Assembly: GCA_015680905.1 (NCBI GenBank)
Contig: CM027381.1
Location: 88,995,501-89,059,500, forward strand
DNA from: Coptis chinensis
Lineage: Eukaryota; Streptophyta; Magnoliopsida; Ranunculales; Ranunculaceae
DNA length: 64,000 bases
Direction: 5' to 3'
Part shown: piece after piece, positions 1 to 64,000 of the stretch
Position numbering within the stretch: the stretch's first letter is position 1
Layout of the letters: every line of letters starts with the position of its first letter
The notes under the pieces: model-generated
Told to the model about the DNA's origin: nothing
Database searches by the model: none
Seen by the model: only the letters and a program-made list of their open reading frames with translations
Translations under genes and position numbers: made by a program

Positions 1-306
1 TGCTCTCCTCACTGCTTCTGTACCAGTTAAATCCGTTTGGAATGTTATCTCAAACGAAAGCATAAGAACGTTTACTGGTATTGGTGTTGTTGTCGTTGTT
101 GTTCTCTAGACAAGGAAAACCCTTAATGTTTGTGCAATTATAGAAAATGTTCATATTGGCTTGTTCATTATAGTAGTCTAAAGACGGTATGGATTCTAAT
201 GAGACGTTCCTTCTTGGTAGAGGGAATTCTTCTTTTTCTATATCCACGTCCACCACTACTGTTATAATTTTCACTTCATAATATATGCGTTGCACATGAT
301 ATATAT
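1..306. other. No gene recognised
   Basis: I see no supported gene, RNA or repeat here. Short open frames exist on both strands but show no recognisable domain. A CACTA-like terminal motif begins directly afterwards at 307. Confidence 0.5.
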
Positions 307-540
307 CACTACAACAGAATCACCTAAGAAAGGCATGTACGGTGCGTCTTTTATCCTAAAAAACCACGCACAAAAAGTGACGGATGGTGACCTGTTTATA
401 AGCATGTCTTCAATTTTAAACCACGCTTTAGTAAGCGTCTTTTGCCTTGGAAAATACAATAGCCACTTTAAGAAAGAACCACTCCTAAGTTAGCTTGGTT
501 TTTTGAACAGACACTTCTGGGGCGTGGTTTTTGGGTTTCA
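307..540 (+). mobile_element. Possible CACTA-type transposon terminus (fragment)
   Basis: The stretch opens with CACTACAACAGAA, resembling the CACTA ends of En/Spm transposons. It is followed by repeated short motifs (ACCACGC twice, GCGTCTTTT twice) like a subterminal repeat region. The motif TCTGGGGCGT near 516 also occurs just inside the left end of the well-supported CACTA element at 31137. No opposite inverted end (ending GTAGTG) was found nearby, so this would be a single-ended relic. The identification is an inference from the short end motif only. Confidence 0.3.
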
Positions 541-1626
541 GTTTTTTTTTTTTTTTAAAAAAAAAAATTTGACCAGGACATTCAGGCTCAGCAGAGCTTT
601 CTGGTGAGGCCCAACTGAGGCCCATAAAATATTTCTAAAGGACTCAAACTTAACCCAGTTGAGTCCTCATTTAACCCACTGAATCTGCAGCACAATTCAA
701 CTAATAGGGAGTAAAATTCAAACAGGGAGTAAAATTCAACAGGGATGCAGATCTGCTAGGAAATTTAATATTTCAAACCAATAGTCACTACAACAAACTA
801 ATTGTATATCATTGTACATCATTGGCTAATAACTATCAAGCCTTATATATCCTTGTGTGAGTATAATAAGATAGCTTCCACATAGACTGAGCATTTTAAA
901 ATCGACAAAAATCTTCAACATATAAAGCTCAATACTATTAAAGATTGAGCCGAAAGAAACAAGAATTGGGACAAACAATCAGAAAGTGCCTCAAAATCCT
1001 GCAAGACAAAAAATATATATACTTAGAAGTTAGACAGTACAAATAAAAGAAGTTCAAATTCTCAGTAAAAAAAAAAAAAAAAAAAAAAAACATGGCAACA
1101 TCAAAGAGAAAATATGCAACAACCAGAAAGCATATACGGGGGGTTCAACTTTAGTGTGGAATAAAAAAAAATAAAAAAATAAAAAATAATATAGATATAT
1201 ATATATATCGGTTTGGCTATAGTGACACTCTTATTCTACCACTCTACTCTCACACCCCTCCTGGTCCCTCAGATCTCATCCTGAGATGATCACATCTAAT
1301 TCTAATAAAAAACGCAAAATTTTGAAATTTCGAACTATTTCAGAAACTAAAAAACGAAAAAACGTGAAATTTTTGACAAACTTTAATGGTCTTCTTCTTC
1401 TCCACTCCAGAAACTCTCAAATGAGTAACTTTTCCAAACCAAGCTTTTGAACAATAGCAAACGAAAATTCAAAACAACTATTTCTTTTTCGTGGCAGTGT
1501 CTGTGAGACACCTATTTCTTTAAACAATAGTGATTAAAACGAAAATCACTTCTCTATAGGCGTGTTGAGCTAAGACACCTCATTATAATTTGATAAAATT
1601 ACTTCTTGCCTTTCTACAGGTAAATG
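541..1626. other. Gene-free stretch with simple repeats
   Basis: No gene recognised. A T-run runs directly into an A-run at 541-570. A 24-base A-run lies at 1067-1090 and an AT-rich dinucleotide tract at about 1190-1209. The A-run at 1067-1090 could be the tail of a retroposed sequence, but nothing upstream of it is recognisable. Confidence 0.5.
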
Positions 1627-3201
1627 TCAATCTTCGTCTATTTGTTTGTTCATTGTTCTTTTCTTCACTAAGTTTGAGGGTTGGTAGGATTGATCTCCCT
1701 TGGTGAATGAAATTGTTGTTGTTGTTTGAGGGTTGGTAGGATTGATCACCTCAGCTTTGTGGGAGAGATGGTAGATTTCCTGAAGTGCTCCTACCTTTCT
1801 GCATTTTTCCCGACCTGAGGTTTTGTCGTTGGAGGTGTCTGTAATCATGTTGATTACCTTTTCCTCTTCGTGGTCGGAGGAGTGTTGTCTCCTGTTGTGC
1901 CTTGGTCAACCTGGAGATTTAGATCATTGGGTCGTTCTGCTCCTGCTCCTGTTGTTAGCAGGTCGTTCATGGCTCCGGCTCCTGCTTCTGTGTTTGTTGG
2001 CATTCAGCTTATGCCTGAGGTTGCTTTCTGGCAAGAACTCTTTCAGTTTGCCCTCTTCGACTAAGTCTTGGAGGTAGTGCTTGAGACTCCAACATTCATT
2101 TGTATCATGGTGGTGGAGTTTGTGAAAATGGCAGTATGGACGTTCTGGTATGGCGATCACTTTGTTGATGTTCGGCTTGAAGTATGGTGCTGTATATATC
2201 TTCTTCAGGATCTGGCTTGGCGTCCTGGAGAAGTTGGAGAATTCCCTTTTGGTGTATGAGGGCTTGTGGGAGCTGGAGCCCTTGTTGTTGTTGTTGCCTG
2301 AGTAGTGATTGTTTTCTTTGGGTCCTCGCTTGTCGCTTAATGCGAGGACTTCTTTGCCCTTGCGCTAGGCCATCCGCTCTTCGTACTTGATGTACTTGTC
2401 AATTCTGTGGTACAAGTTATCTAAGTGTTTTGGCTTGTTGCACATTAGAGACCCTGCTAGGTCGGAGTCGTCTAGGAGGGCGTTGGTGAATGCGGAAGTT
2501 GCAAAGCTGTCTTTGAGGCCTAGCTCAATTGATAGGAGTTCCTTCTTGAAATGTCCTAGGAAAGCCCAGATCGTCTCGCCATGTGCTTGCTTGAGTTGAA
2601 ACAAGGAGTCCAGGTCGACTTGTTTCTTCCTGTTGTGGACGAACTCTGCTGCGAACGTCTAAGCTAGCTTGTCGAAGTTGCTGATTGAATCAGAAGTGAG
2701 CGTGTAGAACCATTCTAAGGCTCCATCCTTCAAGCTGGTTGGAAAGAGTTTGCACTTTAGGTAGTCGTACTCTGGAACGCTGTATAGTGTGAGGATCTGG
2801 GTGAAACGAGCTACGTGCTGGCCTGGACACGAGCTACCGTCGTATAACGGGAACTTTGGTTGGATAAATTCTGAGGGAGGCTGCTTGTCCCTGATTTTAG
2901 TAGTGAATGGTGACGCCTTGTACGTCTGGAGAATCTTCTGAGCGATCTGGATCGCGCTAGTTTTGTCGTTTGACTTCTCCAACCTTTGGGCGAAGTCCTC
3001 TAGTCTTTGATTGGTGGTGGTGGTGAGGGTTGTGACTGCGTTGTTCTCCACCGCGTCTGGAGTGCCGTTGTTGGCATTGGAGGTGGTTTGTTCGCGCATC
3101 GTTTGGTTTTCTTGTTGCAAGGTGATGAATGCCTCCTGGAGCGTCTTCATTTGATATGCTAAAACTTGAAGTGATAGGTCCATGGTGGTTTTTCTGACCA
3201 A
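1627..3201 (-). pseudogene. Gag remnant of a Tat-type Ty3/gypsy retrotransposon (element A)
   Basis: Read on the minus strand, several open blocks follow one another: 3201-2659, 2604-2365, 2160-1924 and 1848-1627. Together they resemble a plant Ty3/gypsy gag polyprotein. The first block has an N-terminal Gln/Glu-rich coiled segment, then the capsid-type core with motifs such as FPLYDG and LEWFYTL. The next carries the capsid C-terminal part (FLGHFKKE). The third has a CHFHKLHHHDTNEC zinc-knuckle-like motif followed by an Arg/Ser-rich tail. The last block looks like the gag-protease linker. Stops and frame changes separate the blocks, so it is not functional. No protease, RT or integrase follows to the left, so element A is truncated near 1620. 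The adjoining LTR and primer-binding site lie to the right, as expected for the minus orientation. Confidence 0.75.
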
Positions 3202-3249
3202 CTTTGTGGGCTTGAGAAAAGAGTGTGTGTTCTTTTCTTAAAGAAACGA

Positions 3250-3267
3250 ATCGGCAGTCGACGCCAA
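3250..3267 (-). promoter_or_regulatory. Primer-binding-site-like sequence of element A
   Basis: On the minus strand the sequence directly after the LTR reads TTGGCGTCGACTGCC. It occupies the tRNA primer-binding position and resembles the TGGCGCC-type sites of other plant gypsy elements in this window. It separates the LTR (3268 onward) from gag. Confidence 0.5.
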
Positions 3268-3735
3268 TGTAAAGGTTTGGTGTTTTGGGGTGAACGACCT
3301 GATGTTCTATTTGACAGGGAATGGCTGCACTCTTCTTGGGGTAAACTTGAATCAAGCCTTACATAGTTCATCTCTCTCTACTTATAGATGTTTGAGCTGA
3401 CTTTTCTTATTTGCTTTAGGCCGTTATCAGGTGTAGATCCACATTGTGTGTTATCTTGATGATTTGCCATTACTCCTGATGTTACAAAGTTAATGTCTCC
3501 TTGATTGGTGCGATGACTGAGCTCCAGGATTGCGCTAGATGATTTGCTTCCATATATGGTCAGAATCGAGATTTGGGACGACACGAAATCGGGTCGCTTC
3601 TGACGTCTTGGCAATGTGGTACGAAATTTGATGGAGATCACGACTGGGTTGTGGACACGTGTGCTGTAGTGATATGAATGTAGAACGGAGGGTACTTATA
3701 GTTTGCTTGGTGTAATATGATTTGATCTTTTGAAG
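3268..3735 (-). repeat. 5' LTR of element A (left edge at 3268, right edge uncertain)
   Basis: The LTR starts with TGTAAAGG on the plus strand (the ...CA end in element orientation) next to the primer-binding-like site. A TATA-like sequence CTATAAGTAGAGAG lies on the minus strand at about 3377-3390, placing U3 to its right and R/U5 to its left. No second copy exists in the window, so the LTR cannot be confirmed by pairing. The right edge is obscured by the LINE poly(A) tract beginning at 3736. Confidence 0.5.
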
Positions 3736-5363
3736 TTTTTTTTTTTTTTTTTTTTAGAGGTTAAAGCACCTCGACTGTATTAAAGAAAAAAACTCATGTT
3801 CTCAAATACATTTTCCCTTGTGCATCCTCCTTTACTATTTATGAGAGTTCATAGTCTACAGGAGGTAGGAAATACAAAATTGAATCCTCATGTTCCTTGC
3901 TTAATTTAGAGAAGTAGTCAGCAACTCAATTTGATTCCCTGAAAACATGCTTGAAGTCCACCCATTCAAAGTGGATCTTCAAACCGGCAATAGCGACCAA
4001 TATGTTGAGGCGTACCAAAGCGGCTCCTCTGTTCTAGTAATAGATCCTACTCGCTCCTTCGAAGTCCGAACATACACAAATCCTTCTCGCTCCTATCCGG
4101 ATTGCTCCCTTCATTCCAAAATTCAACTGCAAGCAACTCTTGAGTGATAACCGAACTTTTAGTCGAGCTCCCCTCAGAACGCTAGTTTAACGGGCGCCAA
4201 ACTCATCTCGAATAACACCACCATACCCATTAGCGTTAGCTGAGGCCCGACCCATCCGTGTTGACCAAGAAAACCCCCGGTTTGCGGCTTGGACCATTTG
4301 CACCACACAGAACGCTGAATGTGTATTGCACTTGGATACCGATCCCGCCCGTAGTACCTTTGTCGCCATCGTTTCGTTTGGGCTTCGGACATCATTATTT
4401 GTAGATACGTCTTCATCTCTGCCTTTGATCTTTGCACATACCGCTGCGCTTCGAAAGCCTCTTACGCTGAAATTTCCTTAAGTTCCTCTCTATCCAGATG
4501 GCATATATTGTGGCAGAGGTTACTACTCCAGTAATTTCAGATTCAAGCGAGGCATAACGACAAATCCTGAAGAGGCTGTACCACTCTGCAGTCGATGCTT
4601 TCACTTGCGTGTTTAAGCCCAGCCAACCTTTAACATTAGACCAAACCTCTTTTGTATACGGGCAATCGAAAAAGAGATGCTTGGAATGCTCCCTAGAAGC
4701 ATTGCAGAATCCGCATATCGAGTGGTGGATTATTTTCTTCTTAACCAGTAGGTCTTGGGTTGGTAAGCTATTCGAGAATAACTGCCATCCAGTAAACGAG
4801 TGTTTCGGTATAACCAACTTACCCCAAACCACTCGATACCATTTCACTCTTGGTCAGAGCTGCTTTAAGGCCATATACGCTGATTTGATCGTAAATCTAC
4901 CTGTAGAAGTCGGTGTCCAGATGACCTAGTCCTGCTGTAGCATGTGATTTATATCGGTGCCTTCAATCTTCTTCTTCAGCACACTATCAAGCATGCTCAA
5001 AACAATGTGATTCCACCTACCATCGGCTATAAGATCACTAACCAAAGCAGAGTGCGGGACCTGTAGCAGTAGTACTGCTTCATCCCAAAAGATGAGCGGA
5101 GTGTCATGGCACCATGGGTCATGCCATACATATGTTTGCTCGCCTCTCGCTATCTGGTGCCTAACAAACTTCTGGGCAGCTTTGCGGTTCTTTAGGACAT
5201 TCCTCCAAACCCATGAACAGTCCGCTGGGATCACCATTGTCCAGAAGTGTTGCTTCCGGACATGATGTTCAATTATCCATTTGACCCATAAAGAGTCCTC
5301 ATAACTGGCTATCTTGAACACCAGGCCACAGTAAGCTGCCTTGTTCCACATGCTAGGGTCCAC
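3736..5363 (-). pseudogene. 5'-truncated LINE (non-LTR retrotransposon) 3' portion
   Basis: On the minus strand three consecutive blocks resemble the C-terminal part of a plant L1-type ORF2. Block 5363-4926 is the region after the RT domain (motifs WNKAAYCGLVF and DSLWVKWI). Block 4847-4413 is the zinc-binding reverse transcriptase domain (zf-RVT), with WHD-like HSFTGW, CGFCNASREHSKHLFFDC and an EVW motif. Block 4437 to about 3790 is an RNase H-like domain (GGVIRDEFGA, then a tail with VADYFSKLSKE). Stops and frame changes break it. A 20-base T-run at 3736-3755 is the poly(A) tail in this orientation, marking the true 3' end. The RT core and ORF1 are absent, which fits ordinary 5' truncation on insertion. 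No target-site duplication was identified. Confidence 0.82.
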
Positions 5364-5654
5364 AATTCATACATTTGTGTGTAAGTTTGTTTATTGTGGA
5401 AAGAAATGATTTTTGCAATGTCATTTTTTCTGTCATGTTTATTTATGCGGTTACTGTTATTTATATTGCAATGTCATGTTTATTAAGGAGATAACTAGAA
5501 ACTTTCTTTAGGATGATTAGAAAGAAAGTTCAAAATACCATTTTATGACATTAATTGAGATTTTCTTCTATTTAAGTTATTTACATTGTTTATGTACATT
5601 GGGATTTTTGTCTGTTTAAGTTATTTATATTTTTAATTTTTTCGATTTATAGAA

Positions 5655-7922
5655 ATGGAGACAGAGACATCAGAAAATGCAATCAATATCGTAGAAGATG
5701 TAGTTGGGTCTTCGTCTACTAAATCCCATGTTCAAGGCACGCAAACATTAGCTGCTCCTTATATAGGAATGGCTTTTACAAGTGTTGACGAATCAAAGAC
5801 TTACTACAAAAAGTATGGTCAACAAGAGGGATTTGAGACTCGTGTTCGGATGAGGAATAAGAAACAAAATCATGTGGATTTGGTTAGTGGTTGTTTACTG
5901 GTTTGCTCACGAGAAGGGGTTTCTAACAAGAGAGATCAAGTCCGATTAAGGAATACATCAACTATCCGGTGTGGTTGCCAAGCTAGAATTCGTATTAAGA
6001 AAAAAATACATGAAGAGATATACGAGGTCAGTGTTGCTCAGAATGACCATAGTCACGGTCTGGTGACCCCATCGAAGAGAATTTGCATGATAACTAACAA
6101 ACATATGCCTGAAGCAGCGAAGTGCTTGACCGAGATGTTTAGTGATAACAGTTTACCTGTTGGGAAAGTGGCATCTATTTTTCATGGAGAGGAAGTTGGG
6201 TTTACACAAAAGGATTGTTGGAACCATCATTATGGTTTGACCAGAAAGATGCCTAAAGAAGGTGATGCAACTGCTGTACTGAAATATTTTATGCAGAAGA
6301 GTGCCGAGGATCCCCGGTTCTACTACGTTATTGATTTAGATGAAAATGGGACTGCGGTGAACTTTTTATGGGTTGATGGGAGGTCTCGATGCCAATATGA
6401 CTATTGCGGGGATGTTGTGACTTTTGATACCACATATCGTACCCATGTATATTCTATGCCTTTTGCCCCTTTTAATGGAGTCAACCATCATTATCAGTCG
6501 ATTCAGTTTGGTTGCGCATTGTTGCTTGATGAGACAGAAGATACATTCATATGGCTGTTTAAGGATTGGCTTGCAGCCATGGGTGGTCGTGCGCCAACTG
6601 TAATCATCAATGACCATGATAGAGTGATGACCGCAGCTATTGCTAAAATGTTTCTTGGTACTCGTCATCGTTACTGTCTCTTGCATATTATGTAGAAATT
6701 CCAAGATACGATGTCCTTTACCAAATTTGAGACATTGGTAACTGAGTTGAAGAACAATATTTCTTTTTTGTATAGGATTGCTGATTTTGAGAGAAGATGT
6801 TGTACAATTATTGAGAAGTATGAGTTGTCTGAAAATCCTTGGTTGACAGAGATATATTCAATGCGGGAGAAATGGGTTCCTTTTTATCTCAATGACACCT
6901 TTTTTGCTGGTATGCACACGACTGGTCGAAGTGAATCGATGAATGCTCATTATGACCAGTTTGTCAATTCGATGACTACGCTTATGCAGTTTGTATGGTA
7001 ATGAGAAGTCTTTGGCTTTGCTTGCTAGGAAAGAAAGAGATCATGATTACCACACCGAGCATAGTTCACGGATTGTGCTTAACGATGCTTTCCTCCTTAT
7101 GCATGCCGCGAAGGTCTATACGATCCCAATATTCAATAAATTTAAGGAGCAACTAGAAAAGGCAAAGATGGAGTACAAAATTGATGGGCAACAGATGGAC
7201 AACAATGGAACTGGAAGCTACATGCTGAAGTTCAAAGACCCACAGAAGAAGTCCATTTGGAAAGTGAATTTCGATAGCGGAACCTTAGAGGCAGACTGCG
7301 AATGCAAGTATTTTCAGTTTATGGGGTTACTTTGTGGTCACATCTTGAAGGTTTTTATTCGTTACAACATTGAAGAGATTCCAACCTATTTTAGATTGAC
7401 GCGGTGGATGCAAAAGTCAAATATTTATAGAGCGGAGTTTGGTACTGGATTTGTGGTCGGGAATGTCTCACATGAACCTTTAAGAGTGGCTAATTGTATC
7501 AAGGTTGCTTCTCAAGTGGCTTACGATGCGTCGCATACTTTTGAGGGTTATTCATATTTTATTGAAAAGATTGGTGAAATGGCTATTGTAATTTCAAAGT
7601 TTAATGAAACTTCCTACGAAGGAGACGCAGATGATGAAGAGCCTCCAGTTACAAAACCTTCGATACCTTCGGTTAATACGTTACATGCTTTTTTATTTGA
7701 ATGTTTAATTTGATATAAATTTAGTGTTTAATTCAGTGTTTAATTTGATATAAATATTTATTTTATTTTACGGTTTATTTTGACTTTCAAATCTTTATTT
7801 CAGCTATTGATTTTGAATCCCCCAGAGAGATAGCCCTAAACAATTTAGGAAGAAAGAATCACAAATATGGAAAGATTGCTAACCATGACTCGAGAAATTG
7901 TCCGGAGAAAAATAATACGTAA
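5655..7922 (+). pseudogene. FAR1/FHY3-like, MULE-type transposase protein gene, broken
   Basis: The ATG at 5655 lies just after an intron acceptor-like sequence (TTTATAG). Domains in order: a FAR1 DNA-binding domain at about residues 45-145 (YYKKYGQQEGF, CSREG, CGCQA, NDHSH); a MULE transposase domain at about 235-345 (VVTFDTTYRTH, FKDWLAAMGG, IINDHDRVM); and a SWIM zinc finger at about 7300-7345 with the CxCx(n)CxH pattern (CECKYF...LLCGH). A final small exon from 7804, after the acceptor CAG, encodes a C-terminal stretch with HDSRNCPEKN and stops at 7922. The gene is broken by an in-frame TAG at 6693-6695 and by a frame change near 6993. FAR1-related proteins are either host transcription factors in light signalling or transposases of MULE elements. 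The damage and the neighbouring GRF gene favour a transposon origin. Confidence 0.88.
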
Positions 7923-8861
7923 TCTGTTAAATGTAAATATAGCTTCTACGAAGTATCTTTGATATATGGACTGATTCTATAGCTTCTAAGTTTAATTGTA
8001 TATCTGACTTTGCAGCCTTTTGATATCGCACACCACCCATTTTTCGTGGCAGTGTGTGGTGGTGGCAGCCTTAAATGAACCTTGAACAACTGATCATGGG
8101 GGATGGGACTGCTATTAGCTACTTTGATTTTGTTGAAGACCAGTTAGTCAGATGCATGTTTCATGCTATGTTAAGAGATACCACTAGCACATCACTCTCA
8201 TTTAAGTGGATAAGTGAGAGAACTGAGGAGTCGCTACAATAAAAATCTAATGTTGTAACAGGGCCTATGTTCCCAACCCTTGATTACTTAATGCATGCTT
8301 TTTTCCTTTACACTTCTTTTGGCCTTAGTATCATGTACTATTGAGCAAATCTACAGAGACACTTGTTTTCAAATCACCGTAATTGATTATTATTAGCAAT
8401 GGAATATTAGTATTGGGAGTTTAAAGGGAGTACGTTGGACATTTACAGAGAAATTCACACTCTTGAACTTCACTTCAGACTGTGAGACAAGTTATTTAGA
8501 GAGTTTGAGATGTTAAGAGCAAGCAAATCCCTCTGACCATCTGTTATCTTTCAAACAAGCAACTTCCTTATGTAAACCAACCAGCAAAACATATAGGATC
8601 AACTGGCTTTAATCTACTCTCAGCAGGAAGTAAATAAAGTTGCAATTACCATTACACCAATTGCAATTACACCAAAATATGAAATCCTGAGCAAACTACA
8701 ATTGCAATTATACCAAAATACGATTACATAGCAACAGAAAACATGAGCAACTAATTTTGTTTAAGAAACAACTATAAAACGACAATAATGATAAAAATCA
8801 ACAGTTTCCTACATGCTTTCCTACAAGCTAAATACTTCTTCTCCATTTCATCAAATTTTTC
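7923..8861. other. Gene-free stretch between FAR1-like and GRF genes
   Basis: No coding region or RNA is supported. The segment is AT-rich and lies between two convergent genes. It may be the interior or flank of a MULE-like element, but I could not identify terminal inverted repeats. Confidence 0.45.
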
Positions 8862-9263
8862 TTACAACTCCACCTTGTGCCTTTTCTCAGCATCCATGGA
8901 ATCTCTTAATAAATTGTTCAAATTCTTCAGTTCCACGTTCACATCACTCAAAGTTTCATACGTTTGCTTCAGTGCTTCATGTCTCATACACAAATCCTGA
9001 TATTTTTGCCCTGAATTCACCTTTGGATCACTCAAAGCTTCATGCATATGCTTCAGTGCTTCATGCCTCATATACAACTCCCTATATTTTTCCCCTGGAT
9101 TCATCTTTTTGTCAACCCATATGAAAAACTCGCAATGCCCATTTGGAAATTTCTTACATCCAACAAACTTCCTTCCTGAATTTTTGTCTGTGAAAGAAAT
9201 TTGAATGGGTGTACGCTCTCCACAAAAACAGGAATAATCCGAAATGACTAAGCTCGAACTCAT
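8862..9263 (-). CDS. Small GRF-type zinc finger protein with coiled-coil tail
   Basis: The frame is intact from ATG at 9263 to the stop at 8862, about 133 residues. This start lies just after a 3' splice-like sequence (ATTACAG), and the protein then begins in the manner of GRF proteins. The N-terminal half matches a GRF zinc finger (zf-GRF): CFCGERTPIQ, then GRKFVGCKKFPNGHCEFFIWVD, with Cys and Trp spaced as in that family. The C-terminal half is charged and helical, with two similar units of about 28 residues (EKYRELYMRHEALK and QKYQDLCMRHEALK). GRF modules bind single-stranded nucleic acid in larger proteins. Stand-alone versions are common near plant transposons. Its convergent position beside the FAR1-like transposase suggests both belonged to one MULE-like element. 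The LTR of element B starts about 70 bases upstream. Confidence 0.72.
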   Translation of the reverse strand: MSSSLVISDYSCFCGERTPIQISFTDKNSGRKFVGCKKFPNGHCEFFIWVDKKMNPGEKYRELYMRHEALKHMHEALSDPKVNSGQKYQDLCMRHEALKQTYETLSDVNVELKNLNNLLRDSMDAEKRHKVEL

Positions 9264-9331
9264 TACCTGTAATTGATTAAAATAAATAAAATTGAAAAAA
9301 GAAATACTCAAATTGAATCAAATCAAAGAGA

Positions 9332-10640
9332 TGCAGTAAAATAAGAATGATGGTCTGTAGATGATAAAAGTAGAAATTATCCTTTACTCTTCCTTAACTA
9401 ATTAAACTTAAACAGAAGTAAATAACAATAATTTACTCTAAACTATCAAAGTTATCTACTCTCTTGAATCATGCAATAAATGGAGTAGAGAATTCATTCC
9501 ACTCCTAGTCCTTTAAACGTAAGTTTCCGCTAGTTTAATCGATACTAACAAAACGAATGAGAGTAATGAATTGAATTATGCTAATATGGCAATTTAACTT
9601 AAATAAGATGTATTAACTTATAACTATGATAATAGAATATTGAATGTGAATATGGAGAAGGGATTAGGGAGATTTGAATCCACTTGATGTATTCCTAATA
9701 TGCTAGTGCAGATTATTGCAGTCCTAATCAAATAAGATTAAGTGTTGATCCCTAATTACTCATGGAAATTTCTGTCAACTAATAATTAGCATGTGAGGAA
9801 GTCCAACCCATTCTCATGGCGAATCAACTATCCTTCTAGAGTAAAACTCTTAACAAGCAATAATTCTAACTAACATATCAAGTCTTCATCAAACTCCTCT
9901 AATGGAGGTTTAGCTAGATGTCATTAGACTATCATAAATAGATATATAATAAGAAGACATAATGAAGAACAATAATTAACTAAAGTTTAAACTAATAACT
10001 AAGTCTAAATTCTAATTATCTATATCTGATTAATTATATCTATCTAAGTCTAAGTATATCTAATTATATGCCTTAGTCCTCTTTATATAAGAGAGGCTAG
10101 GTCTACATTTTCGTGCATGGTCTTTGGAGCTATGTTTTGGGCCTTTAAATCAAGCCTAACACCTAATTACATAAGTCTAAAAAGGGTTTATCTGAATGGA
10201 AATTACTGCAACAGACTTTTTGTCAACTTTTGCTCCTCTGATTGGGTCAAGGCCTAGATCGTTAGAAAGATCTTTCCGAGTCGGTCGTTTTGACATATAA
10301 TAGGCTCAATTCCAAGGTCTGAGTCCAAAGATACGGCCTGCGAAAGTTTTGTTGACTTTTCTGCTCTATTTCTGCCTGCGTTGACTTTGATTTTTCAGCT
10401 TTGACCGGGCTTTAAAAAGGTTTTTTCTCCTTGAATCTTGGGATTTAATCATAAAACTTCTTAGCAACCAACCTTTGCTCCTTTATCTCGCAAAAGTGAC
10501 ATGTTTCTTCACATATTTGACTCCAATGCTTGAAATACAAAAACGCATGTAAACAGTACTAACTCATATTTATTATACACATAATTGGTCTAAATGTAAT
10601 GATATTAAGGGGTTAAAACTACAGTTTTGGGCTCTTATCA
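9332..10640 (-). repeat. 3' LTR of element B
   Basis: In element orientation the LTR starts TGATAAGAGCCCAAA at 10640, immediately after a polypurine tract (GTTTGGGGGTGG). The first bases closely match the start of the element C LTR (TGATAAGTGCTCAAA at 21750), which supports both assignments. A TATA-like element precedes GAGGACTAAGG at 10096-10081, paralleling the promoter of the C LTR. The low-coordinate end is placed at 9332 (TGCAGTAAAATAAG) on weak grounds. A few tens of bases either way are possible. Confidence 0.72.
10081..10096 (-). promoter_or_regulatory. TATA-like promoter in the 3' LTR of B
   Basis: On the minus strand CTCTTATATAAAG is followed by GAGGACTAAGG. The same layout (CTATAAATAGAGGACC) is found in the LTR of element C, so this is the likely U3/R promoter of the family. 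Confidence 0.55.
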
Positions 10641-12448
10641 AACCACCCCCAAACAGCATTTTGCTTATCCTCAAACAAATATGAGAAATTAATATAAGTG
10701 ACCAAAAATGGAGTTCTAACTAATCTCTTTTTCGCCGAGTGCGATTGCATTGACCACATGCAATAAGGCCTTAAACCACTAGGAATAACCTAGTGGACGA
10801 GTTATAGCCTCGTGAGAGTTTTTCAGAGAAGGTACTCACAAACTTCATCTATACTACAACGACTAAGAAATAAAATTACTGTTTCCTACTTTAATCTCAA
10901 ATATCTATACATTTCACTAGCAATGAATACAGAATAATCAAGTCGAAATCTAAGCTATTACGTGCATAATAATCAATCATCTACAAATAAACATATATAC
11001 AATGAACTATGCTATGAAATGCAGTAGCAGGTCCGTTTATGAAACTTTGGAATAACGTCCTTAAGTAGGTCCTTACATATATGTCAAGACAAAAACCACT
11101 CTGATTTTTCCACTCAAGTTTCGCTCACTCCAGTGTGTAGTGGGCACACTTTATCTTACAATCTCAATGACACACAAGGAAGCTGAAGTCGATCAATCAC
11201 ATCTGTCACTTACTATCACACTAACTTATTCCTAATTAAGCTAGATGTATTTATTAGGTGTTACGGGAATTAGGTGATGGTTTAAGAATGAAGGAAATGG
11301 ATATTCAAAAAGAACCAGTCTGAGATAATAGAGTCTTCATATTATGTAAGTAGAGAAAACTTTATTCTTTACTTTGCTTCTTCACTTTGTTTCCATCCTT
11401 AGCCATTTTTTTTCTTTTTCTTTTGGCTTTTGACTCCTTTGATTATGTTTTTGGAGTTCTAACTTTTTATTTTTTTTCTTTTCTTTGGATGGAAACTTTC
11501 TTTTCTTATTTGAAGCAACTAACAAATTCTTGGTTTCAAAGGTCTTTCTCTTTCCTATTATTCATTTCATCTCTATTCTCAGACTCATTCAAAAATGGGT
11601 AGGCTGATTTTTATTTTTATTTTGTTTTGTAAAAGGGTAAAGGATTTGCGGTTTATGAAAGGCTAAAGAAAGGCTCAGAGGGGCGACTAGCGAAAATAAT
11701 TTCATATAGGTTTGAATTTCTGGCTATATCAATCCAAAGAGGGCCTAAATTCTTGCTTAGGCTATGGTATAGTGATCAAATAAGTGGACATGCGATTTCT
11801 CTATTTGGAATTTACTTCTCCCTTGTGTTATTTCTCAAATATTTCACTTATATAAGGTTTTAAGCTATATTCTCACAAGATTTATAGAATAAGTACTCTA
11901 ACCTAGATTTCAGAAACTTACTGCCAAAAAATTATAGATACTCATGCAATATATTTATAGAAAGATGCAATGATTATTAATTGCCTGCATATTAACCTAA
12001 ATTTCTAAAAACTATTCTAATATAAGAGTTAATGTGAAATATCTAGACTAATATCATCATGGAGAAAGAAACAATACCATTATTTCCTAAGTGTATAGCA
12101 TACATTATTTATTTATATACATTTTTTTAATTTTTTAATAGAAAACAAGTGCATATTATACATGTATTATCCTAATATGTGCCTTAATTTACGCATGTTT
12201 CTATGCCACCCCCAAACAAGAACATGCTTTGTCCTCAAAGTAAAATAAGAAGGTTAGGAAATACCATTGAAACGCGTGAAAATTGAGGAACACCTGCAAA
12301 ACAAATTTAGAACATACTAATATAGATAAATAAAAACAGACGCAACTCAATATGAGTTCCACCCGTTATGGGGTTAACAAGAATTAACTTGCTTGGGACA
12401 TAAGCAGACACTAACAAAAATAAAACGTACCTACCTCATATCCCACAT
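10641..12448 (-). other. Non-coding 3' region of element B with polypurine tracts
   Basis: No gene is supported. Read on the minus strand, a polypurine tract (about 10655-10643) directly precedes the 3' LTR and is itself preceded by GAGGATAAGCAAAATGC. A second tract, CTTGTTTGGGGGTGG, lies at 12220-12206 after GAGGACAAAGCATG. The region between them is AT-rich with no recognisable product. Confidence 0.55.
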
Positions 12449-13384
12449 TTATTCGTCGTCCTCCTCGTCTATAAAGAAACGAGGTTCTTTGGCATCCTGC
12501 CACGCCATGATAACTTGCCAAGCATCACGCCTTGTATCATCAACCCGTGCTAATCTGTCAAGTGTTACTCGGTTTGATAGGGTGTAAGGAGCTACCCAAT
12601 GAGGGTGTACCCTCCATCCCGGCCAAGTCATAACATGAAACGAACGAACAACACAGTTGGTGGGTCTCATAATTTCAACCCCAACCCAATCCGTGAAACG
12701 GGCACAAAAATCAGGGAAAAAGAAACGCATGATGCGGCAAACTAAAACAGGCATAAGAAGGTACTTATGCCTCATACTATGAGCTTTTGCTAGACTAGCC
12801 AGTAAAACCTGGGGAATGTCAATGTCATATAAGAAATATCCCTCAGCTAAAGCAAGGAAAACGTCACCAACGACATTATTCCCAGAAGAAAACTGCCACT
12901 CCCCTAAGATGTTCATCATGATAAAGAACATGGTAGTGCCTACGTTCAAGGACATGATACCAAGGGCTATGCTATATTGCCCTCGGTCCTCCTCTACACG
13001 AAAAATTCCTGCCCCATAAGTCTCGTGAAAGTACTAATAGTTATAAAGGTATACATTATTAGTCAGATATCCCCATGAGGTTTTAAGAACAGACATAGGC
13101 ATTTTCACAACAAAGGCAACCAAAAACTTGCTGAAATCCATTGTCGTATCATCAACTATGACAGAGAACACTTGTTCTCCATATGGTCTATAAAAGAACT
13201 CAGAATTATTATAGAAATATTCAGAAAGTTTAGGTGAGTACGAGTCATCAGGACTTACCAATAGATTCTGCCATCTTGACTGCACGATCCTTTCGCAGAA
13301 CCATCCTCCAAAGGCCTCGCTCCCAAGCAAATCTTCAAAGGACTGCTCCGGTATGATATGAGGAGGCTTCATATCACACATCAC
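12449..13384 (-). pseudogene. Downstream (env-region) ORF of element B, broken in two
   Basis: Two minus-strand open blocks, 13384-13034 (116 residues, starting near the ATG at 13384) and 12955-12449 (168 residues), probably belonged to one protein now split by a stop or frame change. The first contains FEDLLGSEAFGGWFCER and VDDTTMDFSKFLVAF. The second contains hydrophobic stretches and motifs such as LLMPVLVCRIMRFFF. I recognise the general type: uncharacterised proteins found downstream of pol in plant Athila-like elements (sometimes called plant transposon protein or env-like). No enzyme motif is visible. I do not assign a function. The position, 3' of integrase and before the LTR, is the env position of the lineage. 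Confidence 0.5.
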
Positions 13385-14156
13385 ACTCTAGAACTTCTAG
13401 AAACAACCTTGGAAGAACCTACAAAAAATCAGAACTGAAAGTGGCTGCTAGGGTGAAGGGCGCGGGCGCACTCTTGCCTTGCTCGATGTCTAGTGATTTT
13501 AGCGCGCGCACTCTGAGTATAGGCAAAACAGAGGGCGTGCGCGCTCTGAGTATGATGAGTGCTATGAAGTGCAAAATTCAAAGGCAAAGTGAGAGATGCA
13601 AAGTGAGAGGTGTGATATGAAGTTGAGAGTGCACCAAGGATTTATAGAGAACTAGTTTATAAGTTCCACAAGTTACCTAACTAGTTAAGGCAACATGATG
13701 GAATAAGACAGTTCTAAATCCAAAATAGAAACAGACAAGAGGCATACTCCAAAACCAAACCAATAGCTTTTTAGCTGGAATTAAAATAGCAATCTTCTAG
13801 TTATGACTCCTTGAGGTTGCACCAAACAACACTTTCTAATTCTAGCGACACCAAAACAGCAACATTCTCACATAATTCAATCATAATCAAACAGGCAATA
13901 AATTCAACAACAAAATACGTGGATATGATTAGAGGCTCTGCTAAATAAATAATTCCACCCCCAAACAAGTTGAAAGGGTGGGATTCACGATACAACGCAT
14001 AGCATATGCCGAAAACTAAAAATAACTTCAAATTAAATTAAAATGAAATAACAATTACATAATCCAAATATTAACTACTTAACTAACAATTCATAAACAA
14101 AATCTACAAAAAATAAGAAAACTAGTCTTAACACAACAAAAATACAACAAAAACTA
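13385..14156 (-). other. Linker with GC-rich repeats and a third polypurine-like tract
   Basis: No gene is supported. The motif GCGCGCACTCTGAGTAT and variants recur at about 13455-13552 in otherwise AT-rich DNA. CTTGTTTGGGGGTGG on the minus strand at 13969-13955 is an exact copy of the polypurine-like motif at 12220-12206. Confidence 0.45.
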
Positions 14157-15194
14157 CTAGCCACGCGACGATGATGGGCCAGAGTCATGCGTCCTGCGCC
14201 GACGACGCTCATGCCTCACAGAGGTATCCGAAGAAGAACCCCCATCAAGTGGCAAGCGTCGTAGAACTTCTACTTGGAACTTCCTCTGTCCCTCTATATA
14301 TGCGTTCATGGATTCCTCACACTCCTTATCATGCTGGACTTGGGTCTCCATGTTAGCCTGGAGCTCCCGGTTACTAGCACTGAGGTCCTCAAAATTCTAA
14401 TGGATGTTAACCTGCCTAGTCTGCAGATCCTCACAAATGGTATTAAGAGAACGCAGGCCACGATGAAGCAATGCCATGCGTTCTATATCAGAAGTAGCCT
14501 TTTTCAAGGCATCGACCTCAAAACATGTCATGCCTTCCTCATCATCATCACTCGACTCAGTCTCAACACCCCTATCCCCAGGCAATTTCCACTTCCTCTG
14601 AATGCAGTCTTTATAAATCTTTGCATTTGCATGCAACTTCAACATAATCCTCTGAGTTTTTGGAACAACTCCAAAATGTAGCATGATCTTAGTAATCAAA
14701 ATAGGGAAAGGTGCAGTATATATTCCAACGCTTCTAAGCTCAGCAATCAAAAAGTCGAGGATGCAAAACTTATACCTCTTCTCCTGAAGGACCCAAAGAA
14801 CGTGTAGACAAGACGAACCGATGCCACTGATTTTTGAGGTGCCAATGATGTTCTTACCAAGCCACTGAGCTACAGCCAGCTAGTTGGTTCTCAGAGACGA
14901 CTGTCGAACACAATGCGATTTTGCATTGTATTGTCCTTCCAATATAGTCTCTTTCATTAATACCTCGATCCTGCCCCACTACGATTCCTGCATTGTGATT
15001 ACGAGGTTGTAATTTGCATCAATGCCAAGAATCCTAGACAACATAGCCGTAGACACTTCTCTCTTTGTACCATTCACTTCCACAAAAATCTTCCTACCCT
15101 CAATCTCCCTCTTATTATAGAAATTCAACACCAAATCGGCATGATAAAAATCATTCACCGAATACCATAACCTTTTCCACCTCCTACTAATCAT
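14157..15194 (-). pseudogene. First post-pol ORF of element B (unknown product), broken
   Basis: Minus-strand open blocks at 15194-14979 (RRWKRLWYSVNDFYHADL), 14750-14397 and 14351-14157 follow one another in order. They look like one protein broken by stops. The middle block has ILITKIMLHFGVVP and an acidic run (ESSDDDEEG). The last block is charged and ends with an Arg-rich, Ser-rich tail (RHERRRRR). Similar proteins occur downstream of integrase in Athila-like elements. The biochemical role is not known to me and no catalytic motif is visible. Confidence 0.45.
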
Positions 15195-16173
15195 CTCAAT
15201 ATCATAAAAAGGTGAAAATTGTTTAAAAACAAAAGCTTGTTTCGGAAGAATTTTTCGGTTTTAGGTCGCCATTGGGGTTTGGAATTCAAATTTGGGTGGA
15301 ATCCAAGGTGGGGAGAAGTTCAAATTGATCTCTTTTGAAAAAAAAAAATTAGAGTGGGACGGGGTGGTTTGTTGGATCTCTTTTTTTTTTTTTTTTAATG
15401 GTTCGATGTTGTTCTTGGAGGCGGGGAAAAGATGAAGAATGCGAAGAGGTTTAAACACATGGGTTTAACCTGTTGGGCCCAAGCCCAGAACAAATTTGGA
15501 AATACCCATTTCGTCCTATGCCGCATAAAATTTAACTAAAATTCCCGATTCGTTAACGGTTAGATTTTTGCGAATGAGCTATAAAACGATCATCAAAGAG
15601 AGTACAATCCAATGATCTATAAAAAAAACTCAAATCTAACCTTGGTTAACATGTAAGAAAATAGAAAATGCCTCGAAGTACGTGTATGACATAAGTTATG
15701 TGAGCAAAAGGAATCTAAATTCATAGATAGTGTCAACCCAAATCAAAATATGACTAAACAACATAAATAACAAGAATAGGAAGTTGAGTGTTCAGAATGG
15801 AAAGACCAACACCCCACCCCTAAACAAATTTTGAAAATAGGGTTTAGAAAATTTATTTAAACACGTGGGTCTTTTAAAGTCAGATTCCCGAGACTTCCTA
15901 GATTATAATTTTTATGGTTTTAACATTTTCTATTTTTTATGAATAAGTTTTAATATAAAGGAAAACAATAAAGCAATAAAGACATACTTTACACCATAGA
16001 GAAACATGACTCAAAAACCGAAAAAACATGCAAGAGTGGAAAACGTGAATTATGTTAAACATAGATTAAGGATCCGGTACTTACAGCCACACACTCCAAA
16101 GGGAGGGCTTGGTTACCTGAATGGTGCGCTAACCAAAATATAGAAATGAAAGAAAGTACACCAACAACAAAGG
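15195..16173 (-). other. Non-coding spacer after pol of element B
   Basis: No gene is supported. A further polypurine-like motif, reading TTTGTTTAGGGGTGG on the minus strand, lies at 15828-15814. The remainder is AT-rich. Confidence 0.45.
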
Positions 16174-17941
16174 TCAGTCCTCATAGACAATGTCCTGTAA
16201 AAGGACATCCTCCACATCTAGGGACATGAACTCGTGAAAATGTTTTAATCGTTGGCCATTAACTTTAAAGGTATTATTGTCCTTAGGATTTAACAAGGTG
16301 ATTGCCCCGTAAGGGGTGACTTCAGTGACAAGAAAAGGACCAGACCAACGGGTTTTTAATTTTCCAGGGAAAATGTGCAAACGGGAGTTGTAAAGCAAGA
16401 CCTTTTGACCAACCACAAACTCCTTACGCAATTTTTTTTTATCATGAACACGTTTCATGTTAGCTTTATAATCTTTCGCGAGATCGTAAGAATCACTACG
16501 GATTTCTTCAAGCTCATTTAATTACAATTTGTGCCTGACACCTGCCTCATCATAATTAAAGTTAAGGCTTTTTATAGCCCACATAGCACGGTGCTCTAAT
16601 TCAACGGGCAAGTGACAAGGTTTTCTAAACATAAGTCTGAAGGGAGACATACCTATAGGAGTTTTAAAAGCAGTCTGATATGCTCATAAGGCATCAGTAA
16701 GACGCTTATACCAATATTTCTTATCAGGATTTACTGTTGTTTCTAATATTTTCTTTATTTACCAATTAGAGACTCCAACCTGACCACTAGTTTATGGATG
16801 ATAAGGAGTTGCCACCTTGTGGGTAACTCCATACCTTTTAACTAAAGAAGCAACAACTTTGTTACAAAAATGTGTTCCACTATCACTGATGATGGCTTTA
16901 GAAATGTCAAACCGACAGAAAATGTATTCCTTAACAAAATACACAGCTGTCTTATGGTCATTGCTACGACAAGCCATGGCCTCTATCTATTTGGAAACGT
17001 AGTCCACGACAACAAGAATATAAACAAAATTGTGGGAAACATGAAAAGGTCCCATGAAATCAATGCCCCATACATCAAAAATTTCTACCACCAAAATGGG
17101 TTTAATGGCACCATATTACAAAAATTTCTACCACCAAAATGGGGTTTAATGGCATCATATTACGTTTAGTAATATGCCCAAGTTGTTGGTAATGAACACA
17201 CATCTTGCAATAAACTTGGGCATCTTTAAAAAGGGTAGGCCAATAAAAACCACATTGAAGAACTTTAGCAGCCGTTTTCATACCACTAAAATGGCCACCA
17301 CACTCTTTGTCATGGCAGAAGGATAAAACCTCATTATATTCCCACTGGGGAATACAACGACGAATAATCTGATCTGCACAATACTTAAAAAAATAGGGCT
17401 CATCCCAGTAGTATAGCTTAACTCTGGCCAAAAACTTCTTACGTTTATTTCTTGACCAAATATCAGGAATAATATCAGAAGCTAAATGGTTCACAATGTT
17501 AGCATACCATGGTATAACAAAAATAGCATAAAGATGCTCATCAGGAAAAGAATCAGGTATGGACTCTGAATCACTATCACTGTCATTAGTAAGTCTAGAT
17601 AAGTGATCTGCAACCATATTTTCTACCCCTCGTTTATCCTTAATTTCTAGGGTAAACTCTTGCAGGAGAAGAATCCATCGGATCAATCTCTGTTTAGCAT
17701 CCTTCTTGGCAAGAAGGTACCTAAGAGCTGCATGGTCTATGTAAACTAAGGTCTTAGAACCAACCAAATAAGGGCAGAATATATCTAAAGCATAAACCAT
17801 AGCTAAAAATTCTTTTTTAGTAGTAGTGTAATTTTGTTGAGCATCATTTAAAGTTTTACTAGCAAAATAAATTATAGTCGACTTATCATCTAGTTTTTGT
17901 CCTAACACAGCAGCAACATCATAATCGCTAGCGTCGCACAT
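16174..17941 (-). pseudogene. RNase H and integrase part of element B pol
   Basis: Block 17941-17102 starts with the RNase H domain ([15 protein letters not shown], then [13 protein letters not shown] and ADHLSRL) and runs into the integrase zinc-binding region ([15 protein letters not shown], then CKMCVHY). Block 16977-16792 holds the second catalytic Asp region of integrase (AIISDSGTHFCNK). Block 16458-16174 is the integrase C-terminal domain (VLLYNSRLHIFPGKLKTRW), with no chromodomain, as expected for Athila. The first catalytic Asp can be seen as GIDFMGP in another frame near 17050. Reading is interrupted by a 43-base tandem duplication at 17077-17163, which shifts the frame, and by stops near 16790 and 16500. 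Confidence 0.9.
17077..17163. repeat. 43-base tandem duplication inside integrase of B
   Basis: The stretch from 17077 (AAAAATTTCTACCACC...) to 17119 is repeated at 17120-17163 with one extra G in a G-run and one C/T change. Its length is not a multiple of three, so it breaks the pol frame just before the first catalytic Asp of integrase. Confidence 0.9.
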
Positions 17942-19941
17942 AAGCTCGAAAGGTTTAGACCAATTAGGAGGATGTATAATTGGTGCAAATGTTAAAGCAG
18001 CTTTTAAGGTTGCAAAAGCCTGCTTGCAGTCAAAATTGAAATCAAAGATGACATCCTTAAAAGTAGATTAGTTAAAGGCCTAGCTATTTTTGAAAAATTC
18101 TTGATAAAACGCCTATAGAAACCTGCATGGCCTAAAAAGGCTCTAATGTCATGGACAGTCTGTGGTATAGGTAAAGACGCTATCTTATCCAATTTAGCCT
18201 TATCTACTTCTATGCCGTCACTAGATACAATATGACCTAGCACTATCCCTTTCTTTACCATAAAATGACACTTCTCCCCATTTAAAACCAGATTTTTCTT
18301 CTCACATCTTGTCAACACCTGAGAAAGGTTAGACAGGCACTCACTAAAAGAGTCTCCATAGATAGAAAAATTATCCATAAAAACTTCCATAAAGCTCTCT
18401 ACCATATCACTAAAATATGAAGCATACACCGCTGGAAGGTACTAGGAGCATTATAGAGACCAAAAGGCATCCGTTTATATGCATATGTTCCAAAAGGACA
18501 TGTGAAGGTAGTCCTATCTTGGTCATCAGGATCAATAATAATCTGAAAATAGCCAGAATAGCCATCTAAAAAACAATAATAAGCATGACCAGCTAGACGT
18601 TCGAGCATCTGATCTATAAAGGGTAAAGGAAAGTGATCCTTTCGTGTCATGGTGTTTAAGCGTCTGTAATCAATACAGATCCTCCATTTCATAGGAACAC
18701 GCATGGAAACATATTCACCTGCAGCATTACGAACAATGGTAACTCCTGATTTCTTAGGGACTATGTGAATAGAACTTACCCATTCACTATCGGAGATGGG
18801 ATATATGATCCCCGCATCGAGTAACTGTAAGAATTCCTCTTTGACCACCTCTTTCATGGCAGGGTTCAAGCGACACTGAGGTTCGTGTGAAGTCTTCTCA
18901 TTATCCTCCAAATGGATGTGATGAGTGCATACACCAGGGTCAATCCCTTTAATGTCATCTAGGGACCAACCGATCACGGAACGGTATTCCCTAATCACCC
19001 TAATCAAACGGGCCTCTTCATCAGCAGATAACTGAGAAGATATGATCACCGGATAACTACTATCTCGATCAAGCTAAATATATTTTAACTCAGCAGGAAA
19101 AGGTTTAAGCACAGGGGTGAGAGGAATGGGTAAAAAGGATTCCAAAGGATCCTCATCTTGAGTAGTGAAGACCTGCTTAGGTAAGAGGTCCTCAAACTTG
19201 GAAAATGAAGCGACAGAAGGATCTAAGATAGGGGTAGAATCGAAAAGGGTGTTGACTTTCTCTAAATACGAGTCATCGTCGAAGTCGGAGCTACCGAAGG
19301 AAAGGAACTGGTGCATCTGATTTTCTGGAAACGTGTTGTTGAAATAATTTTGAACTAAGCTCTTGATCATGCTAACCTCCCCATCTATAGATGAATCTGG
19401 TAACTGTTTCATCATCTTGAAAACATTTACCTCAACAGAAAGATGACCAAAGGACATGGACATCGAACCATCGCGGTAGTTTATGAGCACATTGGCAGTT
19501 GCCAAGAAAGGATGCCCTAAAATGATATATAGGAACAGAGTCGTTAGCGACTTCTGTGTCTAGGATAACGAAGTCTGCTGAGTAGTAAAAATCTTGAACC
19601 TTAACCAGCACATTTTTAACAACACCCTTGGGATACTTAATAGACCGATCAGCCAATTGCAATGCCATTTTAGTAGGTTGCATCTATTGTAGACCTATTT
19701 GTTTATATAAATAATAAGGGAATAAGTTAACACTCGCCCCCAGGTCTAATAGCGCAGTCGTCATATGGGTATCCCCTAAGGTGCATTGTACAGTAGGACG
19801 ACCAAGGTCCTTATACTGAACGATTCCATTATGTTCAGATAGAGTTGGGAACTGTTCAGTTAAAAAGGTGTCTTTTGGTATATTGGTCTTCCGCCTAGTA
19901 GTGCACAACTCTTTTAGAAACTTAGCATGTTGTGCTAACAT
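17942..19941 (-). pseudogene. Protease and reverse transcriptase part of element B pol
   Basis: Block 19941-19684 contains the aspartic protease active-site region (LLDLGASVNLFP), continued in 19683-19432 (LQLADRSIKYPKGVV). Block 19049-18399 is the RT N-terminal half: GIIYPISDSEWVSSIHIVPKK, CIDYRRLN, HFPLPFIDQMLERL, and MPFGLYNAPSTFQR. Block 18429-18004 continues after a frame change near 18410 and holds the catalytic box, which reads FMDN where the family has two Asp (FMDD). Further on are HFMVKKGIVLGH and HAGFYRRF. The loss of the second Asp, together with frame changes near 19500, 18410 and 18060, means no active enzyme can be made. The lineage is Athila by these motifs. Confidence 0.9.
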
Positions 19942-21749
19942 TTTAATAGCGTTAAGAAAAGGTAGGTTAATCGTTAGATTTTTAAAAACTTCCCTAATCT
20001 CATCAAAGTTAGTATCCTTGTGTAATATGGCTAATCTCTAAAGTAATGGTGGGTTATCTCTATATTTAGCATAAGGATCAATAGGAGTTTTAACCTTGGC
20101 CATTTTCCTCTTGGGTTGAGGTTTAACTGGTACCTCTACAGGAGTAGGATCATCAGTTACTACTTCAGTATATAGTAAAATATCAGGTGTAGGGACCACG
20201 TACTGGTAGGGTAACAACAGGCATCGTTACGGAGTTATCAACAACTCTGCCAGAACGGAGAGTGGTGATGGCATGTAGCTCACCTACAATGATATTTTCA
20301 TTACTAGGATTACCGGTTACTTCAAAGTCTTTGTTTGATATTTTAGGATTAGGTACGGCTTGACTTGGAAACACACCTTTTGGTGGGGCTTTCTCTTGGG
20401 TTAACTGTTGGATGGAATAATTAATGGATTGTAAAATCTGTTAGTTAGATTGATTCATGGATTGTATAAGCTCTTGGCTAACCTGTATGAAGGCGTCAAG
20501 ATGATCCGGTTGTGAAGGTGTAGTGGGCACAGGTGGTGTGACTGGAACTATCTCACGTTGGTTAGAAATAGGTGGGTTGCGATAGTTATTAGGAACTGGA
20601 ACGATACCTTTAATAGCATTATATTTATTATTATAATTATTATAATTACCTTGTCCTTGTCCTTGTCTCGGTGGAGCTTGATTGTAATTTGGCGCTTGTC
20701 TAACATTTTGATTATTAAACCCTGGAGGTGTAACGTGATGATTATTTTTCCAACTGAAGTTGGGATGTTGTCTCCAAGGCACGTTAGGTTCACTATTAAT
20801 GGAATAAACATTGTCCGGTTGAGCGGATGGTTGTTCATAAACTAGAGGACAATATGAGTCGGGATGCTCAAGGCTGTAACAGAAATTGCATGGAAAAGTG
20901 TTGACGTTCATGACAGGAGTAGGTTGTTGTTGGATAGAAATGACTTCTACCTTTTTAGTGAGAGATTCGATTAAAGTTTTAAGCTTAGGATTAGATTTAA
21001 CCTCAAACATACTGGCAGCCTTAACTGTGGAAGAAGAATTATTGGAGCGGGGGATGTCATTACCCCCCCTTATTTTGACGTTTAGATTGATCTTCCAAAA
21101 ACCTATAAGCCTCAGACGCACCTTTACTAAGGAAACTACCCCAGTCATTATGTCAAGAACCTCTTTATGGTGATGTAAAAGCCCTTTGAAAAAGGCATGA
21201 ACAAGCGTGTCTTTCACAACGTTATGATGTGGACACTCAATGAGAAGATCAGTTAACCAATTACAGGCCTCTGAAAAGGATTCATGAGGATTCTAGCAGA
21301 AGAAATGAATCTTTTGAAGCATTTCATCTATTTTTAGCGGTGGGTAAAACTGCTCCATGAATAATTGAACAAGTTTGGCCCATGAGTCCATATAATTAGG
21401 CACTTGGGCAGTTAACCAAGATGCCGCCTTATCGGCGAGGGTGAAAGGAAACACCCTCAATTTAATTTGCTCCGAACCAACAGTAGGATGATAAAATGTG
21501 GTAAGAACTTGTTCTATCCTACGCATATGCTGTTAAGGCTTCTCATGGTCTAAACCATGAAAAATGGGTAACAAATTAAATATATTCATGGGGATTTGAA
21601 AATCCCCCACTGGGTCTGCAAGAACGATGCAAGACTTAGGGCTATCGGTAAAGGCTTTATAAAAATCAGAGAGAGAAGTCTCTGTTTCGTCAGCCATTTG
21701 TGCAGGTGTAATGTGTGGTATTTTAGATAGGCGTGTGCGTTGACATTTA
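19942..21749 (-). pseudogene. Gag of element B, truncated at its start
   Basis: Minus-strand blocks: 21749 to 21533 and 21526-21293 carry the capsid core (FNLLPIFHGLDHEKP, then IKLRVFPFTLADKAASWL and FMEQFYPPLK). Block 21217-20441 carries the C-terminal part with a classical CX2CX4HX4C zinc knuckle (CNFCYSLEHPDSYC) and an Asn/Gln-rich tail. Block 20374-20183 contains HAITTLRSGR, the usual Athila landmark between gag and protease. Stops at several places (for example near 21530 and 21290) disable it. The true N-terminus is absent, because element C begins at 21750. Confidence 0.85.
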
Positions 21750-22294
21750 TGATAAGTGCTCAAAGTGTAATTTAACCCTCGATTATGCCTTTTGTTTAGC
21801 CATCGTAGTGGACTAATAGTGTTTGTAAGTTATGTTTTATGATTCTACAGGTGAAAAAGAGAGTTTTGTGGAATATTAAAGAAAAAGGGGTAAAACGGAG
21901 CAATTCGAAGCATTAAAGATCACATGGGAAGCATGTGGACAATCATGGAGAAGGCCAAGGAATTGAAGCTATTAAAGATGTAACTTGGACCTATTTTAAA
22001 GCCTATTTGGAATCCCAAGGCAAAAGAATTCGTTGCTTGGACCAAAGCCCACAAAAGAGGATAGAAGGATAGAGCAAACGAGGGATAATAGATTTCCGCG
22101 TCTGGGATGCAAGGATCGTGCGTCCAGACACAATGCTCACACCTGAGACACAAGGATCGTGCGTCCAGACGCATGAACCGACACTGTAGCCACTTCCTTC
22201 TCAGTTTTGGAGACGAAGTTGGACTCTGAAAAAAGTTTATTTGTATTAGGAAACAAATGGCGGTTTGGAATGCTTCTAGAACTCATTGTAACCC

Positions 22295-22307
22295 CTATAA
22301 ATAGAGG
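22295..22307 (+). promoter_or_regulatory. TATA box of the element C LTR
   Basis: CTATAAATAGAGG is followed by ACCTAAGTGCCTC. The same arrangement is seen in the LTR of element B at 10096-10081, which supports it as the retrotransposon promoter. Confidence 0.6.
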
Positions 22308-22877
22308 ACCTAAGTGCCTCATGTAATTTGCCAATTCACTTATATTCTTGTCTCCAGAACTTGAGGCAGAGAGAGATTAATAATAAAATATTCGGTTTTA
22401 ACTAGTCGAGTCTTAATAAGTTAGTATTTCTAGTCTTATGTTCTTTGACTCTTCTTCTTCTCTTTCTTCGTGTTCTTCCTTCTTTATGGAAGGCTAATCT
22501 TCTCCTTCAAGGGAGGAGATGAAGTCGGTGTTTAAGGTTTAATGATTCTTCTGGTTCATGGTGTTCTTCAATCAGGTTAGTTCTTTATGTTTTTAGGATG
22601 TGTTTGTTTACTGGCAAATCTCTAGTGGGAAAATATTAGATTTGCCAGTGTTTTCCTACTAGAGATTTGCCATGCTAATTTGTAGTGGGAAAATTTCAGT
22701 TTGCCAGTGTTTGTTTGCAAAAATTTCTAGTGGGAAAATATGAGATTTGCCAGTTTTGCCAGTGTTTGTTTACATGGTTTTTTTCCATGACAAATGATAT
22801 TTCAACTTTTTGGAAATTTGTTTTTTTTTTTTCAACCTCATTGAAATATATAATAAAAAAAAACAAGAAGTATGACT

Positions 22878-22988
22878 TATGAGGGCAACAATTCATTAAA
22901 ACCAAACGACTACATTGGCATATCATGTTGCTACGACAAGTATGAGGGCAACAATTCATTAAAACCAAACGACTACATTGGCATATCA
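22878..22988. repeat. 48-base direct repeat inside the TIR element
   Basis: Two copies (22878-22925 and 22941-22988) starting TATGAGGGCAACAATTC are separated by 15 bases. No function is visible. Confidence 0.85.
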
Positions 22989-23938
22989 CATAAACCAGTC
23001 CACAAGGATAGAAGAAGCTTCACAAGGAACACGATTCACAAGGATAGATAGAAGCAGCTTCACAAGGCAGCAAAGACCACCACCTGAACCAAGCGGACAA
23101 AGACCGGCCCGGCCCCGGCGGCAGCAGACACCAACAAAGCAGAAAACAACACCCGACAATAAGAATAACCCGGACAAAGATCAGCGAAGACCAACACCCA
23201 AAGACAGAAGACCGGCCAAAGATCATCAGCACTCCAAAGAACAGCGGCAACAACACCCAAAGAACAAGAGCACCAAAGACCCAAAGATCGGCGATAGTAG
23301 TAGCACCCAAGAATGCAGCCGACACCCGGCATCAGCACCCGGTCGCCACCACCGCGCATTTTACGACACCAGCCCACACGTACGACCACCACACCACAAT
23401 CATATCGGTTGAAAGAAAATTGAAAGGCTCTACATGTAAGAAGTAGGTACAAAAAGAACAAGAAGCACACTAAACTACTAAATGCCAGACATATAACTAA
23501 TATCTTTACAAAAACTTACCAACAGGATCTGGAAATAGAGCACAGTTCCATGTCTATACCTGTCTAGCAAAAAAAGACAAACCATCCTTGAAAGTTGAGA
23601 TTAAAAGTAAGAAAAGGAATGCACTTTCAATGGTGGCACAACTGTATAACACATTTATTGATAGGATCACCTTGTGTGGTCAATACTTCACCGCAACAAT
23701 GTGAGAAGTGCAATCCATAACGACAATATCGTCAATTGATACCGATGCCAATAACAATTTAACAAGCAGGGAGACCATATAGTCTTACTATGTACAAGAA
23801 GCCCCACTTAACACATAACTCAGGAGTTTTTCCTTTTCTTTTAATTTTTCTTCAATAATATTTTCAGATGGACAGAAGATTCTTGTTATGCAGGACAACT
23901 ATATACATAAACAGCACAAATGTACAATGATATTGGAA

Positions 23939-25045
23939 TTAAACCAAGACACTGAACCTCAATGCAAGATTAAGTAGTTTGAAAGGATACCGAGGTCTTA
24001 AATAACTGTGTCGGTCGTCCCTAATGTTTGAGTCAGTATCTACAGGAGGAGAAAGCACATATGTTGTCGGTTGAAAACCTACGTCAGTAAATTCGATATC
24101 TCTTTGAGTGTCACTGTCTGGGGATGTAGGATTGCTTGAGCTATAACTTTCAACAGACGTAGTTGTATATGTTTGCTGTATATTAGAGTTATCTGAAGAA
24201 GCAGAAAATACATGAAATCGCGAAGGATCCATCCCAAAAGATATGTGCCTCTGCCTTCTGCTAAAATGACAGGACCCTACTCAATGCTCCAGCTGTCAAA
24301 TGTTGCATGATATGCTCATTGAAGTCTGAGTCTTCTGAATATGAGACCTGAAAATACCCAACAGTAGATAATCTGAGTTAATAGATAATCAAGGAAGTTA
24401 AGAATAAACCAATCAAAAGAAAATTGGGCTACCATTCAACTCTAATCACTGACATCATCAGAATCGGAGTCTTCAGAGGGGATGCGGGCAAATGCAGATG
24501 GAGACGAAGATGTGCGCCTTCCTCTAGCGTTTCTTTCAATCCCCACTGCCGCTAGAAGCTCTTGGCTGTAAAGAGATGTTTATACATCAACTAATGTACT
24601 AAACCAAATTAAAGAATATCATTGAAAATATTATCTTCACTTGTGGTCACTCGCTATTTTCATGGAAGTAACATATGGAGCAAACCAGAAGCTGGATGGC
24701 ACATATTATCAAGTGTAATGGTATATGATTCACTTTCTAGATAAAAGAAGTACCTCGTAGGATCCTTCAATACAAGTAACTGCCATCATATTGGCCACTC
24801 TTTGCTTCTTTGTGACCTAGAGGAGAAACAAAACCATTTGATCCCTCAACATTACTATAAGAAAATGACAACACTATTCTTAGGTATTCCATACGTTTGC
24901 AAGAATGTGTTTGAAGAACTGAAACTGCATTTCAAGTCAAGTACTTATAAATAAACACTCAAATATATTACATACCACTAAGCAAAGAAACTTGCATACC
25001 ATTCAAGGATACATTGTAGATGATAATCATGCTTGCAATTGGTGA
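23939..25045 (-). pseudogene. Captured fragment of an RHF1A/RHF2A-like RING-H2 E3 ubiquitin ligase gene
   Basis: Read on the minus strand, exon-like blocks are bounded by AG/GT. Exon 25045-25000 encodes VTNCKHDYLQCILEW, the second half of a RING-H2 finger, with one residue fewer than usual between Asp and Leu. Exon 24816-24754 continues it in phase (QRSKEW...WQ...LKDPTS), with an in-frame TGA where the last-but-one zinc Cys is expected and Ser for another Cys. Exon 24565-24433 begins QELLAAVGIERNARGR and carries an acidic Ser-rich stretch. The next block, from 24347, has DSDFNEHIMQHLTA and a later frame containing MDPSRFHVFSASSD. RHF proteins are plant ubiquitin ligases active in gametophyte development. 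This order matches their RING plus downstream region. The first half of the RING is absent. The introns are kept, so DNA-level capture is likely. It cannot encode an active ligase. Confidence 0.75.
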
Positions 25046-25593
25046 CCTGAAACACAAAAAGCATAATTTTACTTCAAAGTATGCAGCCACACACTTAATT
25101 CAATAACTTGTAGGTGTAAAACAACAAGCCCAGAACTAATAAGCTACTGTAACATAAATTTCTGAGTAAAAAAATGATCTTTTTCAACAATTGAGTATAT
25201 ATTATTAATAAATTCAACATAATAGAAAAAAAATATGAGAGCAAGAGACAGTGGCAAATTTTTTTTGCCCACTCACTCAACTTTTTACAAGAGAGAGAAA
25301 AAAATATGAGAGAAAAGGTGTTGATCGAGTTTCCTTCGTGAAAGAGAGAGGAAGATGAGAGCGAGAGATGGTGGAAATTTTTTCTTAACCTAGTGGGAAA
25401 ATATCGAGTGGCAAAAGAGTTTAGGGGGAGAGGTGGATTCTAGGCAAAAGAGTGTAGTGGGAAAATTTCGTTTGCCGACAAATGGTAAATAGTGTTTGCT
25501 AGGGGCTCTAAATATACCCAAACACTGGCAAATGGTGCATTTAGTGGGAAAATAAAATTTGCCACCCCCATTTGCCACTAAACAAACACAGCC

Positions 25594-26340
25594 TCTTATT
25601 AGTTCCATTGCCCACACCAAGGGATGGAAGTATAGGATAGAATTTATGTTTTGCAATATTAATATCATGCTAGTGTTCTTTACTTTTCTTCTAGTAGTAT
25701 AGTTATTTAGAGTCAGGGAAGTATTCTTTGTGTTGCCTTAGAAGGGGTAGCTCAAGGAGTGGCTGCCTAGGGAAAGTATTCTTTGTGTTTGCCTTAAGTG
25801 GTGATTCATTGAATGGCCGCCCTATTAGGAAGTACTCCTTGATGTTGCTCTCGGTAATACATTAAATGGCTGCCCAAGCTTATATAAAAGGAAATAAGAT
25901 ATTAATAGCATAAACATAGGAACAATCTTAAGTAGAATTAATTGTTAACGATGTTTCGTCCAAGAGGGCATCAGCACTCGCTCGATTGCCTAATTATAGT
26001 CTACTTGTAAGAACAACCATGAAGCGTAAGGTCATAGATCAAAAGTATTAGTGGATTCTAATCTCTTGAATTCCCTCTTATAAAATCTCAATAGTTTAGT
26101 TAGTTTAGTTTAGTTTAGCATTAGAATCTAAAATCTTTATAATCATAGTTTTAATCCCTCAAATCCCCTTTCCAGTCATGTCCTTCACATAACATACACT
26201 TAAAAGTGGAACGATACCCTACTCATCCTTTACTTATTGAGGGATAATTAGGTTTTGATATGCTTCTATTTTGTTCAACGACCATCATCTATCTACATCA
26301 TCCATATACCATCTCAATAACACAAAAAGAAGTAAGGTCA
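25594..26340 (+). other. Right part of the element C LTR (U5 side)
   Basis: This is the continuation of the 5' LTR after the TIR insertion. It contains no gene. A short repeat of TAGTT(TAGTT)n lies at about 26094-26120. Confidence 0.6.
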
Positions 26341-26342
26341 AA

Positions 26343-26360
26343 TGGCGCCGCTGCCGGGGA
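26343..26360 (+). promoter_or_regulatory. Primer-binding site of element C
   Basis: TGGCGCCGCTGCCGGGGA lies two bases after the LTR end. This is the tRNA primer-binding sequence type typical of Athila-like elements. A degenerate second copy, TGGCGTCGTTGCC, occurs at about 26395. Confidence 0.82.
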
Positions 26361-27034
26361 TATAATTAATTATAGCCCTAAGAGCGAAAGTCAAATGGCG
26401 TCGTTGCCATTTTAAGTTGTTTATGTTTAACATTTTTTTTCAAGATTAGAACTTTGGATCTTGAGGTAATTTTAGCCACATCATCCATCCTTTTGAGAAA
26501 GAGAGAAGCTTGAAGGACATCTCGAAGACAAGATCTACCATCCAGGTTAGTCGAATCTTTATTCTTTTTATTTCATTCTTAGTATAGTTGCATCTTAGTT
26601 TAGTTTTATTGCTTTCTAGTATAATTGCATTTATGACCTTTTCAACAATTGAAGTTGCAAGCCAACACAGTGAAACATCAAACTCTAGTGTTTCTTGTCT
26701 GAATCTTGACAAACGGACTATCGTCTGTGGGCCGTGGTATTTAAGGAATTCAAGTGATTCACCATAACCCTAGAAGAGACTGCTTTAGACAACGGGCGAG
26801 ATACTAGCTACAAAGCCCAACCCATTTGAAGGAAAGTAGTTTTGCATTTTAGTATAATTTAGAATAGTTGCATATTAGTTTAATTGCATTCAAGCATAGT
26901 AGGATAGTTTTTCATCATTTTCGCATAGCATTTTCTAGTGTATACCCCGTGGTCCATATCATCATCTGGTAAGAATACAACAGTGGACAAGGTTTAACAA
27001 CCGACTCACAAGAATACTAGACGAGATTGATACA
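26361..27034 (+). other. Untranslated leader of element C
   Basis: This is the stretch between the primer-binding site and the gag start. No gene is supported. A degenerate primer-site-like copy lies near 26395. Confidence 0.6.
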
Positions 27035-28908
27035 ATGGCCACACGCAATAATGGAGTTGTTATGGATCCAAATAATGCTGAAGTTATCCTACCCATGCAT
27101 GCACAACAGAGGAAGAAGCTGAGTGATTTCTATTCGCCAATCATTGGAGACCCACCCAGTAGTATTGTTTTTCCAGAGACAAAAGCTAACTAGTTTGAAC
27201 TTAGAGCATCAGTAATTTCTATGCTTCCAAAGTTCAATGGTTCAGATAATGTTCAGCCTTATGTTCACATGAACAAATTTCTATCAGTCCTTAGAACTTT
27301 CAAGAACCAGAATATCAAGGATGAGAGTATCAAGTTAATTCTTTTTCCACTCTCACTCGAAGGCAAAGCATCCGAATGGCTAACTGAGCAGCCGATCAAT
27401 TCAATCAACAACTGGGAGAAGTTGAGAACAAAGTTTATGAACAAGTTCTACCCACCCCAGAAGACAGATGCCATGCAGCAAGCCATCAGCAATTTCAAAG
27501 GGAAGGTGACTAAAGAATAACATCAAAGCTAGGAAAAATTCAATAATCTGCTAGTCTCATGTCCACATCATGGTTATGATAAGAGCGCACACTGGCTCAT
27601 TTTTTCTTTCGAGGACTTTCTACTATGAACAACCAGATGATACAGTCAATGCATCAAGGTAAGTTTACATCATTGGATGGAGAGGAAGCCTACAACTTTA
27701 TCGAGAATTTAGCTGGAGACACTCAACAATAGAGTACTAGCAACGAGGACGTAGCTAGAGTGGAAGGGGTGCCGAAGCAATTTGGTAACCAAGTTCACGA
27801 AGACCCGGATCAAGCAATGTTATCAATTATGGCAAGCTTATCAACAGGACTTGAAACTCTGAACAAGAAGTTTGATAAGTTCTCTATGAATCCTCCAGAA
27901 GCAAACAATTTCCAAGCTAAACCTCAGCCATCCAAGCCTTGTTATGCCATTTGTGAGCTATGTTATGATGAAGGCCACACCACTGAAGAGTGTTCGTACT
28001 ATCCGGATACTAATACAGAGGCATGTAGTATCAACTTTTTAGGAAGAAATAACCAGTTCAATTAGGGACAGAATTATTGGAAGCCACAAAATACAAATCA
28101 GAGGAATTTTCCTCCAGGATTCCAAAATCAGTCAAATCAGTTCCAGAATAACCAGTATTAGTTCCAAGACCGCCAGCAACCATACAAAAATCAACAGTCA
28201 TACCAGAACCAACAATACCAAGCCAACACAAATAGAAAGTTAGTACCAGATCTTATGAGTGGATACATTGCCCCTACGCCTCAGTCGAACAAAGCAGTTA
28301 TCCCACATCTGGAAGAAGCTATCACCACCATTGTAAATGAGCTGAAATAGACAAATCAAAGAACCCAGAAGTTGGAGAATAACGTTAGTGTCATTCAAGG
28401 CCAGATAGGGCAAATCACTGGTGCCTTGACGGAAAGATTGAAAGGAGCATTACCAAGCCAGCCGGAGCCAAATCCGAAAGGAAGAGGTGTCTTGCAGGTG
28501 GATAACCTAGAGATTACTCAGTCGAATGACCAAGTTAATGTTGTCACCACTCTGAGGTCAGGCAAGAAAGTTGATAACAAGATTGTCTATAAACCAGAAA
28601 AAGATTCTGCGGAGCCTAAGGTAACTTATGTCCCCACCATCCCACCTAGTTCTAACATTCTAGATATATCTAGTGTTGTGCCACCTGCTGAAAAAGTTGT
28701 TGCAAAAGAAGTTGAAGGAACTACTGTGGAAGTAACTAAGAAGAAACCATCACGAGTGACTCCACCTGTCACTCCACTATCTGTTACCAAGCCAATCGAA
28801 GCCGAAAAAAAAGAACTGATATTGAAGAATCTGCCAGCACCGTTTCCTTCAAAACTAGTGAATACCAGAAAAGATGACCAGTACAAGGAGATTTGCGATG
28901 TATTTTAG
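27035..28908 (+). pseudogene. Gag of element C
   Basis: The ATG at 27035 opens a frame with the Athila capsid core: KLSDFYSPIIGDPPSS, then ISMLPKFNGSDNVQPYVH, LFPLSLEGKASEWL and FMNKFYPPQK. The frame changes near 27600 in a T-run. The second half has a CX2CX4HX4C zinc knuckle (CELCYDEGHTTEEC), a Gln/Asn-rich tract and VVTTLRSGKKVD, the usual gag-protease landmark. Stops are frequent: TAG at 27191, 27530, 27730, 28063, 28159, 28348 and 28906, and TAA at 27518. Several lie in Gln-rich stretches, which fits CAG-to-TAG change. It cannot make full-length gag. Confidence 0.88.
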
Positions 28909-31136
28909 AATTTGCAGATTAATATCCCATTTTTGACCGCCATCAAGCAAGTTCCCTCGTATGCCAAATTCGTGAAAGATCTAGTGAAGAAGAAGACCAA
29001 CATTCTGAAAGAAGCTTTTATCGCTTAAAGATGTTTATCGTACCTACAGAATCTAGCGGTTGTGAAACTGAAAGATCCTAGAAGTCCAACTGTTACATGC
29101 AAAATTGGAGATTCCTTATAATAGCAAGCTTTATTAGATTTGGGTGCCAGTATGAATCTTCTACCATATTTCGTCTACGAGAAGTTAGGCTTGAAGGATC
29201 TTAAACCGACTGATATTACTTTACAGTTGGCAGATAGATCAGTGAAGATACCTAGAGGAATCATTAAAGATGTCATAGTTAAGATCGAAGATTTCTATTA
29301 TCCGGTTGATTTCATAGTACTCGACACAGAACCTACATATGGTAGGCAGATACCAATCATTCTAGGCAAACCATTCTTGGCCACTGCAAATGCACTCATC
29401 AACTGTCAAAATGGTAATATGACGTTATCCTTTGGTAATATGATAGTCAAGACCAATGTTTTCCATATGTTACAGAAACCACATGAGGTGTGTGCTGTGA
29501 ACGAGGTATGCATGATTGAAGCATTAACATAGGATTATGTGACTCATTCATATCCTGCTGATGAGTTATTGAAAGCTCTGACAGACTCAGACTGTGAGGA
29601 ACTTAGTGTTGAGGCAATCAATGTGATTTTGGATTCATCACCTGTCATGGATGATAGCAAGTTCAAAGAAAAGTTTGAATCGCCTATGCCTGATGGACCA
29701 TCTAAAGAGCTTAAAAAGGAGCCGCCTAAGCTAGAATTGAAATCTTTCTCGTCTACACTCAAGTATGTTTTCTTGGGAGATTTGGGAACCTTCCCAGTAT
29801 TTATTGCATCAGATTTGACTGAGGAGCAAGAATCCAAGTTAGTAGCACTTTTAAAGGAATACAAGTTAGCTATAGGTTGGACAATTGGTGATATCAAGGG
29901 GATCAACCCTATGATAGTTCAACATAGGATTCATTTGGAAGAGGATTCCAAGACTTCTAAGCAACCACAGAGGATGCTTAATTCGAAGATGAAGGAAGTA
30001 GTTAGAGAAGAGGTCATCAAACTCCTTGACGTCGGCATTATCTACCCTATTTCTGATAGTCAATGGGTTAGTCCAGTTCAAGTTGTGTCGAAGAAGTCTG
30101 GAACCACAGTGATCGAGAACGAGAACAATGAGTTGATTCTAACCAGGATTTAGACTAGATGGAGAGTTTGCATCGATTACAGGAAGCTGAATAGCGCATC
30201 GAGGAAAAATCATTTTCCATTGCCATTCATTGATCAAATATTAGAAAGATTAACTGGACAAGCTTACTACTGCTTTCTTGATGGTTACTCAAGATATTTT
30301 CAAATCCATATTCACCCTGAGGACCAAGAGAAGACCACATTCACATGTCCGTTCAGAACATTCGCCTACCGTCATATGCCTTTTGGTCTATGCAATGCAT
30401 CGGCCACTTTTCAGCGATACATGATAAGTATTTTTTACGACATGGTAGAGAAATACATGGAAGTTTTTATGGACGATTTTTCAGTTTTTGGATCATCTTT
30501 TGAGGACTGCCTACACTATCTCTCCTTAGTCCTTAAACGTTGTTGCAATACCAACTTAGTTTTAAACTCGGAAAAATGTCACTTCATGGTAAAGGAAAGA
30601 ATAGTGCTGGGTCACCAAGTTTCAAAGGAAGGAATTCTAGTAGATCGAGCAAAGATTGATATTATAAAGGATCTACCCAAACCGAGAACTGTAAAAGATA
30701 TTCGTGCCTTCCTAGGTCACGCAGGATTCTACCGTCGATTTATCAAGGATTTCAACAGAATTGCAAGACTGCTGTCACATCTGTTAGGGAAAGATATTGT
30801 CTTTGATTTTGATACCTCATGTGTCAAAGCTTTTATGAAGTTAAAGGAAGCACTCACTTCAGCACCAATCATTTGTGCGCCCGATTGGAGCCAGCCATTT
30901 GAGATCATGTGTGATGCATCTGATTATGCTATAGGAGCCATTCTAGGACAAAGAGACAAGAAAGTGACATATGCAATCTATTATGCTAGCAAGACTCTAA
31001 ATGGAGCTCAGATTAACTATTCTACCACTGAGAAGGAACTCTTAGCCATCGTCTATTCTCTTGAAAAATTTCGTTAATATCTGATAGGTTCAAATGTAAT
31101 AGTTTATACTGACCATGCTTCCTTGCGTCATTTATT
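28909..31136 (+). pseudogene. Pol of element C, first part: protease, reverse transcriptase, RNase H start
   Basis: Protease: ALLDLGASMNLLPYFVY near 29127, with tandem TAA and TAG just before it. RT follows from about 29990: GIIYPISDSQWVSPVQVV, CIDYRKLN, HFPLPFIDQILERL, MPFGLCNASATFQRYM and an intact catalytic box FMDD (near 30475), then EKCHFMVKERIVLGH and HAGFYRRFIKDF. RNase H begins MCDASDYAIGAILGQ near 30910 and ends abruptly at 31136, where the CACTA transposon interrupts it. Stops are TAG at 29530 and 30151 and TAA at 31075. The RT domain between the stops at 30151 and 31075 is long and open (285 residues from 30220), the best preserved part of the element. Confidence 0.93.
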
Positions 31137-31149
31137 CACTACACCAGAA
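31137..31149 (+). repeat. Left terminal inverted repeat of the CACTA element
   Basis: CACTACACCAGAA, preceded by the ATT target copy at 31134-31136. It pairs with 47251-47263. Confidence 0.96.
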
Positions 31150-31160
31150 AAGACATTTAC

Positions 31161-31499
31161 TAACGGTTATATCCGTTACTAATATTTTTACTAACGGTTA
31201 TATCCGTTAGTTCTGGGGCGTCACTCTCACTTAGGCCAACTTTAGTAACGGATATAACCGTTACTGATTAATAATATTAGTAACGGTTATATCCGTTACT
31301 AAAATTATTTGTAACGGATAGCCAACAACTCGTGACCCGATTAAATTTGTCATTTGTAACGGATATAAGTGTTAGTCAAGTTTGGCGCGCTTCAGTTTCT
31401 AGCGGGAAAATAATTTGTTTCTCACGGATATAACCGTTAGTAATGGATGTGGTCACTTGTTTACTAACTATTATTTGTAACGGATATATCCATTAGTAA
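31161..31499. repeat. Left subterminal repeats of the CACTA element
   Basis: About eight copies, in both orientations, of a palindrome-like motif close to TAACGGATATAACCGTTA, some degenerate. In En/Spm-type elements, repeated subterminal motifs are bound by the TNPA protein. That role here is inferred from position and repetition. Confidence 0.85.
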
Positions 31500-31973
31500 A
31501 CTGTCGCCACTAAATTAAAAAAAAAAATCCTGGGTCAAATAATATCCAATACAAATTTGGTCAAATAATGTCAGATGAGTAGACGCTGAACTATGTGACT
31601 GACTTCTCATACTTATATACAATGATATGATGAGTACAAAATTTTCACCGGGTCAAGGGCAGAGAAAGGAGCTCCCAAAGCCTTCCGAGTGGTGGACATG
31701 AATGTACTAAGTCGAGAGACTATGGAGAAGCAAATTGATTCTTGGACCCTCTCCTTCATCATCGACGCTTCTTCCGAATTCTACAGAGATCTGAAAAGCT
31801 TCAAGAGTGGTGATTCTTTCTTCGATGCTATAGGTACCCGGTGTATCGGGGCCCATGTATGACCAAGGTCTAACACAACACAATCTTAACAATAGAAAAT
31901 CTTTGGACCCCAAGAATACTGATATAAGAAAGAGGGCACCAAAAGATAGAGAACCCAAAGCACAAGTTCTCAT
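31500..31973. other. Unassigned stretch inside the CACTA element
   Basis: A plus-strand frame around 31700-31850 reads METMEKQIDSW-like coding (RETMEKQIDSWTLSFIIDA) without recognisable identity. It may be another captured fragment. Nothing else is supported. Confidence 0.3.
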
Positions 31974-32830
31974 CTATAGCCATCTTCACCACTTAGTGAC
32001 AGTAGAATAGAAGGAAATAACTCTGAAGATTCTTCTCTAGGGCATATACATATGGCAATTTGACTAAGCTTCTGACAAGAAAAGGAACTTGATCCAATTG
32101 ATTTTAAATGATAACCGAGCTGCAAACAATTAAGCACAAAATTAGAACAACGTTCTTTATCTAGAGGCCCACCACAATAACTATTTAACATCACCTCATT
32201 GAAAGACAAAATGCATCAGTATCACTTTAAACAATATAAAATGGAAAGTGAAAGGCAAAAACTGAAACTAGCTAATTTACAAAGACTGCGCACCTAGTCA
32301 CCTACAAGTGTACAAATAATGCTATCCGAAAATAGCATGTCAATCATCAACATCATAGATAAAATCAAGGCAAGAGATGAACAGATGCATACTTCCAAGT
32401 CCCCATACTACATCAACACTACTAGGACTCAGCTTAGATACTGCGTGTCCAATTTAAATATGAGGTATCCGAAACATATGGGTTGTCAATGCAATACAAA
32501 AGGTTCGCAAGGTTTGGAAAAAGATTTGCAAGCAGCCCAGTAATATATTATCAAGAAAATCAAATCATTTAGATTTCAAACCTTTGAAGCCTCAATCTCG
32601 TGTCGGCATCATCATATAGAGGCCCACCAATAAAGAAACCATCTGGTTCAGTTGTCGTTTCCAGCACTAATTCACCTTTCTGCAGAGGAGCGTCGCCACT
32701 ATTATCTGCAGTTACAACTCTTATATCAACACCAGAAATCGGTGGAGAAACTGAACCCTCGATATACAATCCCGATCGACCAGAAAAGGGCAGAATCTTT
32801 TCTTGACAACCATCAATTGTAACTGAAACC
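31974..32830 (-). pseudogene. Captured fragment of a NOMO (nodal modulator-like) gene
   Basis: Minus strand. The exon from 32830 (after acceptor TTTTCTAG) encodes VSVTIDGCQEKILPFSGRSG, then LYIEGSVSPPISGVDIR and LETTTEPDGFFIGGPLYDD. It ends near 32575 with a small frame disturbance. The exon 32119-31974 (after acceptor TTTGCAG) encodes LGYHLKSIGSSSFSCQKLSQ, then PSILLSLSGEDGYR. These motifs match the repeated beta-sandwich (carbohydrate-binding-like) domains of plant NOMO proteins, ER membrane proteins of the translocon-associated complex. The two exons are in the correct order, with an intron between. The rest of the NOMO gene is absent. The fragment lies directly downstream of CIPK exons on the same strand, and the first NOMO exon can join the last CIPK exon in frame. 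No complete protein is possible. Confidence 0.82.
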
Positions 32831-32918
32831 TAGAAAAGAAAAGGTAGTAAATACCATGTTATAGCAACAGCCCACAGATAAGAACAGAGTTCATATTGCT
32901 CAAGGAATCATTTTGTAC

Positions 32919-34179
32919 CTCTGTGGCGACAGAAAGATGGCCCTTTCTTCCAGTCTTGTCACCTTTCAACTTCATCTGCAATATGGTTGGCATATTGCCA
33001 AGTTAATCAAATAATTTTGCTAAAAATGCTTAATCATATAACTTGTGGAGCGTCCTTATCAATATACCATATTAAGATGCAGCGTTTTACCTTGTAATTA
33101 TTCTTGTGCACATTAAAACCAAGAGGTTTGGCAGCTTCCTCTATTTTAGACATTATTTCATTTTTAGGCTTGAGAAGTAAAACGTGTTTCTCGGCTGACG
33201 AGACCCTATAGTTGGAAGGTGTAAACAAACGATTACAAAGGAGCATTCATTAGTCAGTCCGAAAAATGAAATTTTTAGGAGATAAATTGCAAAGGGAAAC
33301 AGTCATGCTGCTGGTTGTTTTGACCAGTGGCTGGTGAACATAATCATACTCTTACAGTTACAATAACACCACTGAGCACGAGAAATAAAAAAAAAAACAA
33401 AGCATAAGGGCTCAATTCATCAGAAATTAGTGATCATACCTTTGAGTCGTTAAATACAGCAACAACATCATCGAGGCTTACGTCTTCTCCTTGTTCAAAG
33501 TCTGGTGGTCTATACCCTTTCTTAAACCATTCATTTTCTAGTATGTCAGGGATTGTAATTCTCTGGGGAACATAAAAAGGTGTAACATTATAGAAAAGCC
33601 AAACACATCAAATCTACGATGCTGATTTCAGTACAAAACGAGCTCAAAGATTGGGCTTGGGGTCGGTTTAACTATAAAACCACTAGCGTGGAAGAAGCTT
33701 TCTCGAGAGTGGAGACAACTTACAGTAAGAGGATTGGGGTCAAGGATGCGCTTAATTAGGTTCTTTGCGCTGGACGAAAACCATGAAGGACACGTAAAAT
33801 CAGCCTTGTTGATCTGTAGTTTCAGTGAACTAGATCATGCAACACTTCTCTGATCAAATATTAATATTGAATTAGGAAGGAAATCATATTTAAGTAGTCA
33901 CCTTTAAATACAGAGATATTAGATTTGACTCGTCAAAAAGGCAAGTAGCGAGCCATAAGAACAAAAAGAATCACTCCACAGACCATATATCCATTTGTTG
34001 TTCCATCATAACCTTAATCATTAAGAACCTAATATAAGAAAAACACCGGAAAAATACAAACCGTCATAAGATGCAATAGTGAAAACCAATTCATGATTAA
34101 ACAAAGATAGAACCAGAAAAATACCTCTTGAGCAACATAATTTAGTGTCCCACAAGCGAGTGTGAAGTAGGCCATCTGC
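32919..34179 (-). pseudogene. Captured fragment of a CIPK (CBL-interacting protein kinase) gene
   Basis: Minus strand, with introns kept. Exon 34179-34125: activation-loop region (ADGLLHT, then CGTLNYVAQE in a shifted frame; one-base damage). About 34025-33902: kinase subdomain IX (CGVILFVLMARYLPF, flanks damaged). Exon 33813-33724: [20 protein letters not shown] and RILDPNPLT. Exon 33562-33440: RITIPDILENEWFKKGYRPP and DDVVAVFNDSK. Exon 33205-33091: NEIMSKIEEAAKPLGFNVHK. Exon 32975-32919: MKLKGDKTGRKGHLSVATE, the PPI domain. CIPKs are calcium-signalling kinases regulated by CBL proteins. The exon expected between 33440 and 33205, with the NAF/FISL motif that binds CBL, is missing. The ATP-binding N-lobe and the C-terminal end are absent. 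The last three exons are intact and bounded by GT/AG. Confidence 0.88.
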
Positions 34180-37100
34180 CTGACAAGAAATTAAAGAAGT
34201 TTGCTCTTAGTTTATCATTATCTACCAATAAGCACAAAACAAGTATTTATGAAGGAAGAAAGGAGGAGAATGGATTAACTTTGGAGCCTCCAACTCAAAA
34301 AGTCAAAACCAATAGGCAAGGGGTGGAGTGGCCCCAAGATCTTGGGGCCATCTCCTAATAAAAGTAGTGCTACAATAAACCCGGCGGTTTGAAAAGTTGA
34401 TCGGTAAATAAATTATATAATCCTTTCATTTGGAACGAACTTTTGCAACCCCATCAAGAGAAAACCGAATCCTAAAACACGGGCGGTTTTGCATTTTCAA
34501 AGCATTAATGTTTGTAATACTATTTCACCTCCTATACAAGCATATAACCTACTAATGACTAACCCATCAAACTGTTTTACGTCCCTATCAATAAATAATG
34601 CCAAGTAGTAACAAAAACGAATCGATACTAAAGGAACTCGTAGTAACTATTGTTCTGGCTCAAGAAAGCATTAGATTGACACATCAAAAGGTCTCTGGTA
34701 CTTAACAAGAACAGTGTCATCATTTGAAATTTTTTGAGCATATCACTTACCTAGTTAGTGGTTGTGCCTCACAATGGAGCAGAAAGGGAGGGTCTTGAGG
34801 CGAGAGGTGGTGGAGAATTTACAACATTTGGCTCGAGTGAGAAGCCCAATCCATCCAAATATTGCTATGAGAGATTCTAGTTTGCAGTAATGTCTTGTTG
34901 TTGTCCCTAATCTTCTTTCCCCTGCAGAAGTACATCAACACGAGACCTCCCCAAATAAAGCGATTACCGCTTCCATTATCGTCCTCTATAAAACAAATAA
35001 CATGCCAACAAAGACACAATTAAAACAGCAGAGATGGATACTGTTTTAAATAAAAAAATCAACCAAGTTGGACAAGAAAGCTAGTTATTTGGGACAAAGA
35101 CCGCTCTGAGAATGTCCAAACCACAATACTAAAATAGGAAGCTCAGATACCTTCAAAGAACCAACAGTTGCACTTTCCGAATCTCGATAAAGAGTTCGGT
35201 ATCTTGAAGGACTTGATAATTGAGCTTCACCGAGATAAGGAAGATAAGTGCATGTAAGAACTCCTTAAATGTCGGCCAATATCATTCAAGGACACATAAT
35301 CAATTTCTATTACCATGAGAATCTTTGACCGGGAGGACGAAGTCTTGAGCAGCCAATCAACATGAAGCCCCACTTGCTGCAAAACAAACAATGATCTTGA
35401 AGAAAACATTGCACAAAGGCGAAAACAGTTAAACAAAGCGATAACATGGTCAAATATAGACCTCCATTTGCCGTTCCTCCAAAATAGAGTTCATTATCCT
35501 TGACCTTCTTGAACTAACTAGAATTTCCTTCACTCATCGATCCCCTCGTAGGATGTGGACACTAAGCTTTGCTCATATAGCCTCCTTTTCTTAAAAGGAT
35601 AGCTCCTTTGAGACCTTTGGGTGCGTGTAACAAGTTTTCCTTCAAGGAAAACAGGCTTCATGTCCCCATCTATAAAATAAGAGAACCCCAATTAAAATGT
35701 GATCATTGAATTAAGATTTAACAAAATACCAACTCAACGGGCGGGATACGATATAAATAAACCGAAAAGAAGCTTACCACTATTAAAAAGATCCCCATCT
35801 TTCAATTTCGGGCAACTTTCCAAGATCCGGATGCCAACGGCTTTAAGATCCTGCGGTCACCAATACGTGGTGGTGCCCTAAAAGTCTTCAAAAAGTCACG
35901 GTGCTAGGTTGGGTGCACCGGAAGAGTTTTTCGCCATCATCTTTACTAACTAATTTTACATCATCATGGTACCTAGGAAAAGGACCATGAAGAATGGGGT
36001 CGGTGCACAAAGGCACCTTCACACTACTATCGAAACTTACAAGTGCGGGGGTTTTAGTATCTAAATCCATTGGGTACTTTCAAAATGCGTGTGGGCACAT
36101 TACCATTTGGTAAGGTACCAATCTTTTCCTCGACTCCAACTTCCGTTTGTAGGATTCAAAGACATCCCTGAACATCTCTTTGTTTTGTTTGGTAACCTTC
36201 CCGATTTCTTTTCGCTTTTCACAAACCTTGAATCTTGAAGCAAATACCATTATCCGAACGCGATCCTTATTGCTACCTTGCAAGCCAAATTCAAGCAAAA
36301 ACACTCTCATCGAGCTTCCTTGATCACGGGGGTTCTAGTTTTAGTGGTTTCTCTTCATCTAGCAATTCCTTCTTAATGGTATCTTTGACAATTGTGGGTT
36401 GAACTCTACCGGAAGATACATTACTTGAAGCAGAGTACTTTCCCTCTCTTGCAATAACTTTTCAGGGGATACATTACTAGAAATAGGAGTACTTTCTCTC
36501 TCTTGCAATAAGTTTCCAAATACAAAAAGCAAGCAACTCAAATGCACACATACTATTGTCTTCAACTTTCTTTTTATAAGAACGTTTTCTCAAAACCGTA
36601 AAATACAAATTAGAAGTTGAACCATTTTCATATTTGGTAAAATTAGGAAGACATACAAAATGGTAGGAGTATTTACCCGAGCTGATCTAGAAGCTTTGGG
36701 TATTGTAGGCACCCGAAAAGCCATTATATCCATAATCTAGCCTTTTCTCAGATCACCATATCTTACAAACATATACCATATAATGATTCAACACGAACGT
36801 AGAACCAGCCTTCAAAGACGATTCACGGTCTACAAAATTGAAAGACGGATCATTAATTCAAAAACCCTCAACTAAAATGATCAAACGACACAAGATGATA
36901 ATGTGCTTGTCACATTACAGCTGACCATAATTCCAATCATAAAAAGCATTGAAACAAAGGAGAAAGAAATGTGCTCCAACTTATGGTGATACTAAGGAGA
37001 AAGAAATGCATAACTAACAACAATTCTCTCTAAAAGAAAATGCCTTCACTTGATAAAAAAGAATATTATATAGATTCCACTACAAGTAAAAGCCCATTGA

Positions 37101-38109
37101 AGATCTCAGATGACACCCAATTACTCCATTTACTCATGCACACAGATTCCCACCACATGCAAGTAAATTTGGAAAATAAAATTTCAACGTCCATAAGTTG
37201 GAAAGAGAAACCCACACGGGATTTACAAAGATTCGATTACTTGCCGGGATGTGAAGAGAGATTAATACTCAATAGACCATGAATTGAATCCAAGTATGAG
37301 AATTCCTTAACAGATAAGATGAAAGACCAGGAACCCACAATCCACCCATCCCCATAAAATCAAATTCTCAAAAATGACAAAACAGAGATCTTACATTTTA
37401 CAAGTTGTGAGAATTAGCTTGGGCTTATCACACCAGAGTTGAGATCAAAAAGAATTTTCTACTGCTAAAGGAACTCGTAGTAACTAAAGGAACTTCTCTT
37501 AAACTTTTCTGGCTCAAGAAAGCGAGTGAAAGGATCATCGCGTGTTCATTGGTTCATTGTGCAGGTCATGCGGTCTCATTGCGATACGAAACCCGGAAGG
37601 AAGGTATGTACTAGTTACGTACTGTTTTCATATACTAGAAAAGCCAAAATAATAATAAAAAGAAAAACAGATAGAAGGATAGTATGTACCAGTATGTTGC
37701 GCATAATCACAAGTAGCAACAATGGAGTTCCAACATTATGAACCTCGCATGCATCAAACAATTACACAATCATTAGTGGCAAATAAAAGTAAAAACTTCA
37801 AATTAAAATAGCTAATGGAAAGAAGAAGGGAAAAAAAACTAACCAGGGGCTTACGCATCCCCCGGCTGACTACTAATTGCTCCAAGCATCTCATCATCTC
37901 TATCCATGTTGCCATCTGCACCAAAACTTAAATACACGGAAGGCCTTGATTTCTTTACAACAAGGCAAGTCAAGACATAAAACTAATAAAAAGAATTGAC
38001 ATCTATGTACAATTAAGATTCTAAGTCATGATAACACTAACAGTTCCAAGTCATGGCAACCACAACTACATCAAAGTTTAACGCCATATTTGTTTCTTAA
38101 GTTTCCAAA
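34180..38109 (-). other. CACTA interior with unassigned coding-like fragments
   Basis: No gene is recognised with confidence. On the minus strand a coding-like stretch at 36310-36080 (KVTKQNKEMFRDVFESYKRK) continues in 36070-35888 (PILHGPFPRYHDDVKLVSKD). A possible exon at about 35880-35785 encodes DLKAVGIRILESCPKLKDGD before a GTAAGC donor. Another at about 35670-35540 encodes MKPVFLEGKLVTR. They look like further captured exons of one unknown plant gene, since they share a strand with each other and with the CIPK fragment. I cannot name it. Elsewhere the stretch is AT-rich without features. Confidence 0.4.
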
Positions 38110-39969
38110 CTAAAGCACAAAACCAAAAAGTAGAGCAATCCAAAAAGATCTAAAACCTACAAACAAAGAATCATACTTCAATCGCCCATCAAGCCAAGCT
38201 ATATACCCTCCTTCAACCCACGCGTTCAAAGTTGCATTACCATCTTGTGGACCGTCATAAACAGCAGCATCGGGAACCAATACTTCATCAATATACACTC
38301 TTCTCTCTCCACCAACCAGAATTCTGCCATGACAAATTGTTGCACCAACATCAACAGACCCCTTAGCAACTTCTGCACCAAACTTATCTAGTAATGTGAC
38401 TCTAGGCTGTTCAAGCGACCCAAAAGCAGGGGTCAAGTTCTGAGGAGTTGCTGAAGAATGCCGTTGAGCAGAATTTGAACCAAGTTCAGTTCTAGGTGTA
38501 GTCACACCCATATGTGCTTCGGCATTGGCTGTCACATTATTGCATAGTTGTTGTTGAATGAGAACCTGCGATGGAGTAGATGATGCAAGGATATTTTTTA
38601 TGTGTGGATCAAGAATTAACAACTCTAACCATTACCACTAATTGCAAAGAAAAAATTGACCTTGAGCATTGATTTGACCTCAGACATGTCTCCATCGACC
38701 TTTGATTTCAATGAAGCCATGTCGGCCTCGACCTTTGCAACTGATGTAGTGGCCATTTGGTTGATTAAATCATTTGCCACAGCAGCATGTTGTAGCTGCT
38801 TTCTGGTAATATTAGAACCAACTCCACGGACACGGTTCTTCTTTTCCTTGCCAAGTACTTCAGTCAACGCATCGGAGTCGATGTCTTCAGTGTTAGTCTC
38901 TCCACTCGCTAGTCTTCTTTCCTGAACTGCTTTCACTTGATCCTGCAATATATATATTTTTTAAAAATCAAATCAAATATCTAAAAATATATCCGATAGC
39001 AATCAAAAACTACATTTAGTTAATAGAAAGAAACAAAATTTCTACTCACATATTTTTCCCGAGCACTTGCCAAAATTGAACCATCACGGCGTTCACGGCC
39101 CTTGCACCAGTCATCTACCCGAGTCCTTTTTGCTTGAGGGTTTTGTTCTTGCTACAAGCAAATAATCAATGCTTAGTAATAGTGCTAAAGAAAGACAACT
39201 AAAAGAAAATATATTAGTCAGCTAGCATAGTTAATTGTTTTGCAAATTTTATACATGATCAAACGATATTTTTATTTCAAAAGTGATACGTACCAGCTCC
39301 TTATGTATTTGGGAGAAGGTTTTCCTCCCATTAGTAGTACCAATATCATTCATTGCCCTATTGTTTGCATTTTTTGCATTTCTGTCCTTTACTTTAGGTT
39401 GAAGCTCATAGTCAACAAAATCAACCCAAAGAGTTGGATTAACACCAGGTGGGCAGTTTGCCTTAGCTGCTTCAATGCTTTCAGTGTTTGCCAAGAACTT
39501 TGACCGATACGTCGCTTTCACAGTCCTAAGTTTTTTAGGATAATTTGTCTCAACCCATGGACGAGCAGCAAAATTGGATACATTAAATTCATATTCCTTC
39601 TGTCATGAGTAAAGTGATTGATAAGAAACAATATGGTGAGATATAGATTAAAGAAAGGTAGAGTTGACCAAAAACAATACAAAAAAAAAATACCGTCAAG
39701 GCTTTCCAAATAGCATCCTTAAAGCCATCTTTCACTAGTCGCCAATCTTTAGTGTTGATCGGGATATGAAGCCTCACTTCATTCCCTATTGCAGTCTTGA
39801 AGTTGCTTGCATTTGGTCCAACAATTTGGCCATTAGACCACACCTCAACAAGCAACTTCCCAGAAGGACCTCTTAATTGTGCCGTTTTGGATGACCGAGA
39901 ACTACATTCACCTGTGGGAAAAGATGCATCTGATGCGCTGCAGTGTGTATTTCTATTACCTGACTCCAT
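38110..39969 (-). pseudogene. TNPA-like protein gene of the CACTA element
   Basis: Minus-strand exons separated by introns. 39969 to about 39690 begins with ATG and contains LRGPSGKLLVEVWSNGQIVG and LHIPINTKDWRLVKDGFKDA. 39521 to about 39290 contains NPTLWVDFVDYEL and GRKTFSQIHKEL, typical of the plant En/Spm transposase_24 family. 38948-38640 is a helical stretch (NITRKQLQHAAVANDLINQ). 38622-38110 ends with a C-terminal module (VAKGSVDVGATICHGRILVG, then VYIDEVLVPDA) found at the end of such proteins. In En/Spm, TNPA binds the subterminal repeats and assists TNPD. Exon structure looks largely preserved, but I cannot confirm one uninterrupted reading frame, hence the pseudogene call. Confidence 0.75.
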
Positions 39970-40259
39970 TATTCAAAAACAACCTAACAATTCCCAACAA
40001 TTGAAAACATATTATCAAGGATTTCATAACACTTCAAATATGACATATAACAAACAATTATTAAGATCTTAAAAATGTAGAATAGATCAAGTAAAAAGAA
40101 AATAAGAAAAAATAAAGGAAGAGCACGTACTATCAAATTAACCAGGATATCAAAATATTAGCATCCAAATCTAGTACATAATCATCAAAAGAGAAAACTA
40201 GTATTTTGAACATGTTTTCAAAATTACAAGTACACACACAACAATCATCGACGTGGTTC

Positions 40260-43200
40260 TAACAATGATCTCAAATTAGGTTGCTGTGCAAGAGTAGATT
40301 GAAAGTCTTATGGTACTTCTAGCTGGTCCACTTGACTAGTCATTCGCCTTGGTGAATGTATGACCACCCACCAATCAAGATTTTTTAGATCTCTCGAATA
40401 GAACACTTGATGGGCTTCTTTGGCAAAAATGGCGGCTCATCTAACATTTTGTCGAGCTCTTGAGCGATTAAAATTTACCATCAACAAGTTAGAGTCTGGG
40501 CATAGCTTACAGCCATTGGTCTTATCTTCCACTCTAACCCAGTCACAATAAAACACCACTTCCTTGAAATTTGTGTAATCCACCTCTAGTATTTGTTTGA
40601 TGACCCCATACCACATAGCAGATGCATCGATAGGATTTTTATCTTTCCTACTTGATGTGAATGTAGTAATTGCACTCATGCAAACACCACTGTCTTGAGT
40701 AAGAACGGTCTCATCGTGAGACTTAGTAGAAAATAAATAACCATTAACGTGATACTTTCGAAAACTTTTAGCTTTGAACAATGGCCCTCTAGCAAAGAAC
40801 CACAATTCAGATGAAGTGTCATCATTCTCCAGCAACTACACAAAGAAAACATAACACAATTCAAAAAAGTGTAAATAATAATAACAAAAAATCGTTATCT
40901 TCCTATCTCCATTAACTAATACCTTATTATATAACCAATGATAAAATCTGTTTGTATCTCTACTTCTGTCTTTTGCTATCCCTTTCCTATTGCCTCGGAA
41001 TTAGATTGCAAAGACTCAATGATAATCACTAAAATTTAACCAAAAAGTTAGTATATATATCTGTCAATTTATTACGGGAAAATAGACACACATCTAAGAA
41101 CTAACACCAGTAGTGATCGTCAAGTCCATCGACTTCCAACCGAAAAAGTAGCCATCTACGGATTTGTACAAATTGCTCCGAAGACAAAATCACATCTTTA
41201 CCTCCAAGCACAGGCCCCTCATCAATATATTCATCATTTTCATCTAGAAACACTTCACCAGTAGTGCTTTTGTGATTTTTGCTCCGTGGATTTGGAATGT
41301 ACTCCATTGCATACCTAACAGACTCAGAAACAAGATACGACTCTGCAATCGATCCTTCAACAAATCGTTTGTTACTAGGTATATCTTTGCACTCCTTCAT
41401 TGACCTATTTAAGCGATAAACCCATGAATGCATTTATTAATTTTATTTAAAACCGAGACAAAAACAATGGGGATTGAAAGAAGCATAATTTACCTCTCAA
41501 ACGGATACATCCAACGATCTCTAGCTGGTCCACACATCAATGCCTCGTCAGCTAGATGCACAACAAGGTGGATGCTAATATCAAAAAATGATGGTGGAAA
41601 GTACTTTTCCAACACGCACAATGCCTCTGCAACCATGTATTTGGCATCTTGGATTTCTTTTCGAATTACAACTTTCGAACACAATATGTTAAAAAATAAG
41701 CTTATCTGGTGAAGAGCTCTCCGCAAAATCGGGGATGAGATGGAAAAGCATGTTGAAGTAGCACGGGCAAAAGATATTGCATAATCACATGATAGTCATG
41801 TGATTTCATTCTGAAACAAACAAGGTGGATCAAGGCGACGATGTTACTTTCAGATTAGATGAAAAACCTGATGGGAGCTTCAAAATTTTTAAAGTTTTAA
41901 GAAAATTCATCTTCTCCTCTTTATCTAGAATGAACGGTGCTGTAGGTTTAACTTGTTTCCCACTTGCAGGGTCAGTTTGCATCCACTGATTTCGGTGTAT
42001 GCCAAGTTCCCTCATATCCTCTCGTGCACGTCAAGATCCTTTGATTTGTCTTTCTTACTAAGGATCGTGTCGAGTATGTGCTCTGTAACATTCTTTTCAA
42101 TGTGCATCACATCAATAACATGACGAACTTTATGGTGAATCCAGTAAACAAGGAAAAACAATATGGACTTTCTGTACCATGCCAATGTAACTACATTACC
42201 CTCATTGTCGTTAACTACATTTTGACCGCCTCTCTTCCGCTTCTTACCAGGTTTATACTTCACATAACTCAACGTTTGCAAAAGTGCATCACCATTTAAT
42301 CGTTGTGGAGGAATTTTATGCTCCTCTTTCTTGCTACCCACTAGTCCCAAGTACTTGCCGCTCCTGAATGGGTGATTACCTTTAAGGAATATACGGTAAT
42401 CAAGGTATACATTCTTCCTACTAGACTTCAAATATATGGAAGAAGTGTTGTCACCACAAATAGGACAAGCTTTGTAACCATGTGTTACGCAGCCCGCTAA
42501 GTTTCCATATGCGGGCAAATCATGGATCCCCCACATTAGTATAGCTTTCAAAGTGAAGTCTTCTTTTTTGTTCATGTCATAAGCTGGCACTCCTTCCCAC
42601 AACTCTTTCAACTCGTCATACAAAGGTTCAAGAAAAACATCAATGTCTCCTTTTGGTGCCTTGGGACCCGGTATAAGCAAAGACAACATCTGAAACTCTG
42701 ATTTCATGCACATGGAAGGGGGGAGATTGTAAGGCACAGTGATGACAGGCCAACAGCTATAACTAGTAGACTGAATGCCACGCGGATTAAACCCATCGGT
42801 TGCAATTGCAAGCCAAACATTGCGCTGCTCATTAGCAAAGTCCGCCACTTTTCTTTACAAATTTTCCACCGACCGAATCAATTGGATGACGATATAAAGC
42901 CCGGAAGTCTCTCGCTTTCGTGCATGCCATGTCATCTCATGTGCTATCCACGGTATACTATACAACCGCTTAAGTCTTGGAATTAAAGGAAAATGTCTCA
43001 GTACTTTGTTAGGCTCCTTAGAATTCTTTTTCCCTTTACCCCCCTCCTTAACTTTATATCTTGGAGCTTGGCACTCAGGACATTCTGTCAAATCTTTCTC
43101 TGTCTTCCAATATAAGATACAATTGTTCTCGCACGCATGAATGCACGTAGCCTTCATCCCTAAGTCTTTTAACATCTCCTTCATTACCGGATACTTCTCT

Positions 43201-43854
43201 GGGAGTGTGTTACCTTTAGGCAACCATCGCCTCAACAAGGATAAGAGTACTGTCATACTAGTTCCAGACCAACCAAATTGCTTCTTTACATTGTGAAGTT
43301 CTACAAGTGCAGAGAGAGTTGTCTCGGGACCTTCACATGCAGGATACAATTTTTCAGTTGCCTTTTTCTTATATTCATAATATCTCTTTCCTAAGTCTGG
43401 TTCAGGAACATAAGGCTCATCAAACTCGGTCCCCGGTGCCATCACCCACAACTCTTTCATGCAATCCAAAAGAAGAGTCAACAAAGTTTCCCATCCCAAT
43501 CCCGACCTCCCCAATAGTTTCTTCCTCGGTGTCTTCCATCTCAATAGCAACATCACCAATGGTTGTTTCTCCAATATTTGCAACCACTGGAGGATGAACG
43601 GCAATGTTAGATAAGTCCTCACCATGTAAAGTCCATACACAATAGGACTTCTCTATACCGTTTGAGACTAAATGGTGCTCAACATCTTTATAAGTCAACC
43701 AATACCTATTTCGACACTTCTTGCACGGGCAAGGACACTTCTTCCCACCCAACTTCCACTTTGCAAATTTAAGAAAAACCTCGACTCCCATAGAATGAAT
43801 CATGCAGCCTCTTTCCTTTTCACTCATCCATTCTTTATTTATTGGTTCAGACAT
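40260..43854 (-). pseudogene. TNPD-type transposase gene of the CACTA element, broken
   Basis: Minus strand from ATG at 43854. The N-terminal transposase-associated domain spans about residues 1-80 (KEWMSEKERGC, CPCPCKKCRNR, DVEHHLVSNG). The tnp2 catalytic region follows: KKQFGWSGTSMTVLLSLLRR, CIHACENNCILYW, ECPECQAPRYK; then WLAIATDGFNPRG, LPAYGNLAGCVTHGYKACPI and VIDVMHIEKNVTEHILDT. Next comes a DUF4218-type region at about 41726-41490 (EKYFPPSFFDISIHLVVHLA, RWMYPFER), then SIAESYLVSESVRYAMEY. Last is a DUF4216-type C-terminus at 40835 to about 40260 (DWVRVEDKTNGCKL, LKNLDWWVVIHSPRR). At least four frame changes or stops (near 43640, 42850, 42010, 41490) split it. It would encode the main transposase of an En/Spm-type element; this copy cannot. 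Confidence 0.9.
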
Positions 43855-46800
43855 TCTATACTATATTTAGACACCAAGGGAAATAATGATCAGTATAAAT
43901 AACAGACAACTAGCTATCCAAGTACAACCAAAAAGCAAGAAATAAACGGCCATCATAAGATTCAAATCACGGGTAACATTGTTTTCAATCCATAAAGGGC
44001 GAGATTTAGAACACTAAATTTTGCAGGTGTATAGCTTATTAAGCAATGCAACATATAATTTCCACCATATCTACAACTCAAAACTAACAAATACAATGAA
44101 TATATGTCATGCCCATATTTTTCGAATGAAAGAGCCACTAGGAAATTGTATTTGTGAGTACAGATGCTACTTTAACACTATCTATTGATTTGATTTATTC
44201 TAGTGCAAGGCAACTAATGAAATTAAATATGCACCAACCTAAAAGAAAAAGTCTAGCCTAGTTATACTCTTATATCCTCAACAACTAATTATCGCATTTC
44301 AAGTAGTATGTAATCCGGGGAGCTATGTACATAACCAACAAAGAAGCAAACTTTTATAACCACATCTATTAAACCAATAAAGATTAATATTTTACCTCAA
44401 AATTAGACTTAGCTGCAACAAGTGAAACTTTTGAGAAAATCCAGTCAACCCTTCAAAAGGAAACATATCAAGTATGAGAAAAACAGCTACACAATGGATA
44501 AGTGTCATACACCAACATTTTCAGAAAATTCTATCTTACGGTTGTTTTCTAAGCCAACCCCTAGTATGCACTACTCCCACTTACAAATCACGAGACAACA
44601 ACAAATTGAGGATGCCATGAATAGATTAACATACAATCAATTAGTATTTTCCAGTGAATTCTCAATCAAATCGTGCATTCTAAGATATTTAGAACTGCTT
44701 GACCAAATGAAAACTCTTCATGCCTTTAACAAGGTAACTATAGCTTTCATACCAAACAATGTTTATCTATAACATTTGGCACATATTATTGATCAAACAT
44801 AAAGCAGTAAAAGATGAATAATTATGCAAAAACACGAATCGGGCAATCATTTCAAATCGGTAAAAAGGTCATCCAGGTCTTCAAATCATTTCCGTTTGAA
44901 CTACAACGAAAAAAGTATTCAAAGACATTATCGAAACGGAAATCCTAGCAAAGCAATACTAATTAATGTATGAACATAAATCACCAAAAGCACAAACAAC
45001 CATCACCCATTTATACACACCCAAAATCCGTGGAAAAGAAACCAACTTTTTTTACTCAAAACAAGATTACCTTTCTTTTTAGGAACAGCCATGAGTTCCA
45101 TAGATCCAATATTATTACCTAACTCAAAACTGGGCATTTCCAAATTTTATCATTCTCGGGCAATAAAATACATTCCCATGACTTCGTCATTGAAGTACCC
45201 AATGGTGCGCGAGAAACAAGATAGCCACATGATTCCATCTTCTAGACATGCACAAGTTGTTCACTAATATACCCATCTCATTTTTAGTCTAATAAATGCC
45301 ATCTTTTGCAACGAGATTGACCAAACTTTACTGAAGCATTTCAACAAACAAATATCATGCAAATCGACCGACCAAATTCCCAAGGAATGATTGGAAGGCT
45401 CTAAACCATGTGTATAAAATATCTTAAAATAGGCCACATCGTTGCAAAAGGCGTGATCATTTTCTTTTTCTTGACTTGATAGGGAATCATTGAGAATCTG
45501 CGATCCAAAAACGATGGAAGTGCTAAGTACCCACCACTTGAAGCTTGTCTCCCAATTAAATTGTTATGGTGTTTTGTCAAGGCAGTGAAATATGGGCCAA
45601 CAAGTCACAAAGTTTGCTGCTCAAGACTTCGAGTAGAGACGGGGCTAAACTAATCGAAAGCGTTGAATTCTTTCATCAACAAACTGAATTACCCAAGACC
45701 ACCGACCAAATTGATCGAAACAGAGTAATTGTGGTAAGTTTAAACATTCTAAAAACAGGTCACCATTTTCCGTAGAAAGCAAGTAAACCCGAAAAGTCTT
45801 GAAATTGAAGTCGCCGTTAATCGAAAACACGAAGCGGTTCAAGTTAATTTGAAGTAATGGTTTTCTAAAGTTCAAAACCTCAAATGATGTATCCTCACGA
45901 ACTATACATTATACACCATACACCCTTTACAAACTGTATAATAAAGACGTCATCATCTAATTTTTGTATTACCTTTACTTCTTTCTCTTTTCGATGATCA
46001 AGCGTTTAGGTTCTTCGGTTTTATTTTGGCGCTTGTGATACAACTCAAAAAATATTCACTTACTTTTATTAGCAACTCAAAAAGTTTGGAAATCAACAAC
46101 CAAAATATCCTTCATTTGGATACAATAGTGGACTCACCCCAATCAAATTCAAAATCACGTCTTCACATTTATGGGCCACAATTCCACATAATGTGCAGCG
46201 CCCATATGAAAAAAGCTCAACACCATACGAATTTCGATTGAATTGACCAAACTTAAGAAGAAAACTATCGCCTTTCTTAAAAAAAAAAACTGTGGAGCTT
46301 CTTCTTTTGATGTTTGAGTCCTTTTCCCCTACTATTGTTACTATTATTATCATTAGAAAAAGAAATATAATCAAGCTGGAAAATGCACCCAAAACAACAA
46401 TCTACAAAAAATAATTTTTAGCCAACAGATGGTGAGATAACAGCAAAAGCTGAATGTCTCTGTGTTAACATTATTGTTTCCCTTCAATCCAAAATGCACC
46501 AATAACAAATCGAAAAATAAAAATATATTGGGCATTGCAGATAAAATTCAATAGCTTGTGTGTTTCTTAATTATTTTTCACTATTGTAACAATCTGGGGA
46601 GGCAATTAATCGATTGTATTCAAGAATCAAAGCTAAATAATAACTAATTACAATAAAAATCAAATAAAAACAATAAAAATGAAATCTTTATTAAAAAGCA
46701 ATAAAATAAAACTCACCTCAAGAAACACGGAGAACAAGTCTCCACTGAAAGATCGAAATCGAATCCAACAACAATTGAATCGGAGTTAGTGAAATCACGG

Positions 46801-47170
46801 GACATATATCGAGAATCAGATGTTAATCTTCCAAATACCAAAAAGAACAAGCCCAATATTCACCACCCAATGTTCATATAAGTAAAGTAAAAAAAAAAAA
46901 AAACACGAAACCCGTAGTTGTTGAACTGAACTGTGGAGTTGAAATGGGTAATGGAGATTGTTTCGAGTTTTGGTGGAGTTGAAATGGGTAATGGGAAGGG
47001 AGAGTGAAAGAGGCGAGATAGTTAGACTTATACTTTCTTTTGATTTTTGGCTTTTAGGCTTTTGTTTTATTTTCTTTTTTTTTCTCGATTTTTTCTTTTT
47101 TATCGGTAAAATATATTAAAAGTTGGGTCAAAAAATAAATTGGGATATATACTAACAAAAAACTTAAGGA
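43855..47170 (-). other. CACTA 5' region, no gene recognised
   Basis: This is the stretch upstream of TNPD in the transcription direction. It is AT-rich. One plus-strand open frame at 44422-44772 (116 codons) has no recognisable domain and is probably chance. Promoter and leader introns of the transposase would be expected here but cannot be placed. Confidence 0.4.
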
Positions 47171-47217
47171 GTAACGGATATATCCGTAAGTAAATTGGTA
47201 ACAGTTATATCCGTTAG
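47171..47217. repeat. Right subterminal repeats of the CACTA element
   Basis: Two copies of the GTAACGGATATATCCGT motif, matching the left subterminal repeats at 31161-31499. Confidence 0.8.
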
Positions 47218-47250
47218 AAATGAAAAAAATGGTCTGTTAGGAATTGACCA

Positions 47251-47263
47251 TTCTGGTGTAGTG
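47251..47263 (-). repeat. Right terminal inverted repeat of the CACTA element
   Basis: TTCTGGTGTAGTG is the exact complement of the left end. It is followed by the target copy ATT at 47264-47266. Confidence 0.96.
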
Positions 47264-48906
47264 ATTTGTTAAGCAGGATGCCAAGCCTAGGTTGATCCGA
47301 TGGATACTACTTTTACAAGAATTTGATTTGGAGATACGTGATAAGAAAGTAACAGAGAATATCGTTGCTGATCACCTTTCTAGATTGCTAGTGGAGAATA
47401 CGGAAGACAATTTACAAATCTATGAGATTTACCTGATGAACAGTTGTTCAGTATATCAGAAGTACCATGGTACAACCACATCGCAAATTATCTTGTGACC
47501 GACAAGGTACCATCGCATTGGAGCAAGCAAGAAAAAGATTTATTCTACTCAAAGGCCAGATATTATTTTTGGGATGATCCATACTTATTCAAGAAGTGTT
47601 CGGATCAGATTATTATTCGAAGATGAATCCCAGAATTGGAACAGGAATCCATTCTATCATTCTGTCACGATCAGCCTTGCGGAGGACACTTTGGCCCACA
47701 GCGTACTGCAGACAAGGTATTACAAGCTGGATTCTATTGGCCTACTCTTTTAAAAGATCCAAATATTTATTGCAAAGCATGTCCGAGATGCCAATTTTTG
47801 GGTAAAGCTCGAAAAGGTTCGAGTGGCCTCAACAACCAATCCTTATCTCAGAAATCTTTGATGTATGGGGTATACACTTCATGGGACCATTCCCGCCTTC
47901 TTTTGGTTACACCTACATTCTACTGGATGTGGACTATGTTTCAAAGTGGATTGAAATAGTTCCTACAAAGACCGCCGATCATAAAGTCGGTGTGGACTTT
48001 TTGAAGAAAAACATTCTACCAAGATTTGGAACACCGAGAGCCATCATCAATGATAACGGTTCTCACTTCTGTAACCGTGTATTTGGGAATCTTATGGCAA
48101 AGTATGGAGTAATTCACAAGCTAGATTTACCATATCATCCTCAGACTAATAGTCAAGCAGAAGTTTCGAATAGGGAAATCAAGAGTATTTTGGAGAAGAC
48201 AGTCAATCCATCTAGGAAAGATTGGTCTCTTAGACTCCAAGATGCACTATAGGCATACAGAACAGTATTCAAAACACCCATAGGGATGTCACCCTATCGC
48301 TTGGTATATGGAAAGACGTGTCATCTACCTATTGAGTTAGAACACAAAGCATATTGGGCAGTGAAAGAGATGAATTTCAGCCGAGATCAAGTAGGAGAAA
48401 GGAAGAAGCTTCAGATCAGTGAATTAGAAGAATTGAGAAGTGATGCTTATGATAAGTCAAGGATTTACAAGGATAAGACTAAAGCATTATATGACAAAAG
48501 AATTCTGAAGAGAGAATTTGAACCTGGACAGAATGTTCTGGTCTACAACTCTCGTCTAGAAGTTTTCTCTGGAAAGTTGAGATCTAGATGGACGGGACCG
48601 TTTGTAGTAAGACATGTCACACCTTTTGGAGCTATTAAAGTAGAAGACATAAAGAGAAAGACTCGTTTTAAAGTCAACGCTCATCGACTGAAGCCTTTTC
48701 TGGAGTTACCTACTAGCGATGTGGAGGCCGTTTTTCTCAAGGATCCGGTTTATCAGACCACTGTTGAAGCGGAAAATTGGGGTAAGTTACCTACACACAT
48801 TAAAGATTACATTTTATGTCTTGCTGAACCTGTTACTCTATCTAGTTTAAGTTTTTTGCATGAGGAAGCCAAGCGTCATAAGCTTGACTCCTTAGGATCT
48901 CATTAG
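47264..48906 (+). pseudogene. Pol of element C, second part: end of RNase H and integrase
   Basis: The frame resumes inside RNase H just where it stopped at 31136 ([31 protein letters not shown]). After a frame change near 47440 comes the integrase zinc region (SFCHDQPCGGHFGPQRTADK, CKACPRCQFLG). The catalytic core follows from about 47860. Its first Asp position reads His (GIHFMGP) through a GAC-to-CAC type change, while the second region ([12 protein letters not shown]) and the Glu region ([13 protein letters not shown]) are kept. The C-terminal domain at 48286-48906 is open for 206 codons ([19 protein letters not shown]), without a chromodomain. Stops are TGA at 47624 and TAG at 48250. The integrase would be inactive even if read through. 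Confidence 0.93.
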
Positions 48907-49018
48907 TATAAGTGTCACCGATAGCCGGGCCTTCAGATTTTCATAACTTTATCCTTTACTGAGAGGAGTTGCAAGCACCGGAGTCAAAGTCTCATAACTC
49001 TAGTAGACCGAGTATAAA

Positions 49019-49348
49019 ATGTCTATAGGAAGTAAGCATGTTGTCAAGAGATCAGTTTTGAGATGGAAACCTAAGTGTTCACCACCTGTTAGTTTGTGGG
49101 ATTTACTCCCTGTTGACCTTCAAAGGAAGATTATTTCTATCGCTCGTGTAGGGTTTGGTAAAAGTTCATTTGCGCGTAAGAGGAGAGTGCGTAAGCTAGG
49201 TTGGTGTAAGAATTGCCATTCTGAAACTTGTCCTGGGTTACAGCCAATAAGAAAAAATTGTTGGTACAAGGTATACTTTTGTCAATCACCTGTTGAGAGA
49301 GATCAGAAGAATTCCTACAAAGTGAAACCTAGTGGGTGGGAATACTAG
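49019..49348 (+). CDS. Small basic Cys-containing protein downstream of pol of C (unknown)
   Basis: An intact 109-codon frame with ATG at 49019 lies about 110 bases after the end of integrase, on the same strand. It is rich in Lys and Arg (KRSVLRWKPK, FARKRRVRKLGW) and has a Cys/His cluster CKNCHSETCPG plus a later Cys pair, suggesting a small metal-binding or nucleic-acid-binding protein. The position corresponds to the post-pol (env) region of Athila elements. I do not recognise the family. That it stays open while the rest of the element is full of stops is mildly notable, but at this length it could be chance. Confidence 0.35.
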   Translation: MSIGSKHVVKRSVLRWKPKCSPPVSLWDLLPVDLQRKIISIARVGFGKSSFARKRRVRKLGWCKNCHSETCPGLQPIRKNCWYKVYFCQSPVERDQKNSYKVKPSGWEY

Positions 49349-49443
49349 TCTTGAGGATCTGACTATAAAGGACTCAAAAGTCTTGAGAATCTGACTTTAA
49401 AAGACTCACATTACGTCTTGGGGATCTGACGTAAAAAGACCTA
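49349..49443. repeat. Short tandem repeat of about 33 bases, three copies
   Basis: The motif TCTTG(A/G)G(G/A)ATCTGAC followed by TAAA and GACTCA recurs three times directly after the small ORF. Confidence 0.75.
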
Positions 49444-49610
49444 AAAATTTGATTTGAACTAATTGTATTTGATTTTCTCTATTTTGTGAGCTTAACCTTT
49501 ATATGACAGAGAAAGATCAAAATATTGATATTTGGCATCAATGGTAATATCCTACATTTTTCTCATCCATTTCATTTACTTCTTTATACATTGAGGTCAA
49601 CGCATGCATA

Positions 49611-49624
49611 AGTAGGGGAGGGTG
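49611..49624 (+). other. Polypurine-tract-like sequence of element C
   Basis: AGTAGGGGAGGGTG resembles a plus-strand priming polypurine tract. However, the following sequence (TGTACTTGAG) does not match the 5' LTR start of C, so this is either an internal tract, as seen repeatedly in element B, or not functional. Confidence 0.4.
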
Positions 49625-50470
49625 TACTTGAGAAATGAATTTTGAAAATTAGTTTTCAAAAACAAAAATATTTTTGTTTCTATATCAGAAGCATGAGAAA
49701 AATGAATTTTAATGATGAGTCTGGGATATATATTCTATACTACTTAGTGTTGAGTTTAATAGATAGTTGATATTATTGATTTCATTACCGCTTAGACTAT
49801 TTATTATGTTTGGACATAGTTCTTGTTGATAGAATTCTTTATCAAGGCACCACCATAGTACTTGGTCAGTTTTGTGTACTTTTGCTAGAAGAGAGATTTA
49901 AACCCTTAGTAAACTGGAAGTAGAATTTTTAGACTTAGCTCGTGAGACTTGAGCTTTATACCCATTCTTTGGAGAGTTCTTATGAAAAATCCGAGTTTTA
50001 GTGACTCAATATCTTTCAGTTCTCTATGTTGTTGTAATATAGTCTCATTATTCGTTGATTTGGTTAAATCACGAAGTGACATCAACTAGGGAGATAGCCA
50101 TTAGGTATTGTAGCCTATTCGAAACAGAGTATCATACTGATAAGTCAAGTAGTGAACCCATTAAGCCTTTATCCCACCTAGTAGGACCATCATGTTAAAC
50201 CCTTTTGAGCCTTACATCAAGCCATTTCTTCCAAAACCCTTTATCCTTTACCCAACTCCAGACAAAGAGTATAGCCAAAAACCTTTATCAGCCATACCCA
50301 TATGTTTCTGAGTATACGAGGGGCACAAGGAGGAAGGAAAAGCACAAAAGGAAGATTACAAGGAAATATCAGAGAGATACAATGAAGACCATCATTTTGT
50401 TCTAAGTGAAAGAAGCTAGTGGAAAACAAGCATATCCAGTACTAATCAAGGATATACCACTGAGCTAAAA
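49625..50470 (+). other. Post-pol region of element C, no gene recognised
   Basis: AT-rich sequence with only short open frames. It is probably the non-coding 3' region of element C, which ends near 50470 where C-rich sequence of element D begins. No 3' LTR of C is present in the window. Confidence 0.45.
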
Positions 50471-51349
50471 AAAACAAATAAGACTTCTTCTTCTTCTCTC
50501 GGTTGCACGCACCACTTTCGTCAACACCTCACTTCACCGCCAAGACCCTTCCAAAGAAGCACTTCATCGGTTGCTTGCCACCCGATCCCTCACCACCGTC
50601 TGCCTACCACCATCTTCGCCACTTCCCCACCGATCTCCACTGTTCTCTAACTAGTCGACTCTTCCGCCAATCTCACTCCTTCCATCACCGGTCGTCCAGT
50701 TGACTTCCAAACACCACCAACCACCGTCGGCATCTCCCTTTACCTTCCCCATTCCCCTCAATTCACCGATACTGGAAAAAAAATAAAATACAATAAACCC
50801 AACACCGTACTCTTCTTCTCAGCGCACTTTTCTCCAGCAAGAAACCCAGCGTACTTCTTGTGCAACACGCGCCCAGCTCCACACCGCCCCCATCACCGAC
50901 CACCGCTCCCACCAGCAAATACCATCATCCTTTAAACAACCCGACCATCCACCACCCACCAGCATCGCCCTCACCACCATCCGATAACATCGTCAACACC
51001 TCCCCAGCCCTTATCATCCCCCATCCACCACCAACATATTTGTTCACATTCCCACCACCAGCACTTCCACCACAACCGAACCCTTTCAATTTCCTCCCAC
51101 CTTAATAGCATAGCAAAAAAAAAAAGTCATGATGGTTTGGTTATTTTCCTTGTTGTTTCTGTTTTTGTAGACTGTGGTTTGGTTAACTTATTAGATGGGT
51201 ATGGTTGTTTGTTGGTTTTGATGTAGTTGGCTTTGTTTTGATGCTAGGTTTGTTGTTTGGGTTGGATTTATGGTAGTGCTCTTGTTTGTTGTGGTTTGGA
51301 TTTGTGCCGACGGTTTTTTGGGTTTGGTAGAGTATAGGGTGTCGTCATC
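50471..51349 (+). other. C-rich leader of element D
   Basis: Composition changes sharply to C-rich DNA (Pro/Ser/His-type translations such as SPTTAPTSKYHHPL) at about 50480-51105. A T/G-rich stretch then leads to the RT frame at 51350. Such a leader is common in plant non-LTR retroelements. The exact left boundary of D is not resolved. The 81-codon frame at 50860-51105 is low-complexity and not credited as a gene. Confidence 0.45.
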
Positions 51350-53238
51350 ATGCTCTCTCAGAAGAAGCATGTGCATTGCCCTTTTCGTGAGTTTGATATG
51401 TGCAAAGATGGGGTCAATGGTGGTGGCGGTTTTACAGTTTCATATATCGAAACTCACATTAAGAAGCAGCACTTGAATGGTCAGGGAGATGCAGATAGAC
51501 TGCGGGATAAAATTAAGGAGGACATAAGTTTATATTTATCCCTTCTTAATTTTTTGAAAATGGTGAACAAATGGATATGTGGCCACTGTCTCAGCATGCA
51601 TGCACTAACTATACCATGTCGTCATTCAGGAGGCACCACAAAACCACCGAAAATGACTGATAATGGAGAGTTGGGATGTCTTATTGTCGGTATACCAGAA
51701 CCACCGCCCATCCCTATGACTATGCAACATGCACTCTCATCACAAGGAGACGCTAGTGCTATCCTGAGGCCTCTGGGTGTTGTTCCCTTTCTTGATGAGA
51801 CGTTACTTGATAAGGCATTCCATATACCCTTTCGCACTGTGAAAAGTATACCACGATCTTGTCGTTTGGCATTTTCTGGTGCATTGAAGTCTGCTCTCTG
51901 GGATATTACGGCCGATCCTAGTTCAGTTATGTCATAGGTTCGTCTTCTCCTTCTTCCGTGCTACACTCTACAGATTTTTCAACCATAGAATCGTCAGGAA
52001 CGATGGTCTGGTAATAGGAAAAACCTTCAACAGAAACAGATTCTACATGCTTTGACGATTTGGAATGAGCCTGGTGGACTATTTCGCCTCTTAGAGTCTG
52101 CAGTAGAGCCTCCTTCAATACAGCCACCCCAGAGATTTGTTTCCACTCAGAATGTGCGTCGATACTTATAGAAAGTTGTTGATGGGCATTTTACTACAGC
52201 GGTAAAAGTGTTATCATCATCAGGGGTTACCCCTAACTCGGCGAAGACTATTCAAGCATTAGAGGAGAAGCACCCAATGTGACAACCACCTGTGAAGCCA
52301 ATAGTTCCTTTTGTTGAGCCCTCTTTATTGGTAAAGAGAGACACCATATTGTCATGCATTAGGTCGTTTTCGAAAGGTACTTCTTGTGGCCGTGATGGTC
52401 TCCGAGCTCAGCACTTGTTGGATGTCATAAGTGGTGCTGCAGCAGCTATATCGTCTGATTTTCTAGATGTATTGACCCCTGTGGTGAATCTTTGGTTACA
52501 GGGACGATGTCCACAGCCGTTAGAGGAATTCATAGCAAGTGCGCCGCTTACTCCACTTCTTAAGCCGGATAATAGTATTCGTCCTATAGCTGTGGGCATG
52601 GTTTGGCATCGTTTGGTCTCCAAGATTGCAATGAAAGGAGTTTCTAGATATGTGGTTGGGTACTTACAAGATTTCCAGTATGGGATGGGTGTTTCTGGTG
52701 GAGCAGAGGCGATTTTGAACGCTGTCAACCGTATGATGTATGCTAACGGTGACAATACCTCTCTTTCAATGATGCTGGTATATTTTCAGAATACTGTTAA
52801 CATGTTTGATCGAACCACCATGTTGAGAGAGGTTCGTATCTGATGCCCAGCTATTGCTCCCTGGGTCAAGTACTTGTATTGTCAACCTGCGAGGCTATAC
52901 GTGGGGGATGGCTACATATGGTCTACTAGCAAGGCAACCGTTTGGGTCCCCTTCTATTTGCACTGGTGTTGTATCCTCTAATTCTACAGATACAGTCGAG
53001 TTGTCAATTATTGCTACAGGCTTGGTACCTAGATGATGGGACTCTGATCGGGGATACAGAATAGGTGGGGACAACTTTGGGTATGATTCAGGAAGAAAGA
53101 CCTTCTTACGGGTTGATTCTTAATGTGGCTAAAATTGAGATATTTTTGCCATCACCAGATCCACGTCGCTCTTCTCCCTGTCTCTTTCCTTCAGATTTGT
53201 TCCATCCTCAGCAGGGGGTTAGGTTGCTTGGAGGTGCT
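51350..53238 (+). pseudogene. Reverse-transcriptase-domain protein (non-LTR-like, plant family), interrupted
   Basis: ATG at 51350. The N-terminal part has a zinc-finger-like pattern (CPFREFDMC...HIKKQH) and a later C/H pair (CGHCLSMH). The RT domain begins near 52290: SFSKGTSCGRDGLRAQHLLD, then LAPL-like SAPLTPLLKPDNSIRPIAVG, VSGGAEAILNAVNR and an LREVR motif. The catalytic box reads YLDDGT at about 53025 in another frame, followed by LNVAKIEIFLPSPD and VRLLGGA. This combination (GRDGLRAQHL plus YLDDGT) is typical of a widespread plant RT-domain family of uncertain mobility. Stops and frame changes occur at about 51935, 52170, 52280, 52843 and 53035. The sequence ends at 53238, where the LTR of element E begins, so its remainder should lie to the right of E. 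Confidence 0.85.
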
Positions 53239-53468
53239 TGTTTCTGTAAGATTTGCTAAAACACACCAGTTGAGGGTCAGAAGTAATGTTTTTTTGGAGA
53301 TGGTGGTTGGGAAAAGATGAGACTAGACTTCGGTTTTGAAGTTGTCTACGTACCCAAATGTATTGCTTGGGATCAAGTCTCGATGCGTAGTTCTGGAAAA
53401 ATGACGAAGGTTGGATTTTATAGGTAGGATTGGTGATAGTTATTTTCTCGTTCTCCAATATTCCAATC

Positions 53469-54013
53469 GTGGGATGAAGTTGGAGAACTGGCGGGAGAAC
53501 TGTCCAATCATGGGATGAAGTTGGAGAGGCCGGCGGAGACAACCGTCGGCCGTGGGATGAAGTTGAGAATCGGGGGACATTTGTCAGCTCGTGGGATGAA
53601 GTTGGAGAACTGGCGGGACAACTGTCAGCTCGTGGGATGAAGTTGGAGAACTGGCGGGAGAGTTGTCAGCTCGTGGGATGAAGTTGGAGAACTAGCGGGA
53701 CAATTGTCAGCTCGTGGGATGAAGTTGGAGAACTGGCTGGAGAGCTATCAGCTCGTGGGATGAAGTTGGAGAACTGGCGGGACAATTGTCCGCTCGTGGG
53801 ATGAAGTTGGAGAATTGGCGGGAGAGCTGTCAGCTCATGGGATGAAGTTAGAGAACTGGCGGGACAACTATCAGTGGGATGAAGTTGGAGAACTGGCGAG
53901 ACAACTGTCAGCTCGTGGGATGAAGTTGGAGAACTGGCGAGACAACTGTCAGCTCGTGGGATGAAGTTGGAGAACTGGAGGGAGAACTGTCCAATCATGG
54001 GATGAAGTTGGTG
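53469..54013. repeat. Minisatellite, 41-base unit, about 14 copies
   Basis: Imperfect head-to-tail copies starting GTGGGATGAAGTTGGAGAAC, most of 41 bases, with variants of 34-43. It probably lies in the LTR of element E, between the promoter and the outer end. Confidence 0.93.
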
Positions 54014-54063
54014 GAAGTTGTTTCTTGAATGTGGACGAAGTTGTGTAGGTATATACGTTTTGA

Positions 54064-54190
54064 GCATGGGCTCTGAGCGTGGGCTTTATATTGAATTGGG
54101 CTTTTATTGTAACAAAGCTCTGAGCGTGGGCTTTTTTGTAGCATGGACTTTGAGCGTAGGCTTTATATTGAATTGGGCTTTTATTGGGCC
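54064..54190. repeat. Short imperfect repeat rich in TGAGCGTGGGCTTT
   Basis: GAGCGTGGGCTTTATATTG and close variants followed by AATTGGGCTTTTATTG occur twice, with a partial copy between them. Confidence 0.75.
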
Positions 54191-54344
54191 ACATTTGTGG
54201 GGGCCGGAACATCGCCCTCTCTTTGTTACATGGGCAAGGCCTGTGTGGCAAAGAAGTAATAATTTTTAATGGTACCTGGTAGGTTAGTAAATCGGTAAAA
54301 ATAAAAATGATGGGAGTTGAAGGCAAATAGAAATTTCTTTCTTG

Positions 54345-54362
54345 ATATAATTTATATAGAGT
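54345..54362 (-). promoter_or_regulatory. TATA-like promoter in the 3' LTR of E
   Basis: On the minus strand ACTCTATATAAATTATATC forms a TATA-type box in the LTR. It is the only strong candidate in the region and is in the transcription direction of the element. Confidence 0.5.
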
Positions 54363-55021
54363 TTGGTATAAATTTGGATTTTGATATTGTTGAATTTATT
54401 GTATAATGGTGAAAATATGTAATGGCAGTTTGGTAAATATACTCAAAATGGTTAAAGATGAAAGGTTATAGACTTATAGCCCATGAGCTTTTTGATAGGT
54501 GTTATGGGGATCAAACTTAAATTAGATATGGGTTGATTTTGAAGGGGTTGATAGAATGGGCTTTATCTAGGCTTTTAGAAAGAAGGGGTTATTCTGTATG
54601 TCATAGGCTTGGAACCTTAAATACACTAAGGAAAAAATATCAAATATGTCTTGTATGTAGCCCAAAAGAATATAACTGTCATGATTTCCCGGTAACTTCC
54701 AAGAACTATAGCAGTTGCAAAAATCTTCTCAAGCTTCCAGCTGTCTGGGAGAAGGGACGACTTCACTCGATCTTTCGAAATTGTCATTATAGTACCATCA
54801 TTTAGGATGGGCACCATAAATGGTGGAAAGTCAAATTTCCATATAAAAGTTAGCATCATGAAACCAAGCAGCGGCAATTCAATTCAATGGCAAATCAAGC
54901 AGCGGCAAATCAAGTACAACCAGCGGCAAACTTTCTTCCTAAATATCATTTGGATCAGCGGCATTCCAGAAAACACACATCATTTGGCGTAAAACATAAT
55001 AAGAGAAGGATTGGTATTTAT
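54363..55021. other. U3 or 3' region of element E, no gene recognised
   Basis: No gene is supported. Near 54870-54925 the motif AGCGGCAA(A/T)TCAA recurs, introducing the repeat-rich segment that follows. Confidence 0.45.
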
Positions 55022-55245
55022 GGGATCAGCAATGCGAGCGATACGAGCGGCATTATGGGATCGGCAATGCAAGCGGATTTTTGGGATTGGCAATACCAAC
55101 GGCATTTATGGGCTCGGCAATGCGAGCGGCATTTTTGGGATTGGCAATGCGAGTGGCATTTATGGGCTCGACAATGCGAGCGGCATTTTTGGGATTGACA
55201 ATGCGAGCGGCATTTATAGGCTCGGCAATGCGAGCGATGTGGGAC
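55022..55245. repeat. Minisatellite, 27-base unit in an alternating 54-base pattern
   Basis: About eight copies of GGCAATGCGAGCGGCATTT followed alternately by TTGGGATT or ATGGGCTC. As 27 is a multiple of three, open frames run through it on both strands (NASGIFGIG type). These are not credited as genes. Confidence 0.9.
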
Positions 55246-55419
55246 AAAGACATTAAAATTTTTGTCTTTGAACTTGTATTCTTAACAGTGCCCAGAATCC
55301 AGATTTTGTTAGGCTGAGAACATTCTATGCTTTTGGGTTGACGAAGGCTTTAAAGCACTCCTTGCTGCTACCACCTTTCTGACTAACAACCTCCACTTTG
55401 TCTCGTCCTTTTGAAGTTT

Positions 55420-55680
55420 TTCAGCGGCTATTCAAAGGATCAGCACACCAGCGGCTACTCAAAGTTCTTGAGCGGCTATTCAAAGTTCTTGTGCGGCTAT
55501 TCAAAGGATCAGCGCACCAGTGGCAATTCAAAGTTTTTCAGTGCACCAGCAACAATTCAAAGTTCTTCAGCGGCTATTCAAAGGATCAGCACACCAGCGG
55601 CAATTCAAAGTATCGAGCGGCATCGGCAGTTCAAAGAATAGGCATCGGCAGTTCAACGGGATCGGAAAAAAGGGATTGGC
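55420..55680. repeat. Minisatellite rich in AGCGGC(A/T)ATTCAAAG
   Basis: About ten imperfect units of roughly 20-27 bases, such as AGCGGCTATTCAAAGGATC and AGCGGCAATTCAAAGT. The last units shift to CATCGGCAGTTCAA. Confidence 0.85.
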
Positions 55681-56030
55681 AATTAATTAAATCCGCAACT
55701 TTCTTTTCCAAAAAACTGATCAATTCAAAATATTGATGGGGCAAGCTGTCAACTGTGTAATTGAATTATACGAATTGATCGGCATGTTTCGATCGGCCAA
55801 ATTCAAACTTTTAGTAAGTGAGTTTTGTTGAAGATAAACTAATAGAACAAGGTCGGTTGAAGATGCTGCAATTAATTTCCAAATTCGAATTCAAACTTCA
55901 TATATAACAAGATCTGTTAAAGATAACCTAATAGAAAGGCGAAGCTTAAGCGAATTAGGAAAGTGATTGTTGGTCAGTGTTGAAAATCTAGTCCTATTGG
56001 TATACGGCTCTGGAGTTAGAATATCTATAA

Positions 56031-56474
56031 AAGGAGAACTCGTGGGAGCAGAAGGTTTTGAGTGATGAAGTTGAGATTTTAAAATATGAGAAATTGGAAT
56101 TGGCTAAACGAGTTTGCGAGGCTGAGGGGATTAGAGGAGACTACAAGGTACTATTAGAAGAGAATGCATTTTTGAAGAAGGAGTTAGATGAATATCATGA
56201 GAGGGTGGAAAATTTTAGGGTTGGGTGTTAAGAGAAGGATGATATGATTGAGAAGCATGCAGTTGAAACTAAGAAATTTGGGGCGTTGTTGCGTGAAGCA
56301 TCGGCAAGTGTTGGACTTTGGAAATTGAGAGATTCTGAGAAACGGGAAAAATTGCAGCAGCTGTCAGATTATTATACTATGTGTTATAGGAAGTTGGAAG
56401 ATGTATCACCGTCAGATCTAAAAGGTGTTCCAGTTCCAGTGGAGGATAGCATTATGCTGCAACTTCTTGAGTGA
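56031..56474 (+). pseudogene. Antisense coiled-coil ORF in the 3' region of element E
   Basis: The plus strand, opposite to gag-pol, has one frame open from 56031 to the stop at 56472-56474, broken only by a TAA at 56229. It lacks an early in-frame ATG; the first Met is at 56244. The translation is highly charged and heptad-like (ILKYEKLELAKRV, FLKKELDEYHERVENF, KREKLQQLSDYYTMCYRKLE), so a coiled coil is likely. A TATA-like CTATAAAAGG lies at 56025-56034 immediately before it. Extra, sometimes antisense, ORFs are known in the 3' regions of Tat-lineage retrotransposons, and this may be such a remnant. A captured host fragment is the alternative. No function can be given. Confidence 0.5.
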
Positions 56475-56694
56475 AGTTTTTGTTTTTTATTGTTAGGATG
56501 ATGTGAGGTTAGGTTATGGTTTTTTCTCTCTCGATTATGTTTATTTTTTCCACTGTATTCATGATATTTGGTTTTTATCTATTTTTTATTAGATTGGTAA
56601 TCAGAATGGGTCGGTCAAAATATATAAGAGTTGGGTAATCTGGCCTTGAGGTAGGTCGGCAAAATAGATATAAGTATTAAGGATAACGTAATTG

Positions 56695-57285
56695 GGGTGT
56701 CGCCGCCCCCATAATATAATAATAATATAATGAAATTTGGGGTGTCGCCGCCCCCAAAGTGTAATGATAACATAATGAAATTTGGGGTGTCGCCGCCCCC
56801 ATAGTGTAATGATAACGTAATGAAATTTGCGGGGTCGCCGCCCCCAAGATAACGTAATGAAATCTGGGGTGTCGCTGCCCCCATAGTGTATTGATAACGT
56901 AATGGAATCTGGGGTGTCGCCGCCCCCATAGTGTAATGATAACGTAATGAAATCTGGGGTGTCGCCGCCCTCATAGTATAATGATAACATAATGAAATTT
57001 GGGGTGTCGCCGACCCCATAGTGTAATGATAACGTAATTAAATCTGGGGTGTCGCCGCCCCCATAGTGTAATGCTAACGTAATTAAATTTGGGGTGTCGC
57101 CGCCCCCATAATGTAATGATAACGTAATGAAATCTGGGGTGTTGCTGCCCCCATAGTGTAATGATAACGTAGTGAATTTTTGGGTGTCGCCGCCCCCATA
57201 GTGTAATGATAACGTAATTAAATTTGGGGTGTCGTCACCCCCACAGTGTAAGTGTAATGATAACGTAATAAAATTTGGGGTATTT
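56695..57285. repeat. Minisatellite, 45-base unit, about 13 copies
   Basis: Units start GGGGTGTCGCCGCCCCCATA followed by GTGTAATGATAACGTAATGAAAT. The length is divisible by three, so long but meaningless frames cross it on the minus strand. It lies between integrase and the LTR of element E. Confidence 0.94.
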
Positions 57286-57362
57286 GATTCCTAGTTAAAA
57301 CGAAAGATGGATCGAATTTTATTGAATTATGAAATGATTACAATGAATGAAGAACAAAACAT

Positions 57363-58565
57363 TCAACAATAAAACTTTTTCAAATGAAAAGCATTCCATG
57401 GCTTGACAAATTTTTCTCCAGTGATTCTACGAAGGAAATAAGATGCTGGTCTATCAATAATGAACGGTCCTTCCCAATTCTCTGACAGCTTCCCAGATTC
57501 AATGAGCTTCTGTTTGTGGCTAAGTACCCAATCTTCTGGTTCAAAACTCTTGAGGCAAAGCTTTCTATCATATTTGCGTTTCATGGCTGCCTGATATTTT
57601 ATTAGACATTGTAAAGCTTCTTCTCGAGTTTTATCAATTGAGTCAACCACCAAAGTTAGAGCAGCATCATTGTTTCCAGTTTGTACTGATTCTGTCCTTG
57701 TAGTTGGTGCAATTAATTCTGTCGGGAGGACAGCATCCATGCCATAAGCTAGATTGAAAGGGGAAAGATTGGTAGAATGCTTTGGAGTGGTGCGATAAGC
57801 CCAAAGCACCGCTGGCAACTCTTTAACCCAATTTATTTTTGCTTCATTAAGCTTCTTCTTCAAAGTTGAGAGAATCGTCTTATTGGTTGCTTCTGCTTGT
57901 CCATTTGCTTGTGGATAATATGGAGCGGAAAAATTATGCTGAATTTTTAGTGAGGCGCAAAATTTGTGTATTTCTTCCGCATCAAATTGTTTACCGTTGT
58001 TAGAGACAATGTTAGATGGAATTCCAAAGCGACAAACGATGTCTTTCCATAAGAAACGCCGTACATCTGTTGCTGAGATGTTGACAAGCGGTTGAGCTTC
58101 TACCCATTTAGTGAAATAATCAGTCGTAACCAATAAGAATCGTACACTTTCAGGAGCATTTGGTAGGGGTCCCACAATATCCAAGCCCCATTTTGCAAAA
58201 GGCCAAGGGCTTAGAATTGGGTGGAGTTCCGTTGCTGGAAGTTTGCCCATATTTGCATGTTTTTGACATGGTATGCATTTTTGGGCAAATTCCGCTGAGT
58301 GTCTTTGCATGCTAGGCCACCAGTATTCTTGAGTCATGGCTTTATGTGCAAGACTACGTCCCCCAGAATGGTTTCCACAAAGTCCGGAGTGTATCTCTTC
58401 AAGAACTAGATGACCTTGATCTTTGGAAAGACATCTGAGAAGAGGACTGAAATTGTTTGCCTTCCTATAAAGTAGGAGCTTGCCTTTAGAATTTGGAATT
58501 ATGACAAATTTCCAGGCATCTCTCTTAATTTTATAGGAAAGTGACGAATCCTCAGGTAGAGTCAC
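57363..58565 (-). CDS. Integrase part of element E pol (open 400-codon frame)
   Basis: Uninterrupted from Met at 58565 to the stop at 57363. The zinc-binding HHCC region is at about residues 50-100 (HLVLEEIHSGLCGNHSGG, CIPCQKH). The catalytic core follows: GLDIVGPLP (first Asp kept), then IVSNNGKQFD, where the second Asp position is Asn, then PQANGQAEATNK (Glu kept). The C-terminal domain (DWVLSHKQKLIESGKLSENW, WEGPFII) has no chromodomain, as in Tat elements. Integrase inserts the cDNA into the genome. The Asp-to-Asn change (AAC codon) should abolish this activity. The Met is probably internal to pol, not a true start. It is the longest intact frame in the window. Confidence 0.9.
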   Translation of the reverse strand: MTLPEDSSLSYKIKRDAWKFVIIPNSKGKLLLYRKANNFSPLLRCLSKDQGHLVLEEIHSGLCGNHSGGRSLAHKAMTQEYWWPSMQRHSAEFAQKCIPCQKHANMGKLPATELHPILSPWPFAKWGLDIVGPLPNAPESVRFLLVTTDYFTKWVEAQPLVNISATDVRRFLWKDIVCRFGIPSNIVSNNGKQFDAEEIHKFCASLKIQHNFSAPYYPQANGQAEATNKTILSTLKKKLNEAKINWVKELPAVLWAYRTTPKHSTNLSPFNLAYGMDAVLPTELIAPTTRTESVQTGNNDAALTLVVDSIDKTREEALQCLIKYQAAMKRKYDRKLCLKSFEPEDWVLSHKQKLIESGKLSENWEGPFIIDRPASYFLRRITGEKFVKPWNAFHLKKFYC

Positions 58566-58901
58566 ATGTTGCAGAAATTCTAAATAAGTAGGTCTCCAAT
58601 CATCTGGTGAAGAATCACCATCGATAGATTAGAGATCCAAATGTGGTACTTCTAGAGAATTATCTGCTTCGTGGGACTCATCTTCCATATCAACATTGCT
58701 TTGGTCGGCATCCTGTGTGAGTGGAGATTCACTCTCAACACGATGATCGGCCAAATCTTGATGGTCGACTAAATCTTCTTGAGCTGCTTCCTCTGAGTGA
58801 GATTCTGAACTTGTGCCAGCCGATTGAGGTAGCTCTTCTCTCTTTCTTTTCCTTGTTGTTACGGCATTTACTTGCTCAAATTCGCAATTCCGAGATGTCG
58901 C
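58566..58901 (-). other. Linker between RNase H and integrase of element E
   Basis: Pol spacer with several stops in all frames. The minus-strand translation is acidic and Ser-rich. No domain is seen. Confidence 0.55.
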
Positions 58902-59402
58902 CTAGAAATAGCATAGATGAGCAATATATAAGTTTTGAACATGTTCTTCTATAACAGTTATGCTTGGAAAAGGTTGGAAATCAATATAGATTTTTCTTTC
59001 ATTGTTAACATCAACTGCGGCAGAGAGATAAGCTAAGGCATCGGCATGACGATTATCATTGCGAGAGTGCTGGTGAACTGCAATAGATTTGAAATGAATG
59101 GATAGCTCATGTATTTTTTGGACATATGCAGCCATCCTATCATTTCGAGCAACAAAATATCCGCCAAATTGATTCACAACAAGCTTTGAGTTAGTGAATA
59201 ACTCAATCTTTGTCGCCCCCAGGTCAAGTGCTGTTCGCATTGCATAAAGAACCGCTTCATATTCAGCTTCATTGTTTGATGCGCAAAATTCGAGGCAAAC
59301 AAATTTTTCAATTTTTTTGCCATCAGGTTGGATCAAAACACAACCAAGGCCTGAACCTGATTTGTTCTTGGAACCGTCCGTATGTAGAATCCATAAAGAA
59401 GG
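58902..59402 (-). pseudogene. Second (archaeal-type) RNase H domain of element E pol
   Basis: In one minus-strand frame from about 59402 to 58902: LHTDGSKNKSGSGLG (first catalytic Asp), FCASNNEAEYEAVLYAMRTA (Glu), then ELFTNSKLVVNQ where the third acidic residue is Asn, and ADALAYLS (last Asp). A dual RNase H is a hallmark of the Tat lineage, where this extra domain follows the usual RT-linked one. The frame is separated from the preceding RT part by a shift near 59420. The Asp-to-Asn change, again an AAC codon, predicts loss of activity. Confidence 0.85.
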
Positions 59403-60967
59403 GTAGGCACTTGTGGATGGATCAGCCGATCCTTGTTATGGATTAGGAGGAGGTTCCTCAAACTGCTCTTCCATGGTCGGTATGTCATCGACAGGAAAAT
59501 CGGCCATAAGTGATGCCATTGCATGGCCTTTCTCAGATGATTGGGCTTTGTAGATAATTTTGTAGGCACTCAAATATGTTTCCCATTCTACTAATTGGCT
59601 CGAATCAGCATTTCGAAGAACTTTTCTCAAGGGGTATTCAGTGTAGACATTGATGATACGTCCTTGAAAATAAGGCTTCAATCTTCGTGCACTATGGACA
59701 AGTGAGAGCTATTTTCTCAATTTGCGAATACCTTGTTTTTGGAGTTGTAAGGGTCTTACTTATGAAGAAAATTGGTTGTTCATTTTCATCATCAATGAAT
59801 AAGACGGCACTCACAGCTATTTCTGATGCTGCCAAATAGATGCCAATTGTTTATCCGGTGGTCGGACTAGCAAGAATTGGCGACTGTACTAGGTATTCTT
59901 TCATTTTCTTAAAAGCTACGTCACACTCATCTGTCCATTTTGGGGATCCCTTAATGGCTTGGAAAAAGGGGTGGAACCGATCTGAATATTTTTTAGATAA
60001 ATCTACCCAAAGCGGCTATCCTACCCGTAAGTTGCTGGATTTGCTTCTTGGTTTTTGGCGAGGGCATTTCGGTAATTGCACAGATTTGATCAGGATTAGC
60101 TTCAATGCCTCGTTTGGTCATAAGATATCCAAGAAATTTTCCCGATGCTAACCCAAATGCGCATTTTGATGGATTTAGACGCATTCGAATATGCACCAGC
60201 CAATCAAAATATTTTTGCAAGTGATGAAGGTGTGAAGACTCTTCATGCGACTTGATGACCATATCGTCAATATAAGCTTCCATAAACTTGCATAAGAAGT
60301 CTGAAAATGATGTATTAATGAATTTTTGATATGTTGCCGGTGCATTTTTTAGACCGAAAGGCATTACCTTATAGCAAAATAAGTCTTGGTCTGTTATGAA
60401 AGTTGTAAGTTCTTGTTCATCTTCGGCTAATGCAATTTGATAAAATCCCATTGAGGTATCCATAAAAGAAATTCATTTAAACCCTGAAGTTGCATCAACC
60501 ATTTCAAAAATACGAGGCAAGGGATACAGGTGAACAGGACATTTTTTATTGACATCAGTAAAATCAACACAGATTCTAAGTTTCCCATTTTTCTTAGGGA
60601 CTACTACTACATTTGATATCCATTTTGGATATAGTACAGGCCTAATAAAATTAACACTTAGAAGTTTGTCGATCTCTTCTTTAACTTTGAGCTTTCGATC
60701 GGGAGCCATTCGGCGAGGCTTCTGACACACTGGCTTTTGTGTTTTGTCGATATCCAGCCTATGACATGCAAGTGAAGGATCAATCTCAGGCATTTGTTCG
60801 ACCGTCCACGCAAACACTGTGCAATTTTTCTTCAAAAGCTCAATGAGATCATCATGTTCCTTCTTGGAAATTTCCGCAGAAATAAAAGTGGTTTCTTCTT
60901 CCTTGTTGCCGATTTGTACTTCGAGGAGTCTGTCGATGGTTGGGGGGCCACCTAAACGCTGCTCCAT
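59403..60967 (-). pseudogene. Reverse transcriptase and first RNase H of element E
   Basis: Block 60967-60473 contains AWTVEQMPEIDPSLACHRL, KEEIDKLLSVNFIRPVLYPK and VVVPKKNGKLRICVDFTDVN. After a TGA at about 60470-60472 the domain continues at 60463-59993: MDTSMGFYQIALAEDEQE, MPFGLKNAPATYQKF, the catalytic box YIDD (AYIDDMVIKS, intact), and KCAFGLASGKFLGYLMTKRG. The RNase H part (59681-59436) is in another frame and includes YPLRKVLRNADSSQLVEWET and MASLMADFP. Several stops between 59990 and 59680 disrupt the connection. The motifs fit the Tat lineage. Confidence 0.92.
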
Positions 60968-61590
60968 AACGTTTACTCGGCTAATGGAATTCTGTAATTG
61001 CTATTTTTCCCCATCGACATTTAGGATGGTGTTGCCCTTGACTTCCGAATCTTTATAATCTTCGAGCACAGACTCATGACACTTCAAAGCTGCTATTTGA
61101 TCACTTCGAACTTTGCATACCATACCATCACACTAGAACTTGATAGCCTGATGGAAAGTAGAAACGACAGCTCCCATTAAGTGAATCAATCTCTTCCCAG
61201 AATGACATTGTAGGAGGAGTTACAATCCAAGAGAAGAAAATCAATTGTAACTTCCTTGTTCATTAATGTCACCGGAAGAGAGCATCTACCAACTGATGTT
61301 GCTGCTGTCCCATCGAAGCTAATGATAGGATTTGGATCGGGAACTATCATTTTCTCGGGGAGGTTGAGTCCTTTGTAACAATGCTTGTAGATCACACTTG
61401 CCGAACTACCTGTATCGATCATGATTTTCTGCACACGATGAATTCCAACAAAAGCTTGTATTACAACAACATCATAATGAGGATGGTGCACTCCTATCAG
61501 GTCATTGTCAGTCCAACAGAGAGGTCCATCCTCATAAGTCTCAGTACCCATTCCGTGGAGAAAATCATATCCACTATAAACATAATGGTG
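60968..61590 (-). pseudogene. Protease and linker of element E pol
   Basis: The aspartic protease region lies in the open frame ending at 61186: VVIQAFVGIHRVQKIMIDTG with the catalytic DTG, followed by SSASVIYKHC, IISFDGT and DFLLLDCNSSYNVILGRD. The frame passes unbroken from the end of gag, indicating a gag-pol fusion in this lineage. Stops at 61183 and about 61130, and one before 60970, separate it from RT. Confidence 0.85.
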
Positions 61591-63747
61591 GCTGAGATCA
61601 ATGATCTTGAAGTGATTGAAATTCTTACGCTGGGTGTTAGACATTGAATCAACTCTGGCATGACCGACTTTGATTACATTGTGTGTGGTCACGACTAAAG
61701 CTTGTTTCGTTTTACCCAGCATGTAATCCTGGAGCATACCCTTCTCGATCAAACCTTGGATTCTACCCCTTAGAGATCGGCATTGTTCAGTTTCATGACC
61801 AAAATCATCGTGAAATTTGCACCACAATGATTTGTCACGTGTAGCCTTGGTATTTTCGGAGAGAGGAAAAGGTGGAGATAAGATATTCTTTCCCTTAATC
61901 TTCTCATAGATAACAGCATACTTCTCGTTGAGGGCGGTAAGCTTTAACTCTGGAAGTTTCTTTTGTTCTTTGTCATTCCATTGGTGTGGCCTACCATCAC
62001 TCTTAGACTTTTGATCGGTTGTTTGTTGAAACTTCGGTTTTTGACTCTGTTCCTACGGCTTGCTTATTCGATCCCTATCTCTGTGAACTCGTGCTGATGC
62101 ATCATCTTCAACTCGAATGAACTGTTGAGTTCTAGCAAAAAGTTCATAACGAGTTGTTGGGACGTCTTTTACTATAGAGTTGTAAACGTCGTCCCTGTCA
62201 TAATTAATACCTTCCTTGAAAGCATAAATGACAAGAATATCATATGCATCGGGAATTTCAACAGCCGCTTTTCGAAATCTCGCGACAAACTTACTGAGCT
62301 TTTCGTTTTTTTGTTGTTTAATACTGAATAGAGAATCAATATTTTTCGGTTCTTTCTAGTTGTGACGAAAATGTTCGGCAAACTTGTAAGCGAGATCAGT
62401 AAAATTATGAATGGATCTTTCTGGAAGCATGTTAAACCATCTCATCGACTCAATTCCAATGAGTGTGGACGGGAATAACTTGCAAAGAAGAGCATCGTCG
62501 AAAGTCCATAAGATTATCTTGTTTCTGTAATTAACAAGATGCATCAAAGGATCTCCATCAATCTCATCATACTTTTCGAATTCTGGCTGCTTGAAGTCTT
62601 TGTGATGAGCAGTTGTTTGGATTCAGAGAGAGAAGGGAGAATCGATACCACTCTCGATAGTGAGATTTCGTATTTTATTTTCTCGTGACTCTTTATCATT
62701 AACAGCCTTCAGTATCATTTCGTGTAGACGTCGTTCAAAAAATGGAACATTCTCTTGACGATGGTCATGACCGAACTGTGGACGTTTTGGCCAAGATTTC
62801 TTCAGAGGAGGTGGAGTGAGTTCTTGTCGACCCGTCCATGCAGGTGAAGGTGACCGAGCCAGTAGAGAAGTTCGGTTCCTTCATCTCCTATGGTGAACAT
62901 TGGGAGAATATGGACGGAGTGCTGGACTGTCACAACCATTTTCTTGACCTGATGCAAGTGAGTCTCCATCTCCATGGCTACTATTGTCAACATACTTTGG
63001 CCGACAATGAGCTCTTGGATTGGGACTACAACTTGAGCAACTAAGGTTGTGAACTGGAACTGCTTGGTGAATAGTCTTTGCCGAGATCGGGCGATAATCA
63101 CTGGCATTAAGGACGAGGACTTGCAGTGGCTTGCCTACCCCTTCTAGAGCTTGGGGTAGGAACTTCATTGGTTTTTCGTTGGTTGGGTAGTCTATCTTGC
63201 CAACCTATATAGATATTTTGCCGATCTCCCTTAGTACAGTTCGAATCGGTAAACCGGTTTTCGTCATGAGATCTTTTGTGAGTTGGTGATCCCTGACAGG
63301 GTGGTCGGCATCAAGGTCGGCAGAGGAGTTTGAGGATTCGCTTATGATTACACTGGAAAGTGTAGGCTTTCGGCGTTGCACATTTTGTTTGCCGAAGCCT
63401 TTTGTAAGCGACTCACACGGTTTCTCTTGGTGCGGGAGTTTGTACTCGGAGTCTTTGACAGAGATGCTTCAGTGTTCAAACGATCCCAAACACTTTTTTT
63501 CCGTGGACCCTGAATCATCTTCGAGAAGTTGACGCAGCTATTTCTTCAGATTGTTATTCTTGCTCTCCAATTGTCAGAGATGATGGTCTACCTAAGTTAA
63601 TGGATCGGATACATGAATACCCACTCTCTCAATCGCAGATGGCCGAGGACCATCGGACTTGGAAAGTGGATTCCCAGTAGAAGGTGAATGCTGAACTTGT
63701 GCGGTAAAAGGGATACTTTCACCGTTGTTTGTTTTTCGAGAAGCCAT
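61591..63747 (-). pseudogene. Gag of element E
   Basis: The most likely start is ATG at 63747 (MASRKTNNGESIPF), about 50 bases from the LTR. Stops follow at several places, for example near 63590 and 63480. The N-terminal part includes GVGKPLQVLVLNASDYRPI. The capsid-type core lies at about 62550-62170 (MRWFNMLPERSIHNFTDLAY, FKEGINYDRDDVYNS in shifted frames). A zinc motif CKFHDDFGHETEQCRSLRGR lies at 61822-61763. The open frame 61827-61186 joins gag to protease. Order and motifs are those of Tat-type gag. Confidence 0.82.
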
Positions 63748-63782
63748 TGACGTAACTTTTGTTTTGTGGTTGAGGGGAGGAG

Positions 63783-63800
63783 CACAGACGGCGCCAAATA
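63783..63800 (-). promoter_or_regulatory. Primer-binding site of element E
   Basis: On the minus strand, directly after the LTR end, the sequence reads TATTTGGCGCCGTCTGTGCT, a site type common in plant gypsy elements. Confidence 0.75.
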
Positions 63801-64000
63801 TGTTTCAACAAGATTTGCTAAAACATACCAGTTGAAGGTCGGAAGTAATGTTTTTTTGGAGATGGTGAAGGAGATGGTGGTTGGGAAAAGATGAGACTGG
63901 ACTTCGGTTTTGAATTTGCCTACGTACCCAAATGTATTGCTTGGGATCAAGTTTCGATGCGTAGTTCTGGAAAAATGGCGAAGGTTGGATTTTATAGGTA
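63801..64000 (-). repeat. 5' LTR of element E (inner 200 bases; continues beyond window)
   Basis: It aligns from its first base with the outer end of the 3' LTR at 53239. It differs by a 12-base tandem duplication (GAGATGGTGAAG) near 63860 and about 11 substitutions. Confidence 0.9.

Follow-up and report, generated by a model that had tools for sequence, protein, structure and literature searches.

In soybean, the CACTA element Tgm-Express1 at the wp locus carries fragments of unrelated host genes with exons and introns kept, and these fragments are spliced into chimeric transcripts (PMC1947982). Elements of the Pack-CACTA or Pack-TYPE kind are TIR elements that hold captured coding DNA and have multiplied as deletion derivatives; in the model set out in these accounts, neighbouring insertions fuse and the captured DNA comes to lie between two compatible ends (PMC8903248, PMC13317346). 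CACTA elements are known to capture pieces of several genes, by a route that is usually deduced from end products. At the locus described here, likely donors, an intermediate family, a recipient without the captured block and the border letters are all readable in one genome, which makes it possible to distinguish between competing capture models, namely fusion of neighbouring insertions and gap repair with a template switch. The fusion of CIPK and NOMO at this locus is probably a second-hand, multi-copy transduplicate, joined in one CACTA family (X), taken from it by another (A) and carried there as a neutral passenger.

The window, a stretch of 64,000 nucleotides, corresponds to C5:88995501-89059500 of a 935.6-Mb plant genome. 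It contains a 16.1-kb CACTA element of family A (31137..47263) with the TIRs CACTACACCAGAA.../...TTCTGGTGTAGTG, the CACTA-type end CACTACACCAG... being located at 31137 and, inverted, at 47263. The letters on either side show a target-site duplication (TSD) of 3 bp, ATT, on the left (31134..31136) and right (47264..47266), and identical 3-bp TSDs were found in 6/6 family A copies with both ends located, the window included, among 16 copies examined. Repeats of the GTAACGGATATA type, candidate subterminal repeats, were seen near 31.2-31.5 kb and 47.2 kb of the window. On the minus strand, domain matches reveal a tnp2-type CACTA transposase (Transposase_21, 42015..42854, E=3.7e-67) and a Transposase-associated domain (43423..43860), together with Transposase_24-like pieces (38628..39602) that match below the curated cut-off. 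The element is inserted in the pol region of a retroelement, presumably of the gypsy type, with RVT_1/RNaseH before it and rve after it on the plus strand. Farther right in the window, tandem arrays with periods of 41, 27 and 45 lie at 53467-54011, 55044-55236 and 56692-57281, respectively. The first-pass annotation, a reading of the letters by themselves, had placed a CIPK-NOMO fusion inside a CACTA element; the TIRs, the 3-bp TSD and Transposase_21 bear this out. It had also described the fusion as reading in the direction of the transposase, and Transposase_21 indeed lies on the same minus strand.

Comparison with family X copies delimits a captured CIPK-NOMO block, common to that family, at 31829..34231 on the minus strand, as are all features of the block. 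Six CIPK exon-like blocks with retained borders and introns had been proposed, and AG/GT borders are found at all six in the window copy: E1 (34125..34179; ADGLLHT..., with one nucleotide more than most copies have), E2 (33902..34028; with a TAA stop, VLND*GYDG, and a frameshift in the window copy), the intact E3 (33724..33813) and E4 (33440..33562), E6 (33091..33205; frameshifted in the window copy) and the intact E7 (32919..32975), which ends in SVATE. Between E4 and E6, a TTAT join (33282..33285) marks a deletion of about 0.6 kb that took the NAF exon (E5), which is retained in family X and in a further group, Y. The exon E7 ends after ...SVATE with the donor GTAC, the NOMO side has its acceptor AG at 32831-32830, and exon N1 of NOMO (32582..32829) opens at 32829 with VSVTIDG, in phase as proposed. 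N1 encodes the 9th beta-sandwich domain of NOMO, and its start also matches the end of the 8th domain, below the cut-off. The 89-bp intron between E7 and N1 (32830..32918) is a hybrid, CIPK on its donor side and NOMO on its acceptor side, in which an 11-bp filler, GCTATAACATG (32855..32865), separates the native CIPK intron from the native NOMO intron. The junction joins phase 0 to phase 0; a match of this kind is a common outcome and is unremarkable by itself. A fragment of a second NOMO exon, N2 (31973..32119; LGYHLKSIG...GEDGYR), ends where the NOMO capture ends, with a TGA directly after, and is followed by a non-NOMO tail (31829..31972) common to families X and A. For the extent given initially, 32575..34179, the adjacency is real, but the block is larger and includes this second NOMO exon.

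A failure of protein searches to return CIPK and NOMO had been named as a refutation of these identities. In Pfam, exon translations taken partly from sister copies matched NAF and NOMO1-like_9th above the cut-offs and Pkinase below. The short N2 piece gave no Pfam match, so its identity rests on a DNA match to the NOMO locus on C2. In a search of solved structures with the NOMO piece, human NOMO2 was found only at E=0.073, behind two designed proteins with better E-values over a short stretch. The adjacency of CIPK and NOMO is not due to chance, because the 1605-bp fusion stretch recurs at 91-100% identity in at least 15 full or near-full-length places of the genome, the window included.

The donors are likely to be in the same genome, with CIPK on the unplaced contig C57 and NOMO on C2, in line with the earlier proposal that fragments of both genes were captured. 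The captured NOMO stretch matches C2:60135628-60136517 at 94-95% identity, and a partial match to NOMO domain 1, with a stop in the open frame, is found at C2:60115519; the two share a strand, with domain 1 some 20 kb upstream, and are taken as one gene. On the minus strand of C57, CIPK exons occur in the order N-terminal (58332-58481 and 57755-57871, 68% and 82% to the query used), captured (counterparts at about 56.1-53.6 kb) and next downstream (53125-53202, 92% over 26 aa). This donor locus, L041, has open frames in E1-E4, in the NAF exon and in the initial part of E6, and E7 lies outside it. Loss of the CIPK donor gene is ruled out, given that L041 is a native gene with N-terminal and next exons on the same strand. 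Read against the native loci, the breakpoint letters of both the window and the X copy L024 run from CIPK intron through the 11-bp filler to NOMO intron.

The genome search listed 56 matches to the fusion, with the best 40 of 50 candidates scored. Family A has at least 16 copies of the block, 15 of them full or near-full-length and one without E1-E4, all with a backbone of the window type around the block. These copies include internal-deletion derivatives that keep the block, and deletions common to L022/L025, L018/L020 and L011/L017 (the last two only about 10 kb apart) suggest that those copies moved or were duplicated after the deletion. Family X is a second CACTA family, with the TIR CACTACAAAAAGAACGAC..., in which the block has extra CIPK sequence. 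Four block-bearing X elements were counted (L024, L026, L028+L038 and L023), three of which are split or truncated; the NAF exon is retained in L024, L023 and L028. The copy L026, with the TSD TAT, has most of CIPK deleted, and the flanks of L024 read CGC and CGT, an inexact TSD. L028 and L038 (C9:6.245-6.262 Mb) form one X element split by about 12 kb, the halves overlapping by 6 bp of X sequence. In the case of L023 (C2:1.516 Mb), the X-backbone half is placed 75 kb off on the same strand, at C2:1592961-1595079, and is assigned to L023 on the ground that the two query ranges adjoin, overlapping by 5 bp. Both split elements resemble nested LTR-element insertions. The copy L024 also has an EF-1alpha-like piece fused directly upstream of CIPK (about L024 6646-6707), and since it adjoins the CIPK-NOMO block, L024 represents a three-gene capture.

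Group Y carries CIPK without NOMO in at least eight places, six of which were fetched (L037, L040, L042-L045). One CACTA-like end was found in three of the fetched copies (L037, L043 and L044) and the other end in none of the six. The borders of the CIPK piece in Y lie inside those in X; the piece may be an independent capture or a loan from X. Among the matches listed, there are also NOMO-only pieces at other places, including C5:14784750 and C8:46730145. The first-pass annotation had named, as a further refutation, an ordinary gene outside any CACTA element in which CIPK and NOMO stand side by side. A CIPK-NOMO join outside families A and X was found neither among the best 40 of 50 nor among the best 40 of 576 candidates, and an ordinary CIPK-NOMO gene is ruled out, as the join is seen only in A and X among the matches listed.

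Comparisons between copies in this assembly are strongly affected by position relative to CG and CHG sites. In four stretches with 16, 15, 15 and 10 of 16 A copies (31137-36440; L009-L022 and L025), transversions amount to 3.1-5.1%, deletions to 2.9-4.5% and insertions to 1.3-3.5% at or next to CG/CHG, compared with 0.1-0.8% for each class of change at least 6 bases away. The excess is seen both in captured DNA and in the backbone of the transposon. The mean difference among A copies is 0.72% away from CG/CHG sites versus about 5% over all sites of E1-E4. Deamination accounts for C to T changes, not for indels or for T to C changes beside the site, and the best guess is that the indels and transversions at CG/CHG reflect sequencing error at methylated cytosines. 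A literature search on methylation-linked nanopore errors in plants returned nothing direct. Among exon indel events, 112/168 lie within 2 nt of CG/CHG, versus 36% of positions, and plain decay was set aside as the source of most frameshifts given this enrichment. Apart from the E2 TAA, which has neither CG nor CHG in its neighbourhood, and the loss of the NAF exon, most exon indels may be assembly errors, and part of the decay may not be real. Frame breaks and apparent ages of transposon copies in this assembly should be read with caution near CG/CHG, where they possibly reflect unreal mutations.

The block of family A is nested within that of X on both sides. The E2 TAA is present in 15/15 fetched A copies with E2 and in the X copies L023 and L038; it is absent from the X copy L024, the C57 donor and 6/6 fetched Y copies. 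In a tree built on 507 columns away from CG/CHG sites (L025, L026 and L028 being left out for lack of data), A stands apart from all others (0.974) and adjoins L038 and L023. The all-sites tree, contrary to this clean split, places L038 inside A beside L018 (0.967), and most internal supports are low in both trees. Away from CG/CHG, the distance to the donor is greater for A (5.9%) than for X (about 2%), an excess that possibly stems from alignment error near the NAF deletion. Matches to the left end of A (best 40 of 573 candidates) comprise 16 block carriers and 24 places without the block. Three of these 24 (C4:71.91, C3:27.49 and C7:82.09 Mb) show both flanks, about 1.47 kb apart; at C7:1.34 and C7:1.36 Mb and one fragmentary place, the other flank is matched, and matched well at the first two, with no left end among the best 40 of 573. 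In the block carriers of A, 2.4 kb that is also found in X stands in place of these 1.47 kb or so. The border letters, read for block-less A in the C4 element, show a TTAT microhomology common to A and X at the 5' border (34228..34231), where block-less A reads GTGCTTAT/AAAG and X reads CAATTTAT/TGGT, and a 24-bp filler at the 3' border (31805..31828). Additionally, the NAF exon deletion in A lies between two TTATs. In combination, the nesting, the TAA, the CG/CHG-free tree, the block-less sisters and the borders suggest that the block reached A ready-made from X, or from a close likeness of it, and took the place of a piece of A. The process behind this replacement would be template-switching gap repair.

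In the assembly, E1, E6 and late N1 of the window copy are frameshifted, and E2 has both a frameshift and a stop; E3, E4 and E7 are whole in frame, as is N1 for about 74 codons. Splice borders in A are kept at 16/16 acceptors and donors of N1 and at 14/16 acceptors and 16/16 donors of E7, and are worst in E3 (9/15 acceptors and 9/15 donors). Of the 20 copies of A and X that were scored, 9 keep the VSVTIDG frame past the E7-N1 join. The TAA in E2, found in each of the 15 fetched A copies with this exon, blocks any coherent chimeric protein that would start at E1. Among A copies, the three codon positions have taken up substitutions evenly (4.2/4.2/4.4%, with the frame of N1 approximate, its majority sequence not being a multiple of three); in Y the values are 2.6/4.3/3.8%. 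Exons differ among A copies by 0.050 and introns by 0.046, and within X and Y exons likewise change at least as fast as introns; between A and the donor, exons differ less than introns (0.066 versus 0.084). An open reading frame under constraint across the fused parts, as a functional chimeric gene would have, is not seen: E2 carries the stop and codon positions change at equal rates. With the NAF exon gone as well, the cassette is unlikely to work as a fusion gene, and its decay is suggestive of a young neutral passenger.

In the history proposed here, an X element would have captured stretches of the host genes CIPK (C57) and NOMO (C2) and joined them intron to intron, the 11-bp filler between them being the observed trace. 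The TAA would then have arisen in E2 in the X sub-lineage whose copies still carry it. An A element with a break or gap may next have been repaired from a TAA-bearing X copy as template, putting 2.4 kb of X, with the finished join, in place of the roughly 1.47 kb of A, a structure that can be read with its TTAT and its 24-bp filler. Deletion of the NAF exon from TTAT to TTAT, seen in 16 A copies, would have preceded the spread of A, which appears to have transposed to at least 16 sites and given rise to many internal-deletion derivatives with the block. If transcribed from the element, the cassette could supply spare exons or give rise to small RNAs.

The annotation from the letters had instead supposed that two captures were placed side by side in the window element, giving family A a chimeric unit driven by the transposon promoter. 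This would agree with the common strand of fusion and transposase, with splice borders mostly kept in A and with the VSVTIDG frame that continues past the join in part of the copies. Yet the join with the same filler, in a longer version, is found in family X, the block-less A elements point to one replacement rather than two insertions, and the common TAA and the lost NAF exon speak against function, so that the proposal is highly improbable; the earlier interpretation is partly supported, its observation being confirmed and its mechanism only partly right. Another possibility is that the block came to both X and A from a third element, or from a host gene region with pieces of CIPK and NOMO already joined. 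The X copies are few and mostly split or truncated, and NOMO-only pieces do occur elsewhere; a third source is nevertheless unlikely, in that the TAA marker and the CG/CHG-free tree put A with part of the X copies and the candidates scored hold no join outside the two families.

A different question is whether the cassette, whatever its origin, is selected or used, for example through a short E7-N1 peptide or through small RNAs against native CIPK and NOMO. In the window, L009 and L026, spliced E7+N1 starts with ATG and has an open frame of 101-102 aa (101 in the window), and at least 16 homologous copies would be a plausible source of small RNAs. Against this stand the lack of codon-position bias in A and exons that change no more slowly than introns within A, X and Y, and selection or use is judged very unlikely on these patterns. 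The reading as a second-hand passenger relayed from X to A leads to a broader proposal, which is on balance favoured: through template-switching gap repair, cassettes captured from host genes would be handed on as finished units from one CACTA family to another with different TIRs, with the result that fused host exons are pooled and the recipient with the higher copy number becomes their main disperser. A relay between CACTA families with a block-less recipient was not found described in literature searches of limited depth.

Among known systems, Tgm-Express1 is the nearest case, likewise a CACTA element with several unrelated host fragments that keep their exon-intron structure. Chimeric transcripts are described for Tgm-Express1 and would be putative for the window element, whose likely donors are located; here, in addition, two CACTA families share the fused block, one of them with at least 16 copies of it. 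The nearest class is Pack-CACTA. Host coding DNA, the CIPK and NOMO fragments with likely donors located, lies between CACTA TIRs, and deletion derivatives are present. Unlike a non-autonomous, transposase-less Pack-CACTA element, the window copy still holds transposase gene pieces with recognizable domains; the alignments of L009, L015, L022 and L025 skip the transposase region, which makes these sister copies non-autonomous. The capture of CIPK and NOMO is ordinary Pack-CACTA biology, and what stands out is that the relay from one family to the other can be traced: where the Pack-CACTA model has neighbouring insertions fuse, an internal stretch of about 1.47 kb has here been swapped for the DNA of another family, with microhomology and filler at its borders.
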